Source: Phocaeicola dorei
GTDB taxonomy: Bacteria > Bacteroidota > Bacteroidia > Bacteroidales > Bacteroidaceae
Direction: 5' to 3'
Length of the DNA: 64,000 nucleotides
Assembly (NCBI RefSeq): GCF_013009555.1
Contig: NZ_CP046176.1
Coordinates: forward strand, 5,363,501 to 5,427,500
Numbering within the stretch: the first letter of the stretch is position 1; each line of letters opens with the position of its first letter. Both the position numbers and the translations under genes were made by a program. The notes under the pieces were generated by a model. That model was not told where the DNA came from. It searched no databases and was given only the letters and a program-made list of their open reading frames with translations. This document shows, in pieces, positions 1 through 64,000 of this stretch.

Positions 1-23
1 CTACAACAAGACAATAGTTTCAT

Positions 24-152
24 TTACCTCACTCTTCTATTCAACTGATTATTCGCTTTATCCGGCTTGGATTTACCGATCCGTTTGCCACCGGACTTCT
101 TTTTAGTTTCCTGTTTCACCTTAAAAGCAAATGGATTTTTCTTATTTACCAT
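24..152 (-). CDS. Small basic hypothetical protein (42 aa)
   Basis: A 42-residue lysine/arginine-rich reading frame beginning MVNKKNPFAF, with a purine-rich AAAAAGGGA stretch upstream of the ATG. A longer in-frame start at 215 exists, but it would run into the cysE promoter region. It has no membrane segment or recognisable domain. The composition would suit a small nucleic-acid- or ribosome-associated protein, which is only a guess. The reading frame could also be chance. Confidence 0.35.
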   Translation of the reverse strand: MVNKKNPFAFKVKQETKKKSGGKRIGKSKPDKANNQLNRRVR

Positions 153-207
153 AAATATTCCCTTTTTCTGCAAAAATAAAGGATTAAAATCAATATTCAT
201 TCTATTT

Positions 208-239
208 ATTGGCAATAATATAGAATTTACTTACTTTTG
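208..239 (+). promoter_or_regulatory. Putative cysE promoter
   Basis: TACTTTTG at 232-239 is an exact match to the Bacteroides -7 box TAnnTTTG. A weak ATTG -33 element lies 20 bp upstream. The start codon at 261 leaves a leader of only about 15 nt. Confidence 0.55.
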
Positions 240-260
240 TCCTTCCAAAACATTCAATTC

Positions 261-1169
261 ATGACTACATTCAATTACACGAACATATTAACGCAGGCAG
301 TAGATGAATTATCTGAAAGCCAGTCCTATAAAGGATTATTCCATCAACACAAAGATGGAGATCCTTTACCATCTGCCAAATCCCTATACAAGATAGTAGA
401 ATTGGCACGCGCCATTATCTTCCCTGGTTACTTTGGTAATTCCACCGTTAACAGCCATACCATCAACTACCATATCGGTGTAAATGTAGAAACCCTGTTC
501 GGCCTGCTGACTGAACAAATTCTGGCAGGACTTTGCTTCGGACAAGAAAACAGTAAAAATGCAACCGATGACAATGAACCGTGCAGAGAAACAGCCTCTT
601 TGCTGGCAGCTCGTTTCATCAATAAATTGCCCGAACTCCGCCGCATTCTGGCTACCGATGTAGAAGCCGCATATTATGGTGATCCCGCCGCCACATGCTT
701 TGGTGAAATCATCAGTTGCTATCCAGCTATCCGAGCTATCAGCAATTACCGCATCGCACATGAGCTGTTAATACTGGGTGTACCTTTAATCCCACGCTTC
801 ATTACAGAAATGGCACATTCGGAAACCGGTATCGATATTCATCCGGGGGCACAAATAGGACATCATTTCACTATTGACCACGGTACAGGTGTAGTAATCG
901 GAGCAACCAGCATCATCGGAAATAATGTGAAGCTCTATCAAGGGGTAACATTAGGAGCTAAAAGCTTTCCGCTAGACAATAATGGAAATCCCATTAAAGG
1001 CATTCCACGTCATCCTATTTTGGAAGACGATGTCATTGTATATTCCAATGCAACAATCTTAGGGCGTGTTACTATTGGCAAGGGGGCTACCGTAGGAGGT
1101 AATATTTGGGTAACAGAAAATGTACCTGCCGGATCACGTATCGTACAACGAAAAAACAAAGACGAATAA
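261..1169 (+). CDS. cysE: Serine O-acetyltransferase
   Basis: A 302-aa protein that transfers acetyl from acetyl-CoA to serine, the first step of cysteine synthesis in the cytoplasm. The N-terminal half is the helical SATase region. From about residue 190 there are left-handed beta-helix hexapeptide repeats (IDIHPGAQIG, TIDHGTGVVIG, NNVKLYQGVTLG), with the catalytic-type DHGTG motif visible. I chose the ATG at 261 (MTTFNYT) over one at 237 because the latter falls inside the promoter. The length is close to that of other Bacteroidetes serine acetyltransferases. It is a chromosomal housekeeping gene and stands alone. Confidence 0.93.
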   Translation: MTTFNYTNILTQAVDELSESQSYKGLFHQHKDGDPLPSAKSLYKIVELARAIIFPGYFGNSTVNSHTINYHIGVNVETLFGLLTEQILAGLCFGQENSKNATDDNEPCRETASLLAARFINKLPELRRILATDVEAAYYGDPAATCFGEIISCYPAIRAISNYRIAHELLILGVPLIPRFITEMAHSETGIDIHPGAQIGHHFTIDHGTGVVIGATSIIGNNVKLYQGVTLGAKSFPLDNNGNPIKGIPRHPILEDDVIVYSNATILGRVTIGKGATVGGNIWVTENVPAGSRIVQRKNKDE

Positions 1170-1222
1170 AGACCTTTTGTCATCATAGATTAGTTTGGAT
1201 TACATTCATAATTTATCAAGTT

Positions 1223-1727
1223 TTAAATATGTGTAAATCCATGTAATCTATGATCAGAAACTTCTTTATGCACCCACGGAAGTCTCAGCACAAAGCAGCA
1301 TCTCTGTGTATAATCGGCATCAATCACAAGAGAACCTCCAAATTTCTCAGCCAGCAACCGGCAGATAGGAAGCCCTAATCCTGTCCCTCGCATAAAATCA
1401 TCTAATTGGGTAAAACGTTCAAATACAAAATCATGCTTGTCTTTAAGAATTCCTTTCCCTGTATCAATAATAAGTAATAAGTCTGCCGCCCCATGCAAAA
1501 TAGTAATATTTTAAATTATCCAGCCTCAAACATACTTTCTTCACCTCATCCGTCTGTTTCAATATATTCTCTTCATCATTCTTATAATAAAAATAATCCA
1601 GCTTAATACAATAAGAAATAATTTGCATATGCTTATCGCCCGATTCCTCACTTCTTTGCAGAAGAGTATCACACATACTTAAAACAAGAGGGGAATCCAT
1701 AATTTGAAGAAAAACATAAATTGACAA
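1223..1727 (-). pseudogene. Remnant of a TPR-type sensor histidine kinase
   Basis: Two minus-strand fragments meet at about 1464-1498 in different frames. The upstream fragment (to 1727) resembles a helical TPR-like sensor segment. The downstream fragment carries the end of an HATPase_c domain, with IDTGKGI (G1-box-like) and GTGLGLPICRLLAEKFGG (G2 box). The phosphoacceptor His region and N box that should lie between them are missing. This looks like an internal deletion plus frameshift that fused the two ends of one kinase gene. No function is expected. Confidence 0.75.
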
Positions 1728-1794
1728 ATAAAAACAGAAAAAGGAGCACCGACACTCTGATACTCCTTTCTCCTAAACTAAAGCAAACCAACGG

Positions 1795-2271
1795 TTACTT
1801 TGAAGCATATGCGCACAACATCCACACCATTTTTTCCTGTTCCTTCAAATAGTCACTCATCACCGCTACAGTAGCCTCATCACCGGCTTGTGAAGCGACA
1901 GCCAAAAGTTTACGCTCTTCCACGATGAAATGACTGTAAGTTTCCAAAATGTTGTTCAATGCTTCGTCACCGTTTGTAACACCCTCTACCTCTTTTATAT
2001 TCGATACTTTCAAATAATCGCTATACTTGTTCTTCGGGACGCCTCCCAGCATCAGGATACGTTCTGCCAGTTCATCCACTTTCTCGGCTGCATTGTTATA
2101 CAAATCCTCAAATTTGCTGTGCAGTACAAAGAAACCATGCCCTTTAATATTCCAGTGGAACCCACGAAGATTAGCATAAAATACTTGGTAGTCTGCCAAT
2201 AATTGTTGCAATGATTCTACTACCTTTGCAGCTGCCGCTGAATCTAACTTGATATAATCTAATGTTCTCAT
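1795..2271 (-). CDS. dps: Dps-family DNA-binding ferritin-like protein
   Basis: A 158-aa four-helix protein of the Dps/ferritin-like family. The family forms a dodecamer that oxidises and stores iron and protects DNA under oxidative stress or starvation. The ferroxidase signature is visible: YANLRGFHWNIKG near residue 40, followed by HSKFEDLY about 12 residues on. The length is typical. The gene is monocistronic, with a strong Bacteroides promoter about 50 bp upstream. Dps genes in this group are commonly induced by peroxide, but no operator is evident here. Confidence 0.93.
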   Translation of the reverse strand: MRTLDYIKLDSAAAAKVVESLQQLLADYQVFYANLRGFHWNIKGHGFFVLHSKFEDLYNNAAEKVDELAERILMLGGVPKNKYSDYLKVSNIKEVEGVTNGDEALNNILETYSHFIVEERKLLAVASQAGDEATVAVMSDYLKEQEKMVWMLCAYASK

Positions 2272-2317
2272 AATGTTTTTATTTTTAAATTGATTACTTT
2301 TATTTTTTTCTCTGATG

Positions 2318-2349
2318 CAAAGATAAGGGGGAAAGTAATGCGTGTCAAA
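2318..2349 (-). promoter_or_regulatory. dps promoter
   Basis: Read on the minus strand, TTTG (2346-2349), a 20-bp spacer and TATCTTTG (2318-2325) match the Bacteroides -33/-7 consensus exactly. The promoter sits 47 bp upstream of the dps start codon. Confidence 0.75.
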
Positions 2350-2591
2350 CTGATAATTTCTATATTTGATGTAGTTTGATTAAGATTCTTTGAGTATCAA
2401 ACCATTAAGAAGAACTTGCATGAGAATGGGCAATGGATAAGAAATTGCTAACTTGTTTTATTACACTATATTCCTCATGCTTTTCAAATAACTCTTTTCT
2501 AAGTGCAAAGATACGATTTTTTCTCCAATTATAAGAATCCGTACCTTAAAAACTATCTATGTGATAAAGATAATGACATAACAGATTCGTA
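2350..2591. other. AT-rich intergenic region, probable chromosome/element boundary
   Basis: No gene is visible. A second minus-strand TATCTTTG box lies at 2506-2513 without a good -33 element. The conjugative element's accessory genes start just to the right, so the left end of the element should lie in or near this stretch. I could not identify an attachment core. Confidence 0.4.
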
Positions 2592-2769
2592 GCCGAGTTC
2601 ACCAAACCACAGGCAAAGGTAACTCGTGTTCTTTTCGTCCAAGCAAGGTCAAGCCCTGCGGGTGTCGTGGAAAAATCATCCTCGCCCCGTGGGGCTTTCT
2701 GTATTTTTCCACACAACCTTGCCTGACGAGAACACGACCTTTTAGAGCCTGTAGTTTGGGAACTCCGGC
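2592..2769. repeat. Giant imperfect palindrome, copy 1
   Basis: About 178 bp folds into one long imperfect hairpin. GCCGAGTTC at the left end pairs with GAACTCCGGC at the right end; CGTGTTCT pairs with AGAACACG, GCAAGGT with ACCTTGC, and TGGAAAAAT with ATTTTTCCA. The apex is GCCCCgtGGGGC. The inner part (2643-2721) is nearly identical to 54345-54425. The outer stem differs in sequence between the copies but remains complementary in each. It could be a structured RNA in the leader of the next gene, or a DNA hairpin. Confidence 0.8.
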
Positions 2770-2805
2770 CCCGAATAGCCGGACTAACAAAAAATATATA
2801 ATGTT

Positions 2806-3765
2806 ATGTCACAAGCAGTATTAAACAACAGTCAAGCAACAGGTCACACCGACCTGCTATCAGGTATCTTGAAGGTACAAGTGAGAAACGAAGAGAAGAT
2901 TACGGAACAAGACCGTATCTATTGCCAGAATCAGCAGGACGAGCTTTACAAGACGCTCGACCAGATTGCCTGGTGGTACAACATCTTCAAGAGAGAAGCC
3001 GAAAAATATGAGGGTAAAATCAAACTCAAGCACGAGCCGAACGGTAAGATTACCACAAGCAGCTATGACCTCCACTATCGGTACAATAACGATGAGAAGG
3101 ATTATACCCATCACGAGTTTACTCCTTTCAAGAACATCAATGAGTTGGTGGATAGTCGTCATAACGCTATCAGGAACTTCATCAGTCGCATCATCGGCTA
3201 TTTCAACAACACCTACAGCGTCTCTGTTGAAGCACCAAAGATTGATGAGAAGACTCTTCCGATAGACTTCCGACCTGTATATAACACCTATGTAGATGTG
3301 GTTATCGAACATCTCGGCGGCAAGAGTTTCCGAGATACTGCCGAGGAAGAACTTATCAAGCGATTCCTTGAAACAGTCAGACCATCTAATTGGAGCAAGG
3401 TGAAGCCAGAACTTAAGAAGGACAAGATCATCTTCCCCGATATTGTCACTTGGGACTCTTTCCATTACGAGTGTTATAAGGATTATAGGCTCTCATATGA
3501 AACAGACCGTAAGGTTAGCCGCTTCTGCGAAGGTATTGCCTTTGGTGCAGACGATGTACTTTGCGGAAGTATCGAGATGATTATCGGTCTTGATACACGC
3601 AATGTAGATATATCCAGATGGTACGACCTGACAACGACCAATGCTGTAAGTCTTAAATTTTATGGAAACACCCGTATCGATGTCAAGTTCAAGGACAACG
3701 CAACAGCAGAGAGTTGTTTCAAGCGACTGCGACTAAATGAAATCAAACTAAGAGACGAGAACTGA
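2806..3765 (+). CDS. Hypothetical element protein (319 aa), possibly DUF4942-like
   Basis: A soluble 319-aa protein without signal peptide or TM segment. The sequence has a central charged helical region (residues 40-130) and a C-terminal part with several aromatic/charged strands. I associate it only loosely with the DUF4942-type proteins found beside DNA methyltransferases on mobile elements. It lies immediately downstream of the giant palindrome and directly upstream of the methyltransferase-helicase gene, but has its own terminator, so it is probably monocistronic. Its role is unknown; DNA modification or antirestriction is suggested by context only. Confidence 0.7.
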   Translation: MSQAVLNNSQATGHTDLLSGILKVQVRNEEKITEQDRIYCQNQQDELYKTLDQIAWWYNIFKREAEKYEGKIKLKHEPNGKITTSSYDLHYRYNNDEKDYTHHEFTPFKNINELVDSRHNAIRNFISRIIGYFNNTYSVSVEAPKIDEKTLPIDFRPVYNTYVDVVIEHLGGKSFRDTAEEELIKRFLETVRPSNWSKVKPELKKDKIIFPDIVTWDSFHYECYKDYRLSYETDRKVSRFCEGIAFGADDVLCGSIEMIIGLDTRNVDISRWYDLTTTNAVSLKFYGNTRIDVKFKDNATAESCFKRLRLNEIKLRDEN

Positions 3766-3783
3766 TGACCACACGATATGTAT

Positions 3784-3824
3784 GACACTCCGTAGGTACT
3801 GCCTGCGGGGTGTCTTTCGTTTTT
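3784..3824 (+). terminator. Intrinsic terminator
   Basis: A GC-rich hairpin, GACACTCCGTAGG opposite GCCTGCGGGGTGTC, is followed by TTTCGTTTTT. It ends the transcript of the preceding 319-aa gene. Confidence 0.75.
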
Positions 3825-3846
3825 ATCCACTTCAATCATTACAGCC

Positions 3847-6800
3847 ATGTATGCCATCATACCACAACAGATACCGCAAGGCAAGCGTGCAGAGATCAAC
3901 GAGAAGATTCTCTTTGCCATCAACTCCGGTAAGGATATGATTCCTGCGGAGAGTATATACAACTGCTATACAGGTATCGGAGGACTGCACAACCTCAAGC
4001 AGTCGGACTTCGCCAGCTACCACGAGTATGCCGAGGCAAAGAAGGAGTTCGAGATGGGACAGTTCTTCACACCGCACGAGGTATGTCGGGATATGGTAGA
4101 TGTACTCTCTCCCACATCATCGGAGATGATTCTCGATATGTGTTGCGGTATGGGTAACTTCTTCAACCATCTGCCAAACCAACACAACGCCTACGGCTTT
4201 GACATAGACAGCAAGGCTGTGGCAGTGGCGAGGTATCTCTATCCCGATGCACATATTGAGAAGTGCGACATACAGCAGTACCACTCCGAGCAACGCTTTG
4301 ATGCCATCATAGGTAATCCTCCGTTCAATCTGAAGTTCGACTTCCGAATCTCACAGGAGTATTACATCGACAAAGCATACCATCTACTCAATCCCGCGGG
4401 ATTCCTGATGATTATCGTTCCAGTCTCCTTTATGCAGAACGAGTTCTGGGAGAAGAGCCGTGTAGGAAGAGTGAACGAGGACTTCTCCTTCATCGGACAA
4501 ACAAGGTTGGCACCTCACGCCTTCACATCGGTAGGTGTAGATAATTTCAACACCAAGATAATGGTCTTCCTGCGTCGCTCACAGCATATAGAGATGAATC
4601 CCTACAATGCCGAGGAGTTCGTCTCTATGGCAGAACTCAAGGAGAGAGTGAAAAAAGCCCGTGAGATGAAGCACCGCCTGCGTCTTGACCTTATGCGTGA
4701 GACCAACCGCATAGACAAGGAGGAGTTAGAGCACTTCGAGTACAAGCTCGCCAAGTACATGTATGAGTTGAAGGCTCACGCAAGGCTCAACAAGCATATT
4801 GACAAGGCTGTGGCACTTGTTACCAAGTTCCGTAACCAGAAGCCACCCGAAAATGCCACCAACGAGCAGATGAAGGAGTGGGAACGCAAGAAGCTGACCA
4901 CTGCCAAAGTGCTGGCCACCATACGCAAGTATATCACCTCGCAGAATGTCGTTCCACGCAAGGAGGTGGCATTGGTAAAGACCTCCTACGGCTTCAAGCT
5001 CAAGCAGTATGCACCACGACTACTCGACAAGGTGGAGCATAAGGCGGCAAGCATCAATGACCTCATATTGGATAGCACCGTACTACCTATGCCGGAGATA
5101 GCAACAGAAGAGAATCTGCGACAGATACGCATCGCCAAGAGGCTTATCCGCCGCAAGCGTTGGCTCTACGATATACAGAATCAACCATTCTCGGAGATGG
5201 AAACGGACGATGCCCTTGCCGAGTATCTCGACAATGCCACCTTCGTAAACAAAGATGGCGAGGTGTGCGAGTTCACGCAGTTGCAGAAACACGACCTGAA
5301 CCTTGTGCTTCAGAAGCGATACGCTCTTCTCAACTGGCAGCAAGGCTCAGGCAAGACCGCAGCTGTATATCACAGAGCCAAATATCTGCTCAAATATGGC
5401 AAGGTACGCAATGTGGTGATACTTGCCCCTGCCATTGCCACCAATATGACATGGACTCCATTCCTCGCAATCAACAAGGAGCGATACAGAGTGATACGCA
5501 CATACAAGGATCTCGAAGATGTGCCGAGAGGTATCTTCCTGTTATTATCTACCTATATGGTCGGCAAGCTCAAACGCGACCTTATGCGGTTTGTGAAACT
5601 ATCGTCAAGGAAACTATGCCTTGTATTTGATGAGTCGGACGAGATTACCAACCCATCATCACAACGCACAAAGCATATCCTGGCAGTGTTCCGCAGGCTC
5701 AAATACAAGATTCTCGATACGGGAACAACCACCCGTAACAATATCGCAGAGCTATACAGCCAGTTTGAGTTACTCTATAACAACTCGGTCAATATGACCT
5801 GCTGGTGCGATAACATCTACCACGAGAACCGAGATAAGGAGATAGAGTGTGAAAGGAACCTCCACTGCGGAGAGCCGTTCCCTGCGTTCAGAGGTCATGT
5901 GCTGTTTCGTGCCTGCCACTGTCCGGGCAAAGCAACGGTATTCGGCATAGAGAAGCAGAATCAGGATGTCTATAACAAGGAGGAACTTTTCGACCTCATA
6001 GGAAAGACCATCATCACCCGTAAGTTCCGAGACTTCGCAGGCGAGAAATACAAGATACGGACACACACCGTAAGCCCGTCAGAGGGTGAGCACGAGGTCT
6101 ATCGTGTCATCATCGAGGAGTTCTGCCGTATCTGTGAACTCTACTACAACAGCACGGGTGATACGAAGAAGGATGCAGGACTGAGGCTTATGCGACAGAT
6201 AAAACTGCTTATCAAGGCTTGTTCGGTACCACACCTCATATCGGGATACTACGGTGATGACTATCCGAGCAAGACACGATACATAGAATCATTGATACGC
6301 AAGATACCTGGCAAGGTAGCCATCGGCTGTACCACCCTTGCCGCCTTTGACCTCTACGAGAAGTATATCAGCGAACGCTTCCCCGACAGACCGATATATG
6401 TCGTAAAGGGAGATGTGGCGTTCAAGAAGCGTCAAAGCATAGTGACGGAGTTCGACTCCACCATCAACGGCATACTGATATGCACGCAGCAGAGCCTGAG
6501 CAGTTCGGTAAACATACCTACCTGCAATGATGTGATACTGGAGTCGCTGCAATGGAACATACCCAAGATGGAGCAGTTCTACTTCCGCTTCATACGCCTC
6601 GACTCCAAGGAGATGAAGGATGTGCATTATGTCACCTATGAGGACTCCGTGGAGCAGAACCTGATGGCATTGGTACTGACCAAAGAACGTCTCAACGAGT
6701 TCATCAAGACGGGTGAGGTAAAGGAGCAGTCGGAGATATTCGAGGAGTTCGACATCACAATGTCGGTCATCGACAGTCTGCTGATACGCTCTACGGACAG

Positions 6801-6849
6801 CGAGGGTAAGATACATATCAGCTGGGGAAGCCAGCGAGTAACAAGTTAA
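3847..6849 (+). CDS. N6-adenine DNA methyltransferase / SF2 helicase fusion
   Basis: A 1000-aa two-part enzyme. Residues about 70-260 are a class I SAM methyltransferase, with motif I DMCCGMGNFF near residue 95 and the catalytic NPPF motif near 156, typical of N6-adenine enzymes. A charged coiled linker follows (270-440). Residues about 480-960 are an SF2/SNF2-like helicase: Walker A GSGKT near 500, DESD (DEAH-box position) near 595, GTTTRNN motif III near 624, and an arginine-bearing QFYFRFIRLDS motif VI. Single-chain methylase-helicases of this kind occur on conjugative elements and in phage-defence or restriction-like systems. No separate nuclease gene is adjacent, so protection of the element's own DNA is as likely as host defence. 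ardA follows after 11 bp. Confidence 0.88.
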   Translation: MYAIIPQQIPQGKRAEINEKILFAINSGKDMIPAESIYNCYTGIGGLHNLKQSDFASYHEYAEAKKEFEMGQFFTPHEVCRDMVDVLSPTSSEMILDMCCGMGNFFNHLPNQHNAYGFDIDSKAVAVARYLYPDAHIEKCDIQQYHSEQRFDAIIGNPPFNLKFDFRISQEYYIDKAYHLLNPAGFLMIIVPVSFMQNEFWEKSRVGRVNEDFSFIGQTRLAPHAFTSVGVDNFNTKIMVFLRRSQHIEMNPYNAEEFVSMAELKERVKKAREMKHRLRLDLMRETNRIDKEELEHFEYKLAKYMYELKAHARLNKHIDKAVALVTKFRNQKPPENATNEQMKEWERKKLTTAKVLATIRKYITSQNVVPRKEVALVKTSYGFKLKQYAPRLLDKVEHKAASINDLILDSTVLPMPEIATEENLRQIRIAKRLIRRKRWLYDIQNQPFSEMETDDALAEYLDNATFVNKDGEVCEFTQLQKHDLNLVLQKRYALLNWQQGSGKTAAVYHRAKYLLKYGKVRNVVILAPAIATNMTWTPFLAINKERYRVIRTYKDLEDVPRGIFLLLSTYMVGKLKRDLMRFVKLSSRKLCLVFDESDEITNPSSQRTKHILAVFRRLKYKILDTGTTTRNNIAELYSQFELLYNNSVNMTCWCDNIYHENRDKEIECERNLHCGEPFPAFRGHVLFRACHCPGKATVFGIEKQNQDVYNKEELFDLIGKTIITRKFRDFAGEKYKIRTHTVSPSEGEHEVYRVIIEEFCRICELYYNSTGDTKKDAGLRLMRQIKLLIKACSVPHLISGYYGDDYPSKTRYIESLIRKIPGKVAIGCTTLAAFDLYEKYISERFPDRPIYVVKGDVAFKKRQSIVTEFDSTINGILICTQQSLSSSVNIPTCNDVILESLQWNIPKMEQFYFRFIRLDSKEMKDVHYVTYEDSVEQNLMALVLTKERLNEFIKTGEVKEQSEIFEEFDITMSVIDSLLIRSTDSEGKIHISWGSQRVTS

Positions 6850-6860
6850 ACAGAAAGTCT

Positions 6861-7364
6861 ATGGAAAATATGGATTTAAGCAATGCCGAAGTTGCCGTAA
6901 CCACGCAGCACATCCTGGACGGGAAAGAGTACAAGGACTACTGGGTACAGATGTCCGACTATAGCGATATGGGAGAGTTTCTCTGTGCCTGCTCCGACCT
7001 CTTTCCCGAAGAAGAGGAACCAGAGTACAGATATACCAGATGGGAGAACGTACCCGACTACTTGATAAGGCGTGAATGGATATGTCCCAACTTCTTTGAG
7101 ATACGCGATGCCATGGAAAGGCTCGATGAGAACGAAAGGGAGTATTTCGTCACATGGAGCGAACACTTCGGATATGACATCACAACCGATGATCCGCATA
7201 TGATGGTATCGCACTATCAGGATATATACGGTAACACCATACAAGAGACCGAAGAGGAACTTGCCGACATCGCCGACGATGCTCTGGTATATACGGGCAT
7301 ATCGGGCAACTTCTGCGATATGCTTCCTCTTCAGTATGAGATATTCGATGATAACTACAACTAA
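6861..7364 (+). CDS. ardA: ArdA-type antirestriction protein
   Basis: A 167-aa, strongly acidic protein. ArdA proteins mimic B-form DNA and block type I restriction enzymes during conjugal entry. Family-like features are visible: a SDYSDMGEFLCACSDL segment near residue 30, an EPEYRYTRWENVPDYLI segment resembling the family's DPEFMFQDYENIP, and an acidic C-terminus. The length fits. It lies 11 bp after the methylase-helicase gene and so is probably co-transcribed with it, a double anti-restriction module. A second in-frame ATG lies three codons downstream. Confidence 0.82.
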   Translation: MENMDLSNAEVAVTTQHILDGKEYKDYWVQMSDYSDMGEFLCACSDLFPEEEEPEYRYTRWENVPDYLIRREWICPNFFEIRDAMERLDENEREYFVTWSEHFGYDITTDDPHMMVSHYQDIYGNTIQETEEELADIADDALVYTGISGNFCDMLPLQYEIFDDNYN

Positions 7365-7377
7365 AAATAAAGGATAT

Positions 7378-7692
7378 ATGGAAATCAGTTTCAAAGGACC
7401 GGTAATGCCGATTGACCCATACTCGCAGTTGGCATTTGTGGAGATACTAAACATTATACTCATAGCAAAGCACATTATGGATGTGAACAGGTATCTCATA
7501 GCAAGGAATGTAAACCCTCAGTTCGGCTCACTGTCGGGATATTTCCGATGGTCGTTTGCCGATGAGAGGTTCACGCTGTGGCAACGCACGGACTACAACT
7601 CCGATATGTGCTTCTCACATCGCATATTGGATATGCCGTTCTGTATGCTTGCAGCAAAGGATAAAGAGAACGATGAGCGAGTGTTCAACTAA
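7378..7692 (+). CDS. Hypothetical element protein (104 aa)
   Basis: The ATG at 7378 (MEISFKGPVMPID) follows ardA by 13 bp and is preceded by AAAGGA, so it is probably translated from the same message. A hydrophobic helix (LAFVEILNIILIAKHIM) occupies residues 14-30, and an aromatic-rich segment follows. I do not recognise the family. It belongs to a run of small backbone genes. Confidence 0.6.
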   Translation: MEISFKGPVMPIDPYSQLAFVEILNIILIAKHIMDVNRYLIARNVNPQFGSLSGYFRWSFADERFTLWQRTDYNSDMCFSHRILDMPFCMLAAKDKENDERVFN

Positions 7693-7704
7693 CCATCAAA
7701 GAAT

Positions 7705-7992
7705 ATGGAAACGACAATCAAGGCATCCAACAGAGAGATAGCGATACGAGCCTTCGACCATCTGAGGCAAGAGAGAAAGACCGACTCTGCACTGCGACTG
7801 GCTCACCACCTGCTGCACTATGACCGCATATCACTCGGCATAGGCGAAGTGGATTGGGAGATAGATATGGCAATCCGGAAGTTCGGTGGCAGTCCCCGAA
7901 CAGGATACCGATATACGGCACATTTCAGTTTCAAGGGTGAAACGGAGATGGAGAAAGAGAGATACGAAGAGATATTCAACGGTAAAGAGTAA
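7705..7992 (+). CDS. Hypothetical element protein (95 aa)
   Basis: A small soluble protein beginning METTIKASNREIAIRAFDHL, mixed helical and strand, 12 bp downstream of the previous gene. No domain is recognised. It is part of the small-gene run that follows ardA. A weak GC hairpin follows its stop codon at about 7997-8020. Confidence 0.6.
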   Translation: METTIKASNREIAIRAFDHLRQERKTDSALRLAHHLLHYDRISLGIGEVDWEIDMAIRKFGGSPRTGYRYTAHFSFKGETEMEKERYEEIFNGKE

Positions 7993-8076
7993 CCGAAGGG
8001 CGGCCACAAGGTCGCTCTTCACATTTATAGACATATGTACGGGAAACAGAATCCTGCCGTACACAGGTAACGACAA

Positions 8077-9021
8077 ATGAACGAAGCAAAGAAAACACTC
8101 ACAATGGAGTTCATCGAAAGCATAATGGACGAGAAGTATACCCTCGTATGGGTGGACTATCGGGAAAGTTTTGATGAGAGCAGAGACCTCTTGCAACAAT
8201 GCCTTGAAAAGCAAGGCTGCGAAGATCTGTGGTCAAAGGTTGAGGATTGGTATGAGGATGCCGAGGAGCAGGCGACACAGGAGATTATCAAAGAACTGGA
8301 AAGCCACTGCATCGACTTCCACGACTTCGAGGAGGAAGAGGTTGAAGCCTTCTTTGAGGAACACGACGATGAGATAAGGGATGAGATACGCGAGCGTGAC
8401 GACTCCACAACGGTAAACGACCTTATCAAGAACACCAGAGATATTCCTGTACGGGTGGAGATGCTATCCAACTACGACTGCATCAACTCCTGCTGGTTGG
8501 AGTCGCAAGGTGGCTTCCGATACAAGGAGAGTTACTTCGGGGATATGATAGATACTCTTCGCCTCAACCCTGCAAAGGTAAAGAAAGCATTGACCGAGAA
8601 AGGCTACACCGTATATGGCAGATTCCCGAACAAGAAGTATCGTGACGGCAAGGAGCAGGTATCCTACGAGGATTTCTGCCGGGAGTTGGAGAACTCCTGC
8701 TGTGGAGCCAACCTACTTACCTACATAGGGCTTGTAAACCTCAGAGACCTCTACGATGCCGACTTCAAAATAAAGGAGGTCATCATTCCCAAAGGTAATA
8801 CCTGCGGGCTGTTCAGCTCGATGTATGGCGGTGGCAGTCTGATAGAGATGGAACTCAAGAGCGATGTAAGAATCCGACTGGATAAGGCACGCAAGGACGG
8901 CTACGGTTTCCGCCTGCGACTTGACAATGAACGCTCCGAGTATGATTGCTCTATCAAGCATGTATATGGTGTCTGCGACTCCTTCTTTGGAAAGCAGGTA
9001 AGCATTGTTCCGGCAAACTAA
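8077..9021 (+). CDS. Hypothetical acidic protein (314 aa)
   Basis: A soluble protein whose first 130 residues are exceptionally rich in Glu and Asp (for example HDFEEEEVEAFFEEHDDE near residue 90) and predicted helical. The C-terminal half is basic and strand-rich. No family is recognised. The acidic N-terminal half recalls DNA-mimic antidefence proteins, and the neighbour ardA makes that worth considering, but no motif proves it. The start was chosen as the first ATG of the frame, after an 84-bp gap. Confidence 0.65.
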   Translation: MNEAKKTLTMEFIESIMDEKYTLVWVDYRESFDESRDLLQQCLEKQGCEDLWSKVEDWYEDAEEQATQEIIKELESHCIDFHDFEEEEVEAFFEEHDDEIRDEIRERDDSTTVNDLIKNTRDIPVRVEMLSNYDCINSCWLESQGGFRYKESYFGDMIDTLRLNPAKVKKALTEKGYTVYGRFPNKKYRDGKEQVSYEDFCRELENSCCGANLLTYIGLVNLRDLYDADFKIKEVIIPKGNTCGLFSSMYGGGSLIEMELKSDVRIRLDKARKDGYGFRLRLDNERSEYDCSIKHVYGVCDSFFGKQVSIVPAN

Positions 9022-9049
9022 TCAGTATTAACCATAAAAATATCAATAT

Positions 9050-9631
9050 ATGAAAAAGGTTGAAGTAAAGGTAAGATACCTCTTCGAGGGTACTTACACC
9101 GTAGCGGCAGATGACCGCAATGAAGCACGCACAATGGTAACAAGAGATTGCGGACTGTTATTGGGTGGAAACATCCACACCACACTCGATGATGACGAGG
9201 TGGATTGGAAGTTCGATGTTCACCCCGATATGCAGATTCTATCCTACACAGAGTTGGAGAAGAAACAAAAGCCGAAGCGTCTGAAGATGGACTTCTCCGA
9301 CAGGATAGAGACACTACGTAAGGACATCATAGATGCCATAAGGCAGTTGCTCTACTCGCATGGGCTGACAGAGATTACCTTCCCCGAAGAGCAGGATGAT
9401 CCTGTATGGGTGATATGGTTTGACAATAATGCCGACCCGTTTGAGTGCAAGGTAACAGGTATTCAAGTGACGGACAACAGTATGACTGTTATAGCCCACG
9501 AGAAAGAGACAAACTTTGAGGCTACCTGCCATACTCCGTTTGAACTTGGAGCATCAAACATCGACTGGCTATATGAGATATATGATGCCGTATGGCAGCA
9601 GTTGGAAGAGGACACAGATAATAACGCTTAA
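9050..9631 (+). CDS. Hypothetical acidic protein (193 aa)
   Basis: A 193-aa soluble protein with two parts. Residues 1-75 include the strand-rich MKKVEVKVRYLFEGTYTV start. Residues 80-190 begin with a helix (SDRIETLRKDIIDAIRQLL) and continue with strands. Acidic residues are frequent and the C-terminus reads EEDTDNNA. It has no signal peptide and no recognised family. It lies 28 bp downstream of the 314-aa gene, so the two are probably one transcript. Confidence 0.62.
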   Translation: MKKVEVKVRYLFEGTYTVAADDRNEARTMVTRDCGLLLGGNIHTTLDDDEVDWKFDVHPDMQILSYTELEKKQKPKRLKMDFSDRIETLRKDIIDAIRQLLYSHGLTEITFPEEQDDPVWVIWFDNNADPFECKVTGIQVTDNSMTVIAHEKETNFEATCHTPFELGASNIDWLYEIYDAVWQQLEEDTDNNA

Positions 9632-9642
9632 AGATTACGACT

Positions 9643-10254
9643 ATGAGATTAGACCCTGTAAATGCAGTATCGAGCTTCCACTACTATATGTGGAATGCTT
9701 GGAGCGAGGAAGAGTGCAAGATTACCTTCGGAGGTGCTTATAAACACTTCTGGGAGAAATGGAACTCCCTTGCAAGTAAATCAATACTCGGAGCGGCAGA
9801 ACGATTCTATGCCGAACTCTCGGACAACAACAGCGAACTGCTTGTCAATCGTGCTGTGGCACTCTATGACGGCAAGGCTACAAGAGAGGAACCACACGAT
9901 GATGATGTATATGTTTGTGATGCTTGCGGTTCAAGAAAAATTGAGATTCAGGTTTGGGTAAATGCCAATACCAATGAGTATCTAAGTGATGTAGATGATG
10001 ACGATACGGACTGCAAATGGTGCGCAGACTGTGAACAGAGTCAGAATTTCTGCACCTTGAGCGATTACAAACAGAAGATGCAAGATTGGTGGAAAGACCT
10101 TGACTTTATCACATTGGAAAGTATAACAGGCTTGCACGAGGCTGACTACTCATCGGAAGACGGCTCACAATCCTTTGTAGATGCCTGCAATGATTGGTGG
10201 AATAGTCAAGACTACGATACCCAACGAGAACTCTATTTCAAATCACAATCTTAA
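9643..10254 (+). CDS. Hypothetical zinc-ribbon-containing protein (203 aa)
   Basis: The protein contains two CxxC pairs, CDACGS near residue 89 and CKWCADC near residue 124, likely to hold one zinc ion. An acidic insert (DVDDDDTDC) precedes the second pair. Both ends are helical and tryptophan-rich. The start lies 11 bp after the preceding gene. The family is unknown; zinc ribbons of this form often bind nucleic acid or protein. Confidence 0.65.
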   Translation: MRLDPVNAVSSFHYYMWNAWSEEECKITFGGAYKHFWEKWNSLASKSILGAAERFYAELSDNNSELLVNRAVALYDGKATREEPHDDDVYVCDACGSRKIEIQVWVNANTNEYLSDVDDDDTDCKWCADCEQSQNFCTLSDYKQKMQDWWKDLDFITLESITGLHEADYSSEDGSQSFVDACNDWWNSQDYDTQRELYFKSQS

Positions 10255-10265
10255 TACTTACTACT

Positions 10266-10475
10266 ATGGCTGAGAATGAAATCATTGAAAGAATATGTGG
10301 CTCGTGTAACTGCGATGAAGCGACCGCAAAGGAGTATCTGAATGATGAGATACGCCACCTCAGAGAACTGCAAGAGATAAACGACCTGCAAGAGAGCGAT
10401 ATTGAACTTTCTTGCAGCGGTCTCGGAATCGAGTCCGAGTGTATGGAGTATTTCACAATGGTATTAACCTACTAA
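10266..10475 (+). CDS. Hypothetical small acidic protein (69 aa)
   Basis: A helical 69-aa protein with the start MAENEIIERICGSCNCDEATAK and a high content of Glu and Asp. It follows the zinc-ribbon gene by 11 bp and precedes the J-domain gene by 11 bp, a regular spacing that supports a real gene in one operon. No function is assigned. Confidence 0.6.
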   Translation: MAENEIIERICGSCNCDEATAKEYLNDEIRHLRELQEINDLQESDIELSCSGLGIESECMEYFTMVLTY

Positions 10476-10486
10476 CATCTACTTCT

Positions 10487-11509
10487 ATGGCTTACTTTAA
10501 GAATATACATTCATTGGCAGAACTCAAGAAGGAGTATCGCCGATTGGCATTGGAGAATCACCCCGACAAAGGCGGCAGCACCGAAGTGATGCAACAGATC
10601 AATGTGGAGTTTGAACGACTCCACGAGATTTGGAAGGACGATACTACTGTATCGGCAAATGCATCAGGTTATGAAAACGACTATGCAGGAGCATCGGCAA
10701 AGGAGTATACCGACTTCGTATATAACGAATATCGTTGGAAAGATCGCAACTATCAAGGACAGCACACTCCTGAGATTGTGGAGCTGGTGCGTAACTGGAT
10801 AAAGGAGACCTATCCCAAGTATAGGTTCTCCGTATCAAGGCATCACTATAACTCTATCCATATCTACCTTGTCAAAGCAGACTTTGAGGCATTCAAGAAG
10901 GATAAAGGCGTGGTGTTCCACCACGATGTAAACCACTACCATATTGACAATAACGACACCCTAACCGACAGAGCCAAAGAGGTGATGAAGAATGTATGCG
11001 ACTTTGTAATGTCGTACAACTTCGATGACAGCGATCCTATGACCGACTACTTCTGCACTAACTTCTACCTTACATTAGGAGTCGGCACCTACAAGAAGCC
11101 ATATAAAGTAGAACTGCCGAAATTGGATTGCAAGGGCAAGAAGCCCGATGTGTTCAAGCACCCCGAAGGTGCTGCACACAAGGCAATACGTCAGGCATTG
11201 GGCGGTGCCTATTTCAGTTTCCACAACAGCCAGCGACTACAAGGCAAAATGGTACTTGGAGAAGACTCCTACGGACATAGTGGCGACAAATACTTCTGGC
11301 CACTATCATACTCAAGTGCCAAGACTGCACAAAAACGAATGGATAAATTGGAGAAAGCCGGTATCCGCTGCAAGCTCACAGGCTACAATGGTGGGTGCAT
11401 CGAGTTCCTCAGCTACAATCCCGAAACGGAAGCACTACTTGAGAAAGAGAGGCAGGAGGTTATCATCGCTCATCGTGCTTGGCAGGCAAAGCAGGTGCAG
11501 ACAGGATAG
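10487..11509 (+). CDS. J-domain protein with unknown C-terminal region
   Basis: A 340-aa protein with an N-terminal J domain: residues 1-50 contain LKKEYRRLALENHPDKGG with the essential HPD tripeptide. J domains stimulate the ATPase of Hsp70 chaperones. The G/F and zinc domains of DnaJ are absent; a 290-residue region of unknown fold follows instead, including a C-terminal LEKAGIRCKLTGYNGGCIEFL segment. The ATG at 10487 (MAYFKNI) begins directly at the J domain; an upstream extension overlaps the previous gene and is rejected. It ends the plus-strand accessory run and converges with the cargo, which encodes an Hsp70-like ATPase. Confidence 0.85.
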   Translation: MAYFKNIHSLAELKKEYRRLALENHPDKGGSTEVMQQINVEFERLHEIWKDDTTVSANASGYENDYAGASAKEYTDFVYNEYRWKDRNYQGQHTPEIVELVRNWIKETYPKYRFSVSRHHYNSIHIYLVKADFEAFKKDKGVVFHHDVNHYHIDNNDTLTDRAKEVMKNVCDFVMSYNFDDSDPMTDYFCTNFYLTLGVGTYKKPYKVELPKLDCKGKKPDVFKHPEGAAHKAIRQALGGAYFSFHNSQRLQGKMVLGEDSYGHSGDKYFWPLSYSSAKTAQKRMDKLEKAGIRCKLTGYNGGCIEFLSYNPETEALLEKERQEVIIAHRAWQAKQVQTG

Positions 11510-11516
11510 CATAAAA

Positions 11517-11551
11517 AATCATATAGAAGTCCTATCGACTTCTATATGATT
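11517..11551. terminator. Bidirectional terminator between convergent genes
   Basis: A perfect 15-bp stem (11517-11531 with 11537-11551) has a 5-nt loop. A run of A on the left gives a U-tract for minus-strand transcripts. The stop codon of the leftward 728-aa gene (11532-11534) lies in the loop. Confidence 0.8.
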
Positions 11552-13718
11552 CTGCGTGATAATCGCACAGATTATCACACTGTCCGATAACAAGCTTACC
11601 TTTTTTCGTATTAGGATACTTATCTGCAACAGTCCTATAATTGCATAGGGCATAGTTTATCTCGGCAGCCACTTCGTCATCAGTTACTATATCACAAGCT
11701 AATTTTATCAACTCTTTAGCTCTACCTCGAGCTGTTTGTGTATATTCATCTTTCTCCCAATTTCTTTTCTCGCATACCTGTCCCCAATAACTAGTACCAC
11801 GATAATATTGAGTTAATCCCCAACAGAAATCAAAAGAATTTCGAAGTCCAGTAGCGTATTCAATTAGTAACTGAGCCTTTCTATTTGGCTCTGAAGTCAA
11901 GTCTAGACTCTGTTCCAAAGAGTACATTTTACAAGCAAAATCATATCTAAATTCAGACTTTAATTTTATTGGTTTCCTCTCAATGCTGAACGGATCATAA
12001 TCCATATATACATTCAGATGCTTCTGATACGCCTTACTGACTGCTCCGAGATATTCTACGGCCTCTTTATAACGCATATTTCGCAGGCACTGTGTACCGA
12101 CTATATCATTGAGATAGTCAGAGCCTATATAGCCGCGAGTGTTCAAATATCGATCAAGTTCTGACACAGGCTTTCGCACATTTTGCACATATCTAATCGC
12201 GGTATTAAGACCTAAGCTATCAATCATCTCAAAGAAACTATTGCTATAGTCGTGGCTATTAAAGTTCTCCGAATACCTGTAACCAGACATAGTATATACC
12301 TCTGAGACCTTATATTCGTATCCATCTTTACTTTCAATCCAATCGTAAAGTTCTCTTTTGTTTACTATTCCGAACAATCTGTTATCGGCCATATTGGCAA
12401 GTTGCAATGCACGCGTTGACTTTCCTGCCTTAATCATTCTCGGACATACCTCAGTAAGCAAAATTCTGCGCATCATATCGTTCCAGTAATAGAAACTTTC
12501 GCAATTAAATAATTTATAACCACGAGCTGTCTCTTTGCGGACCTCATCGGTAATACCGTTGACAATTTTGGAATCCAACCATTTCAACTGAGAGAACAAC
12601 TTGTTCTCATAAGATGAGTTATAAGGTAGAGTCTTCGCATCTATATACATACGGAACACTTTGATTGATTCGTCAATAAAATCTGTTCTCTTGCTGTTTT
12701 CTGCCAGACCAATAAGATATGAGGCGTTGCTAACATCTCCTTTAAGGTCTGCCAAAAACGCTGCCGTGTAATACCACATTCCCGTATTGTCGCTTCTTCC
12801 GCTCTTAGCCATTTTTAGACACAGATCGTATAATTTTTTAACCTCAAATGAGCCTTCATAATCATCCTCCCAATAGTACTCTCCAAGAGGCTCAAGTTCT
12901 CTTACAAATGATTGCAATGTTCCTTCAATGTACCTGCTATTAGGAGCATACTCACAAACTAAGTCTAACGCATCAATGGTTGATAGATTCTCCCCTGCAC
13001 GACCTGCACAAAATAGCATTGAGCCGACATCTCCAAGTTCTGCAAAATATGTTATGGCTTTCTCCGAGCGTTTAACACGGAACTCAGCTCCCGCTATATA
13101 CGGATGAATGAGTTGACGCATCAAATTATCCTTGGGCCAATGTACTACTTCAGAATCCCACAAGTTAACACACTCTTCATATCTTCCCAAAGAGAATAAC
13201 GCCCTAATTGCTTGCAGCAAATATCTATCTCGCAACTTGGTTTCATTGATGGTTAGAGCCTTTTCAGCAATCTCCTCTATAGTCATTCTCGCACCAATCT
13301 TCATAGATGGATAATACCAGCGAGAGTTACGCTTCAAGCGTATATACTCATTGGTCTTGGCAAGAAGCATAAAATCAAGAATGGAGGTGTCTTTTTGAGT
13401 AATCCACTCAATGAATTTGTTTCCATTAGCCTCTTTGCTGTCATATATTCGCTCGAATTCATCCAGCGTCATTTTATAGACAACCTGATATATATCTTCC
13501 AATGGGATATCTGTAGAGGTCATAAGTTGCCACTCCTTACAATTTCTACCCGATCCGGGATAATATCCTTCTACTTCTATAGATGGTTCTGGTTGGCTAT
13601 TTTTAGCCCTATACATATAGTATCCTCCGGGGGTATACCAAGGTCCCCAGCAAGCATATACCTCATTTGCACCACAAAGTGCAAGTAGACTAATAAGCAA
13701 GTATTTGATCGATTTCAT
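11532..13718 (-). CDS. Exported helical-repeat protein (about 728 aa)
   Basis: MKSIKYLLISLLALCGANEV is a signal peptide ending near residue 23, followed by a Cys/Trp/Pro/Tyr-rich segment. The remaining 650 residues are predicted helical hairpins resembling TPR/SEL1-type repeats (for example LLQAIRALFSLGRYEECVNLW), suggesting a periplasmic scaffold. The start at 13718 fits the signal peptide; an in-frame ATG at 13736 adds six residues. Either overlaps the end of the upstream lipoprotein gene, so translation is coupled. I do not recognise the family. It is the last gene of the cargo. Confidence 0.75.
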   Translation of the reverse strand: MKSIKYLLISLLALCGANEVYACWGPWYTPGGYYMYRAKNSQPEPSIEVEGYYPGSGRNCKEWQLMTSTDIPLEDIYQVVYKMTLDEFERIYDSKEANGNKFIEWITQKDTSILDFMLLAKTNEYIRLKRNSRWYYPSMKIGARMTIEEIAEKALTINETKLRDRYLLQAIRALFSLGRYEECVNLWDSEVVHWPKDNLMRQLIHPYIAGAEFRVKRSEKAITYFAELGDVGSMLFCAGRAGENLSTIDALDLVCEYAPNSRYIEGTLQSFVRELEPLGEYYWEDDYEGSFEVKKLYDLCLKMAKSGRSDNTGMWYYTAAFLADLKGDVSNASYLIGLAENSKRTDFIDESIKVFRMYIDAKTLPYNSSYENKLFSQLKWLDSKIVNGITDEVRKETARGYKLFNCESFYYWNDMMRRILLTEVCPRMIKAGKSTRALQLANMADNRLFGIVNKRELYDWIESKDGYEYKVSEVYTMSGYRYSENFNSHDYSNSFFEMIDSLGLNTAIRYVQNVRKPVSELDRYLNTRGYIGSDYLNDIVGTQCLRNMRYKEAVEYLGAVSKAYQKHLNVYMDYDPFSIERKPIKLKSEFRYDFACKMYSLEQSLDLTSEPNRKAQLLIEYATGLRNSFDFCWGLTQYYRGTSYWGQVCEKRNWEKDEYTQTARGRAKELIKLACDIVTDDEVAAEINYALCNYRTVADKYPNTKKGKLVIGQCDNLCDYHAESYRSR

Positions 13719-14661
13719 TGTGAGCGTAATTTTCAAGTTGTTTTTTATCTAAATGGTATAAAATGTTCCCGCTTGCTGGTTTACCGAAATTCTTCTCGAC
13801 TAAGTTCTTAACTTCAAGTATTTCAGCAAAAGTTGGTCTTTCATATCTGATATACTCATTATCTGCTACCGAACTATCTTCTGAAGAGACAATCGATACA
13901 AATTTATCATTATTAAATTTCACACCCCAACCATAAACAGGATATGCATAGTCGAGAGGAATCTGATATGAGGTTTTGCGCAAATATGGCTTAACATCTG
14001 CGATATGAAGGATAGAGTTATATGTGTTAGGATCCTTCAAAGCACCAGTATTATATAGCATTAGAACACCTCTATCAACAGGCGGAGGTGTCTCTTGCAT
14101 CTGATGCAATCTTATGGTTACACTCACTTTTATATTTTTGGCCACCAACTCTGATTTTACAAGTTCACATAATCTGTGATAGCTATTTCGGGTTGAGGCG
14201 GTCCAATCGCAGTCAAGCTGAATCTCACGGATGTCACCACAGTTATTGTATGAAGCCATAGCTAGTAATCTCTCAACAATCAGAGGAGCGAATTCATCTT
14301 CCTTTCCATTCATCGCTCTTAATGCTTCGATGGTGATATAGGTAACCGGAACTATATCCACTCCAGCAGGCATTTCCGAAACAAATTTAGTTGTTGCTAT
14401 TGGCACAATCTCTGTCGTTCCATTTAAGAAATCCTGTTCTGTTGCCACATCAAACATACGAACATAAAGACGCTTAATATTGTGCGTTTCTAAAAAGGCC
14501 ACATCCGTAGAGTCGATGTCAAAGGTAGTCTTCCAGTAGTACATCGAATTTTGTTTGACAAGTTCATCAGTTTCAGTAATGGGTGTACCATTTCGCTGGC
14601 CACAGTTGGTCATTGCCATTAAGGCTACTAGTAGAAAGAGTAATCTGGATACGTATTTCAT
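13690..14661 (-). CDS. Lipoprotein with DUF3142/glycosidase-like barrel
   Basis: A 323-aa protein with a lipoprotein signal (MKYVSRLLFLLVALMAMTNC). The mature part looks like a TIM-barrel fold: strands such as IKRLYVRMFDV and REIQLDCDWT, the latter followed by a helix and KVSVTIRLHQM. That arrangement resembles the DUF3142 family, which is related to glycoside hydrolases. Activity is unproven; I see only D151 and D153-type acidic residues at the expected strand end. It is co-transcribed with the helical-repeat protein and preceded by a LytTR-type operator. Confidence 0.72.
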   Translation of the reverse strand: MKYVSRLLFLLVALMAMTNCGQRNGTPITETDELVKQNSMYYWKTTFDIDSTDVAFLETHNIKRLYVRMFDVATEQDFLNGTTEIVPIATTKFVSEMPAGVDIVPVTYITIEALRAMNGKEDEFAPLIVERLLAMASYNNCGDIREIQLDCDWTASTRNSYHRLCELVKSELVAKNIKVSVTIRLHQMQETPPPVDRGVLMLYNTGALKDPNTYNSILHIADVKPYLRKTSYQIPLDYAYPVYGWGVKFNNDKFVSIVSSEDSSVADNEYIRYERPTFAEILEVKNLVEKNFGKPASGNILYHLDKKQLENYAHNEIDQILAY

Positions 14662-14686
14662 ATTGCTTTAGCTATTTTTACACATA

Positions 14687-14764
14687 CAAATTTCTAAAAA
14701 AGAAATCGTACAACCGAGAGATTATTTCTCAACTGTACGAAATCATTTTTCGGGTGTATGAAAT
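14687..14764 (-). promoter_or_regulatory. LytTR-type operator and promoter of the exported pair
   Basis: On the minus strand, two direct repeats ATTTCATAC and ATTTCGTAC (14756-14764 and 14735-14743) have a 21-bp period, as expected for LytTR-domain dimers. A GAAATTTG near -7 box lies at 14687-14694, 48 bp from the repeats, and there is no good -33 element, which fits activator dependence. An inverted third half-site (AAATCGTACA) lies at about 14703. Confidence 0.6.
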
Positions 14765-14793
14765 AGTATCTATTCTGTTATTTCATCGTTCAT

Positions 14794-15693
14794 TTACCTC
14801 TTTCTCCACACAATGTAACTTGTATTCTTAGGCATTCTTCTTCGACCTGTATAGTAGTTATCCTCACCGAATTCGTGGGTAGCGCCAGCTTCATCAACAG
14901 CCCAACCATAGGCAGATGAGCCGACGAGATATACTGCCTGGTCTACGCCTAAATCAGCCAAGGCTTGTGCAAAGTCGTGGAAAGATTCAATACTACCAGT
15001 CTCTACCATAAAGATTTCTCCTTGGCGGTCACAAATTGCTCGACGAATAGATTTTCCCTTTGGCTCGTTGTCAATCACCTGACCATCTTTAACAAGAGGA
15101 TACTGACGGAAGAAATAGCCGTTGTGCATAGTAGCCTCCTCGAAGAGAGATGTGTTATCAGCAACACCGATAGTCACTTTGCCATTAATTGAAGCGCAAT
15201 ATCCCTTCTTTGATAGTCCCCATGCCTTGGGCTCTCCATTAAGTACGAAAGCACCAACGATTCCGCCGTTGTCCGCTCTTACATCTGCAGCTTGTGCAGC
15301 GTATATAATACTTTTATCCTCTTTGTCCATTCTGCCAATATGCAGCGACATTTCGGCGTTGTGAGGAATGAATATACGAATAGGGATATCATTGATAAGC
15401 GTGTCTCTAATTTCGGTATATCCCGGTGCAAGCGAATCGGTCTTTTCCCCAATCCATTTATGCAGTATTGGTTCAGGTTCTCGCACAGGCTCGAACAGTG
15501 CGGGTTCAGGAGCCTTCAATTCTTGGATAACCTCTTCCTTTTGGCGTGTTACATAGAGTATAATTACACCGATTAATGCTACACCTAAAACTGAAAGGAT
15601 GATAATCCATACACTACGGGGCAAAGGATTCTTTGTTCCTCCTTCGCCGAGAATGCGAATTTGGTCATCACGGATTTCCTTAAGCTCTTTCAT
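14794..15693 (-). CDS. Membrane-anchored NAGPA/DUF2233-like phosphodiester glycosidase
   Basis: A 299-aa protein with a short cytoplasmic N-terminus and one TM helix (SVWIIILSVLGVALIGVIILYV, residues 28-49), then a Pro/Glu-rich linker. Its extracytoplasmic domain has the order of the phosphodiester alpha-GlcNAcase (NAGPA, DUF2233) fold: a GIVGAFVLNGEPKAWG segment, a KGYCASINGKVTIGV segment, a RRAICDRQGEIFMVETG segment and a terminal DQAVYLVGSSAYGW segment. Known relatives cleave GlcNAc or other phosphodiester-linked sugars from glycans. Its start lies 2 bp after the LytTR gene, so the pair is co-expressed. Confidence 0.75.
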   Translation of the reverse strand: MKELKEIRDDQIRILGEGGTKNPLPRSVWIIILSVLGVALIGVIILYVTRQKEEVIQELKAPEPALFEPVREPEPILHKWIGEKTDSLAPGYTEIRDTLINDIPIRIFIPHNAEMSLHIGRMDKEDKSIIYAAQAADVRADNGGIVGAFVLNGEPKAWGLSKKGYCASINGKVTIGVADNTSLFEEATMHNGYFFRQYPLVKDGQVIDNEPKGKSIRRAICDRQGEIFMVETGSIESFHDFAQALADLGVDQAVYLVGSSAYGWAVDEAGATHEFGEDNYYTGRRRMPKNTSYIVWRKR

Positions 15694-15695
15694 AA

Positions 15696-16058
15696 TTATT
15701 TAACCTCCTTTTCTAATAGCTCCTTCAACTGCTTCAGCGCCTCCTTGGATGCAGTAACGCTGTGATTAAATGAAGACACATCCGAAAGAGTCAACTTCTG
15801 TTTAGGAATGTTGATGTAGTAGATGTAGGAGCGATTAATGATTAGACTTTTTCCAATACGAATGAAGATATTGCCCTCGCTACCGAGCTGCGATGAGATC
15901 ATTTTCTCAATCTGGCCCAACTGGTATGACAACATACGAACCTCATTGTCGGTTTGTACAAGCGTAGAGTAGTTACCGTCTGATGCAATATAGACGATTT
16001 TCTCCGGCGCTATATGAACTAAATCAATAGAGGTTGATATGACCAATTGCTTCTTCAT
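15696..16058 (-). CDS. Stand-alone LytTR DNA-binding regulator
   Basis: A 120-aa protein consisting almost entirely of a LytTR domain: DLVHIAPEKIVYIASDGNYSTLV, then LGQIEKMI, then the IFIRIGKSLIINRSYIYYI motif that matches the family's F.RIHRSyivN signature. No receiver domain is present, so the signal may come from a membrane partner; the next gene encodes a membrane protein. LytTR proteins bind two 9-bp direct repeats 21 bp apart, and such repeats occur upstream of this gene and of 14661. Confidence 0.88.
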   Translation of the reverse strand: MKKQLVISTSIDLVHIAPEKIVYIASDGNYSTLVQTDNEVRMLSYQLGQIEKMISSQLGSEGNIFIRIGKSLIINRSYIYYINIPKQKLTLSDVSSFNHSVTASKEALKQLKELLEKEVK

Positions 16059-16075
16059 TCGATTGTTTTTCTAAG

Positions 16076-16153
16076 CAAAAGTATATGGGTTTCTCCTCAT
16101 AGCAAAGCGATATTTCTCATAATGTATGAAATAGCATTCTAAGTGTACCAAAT
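16076..16153 (-). promoter_or_regulatory. LytTR promoter with autoregulatory direct repeats
   Basis: On the minus strand, TTTG (16103-16106), 19 bp, then TACTTTTG (16076-16083) form an exact Bacteroides promoter. Direct repeats ATTTGGTAC and ATTTCATAC lie at 16145-16153 and 16124-16132, period 21 bp, just upstream of -33. The distance from repeat to -7 box (48 bp) equals that at the 14687 promoter. Confidence 0.7.
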
Positions 16154-16157
16154 ACTA

Positions 16158-16631
16158 CTATCTAAAATCCCATGATGCAATTCGTCGTGGATCTACCCAA
16201 AGCCCCACTTTATTATTCCTTGCTTTTATTTCTGCATTATGATATTTCTCGGACTGGTCATATTTTGTATAGTGCCATGCCATTCCTGCATTCAACATTT
16301 CAAGAGCGACATCCTTATTCTCTAGAGTATAAACATAAGCGATATATCTACCCCAACCATCTTGTTTTTGGACATCAACAATAATATTATCCCCAAAAAT
16401 AAGGGCTGACAAATAATCCTTGGCTTTTGTCCCAAAAGCCTGTTTCTTTTCTGGAGCATCAATGCCCCAAATCCTAAATTTTATTTGCAAGTTATCTCTG
16501 TTTAGGCCAACAAAAGTGTCACCATCAGAAATTTTTATTACTTTAACTTGAAACTTTTGAGCTAAGCACTCTGTTGTTGACAACAGACAACCTAATAAAA
16601 GAATCCAAATAAGAAATCTTTTCATATTCAT
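16158..16631 (-). CDS. Secreted staphylococcal-nuclease-like protein
   Basis: A 157-aa protein with a signal peptide (cleavage after about residue 25, ECLAQ). Its SNase/thermonuclease domain has the usual landmarks: KISDGDTFVG near the N-terminus, FRIWGIDAPE with Arg and Asp, and GRYIAYVY carrying the second catalytic Arg. The predicted enzyme is a Ca-dependent, nonspecific DNA/RNA nuclease in the periplasm or outside the cell. It follows the protease gene by 61 bp, with a hairpin between them. An extracytoplasmic nuclease beside a motor-like operon is unusual and could attack incoming DNA. Confidence 0.85.
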   Translation of the reverse strand: MNMKRFLIWILLLGCLLSTTECLAQKFQVKVIKISDGDTFVGLNRDNLQIKFRIWGIDAPEKKQAFGTKAKDYLSALIFGDNIIVDVQKQDGWGRYIAYVYTLENKDVALEMLNAGMAWHYTKYDQSEKYHNAEIKARNNKVGLWVDPRRIASWDFR

Positions 16632-16643
16632 TCTATTTTACAT

Positions 16644-16673
16644 ATAAACCCCATACTGAAGTATGAGGTTTAT
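16644..16673 (-). other. Hairpin between protease and nuclease genes
   Basis: ATAAACCCCATAC pairs with GTATGAGGTTTAT (one mismatch, 4-nt loop). No U-tract follows in the direction of transcription, and the nuclease start lies 13 bp beyond, so attenuation, mRNA stabilisation or processing is more likely than plain termination. Confidence 0.5.
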
Positions 16674-16692
16674 AATTAATACTTCATATAGT

Positions 16693-17469
16693 CTATGGGA
16701 TGTATGATTTTATAAGTTGTATATTCCAGGCATAGTTGAGATTGGCACCAGAATCGTCTATTCCTCCAGATGTTATACCGACAGCCTCTCCTTTTGAATT
16801 TAGCAAAACACCTCCACTGCTTCCGTGATCAATTGGAGCACTAATCTGTAGAATCTTTCCGTTCTCCCTTATCTGTGATATTTCGCCAGATGAAAAAGTG
16901 TTATCCAATCCTCTTGGACTTCCGATAGTATATATTTTTTCTCCTACTTTTGGTGTATTATTTGCGATCTTAATGTAGTTTACTTTTCTGCTAACTCCAA
17001 CCTTGAATATTATAAAGTCGTTGTCTTGACTCTTATGGTAAACTTCCGTTACCTTATATGAGCTTCCATCGGAAAGTATTATGTCTTCATAGCCAACAGC
17101 GGTACCTTGAAAAACATGGTAATTACTTACTGCAATACCGTTACTAGATATGAAGAAGCCAGAACCTTGGAACCCTTGATACCCAGTAGATGTATGAATC
17201 TTAAATACCGCAGATGATAGTTTTTCAAAGATCTCACTTGGAGACAAAACTCTACCATTTGTAGTATTACCGACATCTGAAGTTTTATTTGTCTGAGAAG
17301 TTCCTTTTTGTTGATGTGGTAGTGGTGGGCGACCATTATTAGAGAATGAACCTGGTCGAGAAGATGGACTAGAAACAGGATAGTTATTATTACCCTTAGG
17401 AGCTGCTGGTTTTTGAGCGCAACCTACAGATAACAGTAGTATGAGCAGTATATATAGTATTTGTTTCAT
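16693..17469 (-). CDS. Trypsin-like (S1C/DegP-type) protease lipoprotein
   Basis: A 258-aa protein with a lipoprotein signal (LLLSVGC), then a Ser/Pro/Asn-rich linker of about 60 residues and a chymotrypsin-fold protease domain without PDZ. The catalytic triad is visible: His in AVSNYHVFQG, Asp in SQDNDFIIFKV and Ser in DHGSSGGVLLNS. It is therefore predicted to be an active periplasmic, membrane-tethered protease. The gene lies 3 bp after the second MotB-like gene, firmly within the main operon. It may process or be activated by the motor complex; that is inference. Confidence 0.88.
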   Translation of the reverse strand: MKQILYILLILLLSVGCAQKPAAPKGNNNYPVSSPSSRPGSFSNNGRPPLPHQQKGTSQTNKTSDVGNTTNGRVLSPSEIFEKLSSAVFKIHTSTGYQGFQGSGFFISSNGIAVSNYHVFQGTAVGYEDIILSDGSSYKVTEVYHKSQDNDFIIFKVGVSRKVNYIKIANNTPKVGEKIYTIGSPRGLDNTFSSGEISQIRENGKILQISAPIDHGSSGGVLLNSKGEAVGITSGGIDDSGANLNYAWNIQLIKSYIP

Positions 17470-17472
17470 ATA

Positions 17473-18225
17473 TTATTGGATTTGTCCTGGTTTGGGTAAA
17501 ATATGAATCAAAAATCTTTGATTTGCTTTTTCTTCGAGTTCCCTCATTAGTCCTGTGCCGCTGAGCCTTCCATCTCCACTACCACTGATTAGTACTTCAC
17601 AATTATCTCTATCAAAATGGATATTGTTATTATCCCAAAACTTTTTAAGATTTCTTGCTCGGCGATAACTTAAATCATAGTTATAATCCATTTTATCTAT
17701 TCCATCTTTTGATGCCTGACCTTCAATCACAAGAAGATACTGAACCTCCGGCGTGTTTTCAGCGGCACTATGAATGAATCTTACTAACTCTTGACCAACA
17801 GACAATAATTTTTCTCGCTCAACTTTAGAAATGTTATATATTTGATCATCATCAATTTTAAAACGTACAACAAAATTCAGTTTGTGTTTTTTATTAATTG
17901 AGTCGTATACAAAATAGTTTTGGTCGAGATTTTTGGTAGCATCGTTAATTTCATTTATCTTATCAATATGGGCTTGTGTTGCATTGGCAAGATATCGCAT
18001 ACTATCCAACTCTTCACTATATTGTTTTTGACGAAGTACCATACGAGAGTTGAGGTTCAATAAACTGTCTCTTTCTGCTTTTAATTCTTTCACTTCAAGA
18101 GGTGTCGCATCAATTTGTTTTAACTCAACGATTGATATGATGAACAATACAACCATCAAGAAAAATAAACTAGTCATTAGATCTGCATAACTTGCCCAAA
18201 AGTGCGTTCGTTTATCTTTTCCCAT
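17473..18225 (-). CDS. MotB/ZorB-like stator subunit 2 (OmpA-like domain)
   Basis: A 250-aa protein: a short cytoplasmic start, one TM helix beginning WASYADLMTSLFFLM with Asp15 at the proton-binding position of MotB/ZorB, a coiled coil (residues 40-100), then a C-terminal OmpA/MotB domain (YLLVIEGQASKDG ... LSYRRARNLKKFW ... NQRFLIHILPKPG). With MotA-like partners such subunits form an ion-driven membrane motor. It is a paralogue of the 217-aa protein encoded just upstream, with near-identical C-terminal motifs. Its coiled linker is longer. Confidence 0.88.
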   Translation of the reverse strand: MGKDKRTHFWASYADLMTSLFFLMVVLFIISIVELKQIDATPLEVKELKAERDSLLNLNSRMVLRQKQYSEELDSMRYLANATQAHIDKINEINDATKNLDQNYFVYDSINKKHKLNFVVRFKIDDDQIYNISKVEREKLLSVGQELVRFIHSAAENTPEVQYLLVIEGQASKDGIDKMDYNYDLSYRRARNLKKFWDNNNIHFDRDNCEVLISGSGDGRLSGTGLMRELEEKANQRFLIHILPKPGQIQ

Positions 18226-18228
18226 TTA

Positions 18229-18882
18229 TTAATCACCAATTTTTCCGGGTTTAGGAAGAATATGTATAAGGAATCGCTGGTTAAGTACTTCCTTTGATTC
18301 TCTCATAAGTCCTGTGCCACTTAAACGTCCATCACCACTACCACAAATTAGTACTTCACAATTTTTATCATTAAAATTCAACCCGTTATCTTCCCAAAAT
18401 TTTTTAAGAGATAATGCTCTTTGATAGCTTAACTCGTAATTATAAGCATATCCATCTTTCGATGCTTGTCCTTCAATAATAAGGAGATACTGGATATGAG
18501 GGTTACTTTGTGTCGTTTTAATAATAAAATCTTGTAGGATCTTACCTGTCGTTCTTAAATCTTCTTTTGTACTTGATGGAAGACTATTCATATCTGCACT
18601 TCCACTTCTAAAATTCACAGTTACTGCAAGTTTGTGCTTTTTGAATTCAGGGAAGTATTGGAAGTATTGCGAATGCTGTGTATCGAGTTCTCGAGTTGCA
18701 TTGTTTATCTCATCCGCTTTGTCAATTTTCGCTTGCAGCTCAGCGGTCTGCTCAATCGCATCAATACGAGCATTATTCAATGCTATGATAACAACTATAA
18801 ATAGTGTTAGCATAACAAAGAATAGACTTGTCATAAGGTCTGCGTAACTAGCCCAAAAGAATGATTTGCTTTCCTTTGCCAT
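18229..18882 (-). CDS. MotB/ZorB-like stator subunit 1 (OmpA-like domain)
   Basis: A 217-aa protein with the same plan as its neighbour: FFWASYADLMTSLFFVML with Asp15 in the single TM helix, a short coil, then an OmpA-like peptidoglycan-binding domain ending NQRFLIHILPKPGKIGD. It starts 2 bp after the MotA-like gene and ends 3 bp before its paralogue, so the stoichiometry may involve a MotB heterodimer. Zorya systems have one ZorB; a tandem pair is unusual. Confidence 0.88.
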   Translation of the reverse strand: MAKESKSFFWASYADLMTSLFFVMLTLFIVVIIALNNARIDAIEQTAELQAKIDKADEINNATRELDTQHSQYFQYFPEFKKHKLAVTVNFRSGSADMNSLPSSTKEDLRTTGKILQDFIIKTTQSNPHIQYLLIIEGQASKDGYAYNYELSYQRALSLKKFWEDNGLNFNDKNCEVLICGSGDGRLSGTGLMRESKEVLNQRFLIHILPKPGKIGD

Positions 18883-18884
18883 AT

Positions 18885-20564
18885 CTATTGCTCCTGTGTT
18901 GCACTTTGAGTCGACTCTAAGGAATCTACATTAACAGTTTGGTCATTACTGATATTTGGCTCTACCTGCGTAGATGTTGGAACTATAGTTTGTTGAGGCT
19001 CATTAGAAACGCCAACAACCTCAATCCTTGGTTCTGCAATAAAAGAGTTATATACATATAAGCCAAACGCCATAAAAGCAAGCAAAGTTATAGTTGCAAC
19101 CATATAAGTTATGCTCTTAGGGAATACTGGAGCGGACACATGTTGCACTGCACTTTCGATGGGGAAACCTTCTCTTCTTCCACCATTATTCTGGTTTTTA
19201 AGGCTACTAACCAATCTCTCAAGTATTGCTGTCTGACCCTTCGTTGACTCAACGAGCTGTCCCATAACTGCCTTTATATCGGCAAGATTACGAATCTCTT
19301 TCATCAACTCAGTAGTTTCAGCATTTCTAGCAGCAAACTCTTCTCTTTGCTCTTGAAGCATTCTTGCAAACTCTTCCTTTTGCTCTGAATAATGCTTGAG
19401 CAGTGCATCGAACTCTGAAACAGAGTTGTTACGCAATTGAGTTACGCTTTCTCTTGTACTTTCAGCAAGTTTCTCAAATGTCTTACGCAACGTGTCGTCT
19501 ACTTTTGCAACAACCTCGTTGATATACTGTTCGCGAGCGGCAACCTGATTGATCTCTCTTTCAAAGAATGCACCCATGTTCTCAATGGCGGCTGTTCGAT
19601 TAAGATGCTCATTAATGTTGCTATTCAATTCATTTACGGAATGCAAATATCCTGAGACGCTGTGCAAATACTTATTAAACACAGCTATTTCACCAGTACA
19701 TTCTTTAAGTTCTTTGAGAACTGTAACATTTGCCTGTGCTACGCGTTTAATGTCAATATCCTTGATTAGAGTAATCAACTCTATTTGTTCCCTAGACGAC
19801 TCTTCAACTTTAGACAAGGCACCATCCAAACCCTCAATATTTGATTGGAAAGTTTGATTGAAGGTCATAAGATTTTGCTGTAATAGATACAAAGCATTTA
19901 CTGCATTTCCAGACAGAACAGGTAACAACTCTGTCTGTAACCACGAGTAGAATCTGTTCTTATCAGCTTCTACCTTGGATGTAGCACTTTTAGCCGACCA
20001 AGAAATTAGAGTTGTACAGCAAATACCCACTAAACTTGCGGCCATAGCAATTGCGACACAAGTCATCAATGAGGTGATATTATCCATAAGTGATTCGCTA
20101 GACAAACCTCCACTTACAGCAATAAAACCAATACCGACAATGATACCGACCATTGTGCCCATCAAACCGAGGTATAGCGGTATAGGCTGTTGAATATTGA
20201 TTTCCTCTTCTTCGGCATCGCAATATCGCTCTACTACATCTTTCATTAAATAAAAATCGCTAGCAGCTCCTTTATTTTTTTGAAGGTACATATTTAGAGC
20301 ATTCCTAATCTCCTTAAGCGTATCATTATTTGTATTGATATTTAATTGAGATACGCTTATTGTATCAATATTTTCAACATAGTCATCATCATCGCTACAA
20401 CTCTCTGTCTGAATTTCTTTCTCAACGATAGAGTACGATGATGTACTATTGGGGAATATTGATTTATAGGTCGCTATCTTCTTTTTAGTGTTCCTGTATA
20501 TGTATATCTGTGCAACTATAATTGCTATAATTACAAGAACCACTAGAATATAATGAAGTTCCAT
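18885..20564 (-). CDS. MotA/TolQ/ZorA-like channel protein with long coiled coil
   Basis: A 559-aa protein. There is an N-terminal TM helix (residues 5-22), then a MotA/ExbB core at about 125-195 with LYLGLMGTMVGIIVGIGFIA and a second helix pair ending ISWSAK. About 250 residues of coiled coil (210-460) include a repeated KEEFARMLQEQREEFAA region. A further TM helix (SITYMVATITLLAFMAFGLYVY, near 490) and a Thr/Ser/Gln-rich tail complete it. The intracellular tail is reminiscent of ZorA; the last TM helix is not what I expect of ZorA. Together with the MotB pair it should form an ion-conducting motor. Confidence 0.86.
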   Translation of the reverse strand: MELHYILVVLVIIAIIVAQIYIYRNTKKKIATYKSIFPNSTSSYSIVEKEIQTESCSDDDDYVENIDTISVSQLNINTNNDTLKEIRNALNMYLQKNKGAASDFYLMKDVVERYCDAEEEEINIQQPIPLYLGLMGTMVGIIVGIGFIAVSGGLSSESLMDNITSLMTCVAIAMAASLVGICCTTLISWSAKSATSKVEADKNRFYSWLQTELLPVLSGNAVNALYLLQQNLMTFNQTFQSNIEGLDGALSKVEESSREQIELITLIKDIDIKRVAQANVTVLKELKECTGEIAVFNKYLHSVSGYLHSVNELNSNINEHLNRTAAIENMGAFFEREINQVAAREQYINEVVAKVDDTLRKTFEKLAESTRESVTQLRNNSVSEFDALLKHYSEQKEEFARMLQEQREEFAARNAETTELMKEIRNLADIKAVMGQLVESTKGQTAILERLVSSLKNQNNGGRREGFPIESAVQHVSAPVFPKSITYMVATITLLAFMAFGLYVYNSFIAEPRIEVVGVSNEPQQTIVPTSTQVEPNISNDQTVNVDSLESTQSATQEQ

Positions 20565-20567
20565 TGT

Positions 20568-21563
20568 TTACTTTATTTCAACTGTTATAGGTTTAATGAC
20601 TTTCCACTCTTCTCCGATACGTTCTGCAGTTCCTGTTGTCTTAATGAGTACCTGAGTGGGATCATTTGATGAGCGAGTAACAGAACAAATAGGTTCGAGA
20701 TACTGACTGTCAAATTTTAGGATACGTTGTTTTACTTCCTCTTGCTCAATACATATACTTACCTCGGCTGTATATGCGTTAGCTTCTGACATAGTAAGTC
20801 TATAAATTGACTTTCCTTTTTGATATGTATCTTGAATGCTTGAAAGAATCATTGAATTAGACTCTTTTGCATAAATTTGATATACAGGTTTATCTGTAGT
20901 AGCCGGCTCCATCTTTATATTTTCTGCCACACTTTGAGTAGGAGCTGTTGCTAATGCAATATATTGCTGTAAAATATCCTTAAATTTTTTACTTGCCAAA
21001 TATGCTTCTATAGCTCGATCAATTGTTGCCTGAGACGGGGCACTGGCTTGCGGTCGATAAGACGAACTTTGTCCTCCTGCAATTCTGCGAATCTCATTAC
21101 GGATATAGTCGTTTGTATTGATTTCCTCTGTAATTATGTCTTTTACTCTATTCACATTTGTTCTAGGCCTTTTTCTATATGCAAAAAACGCCAAAACTAC
21201 ACCCAAAATTCCAATAGCAATTCCTATAAAACTAATTGCTTTAGCTTTCGTTATATTATCCTCGATTCCTGAAATTTTTCCACTCAACTCCTTTTTTGTT
21301 TCCTCTGCTTTTGCATTTAATGACTTTTCAACTGCAGTGAATTGTTTTGTTAATGTTGAGTCTGCCTTACTAATCACAGATGCTACAGCATTGTCGATTT
21401 CTTTCTTGGCACGAGCTATTTCCTGGTCAGTATATTGACTAATATTTTCTTGTGCAGTTTGCTGAGCCTTCTTTATGGCCTCATTATCATTTTCACCATT
21501 ATTAGGCAATAATGAGCAACTAGCAAGCGTTATTACTGACAATAAAATTATAATCTTCTTCAT
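20568..21563 (-). CDS. Lipoprotein with coiled coil and internal TM helix (331 aa)
   Basis: MKKIIILLSVITLASC is a lipobox signal. Residues 25-125 are a Lys/Glu/Ala coiled coil. Residues 129-148 form a TM helix (AISFIGIAIGILGVVLAFFAY) followed by KRPR. The last 180 residues include a Ser/Gln linker and a compact strand-rich domain. If the lipobox is used, the coil is periplasmic and the C-terminal domain cytoplasmic, giving a protein that spans the membrane next to the motor. It lies between the Hsp70-like and MotA-like genes with 3-5 bp spacing. The family is not recognised. Confidence 0.72.
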   Translation of the reverse strand: MKKIIILLSVITLASCSLLPNNGENDNEAIKKAQQTAQENISQYTDQEIARAKKEIDNAVASVISKADSTLTKQFTAVEKSLNAKAEETKKELSGKISGIEDNITKAKAISFIGIAIGILGVVLAFFAYRKRPRTNVNRVKDIITEEINTNDYIRNEIRRIAGGQSSSYRPQASAPSQATIDRAIEAYLASKKFKDILQQYIALATAPTQSVAENIKMEPATTDKPVYQIYAKESNSMILSSIQDTYQKGKSIYRLTMSEANAYTAEVSICIEQEEVKQRILKFDSQYLEPICSVTRSSNDPTQVLIKTTGTAERIGEEWKVIKPITVEIK

Positions 21564-21568
21564 TTGTT

Positions 21569-24500
21569 TTACATTTGATAAATGTTACGTACTACAGCGT
21601 TGATAATACCAACTAACGGGTAGAAGAATAATGTTTCTTCCAAATTGTCATCTGCACCATCTTGTGCTATCTCACTCTTCTTGATTGCTAGACCATTCTC
21701 AAGATATGTTCTAATATCTCTATAACATAAGTCCTTGACTTTATTCATAATAGAACGATCTACATCGAAATTGTCATAGAATGAGAATTTCTTATCAAGT
21801 TTGAAGGTAAATTCTATATATTCCTTAATTACGTCTACAACAGAATCCAAATCCGCTTCTGTCACATCATTATAAGTCATGTGTACATCTGCAAATTTCT
21901 CATTATCTGTACCAATAAGGATTGTTTTCATGTCTTTAATTTCCCCATAATCCTGAGATTGGAATGGAGTTAAAATGATACCTCCCTTACAAGTAGACTC
22001 TTTTGAATTTGCAGGACGGATAATATCTAGTCCATCTATTGAATAAGACTGAGCATAGATTTCCTCAAATATGATTTTAGTAAGTCTTACTAGCGTTGCG
22101 TCATTGGTGCTCAAAATGTTAAGCACTTTTGAACCATTACCACTGAAAGTCATATGACGAGGCATATCAAAGCCTTTAGCTTTCATCAATTTTGCAATAT
22201 GATATACTATTGCTACATAGAACAATATTACAACATATTTACCTCTGTTATCATCTGCAAGCATCTTTGCAAAATTGATTTCCACCTTTTCCTTTTTGAT
22301 CTCTTTATTGGATGCCAATGAGAACAAGAACGCAATAACATCAGTTGATACACGTTTATCAAGTACAGACTTCAATACGGCCTTTAGGCCTCTTAAATTG
22401 TTGGTCTCTAACTGATTCGTGATTATATCTTTATACTTATTTACGAAACCGTTTGAATCAGAATCGTATGAGTATCCGTCTCCAAAAATCGTATTAGCGG
22501 CAAAACGGAAAGATGTTAGGTATTTTGGTTCGCCCTTGTCAACTATCAAAACATCTGTAGTACCACCACCTATATCGACAGATACAACAGTAGAGGTTGC
22601 ACCTTTCTTGGCTTTATGATAATAATATGGCGCAACAGATTCTGACGCTGCAATAATATTTGAAATAGGAGCACCAAATAAAGTTGCAAAAGTATTTTCC
22701 CATTCTGCTTTAAATTTATTAAAGCGGTTCTGTGTCATACTTGCAGGATAGAACCATACGATTTCTGTTTTACTTAAATCTCCATTATTAAGAAGTACCT
22801 TTGTTCTTAGCATCAACAAAATACTTTCAATATATTTTGAAGCTCTCTTTTTATCTTCAGTATTTGTTGACCATTTCAAGTCTGTATGTAATACATTGTA
22901 CGGCAATGACAAACTCTTTTCATAAGTATAAGGGATGTTAACATTTGCCATTGCTAAAACAGCCTTATCCCAGTTTGTATTGTTACTCTCAGATATAACC
23001 GTACGCATTGGATATCCATACAAACTCTCTCCGCCAATTGTTGCCGGAATAAAGTCAGAGTTGAACACATCATTGATCATATAGTCATCTGTGATGTGCA
23101 ACTTTTGAATCTGCATATCCTTCTCTGTAATATCAAAAGGATTAGAAGAAGTTGAACCATCAACACTATATTCAATATGCGTATTTGTTGTACCGAAATC
23201 TATAGCAAAACGGAATTTGTGACTTCCATTGCGAGCTGTAAATTTAGGTATAATAACACCATGAATACCACTCTCATTATCATTAGATAAGGTTATATAC
23301 TGATATTCAGACTCTAGTGCATAAGTAATGTAGTCAATGTAACTCGTATCAAATCTTGAATTGTCTGCATTCCTATTTCTTCTAACTACACCTTCAACAG
23401 ACACTTCTTTGTTTGAGTAATCATAGAATGATAACGAATATGCACTGTCTGGATTATCTACTGAATCACGATCTAAGAATGCAACTTTGTAGTATGGTTT
23501 GACACCATCTGCATACTTAATGCTAGGATACAATCCAAGAGTAAACTCTTTCTCAATAATGGCACCCTTGTTGGCGGTTGCCTCAGCCTTACCATCTTTA
23601 TAATAGATTCGTTCATACTGGATATATCCGCCATCTTTTATCGGGATGCGTAATACTACCTTTACAGCCTCACCATTCAAACGAACAACTTCAATACGAT
23701 TTTTTCCACATACTTTTTCCGTAAGATCTTTGGTTGTGAAGTAGTTAAAGTATGTTCTCTTTAACGGAAGTATGTAGCTGAACTTTGAATCTGGATTTTC
23801 ATCATTTCCATTAAAGAAAGCCTCTGAATTAAACTTATAAGGAACCTTAACGATTGTATCTTCTAAGAAGTCTCCAACTGTAACATATGGATACTTTGAA
23901 CCATCATCCGGTAAAGTGCGGTCATCAATAGGTCTTGCGTCGTAATATGGAACATACGTATTCTTATCCCATTTGGCGACAACATAATGTGTGGGCTCTG
24001 TATACATTTCTACTGGCAAAGCAAGAGGCACATTGCCATTTCTAAGCGAATCTGATACTTTCATCTCAAATCCACTCGAAATATTTGTTACTGTGCGTTT
24101 CCTGCGAAGTTTCTCATCAAGTACCATAACATACTGTTGAGCTGTAGGAACAACAGGTATATCATCATAATTGCCTCGATAATATGTTTCGTCAACAATA
24201 TTCTGACGCAATTCATTTCGTTGCTCATCAGTCAGCATTCTGAAACATTTCTCAAGATATAAATCAACCTCGGGGAACACTCTTGCAAAATCTTTTCTGC
24301 TCTTCTTTAGTCCCCACCAATATTTTATATACTCAAAATCCCTTTTGTAAAGAGGTTTATACTCCGTGTCAAATGGGCAATCATTACCGAACTTTATTTT
24401 CTTTCCAACATATTGCAAATCATTCGCAGAAGTAAAGAAAATGGTTGCAGGAGAAGTAGCACCAATGATATTCATTACGCCTGGTGCCGACGGGTCTATA

Positions 24501-24955
24501 TAATTAAGCAGATATATACAATCCATCTGATCAAAATTGTACTCATCACAATCCTGTTCTAGATATGTTTTGTAAGTTTTACCCAAACGAGTGTGCTCTT
24601 CGTAATCAGAATCAGAAAGCTCTGCCAAACAATTCTTCTTATCCCACACGATGATTTCTATCTTATCACGATACTTCTCTATATTGAAGAAAATTTGGCC
24701 AACATCTAGACAGTCAGATACTAGTTTATGGTATGCTGTCTTGCCTTCAAGCGAACCTTCCGCAACAATCTTAAAAGCGCGCTTCACCAAATCCATTCTA
24801 GCGAAAGGAGAAGGAATTGATGTAATTTCATGCTTATCATTTGCACCTATAGGATCTGCGATAGAGTCAATCGCTTTAGTTCCTATCTTTACGGAGGTGT
24901 CCCAATTGCCGATTGTGTCGGCAACTCCTTTATGTAGTCTTAAAACCTTAGCCAT
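21569..24955 (-). CDS. Giant Hsp70/actin-like ATPase (1128 aa)
   Basis: The C-terminal half contains an actin/Hsp70-type ATPase: phosphate-1 motif FAIDFGTTNTH near residue 583, phosphate-2 motif VSVDIGGGTTDVLIVD near 788 and adenosine motif TFSGNGSKVL near 933. The first 570 residues are a unique strand-rich region with no recognised domain, and no canonical Hsp70 substrate-binding domain follows. It is cytoplasmic, with no signal or TM. It is nearly twice the length of DnaK. The gene sits 5 bp after the tubulin-like gene, so two cytoskeletal-fold NTPases are made together. It may polymerise or act as a client-remodelling switch; both are inference. Confidence 0.85.
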   Translation of the reverse strand: MAKVLRLHKGVADTIGNWDTSVKIGTKAIDSIADPIGANDKHEITSIPSPFARMDLVKRAFKIVAEGSLEGKTAYHKLVSDCLDVGQIFFNIEKYRDKIEIIVWDKKNCLAELSDSDYEEHTRLGKTYKTYLEQDCDEYNFDQMDCIYLLNYIDPSAPGVMNIIGATSPATIFFTSANDLQYVGKKIKFGNDCPFDTEYKPLYKRDFEYIKYWWGLKKSRKDFARVFPEVDLYLEKCFRMLTDEQRNELRQNIVDETYYRGNYDDIPVVPTAQQYVMVLDEKLRRKRTVTNISSGFEMKVSDSLRNGNVPLALPVEMYTEPTHYVVAKWDKNTYVPYYDARPIDDRTLPDDGSKYPYVTVGDFLEDTIVKVPYKFNSEAFFNGNDENPDSKFSYILPLKRTYFNYFTTKDLTEKVCGKNRIEVVRLNGEAVKVVLRIPIKDGGYIQYERIYYKDGKAEATANKGAIIEKEFTLGLYPSIKYADGVKPYYKVAFLDRDSVDNPDSAYSLSFYDYSNKEVSVEGVVRRNRNADNSRFDTSYIDYITYALESEYQYITLSNDNESGIHGVIIPKFTARNGSHKFRFAIDFGTTNTHIEYSVDGSTSSNPFDITEKDMQIQKLHITDDYMINDVFNSDFIPATIGGESLYGYPMRTVISESNNTNWDKAVLAMANVNIPYTYEKSLSLPYNVLHTDLKWSTNTEDKKRASKYIESILLMLRTKVLLNNGDLSKTEIVWFYPASMTQNRFNKFKAEWENTFATLFGAPISNIIAASESVAPYYYHKAKKGATSTVVSVDIGGGTTDVLIVDKGEPKYLTSFRFAANTIFGDGYSYDSDSNGFVNKYKDIITNQLETNNLRGLKAVLKSVLDKRVSTDVIAFLFSLASNKEIKKEKVEINFAKMLADDNRGKYVVILFYVAIVYHIAKLMKAKGFDMPRHMTFSGNGSKVLNILSTNDATLVRLTKIIFEEIYAQSYSIDGLDIIRPANSKESTCKGGIILTPFQSQDYGEIKDMKTILIGTDNEKFADVHMTYNDVTEADLDSVVDVIKEYIEFTFKLDKKFSFYDNFDVDRSIMNKVKDLCYRDIRTYLENGLAIKKSEIAQDGADDNLEETLFFYPLVGIINAVVRNIYQM

Positions 24956-24960
24956 ATCAC

Positions 24961-26433
24961 TTAAAACTTATATTTCTTACCAACTAACAATTTTGTAACA
25001 TTGTAAAATAACTCCGTGAACTTATGTGGGAGTGTAAAGTTCTTGGATAGTGATGAGTGCTCTTCATTAAGAGCCGCATCAAATAAATCATATCCTGACT
25101 TATTGAATGCCCATAAAGCTTTAATAGATCCAGGTTTTACACCATCTACAATTGAATACAAGTCAGAAGATTTTACAGAAAGTTTGAATGGCTTAAATGC
25201 TCTATCATTATCAGACATCTCTTCTAGCCACTCAATGTAAGAGTTTACGAATTTCTGAATATTATTAATGAAAGAGGATTTTAAGAACGCATCATCAAAC
25301 TTATTATCTCTTGCCCATTGAAGAGAGGTTGCACCTCTCAAGTGCTCATTCACATACTTAGCAAATAACACAAACTGTGTCATAGGTGTACACAGATAGT
25401 CCCTCGTCGATTGAGTGAGATTGCTGAAAAGAACTTCTTGAACATCCTTTTCAATACCAAACTCCCTAAAATCAGGATTCGGAGCATAAATTTTACCGTT
25501 CGAGTTCTCTTCGCAAACAAGTATTGGATCATCATTCTGAATACTTGCAAAGTCTACAATAGACATTGCTGCTGCTAATTCAACAATATGAGCGTTGTTA
25601 CGTTGCTCTGTTCCTCCTTCTTCATTCTCATATTGCTTAGTTCTTTCATCTCCAATATAATAAAGGACATTCACAGAAGATTCGTCTCCATTTACATTGC
25701 GCTCATAATATTGTAATGCAGCCTTAGTTTTTCCGATAAAGGTAGAAGAATTAATTGTACTTTCCTCATCAGTTTTAACCGCGAAATAAGGGAGCACGGT
25801 AATGGCACCTATCGGGGCATGCTGTATCGCATCGTTATTAGACACCTTAGCATCTAATCCTCTAAGATTCTTCAACAATAGAGGGAATCCACTAGCACCT
25901 GTACCACCAAAAATCGAACTAATGATGAAAATTCTATCTCCAGGCTTGAAGGCATCCGCAAAGTCTATGAAATCTTGAGAATCGGTAAACTGATTGAGTA
26001 CGACACTTCCGATATTAGGATTGCCTTTGAATCCGACTTCCATATCTGACTCTAGATTTGCTTCAGAGAACAACATAGATGCTAATGCTCTATTCTCCTT
26101 AGACATGGTGCTGAATTCAATAAACTCTCTAAACTTCTTATTTTTAGTATCCTTTAAGGCTAGTCTATGATCATTCACAACATTCTCAATAGGAACCTCA
26201 AAGAATCTGTTTTTTGTAGCATCATTAAATGCCAATTGACTACGAATAGCAGTATATGCTTTAATTTGCTCAATAGTTCTCGTAACATCAGCATTTGCAA
26301 AATCAGGGTCTACAATAATTGGAACGATAGCATTTGCTTCAATCTTTACACCTGATGCAGCTAGCATAACCAAAGATTTAATGACACGAGATCCTGTGCC
26401 ACCAATACCGAATATGTATAATTTTCCGTTCAT
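24961..26433 (-). CDS. Tubulin/FtsZ-like GTPase (490 aa)
   Basis: The N-terminus KLYIFGIGGTGSRVIKSLVML is a nucleotide-binding loop, and SSIFGGTGASGFPLLLKNLR near residue 174 matches the tubulin/FtsZ signature GGTG(T/S)G with Ala at the fifth position. It resembles the bacterial tubulin-like (Tubulin_2) proteins rather than cell-division FtsZ. The C-terminal 200 residues are helical and unfamiliar. It is cytoplasmic. It is translated 18 bp after the 4-TM gene and 5 bp before the Hsp70-like gene. The predicted role is a GTP-dependent filament or switch within the motor system. Confidence 0.82.
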   Translation of the reverse strand: MNGKLYIFGIGGTGSRVIKSLVMLAASGVKIEANAIVPIIVDPDFANADVTRTIEQIKAYTAIRSQLAFNDATKNRFFEVPIENVVNDHRLALKDTKNKKFREFIEFSTMSKENRALASMLFSEANLESDMEVGFKGNPNIGSVVLNQFTDSQDFIDFADAFKPGDRIFIISSIFGGTGASGFPLLLKNLRGLDAKVSNNDAIQHAPIGAITVLPYFAVKTDEESTINSSTFIGKTKAALQYYERNVNGDESSVNVLYYIGDERTKQYENEEGGTEQRNNAHIVELAAAMSIVDFASIQNDDPILVCEENSNGKIYAPNPDFREFGIEKDVQEVLFSNLTQSTRDYLCTPMTQFVLFAKYVNEHLRGATSLQWARDNKFDDAFLKSSFINNIQKFVNSYIEWLEEMSDNDRAFKPFKLSVKSSDLYSIVDGVKPGSIKALWAFNKSGYDLFDAALNEEHSSLSKNFTLPHKFTELFYNVTKLLVGKKYKF

Positions 26434-26451
26434 ATAAACATCAATTAAAAG

Positions 26452-26934
26452 TTATAAAAATGGCACATGTTTAGCACTTGAACTCCACCATTTCAACATA
26501 AAACTAAGAAGTACGAATGCAATCATCGCAACGAACATATTGGCAATACCAAAGCCCCAACAATTAGATTCGCCAATCAGTATAGAAATAATATTTCCAT
26601 CAGCGTCTCTTTGATACATTAAGGTATCATGAATGTAACCATTCACGTATTTAGACATCACGATGCCATAACCAACAAATAAAGCTATCACACCATTAAT
26701 ACCTAAAGTTATCAACCAACTCCACCACTTGCAAAGTCTCGGATGGTTAATAATGTAATAGAAAACCACTACTAGAACAAGTGAACAAACTAATGTGATT
26801 AATCCTACCAAGTTATAGATATTTGGATTAGTGTAGGCCTCTGTTCCGGGATCATATCCCCACAAATAATAACTTAAATCTTGTCCATAAAAAGACTGAA
26901 ACCAACAATAAATCTGTCCGAGTAAGTTTTCCAT
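26452..26934 (-). CDS. Four-helix membrane protein (160 aa)
   Basis: After an aromatic N-terminus, four TM helices are evident: NLVGLITLVCSLVLVVVFYYII, WSWLITLGINGVIALFVGYGIV, a third near residue 128 (GIANMFVAMIAFVLL) and a possible fourth at the end (FMLKWW). Between them a short loop contains charged residues. No family is recognised. It sits 1 bp after the vWA lipoprotein and 18 bp before the tubulin-like gene. It may anchor the tubulin-like protein to the membrane (inference). Confidence 0.75.
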   Translation of the reverse strand: MENLLGQIYCWFQSFYGQDLSYYLWGYDPGTEAYTNPNIYNLVGLITLVCSLVLVVVFYYIINHPRLCKWWSWLITLGINGVIALFVGYGIVMSKYVNGYIHDTLMYQRDADGNIISILIGESNCWGFGIANMFVAMIAFVLLSFMLKWWSSSAKHVPFL

Positions 26935-26935
26935 A

Positions 26936-28225
26936 TTATTTAATATTAATTGTTATACTTCCATATTGTCCATCATATGCATACGCATCATATACACCGC
27001 CAAGTAGATAACTCAAACCATATGTTTTTTCCATTGCACCTGGTGCGTTGATATCCAATCCGCTCTCATCAGTACAGTCATTAATCCATTGGGGCAAGGT
27101 GTTTTTAAGTGATATTTTGACAACTCCCTTGCTTAATACGGGTTGCACCAAGTTGAGTTTGATGGTGTGCGTATACAAATCTTGTCTAGGACCTGAATAT
27201 TTAACGATTTCAACACCATATGCTTTATTTGATACCATATAATTGTCGGGGTTCATCAAATACTCATCAGGAAGTAGAATATTAGAGAAATTAACGGATA
27301 TCCCCACCTGAAAACGACTATTGCCACCTCTGCCGTCAGTCTTTGCGTTGTTAATCGCATATTGCTCAGATCTTGCAATTTCATATTTGCCATTACCTGG
27401 CTGAGGCAATGAAATATTGTACGGTATAGCCGTTAAAGGCCTAGAAATCATAAAAATATTCTGTACCCCTTTGCCTTTGATTTGATTAAGTTCCACCTTT
27501 TTGAGAATAGTATTAAGGTAACTTCTGTCACCCATCAACCACATAAAGAAGGGACGGTCATTGTTAATAGGCTGTTTATCATCGAATTTATTGTAATATG
27601 TGCCATTAAACTGAGATGTTAAACGCATAACTACAATTGAGAAATTAGGGTTTTTGGCAAGTTTTTCGACGATATGACTCTTTATGCCAATTTGCTGAGC
27701 TACAATATATTCATCCGCATTATCTTTAGCCTTGTATTTTTTTCCAGGTGAGAAAATACAATCCGAAACAAGAATAGAGACTTCATTATCGTCTGTTTGT
27801 GATATGACAGTATCAAGGATATTAGACATATCAGAAGTGCCTCTTTTTCCACCTTTCATTTTAAAATCGGCAGGTTCCAAGGCCTCAATAAACTCTCTAA
27901 CATCTGGCTTTTGCTGTAGAACTTCACTATTTATATAATTAAGAATCAAAGTATTCTTAGCAGCTAACGAATCTGTTCGAACACCTAAATCTGCATGCTG
28001 GATATCTGATAAGTAACTATAAACAGCATTTTCAAAGTCTGTTGCGCCCTTAACGTAACCATCCATACTACCAGAATTTTCAACAAATACTTTGATTGTT
28101 GGTGCCGGTAAATTCACTTCAGTCTGTGGACTTTCATTTCCCAACTTTTGGTTAGGTCCAGCGGGAGGACCTCCACAACTAGCTAAACTTAGGGCACAAG
28201 CCGCAGATAAAATCAAGCGCTTCAT
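26936..28225 (-). CDS. von Willebrand A-like lipoprotein (429 aa)
   Basis: MKRLILSAACALSLASC is a lipoprotein signal. The domain then begins IKVFVENSGSMDGYVKG, a vWA MIDAS loop in which the usual first Asp of DxSxS is replaced by Glu. A SILVSDCIFSPG segment near residue 150 fits the fourth strand and third MIDAS loop. The C-terminal 180 residues are strand-rich. It is the first gene of the operon, 30 bp from the invertible segment. vWA domains bind protein partners through a metal, so a sensor or adaptor on the outer face is plausible. Confidence 0.8.
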   Translation of the reverse strand: MKRLILSAACALSLASCGGPPAGPNQKLGNESPQTEVNLPAPTIKVFVENSGSMDGYVKGATDFENAVYSYLSDIQHADLGVRTDSLAAKNTLILNYINSEVLQQKPDVREFIEALEPADFKMKGGKRGTSDMSNILDTVISQTDDNEVSILVSDCIFSPGKKYKAKDNADEYIVAQQIGIKSHIVEKLAKNPNFSIVVMRLTSQFNGTYYNKFDDKQPINNDRPFFMWLMGDRSYLNTILKKVELNQIKGKGVQNIFMISRPLTAIPYNISLPQPGNGKYEIARSEQYAINNAKTDGRGGNSRFQVGISVNFSNILLPDEYLMNPDNYMVSNKAYGVEIVKYSGPRQDLYTHTIKLNLVQPVLSKGVVKISLKNTLPQWINDCTDESGLDINAPGAMEKTYGLSYLLGGVYDAYAYDGQYGSITINIK

Positions 28226-28255
28226 ATTTTAATTTTTTGATTCATTTATTTCTAA

Positions 28256-28560
28256 TAGTTCCACGAAAGAACTATAATTGCAATGTAAGACCTTGATTAA
28301 AAATGTAATGCAAAATAAATAACTGACATTTTCATAACATTTTTAATCATAGCCTACTGATTTATAAAAATTTACAAGCTATACAAACATTCATCTTTTA
28401 TCTTTATAAAATAACAAAATTTTCATAATTCGTTGAATATAAATTTATTTGGTGTCATCATTTAATTTTTTGAAGAAGAAAAAATAATCGCCTGTTTCTA
28501 CCTTTCCTTGAACAATTTTTAGTAATTTTGCAAACGGAGTATAGTTCTTTCGTGGAACTA
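28256..28560. repeat. Invertible segment: 21-bp perfect inverted repeats around 263 bp
   Basis: The repeats lie at 28256-28276 and 28540-28560 and are exact reverse complements. Each contains the partly symmetric core AGTTCCACGAAAGAACT. The right copy includes the stop codon of the adjacent tyrosine recombinase. The 263 bp between is AT-rich and contains no gene but holds an exact Bacteroides -7 box at 28523-28530. The arrangement matches known phase-variable promoters of Bacteroides. As written, the promoter points right, away from the cargo operon. Confidence 0.85.
28523..28530 (+). promoter_or_regulatory. -7 box of the invertible promoter (OFF orientation)
   Basis: TAATTTTG matches TAnnTTTG exactly; the -33 region is weak. 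It is the only exact match on either strand inside the segment that I found. After inversion it would lie on the minus strand at about 28286-28293, giving a leader of about 54 nt to the vWA gene. Confidence 0.65.
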
Positions 28561-29754
28561 CTCCAATAAAGACCTGATAAGTCCTTGATTGGCATCATCT
28601 ATCACCGAGTTTTCCAACATTGTTAGATAAATCTGCGTTGTCTGTTCCGAGGTATGTCCCATACCAGCACTGATGACAGAAATGGGAACATTATGATTTC
28701 TCGCAGCGGTAGCCCAACTGTGGCGAGAAGTGTATGATGTCAATTTGCAACCGGCAGGCAACATCTTTGATAATCGTCTCAACTGTCTATTATGGTTGTT
28801 GATTGCGACTTGATACTCTTCGTATGCCTCCTTTGTGTCCGTAGAAGTCAAAATAGGGAAAACATAAGGCGATAATGCCGATGAATATCTGTCAATTATA
28901 CGCTGGATACTTGGTTCTATACGCACACTCAATAATTGTCCCGTTTTGCGACGGGCATAACATATCACTCCGTTTTGAATGTTTTCTTTCTTCAAATAGG
29001 CAATATCTACGAATGCCATTCCACGGGTACAATAGCTGAAAATAAATATATCCCTTGCAAGTGCAAGAGGAGTATCTTCTGTTAATTTCAGTTTATATAA
29101 CTGCGATATTACAGACTCTGAAACAGCACGCTTGCGGGTACGATCTATACCAGTATAAACCTCTGTAAACGGATGTGATTGTTCAACAAACTTGTGTCTA
29201 ACTGCCTTGTTGTAAACGGCACGCATTATACGCATATAGAATGAAATAGAGTTCCTAACCATCCCTCGCTGCACAAGGAAGGCATTGTAGTCCGCAATAA
29301 GTTGTTCCGTCATTGCCGAAAACGGCAAGTTGACTCCACCAAGAAACTCGGCGAAGTTTTTCATCGTTTTCTCATAGTTCAGGGCTGTACCCAAACGATT
29401 GGCATTACGCATCAACCGTATCTGATTCTTCATAAAGTCCAATACAGACACATGACATTCTGGAGACTTGTAGCGTTTGATAATATCTCCAACCGAATAG
29501 GTTACTCCGCTATTATCCAAGTCTTTGACAATTCGTTTCAATAGTGCAATATCACTATCTATACGATTCTGAATAATGCTCTTGTCTGCAACACTTACAA
29601 CAACCTGTTCACCTATTGCATCCCATTCGTCAGGCTGCAATCGGATATTGGTTGTTATCTGTTGTGTCGCTCTACGATGAGTCACTTGATAATATACAGT
29701 TCCTGCACGCCCTGCGACTGATGATGGACGTAGTTTTACTTTAATTGTTGCCAT
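28558..29754 (-). CDS. Tyrosine site-specific recombinase (probable invertase)
   Basis: A 398-aa protein: an N-terminal arm-binding-like domain, a core-binding SAM-like domain (about 100-190) and a catalytic domain with Arg in SYCTRGMAF, Lys in RRKTGQ, HxxR in YTSRHSWAT, His in GMGHTSEQ and Tyr in TTQIYLTML. The start MATIKVKLRPSS is preferred over an upstream ATG at 29781. Its 3' end forms part of the right inverted repeat, as in Bacteroidales DNA invertases linked to switchable promoters. It could instead be an integrase of an acquired island. Confidence 0.9.
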   Translation of the reverse strand: MATIKVKLRPSSVAGRAGTVYYQVTHRRATQQITTNIRLQPDEWDAIGEQVVVSVADKSIIQNRIDSDIALLKRIVKDLDNSGVTYSVGDIIKRYKSPECHVSVLDFMKNQIRLMRNANRLGTALNYEKTMKNFAEFLGGVNLPFSAMTEQLIADYNAFLVQRGMVRNSISFYMRIMRAVYNKAVRHKFVEQSHPFTEVYTGIDRTRKRAVSESVISQLYKLKLTEDTPLALARDIFIFSYCTRGMAFVDIAYLKKENIQNGVICYARRKTGQLLSVRIEPSIQRIIDRYSSALSPYVFPILTSTDTKEAYEEYQVAINNHNRQLRRLSKMLPAGCKLTSYTSRHSWATAARNHNVPISVISAGMGHTSEQTTQIYLTMLENSVIDDANQGLIRSLLE

Positions 29755-29783
29755 AATGTGATTTGGTTTAAGATGATACAATA

Positions 29784-29817
29784 AGAGCCTCCACTCAATT
29801 GCTTAAGGGAAGGCTCT
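29784..29817 (-). terminator. Terminator after the transfer operon
   Basis: AGAGCCT and AGGCTCT form a stem around a 20-nt loop between the lysozyme stop and the recombinase start. It probably separates tra transcription from the recombinase gene. Confidence 0.5.
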
Positions 29818-29828
29818 TTAAATAACGG

Positions 29829-30350
29829 CTACGGGATATACAGCAATTGAAACTCTCTTTTTCTGCGGCGTTCGATGCTGGGAATAGGCTTGCCTTTGTA
29901 GCAACGGTACGAGATATACTCTTCGTAAAAATCTCTGTCGCCGGACTCGATTTTCTTGATAAGGTTACTCTTCGGGCGTTTACCATATCCTAACAATCTG
30001 CTATGGCCGACATTGTAAGCCAAAACCGTCAGCAACAGAGCATCTTTCCCATACTGTCGGAAATACTTGTATCGCTCCAATAGGTCGGCTCTGAGTAACG
30101 AATCCGCTTGTTCCTCGGTAATATCGGCTGTCAGGTTTTCGTGTGGAAGCAGTTTATGACCATAACCGATGTATGGATAGTGTTTTGCCGAGTGCCACCC
30201 CTCAAACTCCTTGATAAGTGCTACCGCCTTATCGAACAGTTCCGCAGAAATCTCCTTGGGTAGTGGTGGCGATGAGTCGCCGCCACGTGTCTGTGCCTTG
30301 GCATATCCACAAAGCAAGGTCAGACAAATAATCATCAATTTTATTCTCAT
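29829..30350 (-). CDS. Transfer-associated lysozyme (GH24-like)
   Basis: A 173-aa protein with a signal peptide (cleavage near AKAQT). It has a T4-lysozyme/GH24-type core: KEFEGWHSAKHYPYIGYGHKLLP with the catalytic Glu, and helical LLLTVLAYNVGHSRLLGYG. It opens peptidoglycan so the transfer channel can pass. It sits at the distal end of the tra operon, the usual place in this element family. The canonical Asp between Glu and the YIGYGH segment is not obvious. Confidence 0.85.
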   Translation of the reverse strand: MRIKLMIICLTLLCGYAKAQTRGGDSSPPLPKEISAELFDKAVALIKEFEGWHSAKHYPYIGYGHKLLPHENLTADITEEQADSLLRADLLERYKYFRQYGKDALLLTVLAYNVGHSRLLGYGKRPKSNLIKKIESGDRDFYEEYISYRCYKGKPIPSIERRRKREFQLLYIP

Positions 30351-30415
30351 AGATTCTCTTTTAGTGATTGGTTATGGCGGCAGACACCCGACAAGCGAGT
30401 GCCTGCCACCGTTGT

Positions 30416-30916
30416 TTAAGGATTGATGTTGATTGGAGAGACGATAGTTCCTATGGGAGTAATCGTGTTACCCTCTGTGGTATCCTCTTCCTCCTTCGCC
30501 TCATTATTGAATGTGAATGTGAGCTGATAGAGCTGGTCGTGGTTATCCTCGAAATAGACATCTATCGTCTGCTGGTCTTCACACTCTGAGGTATAGTACA
30601 GACGGAACACATCTCTGTCAAGCGGATAGCGGTCATTCGGGAGTAACACCATACCGTCATCCATTCTCAATGTACCCTCGCCATCGGGCTGGAAGTAACG
30701 GATTGTGTAGCGAGTATCGGAGAAATACCCCTCACGGACAATCTCACAGCGTATCTCTGCTGTCTCGCCCTGTACCAATCGCTTGGGTACAGGCATTGTC
30801 TCAACCTTAAAAGGATAGGCTTGCTGAACATCGAGGTCATCCTCGCAAGATGTGAAGCCTAATACAGCGGTCATCATGGCACCGCAAACCATCATATAGG
30901 AAAATAACTTTTTCAT
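30416..30916 (-). CDS. traQ: Conjugal transfer protein TraQ (DUF3872)
   Basis: A 166-aa lipoprotein (GFTSC lipobox) with an immunoglobulin-like strand pattern, ending in a Glu/Thr-rich tail. It matches the DUF3872/TraQ position and size, between TraO and the lysozyme. Its exact role in the pilus or channel is not established. The TraO gene ends 7 bp upstream. Confidence 0.82.
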   Translation of the reverse strand: MKKLFSYMMVCGAMMTAVLGFTSCEDDLDVQQAYPFKVETMPVPKRLVQGETAEIRCEIVREGYFSDTRYTIRYFQPDGEGTLRMDDGMVLLPNDRYPLDRDVFRLYYTSECEDQQTIDVYFEDNHDQLYQLTFTFNNEAKEEEDTTEGNTITPIGTIVSPININP

Positions 30917-30923
30917 AACGCTT

Positions 30924-31496
30924 TTAATTGATTATAAATTTGACACCTAAGCCGAATTGAGTGCTGAACTTGCCGAGTGAGCCTCCCCAGAGGACACGCT
31001 CACGCACATTGGCAAGCAGGACAATACGGTCTGTTATATAACTCTCCAATTCAAGGGTGATGGCACCGCCATAGATGAAGGCATCCTTGGCAAGCAGCGT
31101 AGAGCCGTCGTGTAGTAATCTATCGCCCCAATTCACCGTTTCGTAGCCTGCCAATGCAGAGCCACCGATGGAGAGGAAGAAGGTCTTTGTGGGATCGGAC
31201 AAGAACTTCAGATAGTAACCGCCCTCGGCTGTGAACTGGGCACGAGGAATGGATGTACCACGATAGTCGTAGTTCTTGAGCAGATATTCTGCACCGACCA
31301 CCCAGCGGTTAGCCTTCTTGGTATATCCCGACATCGCTATTCCCGTGTAGTAGTTGAGCGGAGATTTCGAGCCGTTTACAAAGCCGCCTCTGAGTTCCAC
31401 ACCCATCATCTTCGGGAGATAACGCTGGGCGTATGCCTGCCCTGATGACAGGGCAAGCGATACGACTGCGACAAGTAGAAACAGATACTTTTTCAT
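30924..31496 (-). CDS. traO: Conjugal transfer protein TraO
   Basis: A 190-aa protein with a signal peptide and then a beta-barrel-like pattern (alternating aromatic strands such as YLKFLSDPTKTFFLSIGGSAL and a terminal FGLGVKFIIN), so it is likely an outer-membrane component of the transfer apparatus. It follows traN by 2 bp, the standard order N-O-Q. Confidence 0.86.
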   Translation of the reverse strand: MKKYLFLLVAVVSLALSSGQAYAQRYLPKMMGVELRGGFVNGSKSPLNYYTGIAMSGYTKKANRWVVGAEYLLKNYDYRGTSIPRAQFTAEGGYYLKFLSDPTKTFFLSIGGSALAGYETVNWGDRLLHDGSTLLAKDAFIYGGAITLELESYITDRIVLLANVRERVLWGGSLGKFSTQFGLGVKFIIN

Positions 31497-31498
31497 GG

Positions 31499-32485
31499 TT
31501 ACTTCACTTTAAGTTCGTTGATTACCTTTGCTCTTACGATGTCCTCACTCTCCACGGTGAAGGTCTGGTGTCTGCCACCGCTCTTCTCGTGCATCTCCAC
31601 CACAAGCACCTTGTCGGCAGGGATGGTGAACTTGTCGAACACAAATACAGTACGCTCATCCTTGTTGCCCGCAACGGTTGTGGCATAGTCATAGGCACGC
31701 AGAGGGAAGATGACCTGCTCCTGAATGGCTGTACGCTTCATCACCTGCTTATCCACAATCTTGAAGGTCACAAAGTCCACCTCGTATGGTACATTCGATG
31801 TGTTCTTCACCTGCGTATGGAAGTAGAGCAAACCATTGTGGGTGTAGAGTCCACGCAACAGATACTGGATGCCGAACGCCTTGCAGCCGATGTGCTTGAT
31901 GTGGCGTTTGTTGTCCTTGTGGATAGCCTTGCTGATAAGGTGTACCAACTTCGGCGACTCACTGCCAAGCTCCTGCAAATAGATGTCGAGAGCATTGTTG
32001 GGACGGTTTACCTCACTGCCATCGTGAATAAAGTCCTTCATCTCGATATTCAGGAGCAGAGGCTCATCCGAGTACTTCACATTGAAGGTGTAGAAACTGC
32101 CGCTCTCGGTAATCACCGACATATTGGTCTCATCGCGGAAGTTCTTTACCGTAGCCTTCACACGAATCACATTCTCCGAGCCATCGGCCTTACCTGCAAT
32201 AAGGTTAGGCGAGCCGAGATCGACATAGCGTACTGCCGCAGGGAAGATGATGTGAGTGGTCTTGTCATATGTCACCTCCAAGCCGTAAGGCGGTATCATA
32301 CGGTCAAAGGTCAGCTTCTTTGTCAGCCCGTGATAGATGTCACCATCCTCCTGCTGCGGATAGATGTCCGTAGTGAGGGTAACATCACCGGCTACTGTGT
32401 TAGTTACTGCGGTTGAATCAACCGACTGTGCATTGGCACTTACAACGCCCATCGTGAGGGCAAGCATTACAAAAATCTTTTTCAT
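31499..32485 (-). CDS. traN: Conjugal transfer protein TraN (VirB9-like)
   Basis: A 328-aa periplasmic protein with signal peptide (VVSANAQ). The TraN/DUF4138 family is comparable to VirB9 of type IV secretion and forms part of the outer-membrane core complex with TraM. Strand-rich composition and position between traM and traO agree. The gene lies 20 bp after traM. Confidence 0.88.
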   Translation of the reverse strand: MKKIFVMLALTMGVVSANAQSVDSTAVTNTVAGDVTLTTDIYPQQEDGDIYHGLTKKLTFDRMIPPYGLEVTYDKTTHIIFPAAVRYVDLGSPNLIAGKADGSENVIRVKATVKNFRDETNMSVITESGSFYTFNVKYSDEPLLLNIEMKDFIHDGSEVNRPNNALDIYLQELGSESPKLVHLISKAIHKDNKRHIKHIGCKAFGIQYLLRGLYTHNGLLYFHTQVKNTSNVPYEVDFVTFKIVDKQVMKRTAIQEQVIFPLRAYDYATTVAGNKDERTVFVFDKFTIPADKVLVVEMHEKSGGRHQTFTVESEDIVRAKVINELKVK

Positions 32486-32505
32486 GTCTTTAATGTTTTA
32501 ATAGG

Positions 32506-33795
32506 TTATTGATTGTTTTGATAAAGCATCAGTGTATATCCTGATTTGAGGTGTACCTTCTCTTCACGCATCTTCTTGGAGATGTACTGCGACACGCCCT
32601 GTATGGCACCGCGACCTACTTCGGATAGCAGTTGGTCTCCGGCAGACTGGTTGGTGATGGATATGCTCGTTCCGAGGTTCTGTCCCAGATTTGCCGCCAT
32701 CTCCTTTGCCGCACTCGCCTCCATGGAGCCGGGTATGAAGATTCCCGCCTGTCCGTCATTGTCGTGGACGGTAAGTTCTACGGGAATGATCGTTCCGTTA
32801 TGCTCCACCTGAAGAATCTCGATGTCGAGCCTTTCGCCTTTGATGCTGCCTTCACCCGTGATGAGGGTGTTTCGTGGCAGTACATACTTTCCGACACGCA
32901 TCGCCTCCAAGAGCCTGAGCCGCACACTCTGACCGCTGATGATCGTCTGGTCGCCATGCACACACGCCTTGATGGTGTTACGTGCTGTCTGCTTCGGTGC
33001 TTCGCCTACCGCAGTGTGAAAGCCACTGCCTACGGATTGTGCCATCCGTGCTATCATCACCGAGTCGCTTACAGGTTGAGCGAGTGCCGACACTACGGGA
33101 GTCGTTACATGACCTACGGGCTGTGCCTTCGCCTTGCCACTTCGTGTGGTGGTCTCCACCTCCTCGGCTGCGCCCTCGGAGGTTGCAGCAGTACCTCCGG
33201 GCATATACTTCGCTGCAAGCTCGTATGACTTCTCCAAAAGTGCCACCTGGTCGGCATATGTCGGCTGGCTGTTCTGCTGCTGTGCCATCGACTGCTTCAG
33301 CTCCTCAAGTTCCACTTTCAGAGCCTCCTTTTCAGGATCCTCACGCGGCTCTTCGTAGAAACTGCCGAGCGTAGCATTGATGTCGTTGTAGGCAGATGTG
33401 GATGTAGAGAACGAGTTGCTCCGACTGCTACTGCCACTTCGATAGGATGAGCCACCACCTGTATATCTCGGTTCCTCGGGTATCTCGACCACCTCTTCCT
33501 CCTCGTCATCGGTGGTCATTGCCGTAAAGTCCTCAAGGGTACGCATCTTCTGCTCCTGCTTGACACGCATATCCTCCAGTTCGTAGGCTGCAATCTTATC
33601 CGCTTCGATGCCTGCACCTCGCGGATCGGGAAGTTCGGCGTTGAAGCCTACCTTCTGCTGTTCCGCCTGCACCTGCTCCTTCGATGGCTTGAAGATGAAG
33701 TAGAATGATACAAGGCATAGCATAACCATTCCGCCATACACAAGAATTTTCTTGATTTGCTCCTTTCTTTTCAGAGCATTTGCATCGTTACTCAT
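32506..33795 (-). CDS. traM: Conjugal transfer protein TraM (VirB10-like)
   Basis: A 429-aa protein: a cytoplasmic start MSNDANALKRKEQIKK, a TM helix (ILVYGGMVMLCLVSFYFIF, residues 17-35), a long Glu/Ser/Gln-rich periplasmic linker with coiled coil, and a C-terminal domain with GSGFHTAVGE and IPGSMEASAAKEMAANLGQ. The architecture is that of VirB10, which spans both membranes. The start at 33795 overlaps the end of traL by 8 bp, giving translational coupling; a longer frame to 33849 is rejected. Confidence 0.9.
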   Translation of the reverse strand: MSNDANALKRKEQIKKILVYGGMVMLCLVSFYFIFKPSKEQVQAEQQKVGFNAELPDPRGAGIEADKIAAYELEDMRVKQEQKMRTLEDFTAMTTDDEEEEVVEIPEEPRYTGGGSSYRSGSSSRSNSFSTSTSAYNDINATLGSFYEEPREDPEKEALKVELEELKQSMAQQQNSQPTYADQVALLEKSYELAAKYMPGGTAATSEGAAEEVETTTRSGKAKAQPVGHVTTPVVSALAQPVSDSVMIARMAQSVGSGFHTAVGEAPKQTARNTIKACVHGDQTIISGQSVRLRLLEAMRVGKYVLPRNTLITGEGSIKGERLDIEILQVEHNGTIIPVELTVHDNDGQAGIFIPGSMEASAAKEMAANLGQNLGTSISITNQSAGDQLLSEVGRGAIQGVSQYISKKMREEKVHLKSGYTLMLYQNNQ

Positions 33796-34084
33796 AGCTC
33801 TCTGAATTAAATTGGTTAAAGAACTCTTCCATCTCCCGTATCTTCTCATCCGAGAGGCTGTCGGCAGGAGTTGCCTCCTCCTCGATAATCAGATTGGTGG
33901 CAGGCGGCTCACTTCTGACATACTCCTCATATCTGTAATCGGGAGCAGGCATAAAGATGACATAAAGGGCCACTCCCATATACGCCAGCAAGAGGCCGTA
34001 GATGATAAGGCGTTTGGTCTTCGATGCCTTGTTGTTCCAAGACTTGTTGATTGAATCCTTGATTTTCTGAATGTACTTTTTCAT
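33788..34084 (-). CDS. traL: Conjugal transfer protein TraL (DUF3989)
   Basis: A 98-aa protein with a basic N-terminus and one TM helix (RLIIYGLLLAYMGVALYVIFM). Its C-terminus overlaps the start of traM. The size, topology and order K-L-M are those of the family. Its role is structural and unknown in detail. Confidence 0.85.
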   Translation of the reverse strand: MKKYIQKIKDSINKSWNNKASKTKRLIIYGLLLAYMGVALYVIFMPAPDYRYEEYVRSEPPATNLIIEEEATPADSLSDEKIREMEEFFNQFNSESYE

Positions 34085-34114
34085 CGCTGTAAATGTTAAT
34101 GGTGAATAATTGGG

Positions 34115-34738
34115 TTATCTGTCATAGACTCTCAGGTCCTTGTTCTCCACCACACGGAACGCCTCGAAGATGAATCCGTGAGGGTTGTTGTCGCTGCGTG
34201 TGGAGTTGAGCAGTCGCCCTTTGGTTACAAGGCTTCGTTCGGTGATACTCTTCTCGCGGATGATGGATAGCCTTGCGTATGTCACCACCTCGTAGGGATA
34301 GTGGTTGAAGTTGCAGCTTATGCTATCTACCTCGATACGCTGCGATACATTGCCTGAGATGATACGGTTGTAATACCCCTGCTCCGCAAGGTCGCTGTAG
34401 TGCTCATATGCCGAGCGGTCGCTCAGAAACATTGCCCTCTGGATATTACCCTCGATGGCACTCTTGTCGGGTGCAAGCGTGAAGAATAGTTCGTGGAAAC
34501 GCTTCACATGCTCCCTTGCTTCCACAGGACGGTTCTGCTCCAAGTCCTGCGAGAGAGCCAGCATCAGCGACTTGCCCTCGTCAAGGACATATATCTTCTG
34601 TCGTTGTGCCTCGGCAAAGCTGTATGCCTTCCAAAGCGAGAAGCCCACAAGTGAAGCACAGACAAAGAGGTAGGCAATGCCGAAGAAACGTATCTGTCTG
34701 AAGCCGGTCTCGATGTTTTTAAATGATTTGAATTCCAT
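34115..34738 (-). CDS. traK: Conjugal transfer protein TraK (VirB8-like)
   Basis: A 207-aa protein starting MEFKSFKNIETGFRQIRFFG, then one TM helix (IAYLFVCASLVGFSLW) and a periplasmic alpha/beta domain ending RVVENKDLRVYDR. This is the VirB8-like inner-membrane assembly factor of the apparatus. The longer frame to 34819 would overlap traJ and is not used. Confidence 0.88.
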   Translation of the reverse strand: MEFKSFKNIETGFRQIRFFGIAYLFVCASLVGFSLWKAYSFAEAQRQKIYVLDEGKSLMLALSQDLEQNRPVEAREHVKRFHELFFTLAPDKSAIEGNIQRAMFLSDRSAYEHYSDLAEQGYYNRIISGNVSQRIEVDSISCNFNHYPYEVVTYARLSIIREKSITERSLVTKGRLLNSTRSDNNPHGFIFEAFRVVENKDLRVYDR

Positions 34739-34757
34739 TTGAATACTGTTTAATAGG

Positions 34758-35765
34758 TTATCGTTTAAGTAATCTTCCTGCGATGTTGCCGATGGCGGCA
34801 CCTGTCGCACCTGCTGCAATCGATCCCGTGCGGCTCGCTGTCTGGGCTACGTTCCTGCCATAGTTACCTGCACCGCCGCCTGCCTGGATTATCCAGTTGG
34901 CCACTGTCGGAATGGTGAAATATCCGATGATGCCGATAATGAGGAAGGTGATATAGACCGCATTTGACCCGTCAGGGATGAAGTTGGGATCAGACAGTTG
35001 CTCGATGTCCTTCTGTAGCATCAGTACCTGTATGCGTGCAAGCACGCTGCTGAAAAGGTCGCTCACAGGTAGCCACAGATAGATGCTTATGTATCGGACA
35101 AACCACTGCGTGAGTGAGGCATGGAATCCGTCCCAACAGGCTATCGCAAAGGATATAGGTCCGAGTATCGAGAGGACGATGAGGAAGAATGTTCTCAGCG
35201 TGTCTATGACAAGGGCTGCGGCATTGAACATCAGTTCCAACAGTTCACGGAAGAAGTTCTGAACAGCCTTTTTCATATTGTACATCGCACGATCCACATA
35301 CATTCCGCAAGCCTCAATCGCATCCAACGCACCCAACTCATCGAGCTTGTTGTCAAAGGACTCCTTATCCACAAGGTAGGCTGTTTCGGGATTGCGTTTC
35401 ATCGCCTCAAATTCCAGCTTGTCCTTCTGCCTACGATACTCGTTCATATCGAAGGTCTGCGTTTCAAGGATTCTGTGCGTTCCCGTCACGATGGGCGACA
35501 TTACGCTGTTGAGTGTGCCCAACACCAATGTCGGAAAGAACATGATACACAATCCGAGAGCAAAGGGACGCAGGAGCGGAAAGACATCTATAGGCTCGGC
35601 TCTTGCCAACGACTGCCAGACACGATAGGCGACATAGAAGAGAGCACCCAATCCGGCAAGTCCTTTGGCGACACCCGTCATCTGCGAACAGAGGGGCATC
35701 ATATCCTCATACAGACTCTGGAGTATCTGATGCAGATTTTCAAAGTTTACTGCTAATAGTACCAT
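34758..35765 (-). CDS. traJ: Conjugal transfer protein TraJ (VirB6-like)
   Basis: A 335-aa polytopic inner-membrane protein with about six hydrophobic helices (for example LRPFALGLCIMFFPTLVLGTL and AVYITFLIIGIIGYFTI) and an Ala/Gly-rich C-terminus. It corresponds to VirB6, which conducts the substrate across the inner membrane. Start codon and spacing (18 bp after traI) fit. Confidence 0.88.
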   Translation of the reverse strand: MVLLAVNFENLHQILQSLYEDMMPLCSQMTGVAKGLAGLGALFYVAYRVWQSLARAEPIDVFPLLRPFALGLCIMFFPTLVLGTLNSVMSPIVTGTHRILETQTFDMNEYRRQKDKLEFEAMKRNPETAYLVDKESFDNKLDELGALDAIEACGMYVDRAMYNMKKAVQNFFRELLELMFNAAALVIDTLRTFFLIVLSILGPISFAIACWDGFHASLTQWFVRYISIYLWLPVSDLFSSVLARIQVLMLQKDIEQLSDPNFIPDGSNAVYITFLIIGIIGYFTIPTVANWIIQAGGGAGNYGRNVAQTASRTGSIAAGATGAAIGNIAGRLLKR

Positions 35766-35783
35766 AGTCGTAGGATTTCAGAT

Positions 35784-36413
35784 TTACCAATAGCGTTCAC
35801 TCGGCGAGCCGTAGAGGGACATCACACGGTCAACATCGTTCTGCTTCTTCGCTCTGAGGTAAGACACCCCGATGTTCTTGTTGGTGTAATACTGCACAAG
35901 CCCACGGTATTGGAGCATCTCGCTGTAACACTTATCGATGATATCCATACGGTCCTTGTCGCTCATCGAGAGTCCGTTCTCATTGACAACCGATTTAAGG
36001 TCATTTAAGAGGTGGGCACTCTCTTCGAGCAGTTTCGTATATCCCAAAGCTATGGCACTGAGTTCCTCCACCGTAAAATAGGGGTCGTTCAGCATACGCT
36101 CAAAGCTGTTTACATAGATGTCGGTAATGTCGCCCACAAGCAGGATGGTCTGCTGTACCTTGCGTGCATCGCGGACAAGGTTCTTCACCTTCTTCAGAGC
36201 ATCGTAGTACTCCTTGCCCTGCTTATAGATCTTTACTGTCTCCTGGAAGTTCTGAATCATCGTACTTGCCGTAGAGGATGTATGCACGATGTTCTTCGTG
36301 GCATTGATGATGCCTTGTGCGAGGTTGCCGGGGTCTGTCACCACCCACTGCGCCCTCGATGTCTGGCTGACAAAGAGAGCCACCAGACAGAGTATAAAAA
36401 TTTTCAATCTCAT
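35784..36413 (-). CDS. traI: Conjugal transfer protein TraI (DUF4141, VirB5-like)
   Basis: A 209-aa periplasmic protein with signal peptide (FVSQTSRAQ) and a long helical hairpin region, matching DUF4141/TraI. Helical VirB5-like proteins decorate the pilus base. It lies between the DUF3876 gene and traJ. Confidence 0.86.
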   Translation of the reverse strand: MRLKIFILCLVALFVSQTSRAQWVVTDPGNLAQGIINATKNIVHTSSTASTMIQNFQETVKIYKQGKEYYDALKKVKNLVRDARKVQQTILLVGDITDIYVNSFERMLNDPYFTVEELSAIALGYTKLLEESAHLLNDLKSVVNENGLSMSDKDRMDIIDKCYSEMLQYRGLVQYYTNKNIGVSYLRAKKQNDVDRVMSLYGSPSERYW

Positions 36414-36460
36414 ACTGTTACGAATTAAAGGGTGAATACTTAATCATTGTCTTACTGAAA

Positions 36461-37075
36461 TCACAGTCCCATCTTGCGACCTCTTGATTTGGGTTTCTGT
36501 CGGATATGCTGCTTTCGGGACGGTCTCTCCTCGGAAGAGTCGCTCTGCCTCTTCTTCATTCCGTTGAAAAGCTCATCAGCATAAGGTCTTCTGCCTGTCA
36601 TCCTGACAAAGCGGGCATCGAGTTCACGATATGCCTTTTCAGCCTTGGCAGAACACTCTTCCGAAGAAGCCTTCCTGTCAATACCGTACTTGGCAAGGAA
36701 ATCGGGACGGATATGGATGGTGTCGTGAACATTGTCGGGGAAATGTGCAATCTGCCCCAGCTTCTCCAACTCATCATTCAGTTTGTTGAGATAAGGCACG
36801 GGAGGTCGTTCACAGATACTCTCGAAGATCTTCTCCACGGCTCGTGTCAGCCTTGCATCCACCTCAAGCACATCAGGTATCTCTCCCGTTGCTCTTTTCT
36901 GCCGATAGATTGCAGGATCCATATCCTCCAACTGATGATACAGACGGTAATCTTCCGTAAGTCCGAAGTAATCCTGCATCGACTGCGGAATGTTCCAATT
37001 CTGCATCAGTGACCAATAGAGGCACGAGATGACCTCCTGGCGTCTCTTTTCGTCTGATTTTAAGTTACTATACAT
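36461..37075 (-). CDS. DUF3876-like transfer-region protein
   Basis: A 204-aa cytoplasmic protein, helical, with a basic Arg/Lys-rich C-terminus (RPSRKQHIRQKPKSRGRK). It sits between traG and traI, the position of DUF3876 proteins on Bacteroidales elements. Its function is unknown; the basic tail could contact DNA or the membrane. Confidence 0.7.
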   Translation of the reverse strand: MYSNLKSDEKRRQEVISCLYWSLMQNWNIPQSMQDYFGLTEDYRLYHQLEDMDPAIYRQKRATGEIPDVLEVDARLTRAVEKIFESICERPPVPYLNKLNDELEKLGQIAHFPDNVHDTIHIRPDFLAKYGIDRKASSEECSAKAEKAYRELDARFVRMTGRRPYADELFNGMKKRQSDSSEERPSRKQHIRQKPKSRGRKMGL

Positions 37076-37106
37076 ACTTCAAATGTTTAATGGTTGATAA
37101 AAAGGG

Positions 37107-37534
37107 TTACTTGCTTCGCTTGCTCTCGGCAAGCTGCTTGATGGCCAGTTCGATATTACCGTCCAACTTCTCGGTGAGCCGCTGCAACTCCAGCTTCTCG
37201 GTCTCCTCGGTAGTGTAGCAGTAGTACTCTTCAGGAGATACCTCTGTGGCATAGACTGCCGACTGTGCTCCGCCAAGACCTATCCACACCTCCTTGTACT
37301 TCCTGCCGGGAGCATTGGAGAGGTTGATGGAGAGAATCTGTGCACGCTCCTTGTCGGTAAGTCCGAGCAAAGCCTGTATCTCATCGAACTTGTTCACATA
37401 CTTACGCTGGTCGAGAAGAATCTTGCAGTCGCTGTTGTTGATGATGGTGCCCTTGACAATCGAAGATGATATGATATCCTCGACCTCCTGAGTGACCACA
37501 ACAGCCTCTCCGAAGAACTTACGCACGGTCTTGA
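37107..37534 (-). CDS. traG: traG 3' exon (VirB4-like ATPase, C-terminal part)
   Basis: The last 142 codons of traG. The exon begins TCAAGACCGTG at 37534 and encodes KTVRKFFGEAVVVTQEVEDIIS onward, the C-terminal ATPase lobe. Joined to the 5' exon (ending at 40024) the frame is restored as EYLKYL-F-KTVRKF, 832 aa in total. An apparent ORF to 37583 merely runs into the intron. Confidence 0.85.
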
Positions 37535-37595
37535 GTAGGCTAAGCACCCGGCGCCTTATCATATTTCTATGGCAGGTTTCCAAATGCTCGCCCCC

Positions 37596-37629
37596 GAACC
37601 GGACTTACACCTCTCAGCGTATCCGGCTC
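37596..37629 (-). ncRNA. Domain V of group II intron 1
   Basis: A 34-nt hairpin, GAGCCGGATACGC ... GTAAGTCCGGTTC on the minus strand, has the arrangement of the catalytic domain V. It lies 60 nt from the 3' splice site. Confidence 0.75.
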
Positions 37630-37639
37630 TCCACTAATT

Positions 37640-39451
37640 TCAGTCTATCTTTCCGTCATGTATCTTCTTATGACAACTCCTGCACACTGCAATCGTCTTG
37701 CGTTTGCGGGCAATCATGTGTCGTTCCCAGCTTTCCTTTCCCTGCAAGTTCTTTAGCTTCCTTACATGGTGCATAACAAGGTCGTCTGTCGCTCCACATA
37801 GTTCACACTCACGGGCTTTCAGCCTTTCAACAAGACTTGTCCGTCCCGCAGTATAAATTGTTCGTGGCATAGTGTCACATTCCGATTTATAGGTGGGTTT
37901 CTTTCGTTTGAAGCCACCATCGTAAAAGAATCTTTCCTTTACACCTGTTTTAGTCATGTGTTTTATGATAAACCTACCGTTCTTACGATATTTTTTGTTT
38001 ACCTCACGTGTACGGCATTTATATTTGCCTGCAAACGTTTTGTACATGCTGTATTCCATGATGTACTTGAAATTATTCAAGGCATGGGCGCAGTTGTTGG
38101 CTATGGAGTAATAGTTATAGAAACCCACGATTTCTCGATTATAACTATCAAGGATTTCAAGGTCATCATTGAATATCAGTCCCGATTTACATTTCGGTTT
38201 CCATATTTCCTTTCCGTTACGGTTTGTCAGTTCTAAGACTCCCAAATTGAAAAGTTTTTTACGGACAGTTTCCATACTGACATTTAAGCAGACCCTTTTA
38301 CCATAGGTTCTTCTTAATCTACCCCGTTTATCCCTTTTTTGGTCGTTGGACTTTCTTACAGTGATTTCATATCCGAGAAATTTGGCTGGTCTTTCCGTGT
38401 GAGTGACAAGTGTCTTTTCATCGGACAGCTCCAATGCCAGTTTATCAGCAAGGAAGTTTTTAATATCTTCCTTTATCTGTTGTGCATCTTGCTTGCTTCC
38501 GATAATTCCCACAAGAAAATCATCTGCATATCTTGCATATTTCATTCTTCTGTAATCGGCGTCCATTTCTTCGCCGTTGGGATATTTAGCCCGTCCTTTT
38601 TCTATTGCTTTCAGTTCAAGGATTAGCTTTGTCCTTTGCCTTTCATCTTTTACGGATTTCAATTTTCGCACAATACGTTTTCTTGCATTGCCAAAGTCCA
38701 TACTTTCTCTACTGAATCTTCGTTTCTTCCCTTTGTCGAATTTGGCTATGTATTCCTTTATATACTTATCCAGCTTGTCAAGGTATATATTAGCCAATAT
38801 CGGGCTGATGATACCCCCTTGCGGTGTGCCACTGTAAGTATTGTGGAATTGCCACTCCTCGACATATCCAGCTTTCAAAAACTTGCGTATCAGTCGGATG
38901 AATCGTTCATCCGCAATGCGCTCCGAGAGAATGTTTATCAATACATCATGGTTTATATTGTCAAAGAAGCCTTTTATATCTCCCTCTACAAACCATTTTG
39001 CACCGCTAAACTCCTTTTGGATATGAGTTAATGCAGTATGGCAGCTTCGATTGGGACGAAACCCATGCGAGGTATATTCAAAACTTCCCTCGTATATGGC
39101 TTCCAATACCATTCTTACCACTTCCTGTATCAACTTGTCATTGAAAGTCGGCACGCCAAGAGGTCTTTTCTTACCGTTTTTCTTCGGTATGTACACTCTC
39201 TTTGACGGTTGGGGTTGATACGTTTCGTCTTTTAACGTATCAATCAACTTTTCAATTCGTTTCAGGCTCATGTTGTCAATGGTCTGACCGTCCGAACCTT
39301 TAGTCATGTTACCTTCTTTAGCGTAAATACGCTGATAGGCAACATAGAACATTTCCTCATTGAACAAAATTCTGTAAAGACGTTCAAACTTATAGCTTGC
39401 ATCCTTACTGTGTTCTGATAGACTGTTTAATACTCTTTCTGGACTTCTCAT
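37640..39451 (-). CDS. ltrA: Group II intron reverse transcriptase/maturase 1
   Basis: A 603-aa intron-encoded protein. The RT domain shows GTPQGGIISPILANIYLD and ARYADDFLVGI (catalytic Asp pair), followed by the maturase domain X and a C-terminal HNH endonuclease (CELCGATDDLVMHHVRKL ... AVCRSCHKKIH). RT, splicing and DNA-cleavage functions all appear intact, so the intron may be mobile. A GTG at 39463 is four codons upstream; the ATG at 39451 is preferred. Confidence 0.92.
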   Translation of the reverse strand: MRSPERVLNSLSEHSKDASYKFERLYRILFNEEMFYVAYQRIYAKEGNMTKGSDGQTIDNMSLKRIEKLIDTLKDETYQPQPSKRVYIPKKNGKKRPLGVPTFNDKLIQEVVRMVLEAIYEGSFEYTSHGFRPNRSCHTALTHIQKEFSGAKWFVEGDIKGFFDNINHDVLINILSERIADERFIRLIRKFLKAGYVEEWQFHNTYSGTPQGGIISPILANIYLDKLDKYIKEYIAKFDKGKKRRFSRESMDFGNARKRIVRKLKSVKDERQRTKLILELKAIEKGRAKYPNGEEMDADYRRMKYARYADDFLVGIIGSKQDAQQIKEDIKNFLADKLALELSDEKTLVTHTERPAKFLGYEITVRKSNDQKRDKRGRLRRTYGKRVCLNVSMETVRKKLFNLGVLELTNRNGKEIWKPKCKSGLIFNDDLEILDSYNREIVGFYNYYSIANNCAHALNNFKYIMEYSMYKTFAGKYKCRTREVNKKYRKNGRFIIKHMTKTGVKERFFYDGGFKRKKPTYKSECDTMPRTIYTAGRTSLVERLKARECELCGATDDLVMHHVRKLKNLQGKESWERHMIARKRKTIAVCRSCHKKIHDGKID

Positions 39452-40023
39452 AATGTCTCTCACATTTTCCGTTAATTGTATTAATAATTAGCTGCTTCCC
39501 TTCGCCATGTACAAGGCGTTACCTTGCTCAAACTACTATGGAAGCTCCGTTACCACTCCGAATTTTCATAGGTCGAACCTAATAGCCTTTCGGCACTTCG
39601 GGATAGGTAATCCCCGTTTATCACATCGTAACTGTTGGCATGATAGATTGTCGGATACGACTTCCGTCCTTTACTCGCTTACTGCGGTTGTGTCGTGATA
39701 AGTTCTTGCTACATTCATACCTATTCACTGAAGTAGTATCACGATATGGCGGTTGATAGTTACCTTACGCCATAGCCTCAAGGGGGACCACTCAGACTAT
39801 CGTTCAATCAATTCGGACTTTATCCTCATATCTATCTTTTCATCTCGCCATTCAGTCGCAGTTTGGTAACTAACTGACTTATGACTTTTCCGACATGCTA
39901 CACTCCCTGCTCGGTTAAGTTTTCCCGAAACAGATAAGTCGGCTGATGATAGGTTATTTTCAAAGAACACGTTCCTAATCTCTTGCCAAAGAGATATTTA
40001 CGATGCAATCTTTACGGGCGCAC

Positions 40024-42094
40024 AGAGGTACTTCAGATACTCGGCCATGCCCTCTTTGCTGATGGCTTTCCACGCCTCCTCCAAGAGAATCATCTTACGG
40101 ATGCCCTTCAGCCTACGCATCTTGTTGATGAAGGTCTCCATAATGATGATGGTCACTATCGGGAAGAGTACCTTGTTGTCCTTGATGTTATCCAGCTCGA
40201 AGACGATAAACCGCTTGTTCAAGAGGTCTAACTGCTTGTCGGAGTTCAATAGGAAATCATACTCGCCACCCTTGTAGTATGGCTCCAGGACATTGAGGAA
40301 TCCCCACACATCGAAGTCCTTCTCGCGTGTACGCTTCTCCTTGAGAATATCCTGATATTCGTCACGGATAAACTCATAGAAGGTATTGAACGAGGGCTTG
40401 ATGCTCTTGTCTGCACGGATACGCTCCAAGAAAAGGTTCACGGCATTGGAGAGCGCCACCTCCTCGGCTCTCGTCGGTGGCTCATCATCCCTTTTCCACA
40501 GGGTGAGGATAAGCGTCTTGATGGACTCCTTCTTCTCAATGTCGAACACACCGTCCTCGACATAGAAAGGATTGAAGGCTATCGGATCACTCTCCTCGTA
40601 GGTGAAGTAGATACCGTCCTCGCCACCTGTACGGGCATTGATAAGGTTACACAACCCCTGATAAGAGTTACCCGTATCGACAAGCAGCACATGCGTACCT
40701 TGCTCGTAATACTGTCTTACCATATGGTTGGTGAAGAAGGACTTTCCACTGCCCGAAGGACCAAGGATGAACTTGTTGCGGTTGGTGATGATACCACGTT
40801 TCATAGGCAAATCCGAAATATCCAGATGGATAGGCTTGCCCGTCAAGCGGTCCACCATACGCATACCGAACGGAGAGAGTGAATCCTGTCCTGTGGTCTC
40901 CTCGATAAAGAGGCATAGTGCCTGCTCGATAAAGGTGTAGAAGGACTCCTCGGCAGGGAAATCGCCTGCATTGCCGGGGATAGCAGCCCAGAACAAGGTA
41001 GGCGTATCCACTGTATTGTGTCGGGGCTTGGCCTCCATCAAGGCGAGCTGACTGCCTACATCGTTCTTCACACGCTTGAGTTTCTCTCGGTCATCGCTCC
41101 ACGCGAAGACATTGCAGTGGGCACGGATAGCCGTCAGCCCCTGGCTGTGTGCCTCGTTCAGGTACTCCTCAATCCACTCGCGGTTAATCTGGTTTGAGCG
41201 GCTGTAACGCGATAGCGAGTGCATATTGCGTGCTGTCTGCTCGAACTTACGCAGCATCTCCGCAGAGTCATCTATGAAGAGGTACTGGTTCACGATGTGG
41301 TTGCAGGTGAGCAACACCCCGATAGGTGCGGCAAACGAGAGGCGACAATCGCTACGGTCTGTCGAGAGACGCTCGTAACGGCTGTCGGTGGCTACGCTTG
41401 TCGGCAGGTCTTCGGGATCGGAGAGCGTATGCAGACAGAGGTAGTTGTCACCAATCTTCATCTCGCCAGCTCCGAGGGTGATGTCCTGCAAGCAGGTGGT
41501 ATCCTCCTGCGAGAGCGAGAAATACTTCTCGATGATGCCCGCAGTTGACTCCGTGCCTGTAATCTCATCGCCCGTAAGACGTGTGAGCGTGATGAATCCG
41601 CTGTCGTTGATGATACGCTCGAACTGCTCGCAACACTCCAGGAATCGGCTCACCGCCTCCTTGTCCTGCATCTCCTTCGGGATAATGAAGCCACGGGTAA
41701 GGGCATTGAAACTGCTGGTTGTGCGGCTATGCTCCTTGGTGGTCTTGGTGAGGAACAGATAACAAGTATGCTTCAGGTAAGGACGCTCATTGAAGTGTCG
41801 CTCGAAAGAGCGGCTGAGGAAACTGAGGTCTTCCTTCTGCAACTCGGGGGTGTAGCTCTCCTCAATGAAGAAGTCCTGCTTATGCACGATACTGTAGTTC
41901 GGCAAGACCTTGACCGCCTTGGCCCATGCCGAGTGTATCGCCTCATACTCCGCCTGTGTGACGGTGAAGAGTTCGGGAAGCTCCACACGATAGCAGACCG
42001 TGATGTCGGCATCCTTGCTGATGATGCAGTCGTGCTCAACCGACAGAATCGGGAACTTGCTTTCGAGGGTAGCTGCTTTCATTACATTTCTCAT
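40024..42094 (-). CDS. traG: traG 5' exon (VirB4-like conjugation ATPase)
   Basis: The first 690 codons of the VirB4-type ATPase that powers pilus assembly and DNA transfer. Walker A GPSGSGKSFF lies near residue 448 and Walker B MILLEEAWKAIS near 675. The exon ends ...AAGTACCTCT immediately before the intron. The start overlaps the traF stop (ATGA); an alternative ATG lies four codons in. Without intron removal the protein would lack its last 140 residues. Confidence 0.92.
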
Positions 42095-42423
42095 GACTTT
42101 CTGTTTTTGAGGTTAGGAATAATCAATCGCAAGAATCGCTTGCGGTTGATGATGTAGCGGGGATGGTTCTTTGCAGCCTGCATCTTCATCAAGCCCCACT
42201 CGCCATACTTGGCATTGAGGTGGAAGGTCGCCCAGACAAGTACCGAAGCGGAGATGACTCCCAGTGCGATACATATCCATTGATTCACGCCTGCCATATA
42301 CAGCACCATAAAGGCAATGAGTATGGCAAGCAGACCGCCGGCGAAGATGAAGAGGTATTGGCTGCGTAGCCCCTTGAACTCGGGGCTACGACCAATCCCT
42401 TTGTTGATTTGATAGACCGCCAT
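42091..42423 (-). CDS. traF: Conjugal transfer protein TraF (DUF4133, VirB3-like)
   Basis: A 110-aa inner-membrane protein with two TM helices (YLFIFAGGLLAILIAFMVLYM and WICIALGVISASVLVWATF), the layout of VirB3-like TraF. It sits between traE and traG, overlapping the traG start by 4 bp. Confidence 0.9.
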   Translation of the reverse strand: MAVYQINKGIGRSPEFKGLRSQYLFIFAGGLLAILIAFMVLYMAGVNQWICIALGVISASVLVWATFHLNAKYGEWGLMKMQAAKNHPRYIINRKRFLRLIIPNLKNRKS

Positions 42424-42424
42424 A

Positions 42425-42721
42425 TTAGAGGAAGAATGAACGGAGAATAGTGGCGGCTACAATGAGGAAGATACAGGCACCGAACCAAGAGGCTGCGGTC
42501 TTCGAGGTGTCGGGGTCGCCCGAAGAGAACTTCGAATAGACCTTCACGCCACCAATAAGACCGACTACGGCTCCCACTGCGTAAATCAACTTGGTACCGG
42601 GGTCGAAATACGATGTTACCATGTTGGTAGCCTCGGTGATACCTGCGATACCGTTACCCTGTGCGTAAGCACCTACTGTTGCAAGCATAAATGCTGCTGC
42701 GAATAATACTTTTTTCTTCAT
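42425..42721 (-). CDS. traE: Conjugal transfer protein TraE (DUF4134, VirB2-like)
   Basis: A 98-aa protein with signal peptide (TVGAYAQG) and two hydrophobic helices (LIYAVGAVVGLIGGVKVYSKF and FGACIFLIVAATILRSFFL). It is probably the pilin-like VirB2 equivalent. It is the first gene of the E-Q transfer operon. Confidence 0.9.
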   Translation of the reverse strand: MKKKVLFAAAFMLATVGAYAQGNGIAGITEATNMVTSYFDPGTKLIYAVGAVVGLIGGVKVYSKFSSGDPDTSKTAASWFGACIFLIVAATILRSFFL

Positions 42722-42764
42722 ACGTCGAAATGTTTTTTAGTTATACAAAAAGTGATTTCGACTG

Positions 42765-42798
42765 CGAATATATAGCACTTAATCCATTGATTTTCAAA
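42765..42798 (-). promoter_or_regulatory. Putative promoter of the traE-Q operon
   Basis: On the minus strand TTTG (42795-42798), a 22-bp spacer and TATATTCG (42765-42772) resemble the Bacteroides promoter with one mismatch in the -7 box. It is 44 bp upstream of traE. Confidence 0.4.
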
Positions 42799-42929
42799 TC
42801 GGTCTATACGCGTCATAACGTGTCGTCAGATGTCATATTTGGGGTCTTTTGAAGGGTGGATTTTGGGGTAAAAAGAGGGACAAGAAGGCTTGTTTGAAGG
42901 ATGAAATTTCAACCTTATATTGTCGGGTT

Positions 42930-42972
42930 AAGCGGGCGAAAACTTCCAAAAATCACAAGTTTTTGCCCGCTT
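42930..42972. repeat. 16-bp inverted repeat between divergent transcripts
   Basis: AAGCGGGCGAAAACTT and AAGTTTTTGCCCGCTT (one mismatch) flank an 11-nt loop in the 376-bp divergent region between traE and the AbiE module. It may be an operator or a hairpin; the remaining sequence holds only the two promoters. Confidence 0.6.
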
Positions 42973-43016
42973 AAAGAGCAAAAAGTATAGGTGTAATGAA
43001 ATAAACAATGGATTCT

Positions 43017-43076
43017 TTTGTCACTTCGCAATATTTTCATACCTTTGTGGTCGGAAAAAAACGCTTTTATTCCGAC
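43017..43076 (+). promoter_or_regulatory. abiE promoter and likely autorepression operator
   Basis: TTTG (43017-43020), 19 bp, TACCTTTG (43040-43047) is an exact Bacteroides promoter. An inverted repeat GTCGGAA/TTCCGAC (43050-43056, 43070-43076) covers the expected start of transcription. AbiEi antitoxins are known to repress their own operon through inverted repeats. Confidence 0.65.
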
Positions 43077-43097
43077 TTAAAATAGGCTAAAAATCGT

Positions 43098-43712
43098 ATG
43101 CAAAGAACTGTGGAACATAAAGTTAAGGCAAAGATAACCTACGCAAGATATGGCGAGGTGTTTTTTGTGTCTACATTCCATCAATTTGATGTGGAATATG
43201 TAACCAAACTCCTTGCTCAATTTGAGAAAGAGGGTTTGATTACACGAATAGCCAAAGGCGTATATGTTAAGGCAAAAAAAACACGATTTGGAGTGGTATA
43301 TCCTTCTGCTTTTGAACTGGTAACGGAGATTGCCAAGAGAGATAAGGCTATAGTATTTCCAACAGGTGAAACCGCTGCTAATAGATTGGGATTTTCCACA
43401 CAAGTCCCAATGAATGCTTGTTTCATAACATCAGGAACTCCAAGAACTCTGAAATTGGGCAATAGAACTGTAACATTAAAACATGGCGTTCCAAGAAATT
43501 TTGCATACAAAGGAAAACTAATGCCCGAATTGGTACAGGCTCTTCGTAGCATTGGAGAGGATAATATAACAGAGAGCGTGGAAAAAAGAGTTGCTCAACT
43601 ATTATCTGCAACACCTGAAACAGAAACAATTGAACACGATCTATTATTGGCACCGGTATGGGTAAGACAAATTATAAAAAGAAACCTCAAAACGGATACT
43701 GACAATGAGTAA
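43098..43712 (+). CDS. abiEi: AbiEi-family antitoxin (DUF6088-like)
   Basis: A 204-aa protein with an N-terminal winged-helix-like region (VEYVTKLLAQFEKEGLITRIAKGVYVK) and a C-terminal domain with PSAFELVTEIAKRD and ITSGTPRTLKLG, as in AbiEi/DUF6088 proteins. In type IV systems the antitoxin does not bind the toxin directly and represses the operon. It overlaps the toxin gene by 8 bp. It lies between tra operons, where it may stabilise the element. Confidence 0.82.
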   Translation: MQRTVEHKVKAKITYARYGEVFFVSTFHQFDVEYVTKLLAQFEKEGLITRIAKGVYVKAKKTRFGVVYPSAFELVTEIAKRDKAIVFPTGETAANRLGFSTQVPMNACFITSGTPRTLKLGNRTVTLKHGVPRNFAYKGKLMPELVQALRSIGEDNITESVEKRVAQLLSATPETETIEHDLLLAPVWVRQIIKRNLKTDTDNE

Positions 43713-44763
43713 ATGGATAGACTTTTCGATAGATGAACGCAAGGCCATGATACAGGGCGTTGTGGAAGCAAAGAATATTGATGAAGCCGCAGCGGAGAAA
43801 GATTGGTGGGTAACAGCCATATTGTACGCCTTGTTCCACACAAAGGCTTCCGAGTATCTACTTTTCAAAGGCGGTACAAGTTTGAGTAAAGGTTGGGATA
43901 TTATAGACCGTTTCAGTGAAGATATTGACTTGGCTCTTGGTCGTGACTTCTTCTTAAATGAAATGAATCTGTCGTGTGCCAACTGCACCAGCAACACTCA
44001 AATCCACAAGTTCAGAGAAAAGGCTCAGGATTATCTTTTCGGTGAATTTAAAGATGACTTGAAAGAACAACTGGCAAATTTAGGGTTGGATGTGATTGTA
44101 CTTGCAGAAAATGAAGTCGTTGATGAAAATGGTGAACTAAAGAAGGTGGATCACGATAAAGACCCATCTGTGATTTTTGTTCAATATCCATCACTCTATA
44201 ATAGCGACGCTCCCTATGCAATACCGACTGTGAAGATTGAAATCAGTGTCCTTTCTATGGCTGAACCATACGAAATGAAACGCATATCTTCATTGGTTGA
44301 ACAGGTCTATAAGAATGAAGATGTTGATTCTGATATTGTTCAGACCATCAAGACCGTGAGTCCTGCAAGGACATTCTTAGAGAAGGCATTTTTGCTTTGT
44401 GAGGAATACCAAAAGAAAGAGCCAAGAACATATCGTATGTCTCGCCATTTCTATGATTTGGAAAAGTTATCACATACCGATTATATGGATAAGGCATTGA
44501 ATGACTCTAACCTTTATTATGACATTGTAGAGCATAGAAAGAAATTCTATCATGTCGGATATGTGGATTATGATAAGGGACTGCCAGAATCCATTACGAT
44601 TGTTCCAAGTGAAGAACTTGTCCCGAAATATGAGGTGGACTACAGCGATATGCGTTCCAGCTTTATCTATGGAGAGGCTCTGGAGTTTGCAGATTTGCTC
44701 AAGTTCCTCGAAACGTTGCAGGAACGATTCCGAAAAGTTCCTCCAAGAGCAACAGCAGAGTAA
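43705..44763 (+). CDS. abiEii: AbiEii-family nucleotidyltransferase toxin
   Basis: A 352-aa nucleotidyltransferase of the AbiEii fold: LLFKGGTSLSKGWDIIDRFSEDIDLAL carries the GGTSLSK and DxD-like SEDIDL catalytic motifs near residues 52-75. A helical C-terminal domain contains ARTFLEKAFLL. AbiEii-type toxins transfer nucleotides onto cellular RNAs and cause reversible growth arrest or phage abortive infection. It is encoded directly after, and overlapping, its antitoxin. Confidence 0.88.
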   Translation: MSKWIDFSIDERKAMIQGVVEAKNIDEAAAEKDWWVTAILYALFHTKASEYLLFKGGTSLSKGWDIIDRFSEDIDLALGRDFFLNEMNLSCANCTSNTQIHKFREKAQDYLFGEFKDDLKEQLANLGLDVIVLAENEVVDENGELKKVDHDKDPSVIFVQYPSLYNSDAPYAIPTVKIEISVLSMAEPYEMKRISSLVEQVYKNEDVDSDIVQTIKTVSPARTFLEKAFLLCEEYQKKEPRTYRMSRHFYDLEKLSHTDYMDKALNDSNLYYDIVEHRKKFYHVGYVDYDKGLPESITIVPSEELVPKYEVDYSDMRSSFIYGEALEFADLLKFLETLQERFRKVPPRATAE

Positions 44764-44784
44764 TTATAGCTTAAACAACATAGC

Positions 44785-44827
44785 AAGGCAAGAATCATAA
44801 TGCACGAGGCATTACGATACTTGCCTT
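44785..44827 (+). terminator. Hairpin terminator after abiEii
   Basis: An 18-bp stem with two mismatches (AAGGCAAG...TAATG with CATTA...CTTGCCTT) around a 7-nt loop. Confidence 0.65.
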
Positions 44828-44862
44828 ACTTGTTAATTAAAATAGCGGACTCCATAAAAAAC

Positions 44863-44894
44863 GCTGGCACCACGATTCACATCGGAGTGCCAGC
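44863..44894 (-). terminator. Hairpin terminator after traD
   Basis: GCTGGCAC and GTGCCAGC form an 8-bp perfect stem preceded by AAAAAA on the plus strand, which is a U-tract for the leftward traA-D operon. Confidence 0.6.
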
Positions 44895-44937
44895 CAACAT
44901 TGTTTAAGTAATAAAAATCATTAACCATGTACAAATA

Positions 44938-45726
44938 CTAAGCATACTTATTTATATCGAACGACTTGACTTTACTTGCTTTCCTTCGTTTAGGCAGAGG
45001 ATTTCCATTAGCATCCAAACATTCTTGGAGCAACTGATTTACTTTATCTCCATTGCTTACCTTATTGACAAGGAAGTCCAATATCACCGTATTAGCCAAC
45101 TTATGATGGATGGTTGATGCTGCACGAATAGACTTCTGCTCGTCAGGATTATCTGAGTTTAGCACATCCACAAGGTTGTTCATATCCTCATATGTTAAGG
45201 ACTTGTCAAAGTCCGGATCAGGTATTACTCCTTCAGGCTCCATCAACTCACGCTTATCCTCTTCGGTCAAACCCTTCTGAGGTTCGATGTTATCCTCTAC
45301 ATCATCGGGATTGATGTCCTTATCTACAGGCAGTTCTACCTCTTTCAAAGGTAAAGAACGGGTCGGAATCTTCCGGTCAGCTTCAATATCGTTATAATAT
45401 ATGATATTGGACTTTCCCATTACCTCATTCGGATCATCATCAACAGGAGGACTCTCTTCAACCTTTTGAGGCATTACTGTTTGGATTGGTTTAGGCTTTT
45501 CCGTAAGCAAATCCTTACCGTATATTTTCTTACGCCTTTCACGCTTGGCTTTTTCTGCCATTCGTTTCTTTCGGTACTTCCATAATCTGACACGGGTTAT
45601 GCGTGCCCAGTTATGCAGTTTGTCCCACAAACCGTAAATCTTACGGCAAAACAAGAACACCCACAGATGATAGAATACGAATAAGGCACATAAGACCTTT
45701 ACTGCAAAATATATCTTTACTTCCAT
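44938..45726 (-). CDS. traD: TraD-like transfer protein (DUF4122)
   Basis: A 262-aa protein with a single N-terminal TM helix (VLCALFVFYHLWVFLFC), a basic stretch, then a long acidic, flexible region and a helical end. Size and order after two DUF3408 genes fit TraD/DUF4122 of CTnDOT-like elements. Role unknown. It is the last gene of the leftward traA-D operon. Confidence 0.7.
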   Translation of the reverse strand: MEVKIYFAVKVLCALFVFYHLWVFLFCRKIYGLWDKLHNWARITRVRLWKYRKKRMAEKAKRERRKKIYGKDLLTEKPKPIQTVMPQKVEESPPVDDDPNEVMGKSNIIYYNDIEADRKIPTRSLPLKEVELPVDKDINPDDVEDNIEPQKGLTEEDKRELMEPEGVIPDPDFDKSLTYEDMNNLVDVLNSDNPDEQKSIRAASTIHHKLANTVILDFLVNKVSNGDKVNQLLQECLDANGNPLPKRRKASKVKSFDINKYA

Positions 45727-45728
45727 AG

Positions 45729-46157
45729 CTAAAAGAGTTTAGTTTTACTATCCTCAAAAATCTTATTGATAGTCGTAGCATTTTCAGCAATATGGTCTTT
45801 GATAATTCTACTGACATAGCCTGCCATACTCGTATCTGGTGCAGCAATTGATAAAAATCGCTTCATACATTCATGACTACTTCTATCAATATAGACCTGG
45901 ACGCGATTTTTCATCATATAACTACCAAGGAATCTCTTTTTATATTCCGCTTTATCAATTCCTTTTGCAGAAGAAGTATCTTCATATAGCGAAGGATTCT
46001 CTACAAGAGCAACTATGGTCTGTTTCTTCACCATAGGAATATTAGTTCCCTGATGATTTTTGTGTCGTACAAATCGACTATAGATATACTTTACGATAAC
46101 GCCTGCTGTTACCAAATAACAAGCTCTTGTTGTGATATTTACTATTGTTTCAATCAT
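45729..46157 (-). CDS. DUF3408-family protein with TM helix (TraC-like)
   Basis: A 142-aa protein. The C-terminal 70 residues (RVQVYIDRSSHECMKRFLSIAAPDTSMAGYVSRIIKDHI) share the DUF3408 domain with the next protein. An N-terminal hydrophobic segment could anchor it in the membrane. Such proteins have a ribbon-helix-helix-like pattern and may bind the origin region. It is separated by 2 bp from each neighbour. Confidence 0.72.
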   Translation of the reverse strand: MIETIVNITTRACYLVTAGVIVKYIYSRFVRHKNHQGTNIPMVKKQTIVALVENPSLYEDTSSAKGIDKAEYKKRFLGSYMMKNRVQVYIDRSSHECMKRFLSIAAPDTSMAGYVSRIIKDHIAENATTINKIFEDSKTKLF

Positions 46158-46159
46158 AC

Positions 46160-46597
46160 TTAAAATGGTTTTAATGGTTTGTAATACTCTTTGTTATATA
46201 ACTCGTTAATCTCATCCCAGTGCTGCTGTAAATGCTCCACAAGGATATTACTGATGTAACCTGATACACTCATATCGGGAGCAATGACAGGCAACACCCG
46301 TTTGATGCAGTCCGCCACTTCGCGATTGATATATACATGCGAGCGGTTTGAGGCAGGTATATTCACAAGATACCTCTCTTTATATGTACTTGTTTCCTCA
46401 CGCTTCTTTCGTGGCTTGGGGGTACTCGGCTTTGAGGCTACCGCCTCAGTGCCTTCGTCCGAATCTGTATCCGAATCCTCGGTCTCAATGACCTTCGGCT
46501 CCTGATAGTTCGGTCTTTCCCTGCCAAAGACAGGGATATCACCGACCATAATGTCTTTGAGCATATCCTCATTGACTTCTACTTTCTTCTTAGCCAT
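46160..46597 (-). CDS. traB: DUF3408-family protein (TraB-like)
   Basis: A 145-aa protein with an acidic then Lys/Arg-rich N-terminal half and a C-terminal DUF3408 domain (SHVYINREVADCIKRVLPVIAPDMSVSGYISNILVEHL). The domain's strand-helix-helix pattern is like ribbon-helix-helix DNA-binding proteins, which often partner ParA ATPases. It is encoded 2 bp after traA. Confidence 0.75.
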   Translation of the reverse strand: MAKKKVEVNEDMLKDIMVGDIPVFGRERPNYQEPKVIETEDSDTDSDEGTEAVASKPSTPKPRKKREETSTYKERYLVNIPASNRSHVYINREVADCIKRVLPVIAPDMSVSGYISNILVEHLQQHWDEINELYNKEYYKPLKPF

Positions 46598-46599
46598 AA

Positions 46600-47358
46600 C
46601 TATTTCAGTTTAAGTTTCACAATCAGCTCATCGGCCAATTCACCGATACCACTGCCCTTAAGAAGTTTCGCAGGAGGCGGTAACATCGTGCAACGGAAGA
46701 ATGACTTTTTCGCATGGGTAATCTCCTTCTCATACCTGCATAGGTCAGGCAGAGTGGAGTCGAGAACGGATAGCTTCAACTCTCCCATAATCTGCGAGTA
46801 GGTCTTCAGTACATCCGTATTGCTACGCTTCTTGAGTCTGTTCCAGAAGAAGATGATGTCTTTGAGAGGAACATCCTTCTGACTCTTTGCATAGTCCAAT
46901 ACAGTGGTGGCAAAGGATAGTGTACTCTGCATAACAATCAAATCGGGAATGGAAGGTGTCAATACATAATCCATATTAACTATGGTGCGGAAGACACCCG
47001 TTGATTGCACCGTTCCCGGCAGATCCACAAATACAATATCCAAGTTCTCCTTCTCGGCAAGTTTGTCCGCCGCCTCTCTTGCTTTCTCTGCCGTAGAGCC
47101 GATAATGGGATATGCCTTCTTTTGTGTGCGTTCCCATTGCTTCTCCACAAGCTGCTGATGATAGGGACTTGCAGAGATTGCCTTCTTGTCACGCTCACGC
47201 ATACGCACGAGGCTGTGCTGCGGTGAGTCGCAGTCGATGATTGCGACATTAAGGTCTTTCTCATAGTGAAGGTAGCTGGCGAGTACTACCGTAAGGGCTG
47301 ACTTACCAACCCCGCCTTTCTGGTTGCTGATAGCAACTAACAAACACTCTTTACTCAT
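46600..47358 (-). CDS. traA: ParA-family ATPase TraA
   Basis: A 252-aa P-loop ATPase with deviant Walker A QKGGVGKSALTV, switch I DCDSPQHSL and Walker B DIVFVDLPGT. ParA/MinD-type proteins position DNA or protein complexes. It is the first gene of the traA-D operon, next to a region with three 13-bp repeats that could be its centromere-like target. Confidence 0.9.
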   Translation of the reverse strand: MSKECLLVAISNQKGGVGKSALTVVLASYLHYEKDLNVAIIDCDSPQHSLVRMRERDKKAISASPYHQQLVEKQWERTQKKAYPIIGSTAEKAREAADKLAEKENLDIVFVDLPGTVQSTGVFRTIVNMDYVLTPSIPDLIVMQSTLSFATTVLDYAKSQKDVPLKDIIFFWNRLKKRSNTDVLKTYSQIMGELKLSVLDSTLPDLCRYEKEITHAKKSFFRCTMLPPPAKLLKGSGIGELADELIVKLKLK

Positions 47359-47425
47359 AATACTTAAAATTTAAATTGTTAATAAATAAGTTAACTGTCT
47401 CTTCCAATATCCCGTGAACGCATCC

Positions 47426-47590
47426 TTCCAACTATCCATTAGCGGTTGTTTGCACTATCAGAATCTTCCGTTGTTCCGACCATCGTAGCAACCGTTATCG
47501 GATACTTCCGACTATCCAACCGCTACTGGTCGGTATATTGGTCATGACCTTCCGTTAACTGTCATATCCGACATTGCTTCCAACTATCCA
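47426..47590. repeat. Three 13-bp direct repeats near traA
   Basis: TTCCRACTATCCA occurs at 47426-47438, 47506-47518 and 47578-47590, spaced 80 and 72 bp, with looser TTCCG-rich copies between. Such iteron-like sites beside a ParA gene suggest a partition or relaxosome-binding site. The 677-bp stretch 47359-48035 holds no gene. Confidence 0.65.
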
Positions 47591-47861
47591 ACTGTTCACG
47601 GAAGCAACCGACAGTGTGACCATTATTCCGTTATCGGAGGGTAATTCCCAACCGTTCACACCGCAAAGAAATAGCGAAAAATTGGAATAATCACCATGTT
47701 GTCAAGCCTCTGACTATACATGTCATCATATGTCACCACATAGCATATAACTCGCTATTTACCAATAGAATACACCTGTCTAACTTTACACCAAAAAGGT
47801 CTATGGACGCACGACGAACGGAGTTTTCGGATGCTTCTCTCTGAGGGGAACGGCGACAGCC

Positions 47862-47953
47862 AATTTTACGAAGGAAAATTCATGTTCAAGCGAACATAGC
47901 AAGTTGTGTTTTGAGGCACCCGAAATGTTTTCGGGCACTCAAAACAAACTTGC
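47862..47953. other. Hairpin cluster, candidate transfer origin (oriT)
   Basis: Three consecutive hairpins: AATTTT/AAAATT (47862-47880), ATGTTC/GAACAT (47882-47897) and a long one (47899-47953) with GCAAGTT/AACTTGC, TGTTTTGAG/CTCAAAACA and CCCGAAA/TTTCGGG. They lie directly upstream of mobA and mobB, the usual oriT position of these elements. The nick site is not identified. Confidence 0.6.
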
Positions 47954-48035
47954 CACTCGCCTGCGGCTCGGGGAGGGATTCACTCCAAAGTCGTGAATCC
48001 ATAGCGGAAGTTAGTAACCAATTAAATGTAAAAGT

Positions 48036-48482
48036 ATGCAGACGAACAACAGGAAAAACCAAAGAAAAGGTGTAGGCAGGAAACCGAAATTAGATCCAGC
48101 TATACATCGCTATGTGGTCCGATTGACATCGGAAGAGAACGGACACTTCGACATCCAATTCCAAAAATCAGGATTCAAGGAGAGGTCGAAATTTCTAAAG
48201 GCTCTAATCTTCGAGCGTGAAGTAAAGGTAGTAAAACTCGACAAGGCGGCTATGGATTATTACATACGCCTCACGAATTTTTACCATCAGTTCCAAGCCA
48301 TCGGCAACAACTACAATCAGACGGTACGAGCTGTGAAAGCCAACTTCGGGGATAAGCGGGCATTCGCCCTTGTCGCCAAATTGGAGAAAGCCACACTGGA
48401 GTTGGTAGTGCTGAGCAAGCAGATTATCGCCCTCACACGCGAGTTTGAGGAGAGGCACTTAAATCGTAAAAGCGGAGGTTGA
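48036..48482 (+). CDS. mobA: Mobilization protein MobA (relaxosome accessory)
   Basis: A 148-aa basic protein with an N-terminal ribbon-helix-helix-like region (HRYVVRLTSEENGHFDIQFQKSG) and a helical C-terminus. It binds oriT and helps load the relaxase. It overlaps the operon with mobB (1 bp apart) and lies just downstream of the origin-like hairpins. Confidence 0.85.
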   Translation: MQTNNRKNQRKGVGRKPKLDPAIHRYVVRLTSEENGHFDIQFQKSGFKERSKFLKALIFEREVKVVKLDKAAMDYYIRLTNFYHQFQAIGNNYNQTVRAVKANFGDKRAFALVAKLEKATLELVVLSKQIIALTREFEERHLNRKSGG

Positions 48483-48483
48483 T

Positions 48484-49740
48484 ATGGTGGCTAAAATCAA
48501 CAGAGGTGCTTCACTCTACGGAGCCATCATCTACAATCAGCAGAAGGTAAATGAGGATACGGCACGCATCATAGCGGGCAACCGCATGATTACCGATTCT
48601 CTTTATGACCCTGATAGGATTGTCCGGCAGACGATGTTCGCTTTTGAGAGTTATCTTGCTGCCAACCGCAACACCGAGAAGCCTATCCTGCATATATCGC
48701 TCAATCCGACATTGGACGACAATCTTACCGACAGTCAGTTTGCGGATTTGGCAAGAGCCTATATGCAGAAGATGGGCTACGGCAACCAGCCCTACATTGT
48801 CTATCTCCACGAGGACATAGACCGCAGACATATACATATAGTATCTACCTGCGTGAATGAGAACGGTGAGAAGATAGACGATGCCTACGAGTGGAACCGC
48901 TCGATGAAGGCCTGCCGAGAATTGGAGCAGATGTTCGGGCTAAAACAGATTGCCGACAAACGCAGAGAGTTGTTGGAGCCATATCTCAAGAAAGCGGACT
49001 ACACCCGTGGCGATGTAAAGCAGCAGGTATCGAACATTCTCAAGAGTGTCTTTACCTCGTACCGTTTCCAATCCTTCGGCGAGTACAGTGCCATGCTCTC
49101 GTGCTTCAACATCGAGGCAAAGCAGGTCAAGGGCGAGTTCGATGGCAAACCCTATTCGGGTATCATCTACACGATGACCGATGAGAACGGTAAGCCTATC
49201 TGCACGCCCATCAAGTCCTCGCTTATCGGCAAGCGTTTCGGCTACGATGGTGTGGAGAAGCGTATCGCCTACAATGCTCAGGAGTTACGAGCGAAGAGGT
49301 GGCAACCCAAAATCCGCAACGATGTGGCTCTGGCAATGCACGGCTGTCGTGGCAACCGCGAGGAGTTCGTGCGTCTGCTTGGCAGCAAGGGCATTGATGT
49401 GGTGTTCCGCGAGAACGATGCAGGTCGCATTTACGGTGTCACATTCATCGACCACCACAATCGTGAGGTCTATAACGGTTCCCGTCTGGGTAAGGAGTTC
49501 TCGGCAAACAACTTCGAGAAGCTATTCAACTTGCAGGGCGACATTCCATGGACTGATATGCCACAAGGATTTTCGGAAAGCCACAGCCTCTCATCGGCAG
49601 ACCTTGAATCGGGCATAGAGCAAGCCTTCGGAATCTTCTCGTTTGACGCTCCTGCAAATGATCCGCAGGAGGAGATGCTCGCCAAGCAGTACCAGAAGAA
49701 AAGGAAGAAGAAAAAACGCCGTTCACGCGGCATATCGTAA
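48484..49740 (+). CDS. mobB: Relaxase MobB
   Basis: A 418-aa relaxase. The metal-binding HUH motif is seen in DIDRRHIHIVSTCVN near residue 115, and a candidate catalytic Tyr lies in SLYGAIIYNQQKV near the N-terminus. The C-terminus is a run of Lys/Arg. It nicks oriT and pilots the strand through the channel. It precedes the coupling protein by 33 bp, the standard mobA-mobB-mobC order. Confidence 0.92.
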   Translation: MVAKINRGASLYGAIIYNQQKVNEDTARIIAGNRMITDSLYDPDRIVRQTMFAFESYLAANRNTEKPILHISLNPTLDDNLTDSQFADLARAYMQKMGYGNQPYIVYLHEDIDRRHIHIVSTCVNENGEKIDDAYEWNRSMKACRELEQMFGLKQIADKRRELLEPYLKKADYTRGDVKQQVSNILKSVFTSYRFQSFGEYSAMLSCFNIEAKQVKGEFDGKPYSGIIYTMTDENGKPICTPIKSSLIGKRFGYDGVEKRIAYNAQELRAKRWQPKIRNDVALAMHGCRGNREEFVRLLGSKGIDVVFRENDAGRIYGVTFIDHHNREVYNGSRLGKEFSANNFEKLFNLQGDIPWTDMPQGFSESHSLSSADLESGIEQAFGIFSFDAPANDPQEEMLAKQYQKKRKKKKRRSRGIS

Positions 49741-49773
49741 ACCAATTTCACTAACCATTAAAACGAATTTATT

Positions 49774-50762
49774 ATGCAACAGGAAGATGATTTGAGAGGA
49801 TTGGCAAAGGTCATGGAGTTCATGCGTGCCATATCCATTATATTTATTGTAGTACATATCTACTGGTTCTGCTATCAGGCCATCGTGGATATGGGTATCA
49901 ACATCGGAGTGGTAGATAAGATACTGCTCAACTTTCAGAATACAGCAGGGCTGTTCAGCAACCTGCTTGTGACAAAGGTGTTCGCCATCATATTCTTGGC
50001 TCTGTCGTGCCTCGGCACAAAGGGAGTCAAGAATCAGAAGATGACCTGGCAGAAGATTTATGCGACCTTCCTCGGTGGTCTTGTACTCTTCTTTATGAAT
50101 TGGTGGATGCTCGACTTACCGTTCTCGCCAATCGTGAATATGGTAATCTACACGGTTACTATGACTGTCGGATATATCCTCTTTCTTATGTCTGGAGTAT
50201 GGATAAGCCGTATGTTCAAGCATAACCTTATGGAAGATGTCTTTAATGTGGCCAACGAGAGCTTCATGCAGGAGACACGACTGATGGAAAATGAGTATTC
50301 GGTAAACCTGCCTACGAAGTTTGTCTATCAAGGCAAGGAATGGGACGGTTGGATAAATGTCGTGAATCCGTTCAGAGCAACCATCGTACTGGGAACACCG
50401 GGTAGCGGTAAGTCGTATGCCGTAGTGAACAACTACATCAAGCAAACCATAGCCAAAGGCTTTGCCACATACATCTACGACTACAAGTTTGATGACCTGT
50501 CGGTAATTGCCTACAATGAGTTGTTGAAGAACATAGACAAGTACAAGGTAAAGCCGAGTTTTTATGTCATCAACTTTGATGACCCGCGTCGCTCACACCG
50601 CTGTAATCCCATTAACCCGAAGTTTATGGTTGATATCAGCGATGCCTATGAATCAGCATATACTATTATGCTTAACTTGAATAAAACATGGATTCAGAAA
50701 CAGGGCGACTTCTTCGTAGAATCTCCGATTATTCTTTTGGCGGCTATCATCTGGTATCTGAG
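49774..50762 (+). CDS. mobC: Coupling protein 5' exon (VirD4/MobC-type)
   Basis: The first 329 codons of the DNA-translocating coupling ATPase. N-terminal TM helices (IIFIVVHIYWFCY, VFAIIFLALSCLG, GLVLFFMNWWM, NMVIYTVTMTVGYILF) precede the Walker A motif GTPGSGKSYAV near residue 208. The exon ends ...TGGTATCTGAG, directly before a group II intron. The reading frame on unspliced RNA would stop six codons later. Confidence 0.9.
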
Positions 50763-51328
50763 GTGCGCCCATAAGGCAGTGTAATAAATATCTATTTAGC
50801 AATAGATTAGGTTAGAGTTCTATGAAAATAAGACCTACTGTCATCCGACTTATCCCAGAGGGAAACCCGAGGGGGAGTGTAGCATGTCGGAGAAGCCATA
50901 AGTCAGCCAACTGCCACGCTGCGACTGAATGGCAAGACAGAAAGACGGACATGAGGATGAAGCCTGAACTGGTTGAACAACAATCCAGTGGCACATACCA
51001 GGGCTGTGGCGGAAGGCAGTTACCAACGCCATATCGCATGTACCCCAGCAAGTGTTTAGGTTGTATGGGGCAAAGAACTGACTGCGACACGTCTGCAATA
51101 AGCAGATTAACGGACGAACGTTGCATCCGACAGTCTGTCATGCTTGTTATTACACCCGCTAAATGGGGATTGCCTAAACCGAAACGCCGAAAGGCTATAG
51201 AAGTCGTTCTTGAATATTCGGCATGGCAACGGAGCTTCCGTAGTAGTCCGAGCAGGGTAATGCCCTGCACATGGCGAAGGGAAGCAGTTATATAATCAAT
51301 ATAATCAAAGGAAAATGTGAGAGACATT

Positions 51329-53134
51329 ATGAGAAATCCAAAGAATGTATTGAACAACTTAGTGAAACACAGCAATGTATCGGGCTATAAGTTCGAACGG
51401 TTGTATCGTATTCTATTCAATGAACAGATGTTCTATACCGCCTACCAGCGAATCTATGCCAAACAGGGCAATATGACCGCTGGGACAGACGGCAAGACAG
51501 TTGACGAAATGAGTATTCAGAGAATAGAAAATCTAATCTCCAAGCTTAGAGACGAAAGTTACAAACCCAACCCAGCCAAAAGGGTCTATATCCCTAAGAA
51601 GAACGGAAAGAAACGCCCGTTGGGCATCCCGTCTTTTGAAGACAAGTTGGTGCAGGAAGTGGTACACATGATACTGGAAGCCATATACGAGGGAAGTTTT
51701 GAAAATACCTCACATGGATTCAGACCACGTAGGAGTTGCCAGACTGCATTAACCCAAATTCAAGATACGTTTCTCGGAACAAAATGGTTTATAGAGGGGG
51801 ACATAAAAGGCTTCTTCGACAACATAGACCATAACGTTCTGATTGGCATACTCGAAGAACGCATAGCGGACGGGAGGTTCATAAGGCTCATCCGTAAATT
51901 TCTGAACGCTGGGTATATTGAAAATTGGAAATACAGACACACGTACAGTGGAACTCCGCAAGGCGGCATCATTAGTCCCATACTGGCTAATATTTACCTT
52001 GACAAGTTCGACAAGTACATGGAGGTATACGCCCAATCTTTCAATAAAGGCGCAAGCAGAAGATTGGATAAGGATTACCGTCGGATTAAAGACCGTAAGA
52101 ACAAGCTGGAAAAGAAACTGAAATCCGAAACCGATACAAAGGTACGGAAAGACCTTATTGATAAAATCAAAGGGTATTACCGACAGATGCAACAAATGCC
52201 TTGTGTCATGGAAATGGATGAAGAGTACAGACGGTTGAAATATGTCAGATACGCAGACGATTTCTTGATTGGGGTTGTCGGCAGCCATGAAGAATGTGGG
52301 CAAATCAAAGCGAATATCACACAATTCATGAAAGATAAGCTAAAACTTGAACTGTCGGCAGAGAAAACGCTTATAACCCAAGCACAAGAAAAAGCTAAAT
52401 TTCTGGGATATGAAATAACCGTACGCAACTCCAAAGCCACCAAGAGAGATAAGAATGGAGTGCTCAAAAGAATGTTCAACCGCAAGGTTGTACTTCTACT
52501 CCCGAGAGAGGTGGTCAAGAACAAGTTGATTGACTACAAAGCCATGAGGGTTATACAAACCAATGGCAAGGAGGATTGGAAGCCAAAGGCACGCAGTTAT
52601 ATGATGAACCGCAAACCGGAGGATATTGTAGCCCAATTCAATAAGGAGATAAGAGGATTCTACAATTATTACTCGATAGCGAACAATGTATCTACTCTTT
52701 GCAAAAGGTTCGGTTATATTATGGAATACAGTATGTACAAAAGCATCGCCAAAAAGCAAAGCAGCAGTGTACGGAAGATTAAAAAGAAATACTCGAAAGA
52801 CAAAGACTTTGTAATCAGTTACACGGATGCAAAAGGGCAATGCAAATGCCGTGTGTTCTATAATGAGGGTTTCAAGAGAAAAGACGCTCAATGTGATGCT
52901 AAATGCGACATAATGCCAAACACCAATTTTCTGCCAGCCTCAAGTCTTGTTGAGAGACTAAAGGCGGAACAGTGCGAGGTATGCGGAGCGCATGGCAAAA
53001 CGGTGATGCACCATGTTCGTGCCTTGAAAGACTTGACAGGCAAGAACGAATGGGAACGCATCATGCTCAAAATGCACCGTAAAACATTGGCAGTCTGTCC
53101 AGAATGTAATGCTAAAATACATGGCAATGTATAA
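51329..53134 (+). CDS. ltrA: Group II intron reverse transcriptase/maturase 2
   Basis: A 601-aa intron-encoded protein with RT motifs GTPQGGIISPILANIYLD and VRYADDFLIGV, maturase domain X, and a C-terminal HNH endonuclease (CEVCGAHGKTVMHHVRAL ... AVCPECNAKIH). It is a clear relative of the intron-1 protein but substitutions are spread over the whole length, so the introns are not a recent duplicate. An upstream GTG at 51317 is also possible as start. Confidence 0.92.
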   Translation: MRNPKNVLNNLVKHSNVSGYKFERLYRILFNEQMFYTAYQRIYAKQGNMTAGTDGKTVDEMSIQRIENLISKLRDESYKPNPAKRVYIPKKNGKKRPLGIPSFEDKLVQEVVHMILEAIYEGSFENTSHGFRPRRSCQTALTQIQDTFLGTKWFIEGDIKGFFDNIDHNVLIGILEERIADGRFIRLIRKFLNAGYIENWKYRHTYSGTPQGGIISPILANIYLDKFDKYMEVYAQSFNKGASRRLDKDYRRIKDRKNKLEKKLKSETDTKVRKDLIDKIKGYYRQMQQMPCVMEMDEEYRRLKYVRYADDFLIGVVGSHEECGQIKANITQFMKDKLKLELSAEKTLITQAQEKAKFLGYEITVRNSKATKRDKNGVLKRMFNRKVVLLLPREVVKNKLIDYKAMRVIQTNGKEDWKPKARSYMMNRKPEDIVAQFNKEIRGFYNYYSIANNVSTLCKRFGYIMEYSMYKSIAKKQSSSVRKIKKKYSKDKDFVISYTDAKGQCKCRVFYNEGFKRKDAQCDAKCDIMPNTNFLPASSLVERLKAEQCEVCGAHGKTVMHHVRALKDLTGKNEWERIMLKMHRKTLAVCPECNAKIHGNV

Positions 53135-53156
53135 CACTAAGTTGAATTATAACGGA

Positions 53157-53190
53157 GAGCCGTGTACATGGAGACATGTAAGCACGGTTC
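53157..53190 (+). ncRNA. Domain V of group II intron 2
   Basis: A 34-nt hairpin beginning GAGCCGTGTACATG and ending GTAAGCACGGTTC, the catalytic domain V arrangement, 61 nt before the 3' splice site. Confidence 0.75.
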
Positions 53191-53251
53191 GGGGGCAGGC
53201 TCTCGGAAACCTACCGCAGAAATGCGGCAAGGCGCCGAGTGCCGAGCCTAC

Positions 53252-54293
53252 AATCTACAAGGACGGTAAGTATTGTACCTTCCCTCATACGATTGAGTTC
53301 CTGAACAAACCGTATGCGGATATATTTACGATTCTGACCTCTTATCCTTCGTTGGAAAACTATCTTTCACCCTTTATGGACGCATGGAAAGGTGGAGCGC
53401 AAGATCAGCTCCAAGGCCAGATTGCATCGGCAAAGATTCCGCTGTCGAGAATGATTTCTCCGCAGCTCTATTGGGTGATGACGGGCGATGATTTTACCCT
53501 CGACTTGAACAACCCCAATGAGCCGAAGATACTCTGCGTAGGCAATAATCCCGACCGCCAGAATATCTACTCTGCGGCTCTCGGTCTATACAACAGCCGT
53601 ATCGTGAAGTTGGTGAACAAGAAAGGTCAGTTGAAGAGTTCCATCATCATTGACGAGTTGCCGACTATCTATTTCCGTGGTATCGACAACCTCATTGCCA
53701 CTGCCCGAAGCAACAAGGTAGCTGTTTGTCTCGGTTTTCAGGATTACTCGCAGTTGGCTCGTGACTATGGTGACAAGGAGGCGAAGGTTATCCAAAATAC
53801 GGTGGGGAATATCTTCAGCGGACAGGTGGTTGGCGAGACTGCAAAGAACCTATCGGAGCGTTTCGGCAAGATACTCCAGCAGCGTCAGTCGGTATCTATC
53901 AACCGTCAGGACACATCTACCTCTATCAATACTCAGTTGGACTTCCTTATACCTGCCTCGAAGATTTCCAACCTCTCGCAAGGCACATTTGTGGGTAGCG
54001 TGGCGGATAACTTCGGCGAGGAGATTGACCAGAAGATTTTCCACTCACGCATCATCGTGGATAGTGCAAAGGTCAATGCCGAGACAAAGGCATACAAGAA
54101 GATTCCTATCGTCAATGAGTTCAAAGACGAGAACGGCAACGACATTATGCAGGAGCAGATAGAGCGTAACTATTCCCGTATCAAAGATGAGGTTGAGCAG
54201 ATAGTTCAAGATGAAATGGAACGAATCAAGGCTGATCCTGAGTTGCGTAAACGATTGTTGCCAGACGAGAAGGACGAAGAGGATAACGATTAG
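53252..54293 (+). CDS. mobC: Coupling protein 3' exon
   Basis: The last 347 codons of the coupling protein, from IYKDGKYCTFPHTIE. It contains the second half of the ATPase: SSIIIDELPTIYF (Walker B-like, Asp-Glu) and VCLGFQDYSQLARDYG, the sensor segment typical of VirD4/TraG proteins. The apparent ORF start at 53109 lies within the intron and is not a start codon. Confidence 0.88.
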
Positions 54294-54303
54294 AATCTGT
54301 ATC

Positions 54304-54464
54304 CTATTTCTTACCGCAAAGGTTGTCCCGTGCCTTACGGATTGAGCAAGGTCAAGCCCTGTGGGTGTCGTGGAAAAATCATCCTCGCCCCTCGGGGCTT
54401 GCGGTATTTTTCCCGCCAACCTTGCACAATCCTGCACGGAACAGTCAAGGCGGTAAAGAAATAG
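54304..54464. repeat. Giant imperfect palindrome, copy 2
   Basis: 161 bp that folds like copy 1 at 2592-2769. The core 54345-54425 is nearly identical, with GCAAGGT/ACCTTGC, GGAAAAAT/ATTTTTCC and apex GCCCCtcGGGGC. The outer stem uses different bases: CTATTTC and TACCGC pair with GCGGTA and GAAATAG, and GTCCCGTGC pairs with GCACGGAAC. Both copies have the same orientation and lie at gene borders. Confidence 0.8.
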
Positions 54465-54510
54465 AATACAGTGCTTCGCCTGTAATGTATAACTTAAATA
54501 ATGATAGACT

Positions 54511-55002
54511 ATGATTAGAATGACATTATCAGAGTATCTCCGCAAACCAAAGGATTATCGTGGAGAATGGACCACAGAAAGATGGGATTTACCCAACTGG
54601 GAAGAAGAACGCAAGAAGTATATGGGCAAGCGTACACTTATGACAAATGTAGATGGTGCTACTTGCTTGGTTGTCGAAGGTCTCAGCCTTGAAATTATTG
54701 ACGACTCCGATTGGAAGAAGCCCGATGCAGTCAGAAAAGAGATAAGTCGCCAATGCTTGAAGTTCTTTACAGAGCGAGGCATCGAGCCTCACTATGCCGA
54801 TTGTCTTATACGCTATAAGGATAACTACGATACCGTTGAAGTGCGTATTGCCATCGGAATGGATTCCGATACCGAAAAGGATGATGACATTTTCTTCTAT
54901 TGCGACACGCTGGAAGATATGAAGTCACTTGCAGAAATCGGCAGTGAGGACTTTTACATTGCCGACTGCTACGGCTTTGGAGTATATGAAGATTTATTAT
55001 AA
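54511..55002 (+). CDS. Hypothetical element protein (163 aa)
   Basis: A soluble 163-aa protein starting MIRMTLSEYLRKPKDYRGEW, acidic in its second half (MDSDTEKDDDIFFYCDTLED). No domain is recognised. It lies after the second giant palindrome, as the 319-aa gene lies after the first, and 21 bp before the DUF4120 gene, so the two probably formed an operon before the IS insertion. Confidence 0.65.
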   Translation: MIRMTLSEYLRKPKDYRGEWTTERWDLPNWEEERKKYMGKRTLMTNVDGATCLVVEGLSLEIIDDSDWKKPDAVRKEISRQCLKFFTERGIEPHYADCLIRYKDNYDTVEVRIAIGMDSDTEKDDDIFFYCDTLEDMKSLAEIGSEDFYIADCYGFGVYEDLL

Positions 55003-55258
55003 ACCCCTTAAAACATATCAAGTATGAAGATTTTATGTCAAGAGCGTTATGAAAAGGCTGTTGCCTACGCAAAGGAAATCGAGAACGACACGCTGCAAAA
55101 ATGTATTGACCGCTTGAAACAATGGGAGGAAAATCCAAACTGCCCGTGTGAAATGATACTGTTCCCAAAAGTGTGTCTGGAGAAGGATAAATAAAAAAGT
55201 CTACAGATTTTTTAGATTTGTATAGGGAATCAACAAAAAACTAAAAAAGAGTAGACTT

Positions 55259-56422
55259 ATGGTGTTGACAAAGGAACAACTTTCCGAATTAATATGCAAA
55301 CATTCGGAGCGGGAAAATGGCCTGCAGGATCTGTTGGAGATCCTATTGGAGAGTATGATGGTCTCGGAGCGCCGGGAATATCTCCGGGAAAACTCCGCAT
55401 CAGGAAATAAATGCAACGGTTTCCGTCCGGGGCATAGTTACGGTCATGGTCGTACACTGACGTTCCGGATACCACGAGATCGCTACGGGAATTTTCATCC
55501 CCGGATTCTGGCGATCCTGCGCCATCAGGAGGATGAATGCGAACGCCTTGCCGGAACGCTGTATACGAAAGGTCTTACGCAGGAACAGGTCGGCGAGGTA
55601 TTCCAGGATATCTATGGCGAGCACTACAGCAAGGCGAGTATTTCGCGGATGCTGGACTACCTTCGTGAAGATGTTTCGCAATGGCTCACGCGCTCTCTGG
55701 AGGCTTATTACCCCATCGTCTTCATCGATTGCGTACACATGAAGATTCACCGCAAGCGGAGCGTAGAAACAGAAGCTTTCTATGTGGTGCTAGCTGTGCG
55801 TGAAGACAAGCGGCGTGAAGTGCTGGGGATCTTCAATAAGCCCACGGAGAGCGCCCTGGGCTGGGGCGAGATACTCACAGAGCTACATGAACGAGGTGTT
55901 CGGAAGATTGGCCTGGTGTGTGCCGATGGGCTGAAGGGTCTGGAGGATGTCATCAGTGCGGTCTTTCCCGGGACGCCGCTGCAACGCTGCACGACGCATC
56001 TGAAACGCAATCTGCTGAGCTGCGTGCGCAACGGCGACAAGGGAGATCTGGCCGAGGATCTGCGGCAGGTCTTCCGTACAGGGGATCGCAGCTATACGGT
56101 GGAGAGGGCCTGGGAACAATGGCAGAGACTCTGTAAGAAATGGGGACAGGATTATCGCAGTTTTCGACGACGGGCGGAGGATCCAGCCTACAAAGCCTAC
56201 TTCACCTATCTGAACTACGAGGCAAGGATTCAGTCGATGATCTACACGACGAACTGGATCGAGCGTCTGCAGAAGGATTTTCGACGGGTTACACGCATGC
56301 GGGGAGCTATGCCCAACGAGGAGTCGGTTCTGTTGCTGATGGGCAAAACGGCCATGGATAAGAAATCCTATCTGAGGCCGGTGCCGCGGATCGACCTGGA
56401 TCGGGAATTATTCCCCGAATGA
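55259..56422 (+). CDS. IS256-family transposase
   Basis: A 387-aa DDE transposase of the MULE/IS256 type: IVFIDCVHMKI (first Asp), IGLVCADGLKGLEDVI (second Asp), CTTHLKRNLL and TTNWIERLQKDFRRVTRMRG (catalytic Glu and the family signature). Base composition is higher in G+C than the surrounding element, consistent with a recent arrival. The frame is intact, so it is likely active. Confidence 0.93.
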   Translation: MVLTKEQLSELICKHSERENGLQDLLEILLESMMVSERREYLRENSASGNKCNGFRPGHSYGHGRTLTFRIPRDRYGNFHPRILAILRHQEDECERLAGTLYTKGLTQEQVGEVFQDIYGEHYSKASISRMLDYLREDVSQWLTRSLEAYYPIVFIDCVHMKIHRKRSVETEAFYVVLAVREDKRREVLGIFNKPTESALGWGEILTELHERGVRKIGLVCADGLKGLEDVISAVFPGTPLQRCTTHLKRNLLSCVRNGDKGDLAEDLRQVFRTGDRSYTVERAWEQWQRLCKKWGQDYRSFRRRAEDPAYKAYFTYLNYEARIQSMIYTTNWIERLQKDFRRVTRMRGAMPNEESVLLLMGKTAMDKKSYLRPVPRIDLDRELFPE

Positions 56423-56441
56423 AGACTATAACACAAAAATA

Positions 56442-56469
56442 AGAACAACACGCCGCGGCGTGTTGTTCT
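56442..56469 (+). terminator. Perfect palindrome after the transposase gene
   Basis: A 28-bp perfect palindrome, AGAACAACACGCC paired with GGCGTGTTGTTCT, 20 bp after the stop. It is probably a terminator that insulates the transposase. Confidence 0.6.
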
Positions 56470-56737
56470 AAACCAAGAATCGCTATATTTGCATATCTGA
56501 AGAATCTGAAGGCGCCTGCCCAGACACACTTTTTGAAACACTACCTGTGAAATTGAACTCTACTATGACTCGGCTCCACACTCATTCGGATTCCGACAGG
56601 TATATCCCGATGGCAGAACGGGTATTGTTGGAGGCTTGCTCTATCACGGAAAGCCCGATCAATCATTTGCCGTATTGATGGAGCCGATGCACGGGTGGAG
56701 CATACACACATAGGAACTGCTAATTCCTATAAATGAG

Positions 56738-56782
56738 AAAGCCAACTTAGGTCTGTATATGCAGGCTTAAGTTGGCTTTTTT
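56738..56782. terminator. Strong intrinsic terminator
   Basis: AAAGCCAACTTA pairs with TAAGTTGGCTTT, followed by TTTTTT. It ends the rightward DUF4120 operon and also lies at the 3' end of the leftward HNH gene. Confidence 0.8.
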
Positions 56783-56788
56783 GCATTA

Positions 56789-57907
56789 TTAAATTTGAGA
56801 TGACAACTTATTTTCTACAAATTTCATAATCTCATCTCCTATTTCAGAAATCATTTCTTCCGTTATAACGCATCCGTCAGGATATTTCCCAAATGCTTTT
56901 TCTATGGTTTTTGATAATTCTTCATGATCCTTTCTTCTTTGCCATATATTCATAACCCTATCACATCTTTCTTCAATGTATGGCAAATTTTTCACATATT
57001 CATCATATGGTTGTTCTCTAAAAACATTAAGTTCTTCAAGAGTAAGAGGTAATGAAAAAGTTCGAGTTATTTCACAACCTTCTACTGTATCATATGTATA
57101 TGTTTCATTTATATCATCTCCGTGATAGTTTGAATCTAAAACTACAATATAAATGAATATACCATAGTATTCCATCATAGCATATAATAATGCTGTATCT
57201 TTACTTCCTTCTATATGAATCATATGAGTTACCTCTTCTTTGGTATCATCATATGGAAGTTTCTTGAAATGATGAAGATACAAGACTTCTTTGGCATCCT
57301 TTTCTCCTACTATATAAGGAATTAAATGTTTTATTCGAGGAGTATCTTGAGTTTTAAACAAATAATAATTTACAGCAGATTTTATAATACTAGGGAATGC
57401 TTCTTGCGAAATACAATTTCGTTTATGAAGGATCGGCTTATGTTCAACAGTGACAGCCTTCTCAATAAGTTTATCTGCTTCTTCTTGAGAGATTGTTCCC
57501 TCTCTAATTAGACCATTAAGAATTCCCTTTAACTCTTTTTCATTGCGAGCAGTTATATGTATGCTGATATTACCTTGATTTTCTTCTTTATCCACATATG
57601 GGCGTCTTAATTCTATTTTTTCTCCAGCGTTATAAACTGCAACTTCACGACCTTCATCATCTAACATAATTTGTTTATGCGGATTCTTGCGTACTTTTTT
57701 CACTTTCAACATATCTGTATAAAAGGATAAATCTTCTGCCAATTTTGCATCCGCGGTGTCTCCTAATGTATTATTACATCTTTTACACAAAAGTTTATTT
57801 GAATGTAAATGTCCTCCAATAGCATTTAGTATAATATGCTCATCTGAATTATTGGTATCAGTAAGTTCTTCATCACATATGTAACAATAATATTTGATTT
57901 CTTCCAT
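56789..57907 (-). CDS. HNH-nuclease-like protein (372 aa)
   Basis: The N-terminal 60 residues form a zinc-dependent HNH_5-type fold: CYICDEEL, then NSDEHIILNAIGGHL with the conserved His, then LLCKRCNNTLGD. The remaining 300 residues are mixed alpha/beta and unfamiliar. HNH proteins of this form occur in restriction and defence modules as well as with other cargo. The gene is AT-rich and lies with a small upstream gene as a two-gene operon between the conjugative element's DUF4120 gene and the Firmicutes-type insertion. Confidence 0.78.
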   Translation of the reverse strand: MEEIKYYCYICDEELTDTNNSDEHIILNAIGGHLHSNKLLCKRCNNTLGDTADAKLAEDLSFYTDMLKVKKVRKNPHKQIMLDDEGREVAVYNAGEKIELRRPYVDKEENQGNISIHITARNEKELKGILNGLIREGTISQEEADKLIEKAVTVEHKPILHKRNCISQEAFPSIIKSAVNYYLFKTQDTPRIKHLIPYIVGEKDAKEVLYLHHFKKLPYDDTKEEVTHMIHIEGSKDTALLYAMMEYYGIFIYIVVLDSNYHGDDINETYTYDTVEGCEITRTFSLPLTLEELNVFREQPYDEYVKNLPYIEERCDRVMNIWQRRKDHEELSKTIEKAFGKYPDGCVITEEMISEIGDEIMKFVENKLSSQI

Positions 57908-57914
57908 AGCCTTT

Positions 57915-58139
57915 TTATTTATTAGTTAGCACACTCCAAGGTGAATCTGATAGTAATTTATCAAGCATATCTTCTTCCAATATTTGAGAAATTGTAGAGC
58001 CAGAAACAGCAAAATCATCCAATATATTATTAGAATCTAATTTATCTACTGAAAGACCTTTCCATTCTCGTTTCCAAACTTCACTCCAGTCTTCTTCAAT
58101 ATCTCCAGTATAATGATTTACAAAAGGGGTGAATTCCAT
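57915..58139 (-). CDS. Hypothetical small protein upstream of HNH gene (74 aa)
   Basis: An acidic 74-aa protein starting MEFTPFVNHYTGDIEEDW, 7 bp before the HNH gene. No family is recognised. Its position makes it a candidate regulator or immunity partner of the HNH protein. The Firmicutes-type element ends about 60 bp upstream, so its original promoter may have been displaced. Confidence 0.55.
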   Translation of the reverse strand: MEFTPFVNHYTGDIEEDWSEVWKREWKGLSVDKLDSNNILDDFAVSGSTISQILEEDMLDKLLSDSPWSVLTNK

Positions 58140-58233
58140 ATCAAATCTTACAACTAAATCGTTTAAACAATTATAAAGTACAGTTTACAAGGGACTACAC
58201 AGGGTAACGGTCTGACGGGAGGATTACCGCCCG

Positions 58234-59745
58234 TCAGATTTTCCATGTAATGTTCAAGCTGTCGCTTGTGGCGGCAACGGTGGTAATCATCAAATCCACC
58301 ACCCGCCGCTTGTCGTCAAAGGATACATCGTCCCATGTGTCGAGGTAGCCGGAAATCTGGTTGACCTGTCCCGGGCTGATGGTTTCCACCGTCAGCTCGG
58401 CTATCTGCTTCACAAGTTCCTGCTTGCGCCCGTCCAGTTCCGCTATCTTCACATTCACATAGGAGAGCAGGACATTGTTCGCGCCCGTCAGACTGTCCAC
58501 CAGCTTTTCAATCTCGCTGTCCACATGGAGAAGCTCTACTTGCAGGGCGGCGATTTTGGGATTGGCCTTTGCCGCTTTCTTCCTGCCCGTCAGCGTCTTG
58601 TGCTTTTCCAGCTTCTTCACCATCTGCTGGTAAACCACCGCTTCCAGTTCGGAAGTGATGATTTTCCCACAGCCCGGACAGCTTTTATTGTCCAGCCGTT
58701 TCGTACAGCGGAGATATTGCCTGCCGGACGGATTGAAGATACTCATAAGCGCATATCCGCAGTTCCCGCACTTGATTTTCCCCGCCAGCCATGTGTGGGT
58801 GGCTTTTCGGGCGGACTGGATTTTCATGTTGTTCATCAGCTTCTTGCGGCAAGCCAGCCATATATCCGCCGGAACAATGCCCTCATGGGGAGCCAGCACC
58901 AGCATTTGGTCTTTCAAGTCGTTTTTCTTGCTGGGCTTCACATCCCGCCCCTGATACAGATAACAGCCGTTTGTCCCCGTAAAGTCGGCGGCGTCATTGA
59001 CGATAACCGTACCCTGGCTTTTGAAAAATTCGTACACATCCAAGTCCGCCTGCACATAGACGGGATTGCGTAACATCTGCGCCAGTGTGGGGCGTATCAG
59101 TTCCTTGCCGTAGAACAAAATCCCCTGTTCGGCAAAGTACCGGGTAATGTCCCCGTAAGAGGTTGTGGGCTGGGCGTACATCTCAAATATCAGCCGGATA
59201 TTGGCCGCTTCGTCCGGGTTTACCACCAGCTTCTTTGTGTTGATACCGTCCATTTTGATAGGCTCGGTGTGGAAGCCGTAAGGGGCTTTCCCGCCCATCT
59301 TGAAGCCCCGCTGACTGCGGGAGTAGTAAGCGTCTGTCACCCGCTTCTGTATCGTTTCCCGTTCAAGCTGGGCGAACACGATACAGATATTCAGCATAGC
59401 CCGCCCCATCGGGGTGGAGGTATCAAACTTCTCCGTAGAGGACACAAACTCCACATCGTACTGCTGGAACAGTTCCATCATGTTGGCAAAGTCCAGAATG
59501 GAACGGCTGATACGGTCAAGTTTGTAAACAATGACCTTTGCAATCAAGCCCCGCTTAATATCCCGCACCAGTTCCTGAAACTTCGGGCGGTCTGTGTTCT
59601 TGCCGCTGTACCCTTTGTCTGTGTATTCCTTACAGTTCCCGCCTTTCAATTCGTATTTGCAAAACTCAATCTGGCTTTCAATGGAAATGCTGTCCTTTTT
59701 GTCTACCGATTGCCTTGCATAGATCGCGTCTATCCTGTTATTCAT
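58234..59745 (-). CDS. Large serine recombinase (TnpX/Tn4451-like)
   Basis: A 503-aa recombinase. The N-terminal resolvase domain has the nucleophile in IYARQSVDKKDSISIESQ (Ser13) and conserved YKLDRISRSILDF. A recombinase domain follows, then a zinc ribbon (KCGNCGYAL ... CTKRLDNKSCPGCG) and a coiled coil. MNNRIDAI at 59745 is the start; the frame's extension to 59820 is upstream sequence. The codons and composition are Firmicutes-like. It should catalyse integration and excision of the right-hand element. Confidence 0.92.
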   Translation of the reverse strand: MNNRIDAIYARQSVDKKDSISIESQIEFCKYELKGGNCKEYTDKGYSGKNTDRPKFQELVRDIKRGLIAKVIVYKLDRISRSILDFANMMELFQQYDVEFVSSTEKFDTSTPMGRAMLNICIVFAQLERETIQKRVTDAYYSRSQRGFKMGGKAPYGFHTEPIKMDGINTKKLVVNPDEAANIRLIFEMYAQPTTSYGDITRYFAEQGILFYGKELIRPTLAQMLRNPVYVQADLDVYEFFKSQGTVIVNDAADFTGTNGCYLYQGRDVKPSKKNDLKDQMLVLAPHEGIVPADIWLACRKKLMNNMKIQSARKATHTWLAGKIKCGNCGYALMSIFNPSGRQYLRCTKRLDNKSCPGCGKIITSELEAVVYQQMVKKLEKHKTLTGRKKAAKANPKIAALQVELLHVDSEIEKLVDSLTGANNVLLSYVNVKIAELDGRKQELVKQIAELTVETISPGQVNQISGYLDTWDDVSFDDKRRVVDLMITTVAATSDSLNITWKI

Positions 59746-59835
59746 TTTGTCGCTCCTTTTCTTAAAAAGAAACGGAGCTGCTGACAGTTCTATTATACCG
59801 CCAGCAGCCCCGCAAATCAACGATGGCTTCGGGAT

Positions 59836-60051
59836 TTATGCCCCGGCTTCCTCTTTCTGCCGCTTATCGGCATATTTGCGGAACACCTCATAAAGCTGCT
59901 GCTCCAGTTCCCGGCGTTTGGTCGCTTCCTGCTCCGGCGTGAACACCGGGGAGAGGTTTTCCAGCGTGATTTCCTTTCCCTGAAAAGTCACGACTTCTGT
60001 TTCCTTTTTGTATCTGATATTGTTACTTATAAAATCACCTTTCCTTTCCAT
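59836..60051 (-). CDS. Hypothetical element protein (71 aa)
   Basis: A 71-aa helical protein starting MERKGDFISNNIRYKK, with the start overlapping the relaxase stop by 17 bp, so it is translationally coupled to mob. It lies between the relaxase and recombinase genes. No function is recognised; small proteins of this kind are common in Clostridia mobile elements. Confidence 0.7.
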   Translation of the reverse strand: MERKGDFISNNIRYKKETEVVTFQGKEITLENLSPVFTPEQEATKRRELEQQLYEVFRKYADKRQKEEAGA

Positions 60052-60979
60052 ACTGCCGCTGCTGCCGTTTCAGTTCCGCCAGTATATCCGGCGGGATACG
60101 GTCAACCAGCCTTTGCATATCGTGCAGTTCGCTTTCCAGCTTTGCCCGCTCCATGCGGTCTTTGATTTTGCCGCTCTCGCTGGCTCTGGCTCGTGCTTCC
60201 AGCTTCTCATTTTCTGCCAGCAGGTCATTGATTGTGACCTTGTACTTTTTCAACTGCCCGGAGAAATTCTCCATCTGCGGGAACCACTTTTTCAGCATGG
60301 AGAGGGCTTCCTCTTTTTTCTTTCCGGCGTTCAGCGGGTTAATGCCGTCCAGTGTGGCTTCAATGGCTCTTGCCTGCCGGGAGAGGGAAACCGCCTGTTT
60401 GAAAAGCCGGGTGGGGATATGCTTCCGGCCTGTCTTGCTGGCGCTTTCCCCACGCTCCAAGTCGGGATATTTCTCCACCATGTAGGCGTGAAAATCATCC
60501 TGCCACTTCGTCAGGTTTGCCCGGTTGCCGATAATCTCCTTAGCGCACAGGCGGTTGTCCTTTGTCAGCGGAACAAAGGTCAAATGCAGGTGGGGCGTTT
60601 TCTCGTCCATGTGTACCACCGCCGACACGATATTTTCCCGCCCTACCCGGTGGGTGAGGAAATCCGCCGCCCTCTGGAAAAACGCCTGTATCTCCTTTGG
60701 GGATTTCCCCTTGAAAAACTCCGGGCTGGCGGTTATCAGCGTATCGACAAACCGTGTGCTGTCCTTGCGGGTTCGGCACCCGGCCTGCTCAATCCGGCTC
60801 TGAATGAAGTGGTAATAGCGTCCCTCCGGCTTGACGATATGGAAGTTGTATTTGCTCCGGCTGGTGTCAATATCAGGGTTGCTGGCGTATTGGTCTTTCT
60901 GCCGTTCGTGATGGGCTTCCAGCGGCCTTGCCGGGTTGCCCTTGTGCTTCTCAAAACGCAAAATTGCGTGCTGTGCCAT
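60035..60979 (-). CDS. mob: MobV/Pre-type relaxase
   Basis: A 314-aa relaxase. The N-terminus MAQHAILRFEKHKGNPARPLEAHHER matches the MobV/Pre family, and AVVHMDEKTPHLHLTFVPL near residue 140 holds the metal-binding His triad. The C-terminal half is a coiled coil. It makes the element mobilizable by a helper system, for which the surrounding conjugative element could serve. The origin-like inverted repeats lie immediately upstream. Confidence 0.9.
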   Translation of the reverse strand: MAQHAILRFEKHKGNPARPLEAHHERQKDQYASNPDIDTSRSKYNFHIVKPEGRYYHFIQSRIEQAGCRTRKDSTRFVDTLITASPEFFKGKSPKEIQAFFQRAADFLTHRVGRENIVSAVVHMDEKTPHLHLTFVPLTKDNRLCAKEIIGNRANLTKWQDDFHAYMVEKYPDLERGESASKTGRKHIPTRLFKQAVSLSRQARAIEATLDGINPLNAGKKKEEALSMLKKWFPQMENFSGQLKKYKVTINDLLAENEKLEARARASESGKIKDRMERAKLESELHDMQRLVDRIPPDILAELKRQQRQYGKER

Positions 60980-60992
60980 TCTGCTCCTTTCC

Positions 60993-61064
60993 CCATTCCT
61001 TTCCTATCCGGGGTTTTCCACAGGGAAAATCCCGCAGAAAATAGCTCGGATAGGATTGGAATGG
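60993..61064. other. Nested inverted repeats upstream of mob, candidate oriT
   Basis: An outer 18-bp repeat (CCATTCC...CTATCCG with CGGATAGG...GGAATGG, two mismatches) encloses an inner one (GGGGTTTTCC with GGAAAATCCC). Placement 14 bp before the relaxase start is typical of MobV origins. Confidence 0.6.
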
Positions 61065-61162
61065 ATAGAATATAAATCAATCTTTTTAATCTTTGTATTT
61101 CTATATACCGTCCGGTTTTCGTACTTCTCAGGAGTGATTTCCGTACTTCATGGGTACGGTTT

Positions 61163-61558
61163 TCAGCCCTCCGGCGTACCAGAACGGGATTTCTTGAAGT
61201 CGGTGTTCGGAACCGCTTCATAGGATTTTGGGAAAATGCGGTTGGGTTTTCCACAGCCCTGCTTCTGGATCTCCACCAGTCCGGCATATTGCAGTTCCCG
61301 CATGGTATTTACCGCTTTCTGCCGCCCACAGCGGAGCAGGTCAACTACCTCGCAGATGGGATAGTACAGGTAAATCCGCCCGTACTCGTCCGCCCACCCA
61401 TTCTTGCGGGATAACTCTGTCCGGCGCAGGATAAAGGCGTACAACACCTTTGCCTCGTTGGACAGGGGCTTGAATGTAGGGGCTTCAAAGAGAAAATTCG
61501 GGAGCCGGGTGAAGCTGAACGCCTGTTCCGGCTGGTGAATGTAAATCGTGTTTGTCAT
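61163..61558 (-). CDS. RepA-like replication initiator, short form
   Basis: A 131-aa protein with a winged-helix pattern (LSNEAKVLYAFILRRTELSR, YYPICEVVDLLRCGRQKAVNTMRELQYAGLVEIQ), as in the N-terminal domain of RepA_N initiators of Firmicutes plasmids and ICEs. Full initiators are usually much longer, so this may be a short regulator form or a truncated copy. Confidence 0.75.
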   Translation of the reverse strand: MTNTIYIHQPEQAFSFTRLPNFLFEAPTFKPLSNEAKVLYAFILRRTELSRKNGWADEYGRIYLYYPICEVVDLLRCGRQKAVNTMRELQYAGLVEIQKQGCGKPNRIFPKSYEAVPNTDFKKSRSGTPEG

Positions 61559-61668
61559 ATCGTGTTTTGTGGACGGTTAGAAGCCCGTTTTCCGGGGCGG
61601 GCGATACTTTATACCACCTGCCCCGGTTTGGGGCCTGCGAAGCCTTATAAATCAAGGCTTTTCCGCTC

Positions 61669-62082
61669 CTAACTGTCCACAGCAGACCTCCTTTTCCGTT
61701 CACTTTCTGTTTTCTGCCGCCTGTGAACTCTGGCGGCGCAGTCCGGGCAGTATTTAGCCCGGTTGGATTTGGGGACGAACACGCCGCCGCAAACCGCACA
61801 GCGTTTCATGTCCTTATCCCGGAAAATCTCCGCTTTCAGCGTCCCGTCCAGCGGCAAGACCGCCCAGCGGAACCACTTACAGCAGACCGAGAAAGAAACC
61901 GTCTGCGGGCAGGTGCAGGCGTCCCCATCGTCAAGGACAATGCAGTTGCCGTCCTCACAGCAACAGCACTCCCGGCGTATCAGGCTGGCCGCCTGTTTCT
62001 TCTGCGCCGGTGTCATGCGGTAAAGGGAACCGTCCGGCCTGCGTTCCAGCGGCGGCAAGTCTTTATAGGGGTTATCTCTCAT
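61669..62082 (-). CDS. Cysteine-rich VLP-type protein
   Basis: A 137-aa protein with nine or more cysteines in two clusters (RRECCCCEDGNCIVL ... CTCPQTVSFSVCCKWF and CAVCGGVFVPKSNRAKYCPDC). It resembles the cysteine-rich VLP proteins of Clostridia mobile elements; the second cluster looks like a zinc ribbon. The start MRDNPYKDLPPLE at 62082 is preferred over a basic extension. Role unknown. Confidence 0.78.
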   Translation of the reverse strand: MRDNPYKDLPPLERRPDGSLYRMTPAQKKQAASLIRRECCCCEDGNCIVLDDGDACTCPQTVSFSVCCKWFRWAVLPLDGTLKAEIFRDKDMKRCAVCGGVFVPKSNRAKYCPDCAARVHRRQKTESERKRRSAVDS

Positions 62083-62209
62083 GCGTTCCCTCCATTTTGC
62101 TTTCCATTGCCGTTCTCCCCGAAAAGGTTTCCTGCCTCGTCGTCGCAAGCTGCGTATCGCTCGTTTCGCCGCAAGCGGCAAAACTCACTCGCTCCGCTGC
62201 TCCTCCTCT

Positions 62210-62327
62210 CCCCACAAAGCCATGCGGCTTTGCGGGGGCCCCGACAATAGCGGCGTATTCCGGCGTTGGCACGCTCCCCGCAGCTTCGGGACGTTTTGTC
62301 CCGAAGTGACCTCTGGACAAAGTGTCC
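62210..62327. other. Hairpin cluster in a 470-bp GC-rich noncoding stretch
   Basis: Three hairpins follow each other: CCCCACAAAGCC/GGCTTTGCGGGG (62210-62237), CTTCGGGAC/GTCCCGAAG (62284-62306) and TGGAC/GTCCA (62314-62327). The stretch 62083-62552 has no convincing gene. It may contain promoters for the leftward genes or a replication origin. Confidence 0.5.
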
Positions 62328-62495
62328 AAAAGTCCGGCTCCTGGCGGTGCTTCCCCAGCCGTGGTATTCTCTTTTCGGACGGTCATTCTGTTTTCAAGGT
62401 GCTGTCCATCGATGAACTACCCTAAGTCTACACGAAAAAAATGCAAATCCCGGCTTTTTGCGAGAATTGCATTTTGATGAAGTTTACACTTTGGA

Positions 62496-62525
62496 AATTG
62501 CATTTTTGCAATTATCTTGTATAAT
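62496..62525 (+). promoter_or_regulatory. sigmaA-type promoter and operator of the XRE gene
   Basis: TTGCAT (62498-62503), 16 bp, TATAAT (62520-62525) is a Gram-positive-type promoter, unlike the Bacteroides promoters elsewhere. The palindrome AATTGCA-N4-TGCAATT (62496-62513) overlaps the -35 box and is a likely binding site for the XRE protein. Confidence 0.65.
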
Positions 62526-62552
62526 GGAAGTATGCGGAGGAGGTGCGTGTCT

Positions 62553-63353
62553 ATGGCTTTACCCGGAACACCCGGACAGCGGATTTCCGATTTATGCAAC
62601 GGGAACCACATCACACAAAAGGAACTTGCGGAGAAGATAGGCGTTTCCGCTTCCCAATTGAGCCGCATTGTCAGCGGCGAAACAAGAACGGTAAGCAGTG
62701 ATATTCTCATAGGTGTGGCAAAGGAATTTAAGGTATCGACAGACTACATACTGGGCTTGTCTACCGTGAGCGTCCGTAAAAGTTACGATATTTCTGAATT
62801 AGGCTTGTCAGAGGGGGCCGTGAGGGGGCTTGTGACGGGTGCTGTTGATGTGCAAATCCTCAACCGTCTGTTGGAACACAGGAATTTTCCCAAGCTGATA
62901 GATTTGATACGGATTTATTTTCAGGATACGGCGGCAAAGGGCATAACAGCAAGAAACCAGCTTATCGAGATGGCAACGGCTTCCCTGTCCGACCTGATGA
63001 AAGAACACCCGGAACACCGGGCAGAAGCGAAGCAGGATTTACAGCTTTTGAACGCCCAAAAGATGGGGGAACATGAAGCGGAGATTGAAAAAATCAAAAA
63101 TGTGTTCCTGGCTATCCTGCGGGACATTAAGAAAGACATAGACAACGGGGAACAGCCGGGAGAAGCTGTGACCGCCGCTATGTTCCAAGCCATGCGGGAC
63201 GCACTGGCGGAACAGAAACAAAAACCGCTTTCCATTGACGATGTAACGGCGATGATAGCCGGACAGATTGGACAGCTTGCGCCGATGGACGAGGAAACCG
63301 CCGACCTGTTTCAGCGGTTAGTAAAGAAAATGATTGAACAGGCAGAGAAATAA
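62553..63353 (+). CDS. XRE-family transcriptional regulator
   Basis: A 266-aa protein. Residues 15-65 are a lambda-repressor-like HTH (TQKELAEKIGVSASQLSRIVSGET). The rest is helical, with repeated LLEHRNFPKLIDLIRIYFQD-type segments. A strong GGAGG Shine-Dalgarno sits 7 nt before the ATG at 62553, a Firmicutes feature. It faces away from the mobilization genes and likely represses its own promoter. Confidence 0.88.
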   Translation: MALPGTPGQRISDLCNGNHITQKELAEKIGVSASQLSRIVSGETRTVSSDILIGVAKEFKVSTDYILGLSTVSVRKSYDISELGLSEGAVRGLVTGAVDVQILNRLLEHRNFPKLIDLIRIYFQDTAAKGITARNQLIEMATASLSDLMKEHPEHRAEAKQDLQLLNAQKMGEHEAEIEKIKNVFLAILRDIKKDIDNGEQPGEAVTAAMFQAMRDALAEQKQKPLSIDDVTAMIAGQIGQLAPMDEETADLFQRLVKKMIEQAEK

Positions 63354-63373
63354 ATGTAGGAGAATATTAGAAA

Positions 63374-63568
63374 ATGGGAAAAAGCAACTCGTACTATATG
63401 CAGCTTCATGTAGAAGCACTGTTTACAATGAATGAAAAGAACGAACTTATGACTATAAGGGAACCATGGGACTCCACTTCACAGCCGGCTCCCCGCTTCT
63501 ATTTGACAAGACCACTTTACGAAAAACCACATACTTATTTTCGTGCTGACGTACCGAAAGAATTATGA
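63374..63568 (+). pseudogene. Truncated N-terminal fragment, GNAT-acetyltransferase-like
   Basis: 64 codons, GKSNSYYMQLHVEALFTMNEKNEL ... PAPRFYLTRPLYEKP. The sequence resembles the beginning of certain Firmicutes GNAT N-acetyltransferases, but the catalytic domain is missing. This is probably a gene remnant carried on the element. Confidence 0.5.
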
Positions 63569-63614
63569 TATAATGAGTTATCAACAAATCAAAATTTGTG
63601 GAGGTAAAATATAG

Positions 63615-63971
63615 ATGAATCAAGGAAGAATTATTGTGATTACAGGCTCACCGGGGACAGGAAAAACAACAACTGCGTCAATTGTCGCAAAGGAATCAGA
63701 TATGGATAAATCAGTGCATATGCACACCGATGACTTTTTTCATTACTTAAGCAAAGGCGCAATACCACCACATTTGCCAGAATCCAACGAGCAAAATCTG
63801 GTTGTCATTGAAGCCTTTTTAGAAGCTGCAAAGCGATATGCTCGTGGCGGATATGATGTAATTGTAGATGGGATTGTCGGGCCATGGTTTTTGGAGCCAT
63901 GGAAAGCTCTTGTTCGGGAACATTATGAGGTGCATTATATTATTTTAAGGGCAAGTAAGAAGCTGTTTTGA
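63615..63971 (+). pseudogene. P-loop kinase-like protein, C-terminally truncated
   Basis: 118 residues with Walker A ITGSPGTGKTTTAS at the start, then HMHTDDFFHYL and DVIVDGIVGPWFLEPW. It resembles small nucleotide/antibiotic kinase-like P-loop proteins of Firmicutes (about 170-190 aa). The frame stops abruptly after IILRASK with KLF, where the family continues with a helical lid, suggesting a frameshift or junction at about 63957. An AGGTAAA-type ribosome site precedes the ATG. Confidence 0.55.
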
Positions 63972-64000
63972 TTTCATTCGATAAATCTGTTAAGCATGAT

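Follow-up and report, generated by a model that had tools for sequence, protein, structure and literature searches.

What would a MotA/MotB-type motor, a tubulin-like protein and an actin/Hsp70-like protein do together in one operon? This question is raised by nine genes of Phocaeicola dorei (assembly GCF_013009555.1, contig NZ_CP046176.1, forward strand positions 5,363,501–5,427,500; this stretch of 64,000 nt is called the window, and all positions are window coordinates). A sequence-only reading of this DNA had proposed, as a working idea, that the nine closely spaced genes encode an envelope machine for defence or conflict, of a kind not known to it. The ORF coordinates bear out the layout, as the nine ORFs lie on the minus strand from 28225 to 16693 with intergenic gaps of 1–18 bp. 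They are labelled A to I in transcription order (Table 1).

Table 1. Features in and around the operon (window coordinates).
Feature	Position	Strand	Basis or remarks
LytTR regulator gene	15696–16058		
Secreted SNase-type nuclease gene	16158–16631		Pfam 1.1e-23
I, trypsin-like protease, 258 aa, lipoprotein-type signal	16693–17469	-	Trypsin_2 2.2e-23
H, second MotB/ZorB-like protein, 250 aa, Asp15	17473–18225	-	PADLOC, alignment
G, MotB/ZorB-like protein, 217 aa, channel Asp15	18229–18882	-	PADLOC, alignment
F, MotA/ZorA-like protein, 559 aa, long helical tail, C-terminal TM	18885–20564	-	PADLOC, structural comparison
E, lipoprotein, 331 aa, predicted coiled coil, one internal TM	20568–21563	-	lipobox and hydropathy; coiled coil from the sequence-only reading
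D, 1128 aa, actin/MreB/Hsp70-fold ATPase domain at about 578–1007	21569–24955	-	structure models
C, FtsZ/tubulin-fold GTPase-like protein, 490 aa	24961–26433	-	structure models, Tubulin_2 comparison
B, small membrane protein, 160 aa, 3–4 TM	26452–26934	-	TM prediction
A, vWA-like lipoprotein, 429 aa	26936–28225	-	lipobox, ENSGS motif, D155
Invertible segment, 305 bp	28256–28560		inverted repeats 28256–28276 and 28540–28560, 21 nt, 100% identical
TAATTTTG, promoter-like -7-type box	28523–28530	+	starts 38 nt from repeat edge; points away from operon
Tyrosine recombinase gene	28558–29781	-	Pfam Phage_int_SAM_5 3.6e-19, Phage_integrase 3.2e-8
Group II intron-type reverse transcriptase/maturase gene	37640–39463		amid transfer genes
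AbiEii-type nucleotidyltransferase gene	43705–44763		4.9e-31

Products of the nine genes

From signals and TM positions, C and D are predicted to be cytoplasmic. B, E, F, G and H would be embedded in the inner membrane or span it, and A and I would be located beyond it. The assignment of A as a vWA protein is made at motif level, from the vWA-type ENSGS motif and a conserved Asp (D155, invariant across 28 aligned rows); profile searches gave no match. The trypsin-like nature of I agrees with its clear domain match, and residues H118 and S218 are invariant across 8 aligned rows.

Structure models support the folds that had been suggested for the two NTPase-like proteins, i.e. an FtsZ/tubulin-type fold for C and an actin/MreB/Hsp70-type fold for residues 578–1007 of D, which in the model are followed by about 120 mostly helical residues. 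C itself scores 18.2 bits against Pfam Tubulin_2 (cut-off 27), and 10 of the 11 members of its family match this profile (best E 2.4e-7). A Pfam HSP70 search with D gave no match; in Hsp70 chaperones the ATPase domain is followed by one that binds substrate.

The motor proteins F and G resemble ZorA and ZorB, their nearest solved relatives, as had been proposed. The channel aspartate is kept: in an alignment with 8qyd chain F, D15 of G falls on residue 26, and H carries the equivalent Asp15. PADLOC matches of the motor proteins are to Zorya models, and the kinship is remote. In Zorya, envelope damage caused by the phage has been suggested to let ZorB bind peptidoglycan and so open the channel (PMC11890865). 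As far as the accessible part of that paper describes it, Zorya shares with the operon an ion-driven A5B2-type motor, a long MotA tail, an OmpA-like MotB domain and the position of the channel aspartate. The operon differs in having no ZorC/D/E-type match and in encoding tubulin- and actin-fold NTPases, a vWA-like lipoprotein and a protease instead, and in the window clade the tail of MotA bears an additional C-terminal TM.

The OmpA domains of the MotB-type proteins in the window score below the Pfam cut-off, and that of a relative (L049) reaches 1.2e-16. OmpA-type peptidoglycan binding is marked by the motif GHTD. Since this position reads GQAS in the window MotB, peptidoglycan binding by this protein appears doubtful.

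Membership of the operon in Zorya was rejected, as the channel aspartate is present but the family cut-offs are missed by far (NCBIfam ZorB1 35.6 of 400 bits, ZorA 22.9 of 100 bits) and no Zorya effector (ZorC/ZorD, ZorE or other) was found among the PADLOC matches of the nine proteins and the neighbouring SNase at E ≤ 0.5. A Zorya subtype, with the same motor and new effectors, would account for the nearest solved relatives and for the PADLOC matches; given these scores, the lack of any match of the nine proteins to a ZorC–G model at E ≤ 0.5, and the occurrence of the core genes without a motor (see below), we consider it most improbable.

An invertible segment upstream of the operon

The sequence-only reading had overlooked an invertible promoter, in a segment between the recombinase gene and gene A. 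In locus L001, which is 96.7% identical to the window over 12.4 kb, this segment is inverted (93–94% identity) and its flanks are unturned. The segment contains a TAnnTTTG box, which we take to be the Bacteroides -7-type consensus; no good candidate for a -33 element was seen with it.

An inverted-repeat scan was made of the 500 bp upstream of A (in L031, of the gene replacing A) in 29 loci, with start codons set partly by eye and with L027, L029, L044, L049, L082 and L091 left out. Perfect inverted repeats of 16–21 nt were found in four of the 29, namely the window, L001, L003 and L031. In the other 25 loci the repeats are at most 11 nt long, with nominal p values of 0.01–0.015 for L022 and L042. 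Recombinase homologues lie solely beside the same four loci. In all four, the box starts 38 nt from a repeat edge; in resampled sequences it occurs at 36–40 nt in 0.4–1.0%. Its direction is towards the operon in L001 and away from it in L003, L031 and the window as sequenced. The window and L001 are not independent, which leaves three independent inverton cases. The 21-nt repeat has one additional match in the genome, with 3 mismatches.

Repeats, recombinase and two orientations, the marks of an invertible promoter, are all present, the orientations coming from two different genomes. On this sequence evidence, phase variation of the operon is very likely in these four loci. The adjacent recombinase is probably the invertase of the switch; alternatively, it could be the integrase of an element. 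Inverted repeats, an adjoining tyrosine recombinase and a promoter-like box inside the segment are also described, in the accessible text, for Bacteroidales invertons (e.g. PMC8748976), from which the present segment differs in controlling a motor/cytoskeletal-NTPase operon. Among the papers listed by a literature search on invertons, none with an inverton governing such an operon was found.

A conserved core and exchangeable modules

Relatives are patchily distributed. With few first-look candidates scored per genome, so that copies may have been missed, C matches were found in 12 of 100 relatives, and D matches in 8 of 61 genomes of the genus, 13 of 295 of the order and 10 of 395 of the phylum (own genome included in each count). 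In a database search, 7993 candidates were scored, of which 1692 proteins had E ≤ 0.001.

Gene content was compared between loci by iterated profiles. The loci had been gathered by homology to C or D, and the co-occurrence figures are conditional on that. Left out of the counts were the near-copies L001 and L082, L002 (short contig), L028 and L030 (D unrecognised), and the contig-edge D matches G190, G688 and G095:C251. D directly follows C in all 33 loci with D. A was recognised in 29 of the 33 (unrecognised in L027, L029, L031, and L091, where the contig begins too late) and B in 26, with a TM-rich frame in the B position in L026, L044 and L088. F and G occur together in 20 of 32 loci and 12 are motor-less; the contig of L087 stops 37 bp after D, leaving its motor status undefined and the denominator at 32, and L091 (5.2 kb) was scored as motor-less. 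The protease I was recognised in 13 of 33 loci, and the second MotB (H), among the loci compared, solely in the window and in L001, its near-copy.

The core keeps its gene order in divergent loci. Over the 20 motor loci, the identity matrices of A, C, D, F and G are correlated with each other (Pearson 0.81–0.95). In the remote relative L025, A and B are fused into one protein (vWA part 4.7e-21, TM part 5e-10, with profiles made without L025).

On a D tree, in which long branches and uneven composition were flagged, the motor label must change 8 times, and well-supported branches force 6 of these changes; with L087 and L091 set to unknown, 6 changes suffice. The label is weakly clustered, as 30 of 500 shuffles gave as few as 8 changes. 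Copies from the genus of the window do not form a single clade (AU p 1.5e-6). The vWA–TM–tubulin–actin genes form a core to which the motor is joined as a swappable module, and the family moves horizontally. Motor-less loci that were searched for domains encode proteins with SH3, WG-repeat, Big_2, TPR or zinc-ribbon domains, in L029 an AAA-type ATPase, and in L025 a ParA-like/DO-GTPase1-like protein (see below). Proteases of differing kinds recur among these motor-less relatives, e.g. a retropepsin-like aspartyl protease (L084:8511–9041) and a zinc-ribbon PrsW protease (L026:18696–19793).

The core is also present on three contigs listed as viral in IMG/VR (L080, L081 and L082, the latter two also with the motor), which may be virus or mis-called host DNA. 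In L019 (1160–2095) and L022 (721–2391), putative ADP-ribosylglycohydrolases, recognised by eye, are encoded directly after the protease gene.

Predicted relatives and proposed function

No description of a MotA/MotB-type motor coupled to both NTPase folds was found in the open-licence literature, and to this extent the novelty claimed for the system stands. There is, however, precedent in kind from 2010 and 2020. Operons of tubulin-like (FtsZl1, Tubulin_2), vWA and OmpA proteins were predicted by Makarova and Koonin (PMC2875224) and resemble the present operon, as far as described there, in combining FtsZ-like and OmpA-family proteins (here the MotB-type OmpA domains) with a vWA protein (here a candidate, by motif) in one membrane-linked operon. 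They differ in that the main text mentions neither 'Hsp70' nor 'MotA', that no DNA switch is described in its accessible part, and that C scores under the Tubulin_2 cut-off.

Secondly, Kaur et al. (PMC7159879) predicted 'GTPase-centric' (DO-GTPase/GAP1) conflict systems with tubulin, HSP70 and vWA components, for which the accessible text names SH3, zinc-ribbon and DO-GTPase features, and tubulin and HSP70 as non-overlapping themes of GAP1-N2 systems. These too are predicted to be membrane-near, with a tubulin fold and vWA, HSP70 in other neighbourhoods, variable modules and mobile neighbourhoods; C and D correspond to the tubulin and HSP70 components at the level of fold. Differences are that the text contains no 'MotA', that those systems were described mainly from other phyla, and that DO-GTPase and GAP1 are absent from the window operon (no Pfam match in the nine proteins, and no P-loop pattern either). 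The operon core has predicted relatives; the new points are the coupling of motor, tubulin and actin folds, and the inverton.

The role predicted for FtsZl1–vWA–OmpA operons, the nearest published prediction, is membrane remodelling (PMC2875224). The present operon might correspondingly be an envelope-remodelling or export machine with no conflict role, in which the motor sets a structure of the periplasm or outer membrane in motion, C and D organise the inner membrane and the switch varies a surface trait. Several components have signals or TM helices, and invertons of gut bacteria are often near surface genes (PMC11892184, accessible text). Patchy distribution, horizontal movement and the exchange of motor and protease modules are unlike a housekeeping envelope function, and we consider this explanation rather unlikely.

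The best reading is that the operon is akin to the predicted tubulin/HSP70/vWA conflict systems and to the FtsZl1–vWA–OmpA operons, with a Zorya-like motor added. We propose a phase-variable, envelope-spanning conflict machine, most likely directed against phages, and put the chances of this proposal at about even. Defence is favoured because of the patchiness, transfer, modularity, switch, ZorAB kinship and link to predicted conflict systems. Further support for a conflict role comes from the conserved core order, the correlated identity matrices, the A–B fusion, the conjugative-element genes surrounding the operon, and a ParA-like/DO-GTPase1-like protein in L025 (7.2e-5, below the cut-off), DO-GTPase1 being a mark of the systems in the accessible text of PMC7159879. 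On the other hand, the absence of a toxin or nuclease among the nine genes counts against defence, as do the altered MotB motif and the lack of a clear defence island (PADLOC on 83 flanking ORFs, matches to 14 models, without a control set). The conflict reading is also weakened because phase variation suits surface traits as well, 12 of 32 loci are motor-less, the inverton is found in four loci only and the motor label is weakly clustered. Of the original reading, the parts and the co-occurrence are borne out; the assignment to defence or conflict stays an inference.

For such a conflict machine, we infer that A to I would form a transmembrane, ion-powered device that is ON in only part of the population. 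An envelope disturbance might be sensed at the vWA/protease/MotB side, upon which ion flow would turn or strain the MotA ring. By analogy with Zorya (PMC11890865, accessible text), the MotA tail could then drive assembly or release of C and D, whose output may be a containment polymer, membrane damage or growth arrest. The device would be Zorya-like up to the motor, with the cytoskeletal-fold NTPases taking the place of the Zorya nucleases, and motor-less relatives would use other membrane proteins on the same core. A stronger version, a switchable immune system and categorically new machine in which an ion-driven rotary motor is coupled directly to both cytoskeletal NTPase folds and, by way of a coiled-coil tail, passes torque or a conformational signal to a tubulin-fold GTPase paired with an actin-fold ATPase, is possible but rather unlikely. 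If true, one operon unites three classic folds by which prokaryotes generate force (MotAB motor, tubulin and actin), and Zorya-type motors reach beyond nuclease recruitment. It would also provide a genetic handle on tubulin/vWA/HSP70 systems predicted since 2010, no tests of which were found, and gut Bacteroidales would control their machine by a DNA switch, allowing ON-locked and OFF-locked comparison.

One further possible role relates to the surroundings. To the right of the operon are genes for TraQ, TraO, DUF4138 and TraM, as well as genes for TraG, a relaxase, an AbiEii-type protein and an intron-type reverse transcriptase. An accessory of a conjugative element, aiding DNA transfer or excluding other elements at the envelope, would fit these Tra, TraG and relaxase genes. 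A recombinase homologue is nearby in four loci only, however, with most relatives lacking one, and the system is present in loci for which no transfer genes were seen in about 4 kb of flank (flanks domain-searched by PADLOC only). We consider such a role very unlikely.

To the left are genes for an N6-methylase/helicase and an LPD29 protein. The SNase-type gene lies 61 bp beyond the protease gene and is not intact in L001, where the stretch corresponding to the LytTR gene has stops; similarity between the window and L001 ends near 15880.
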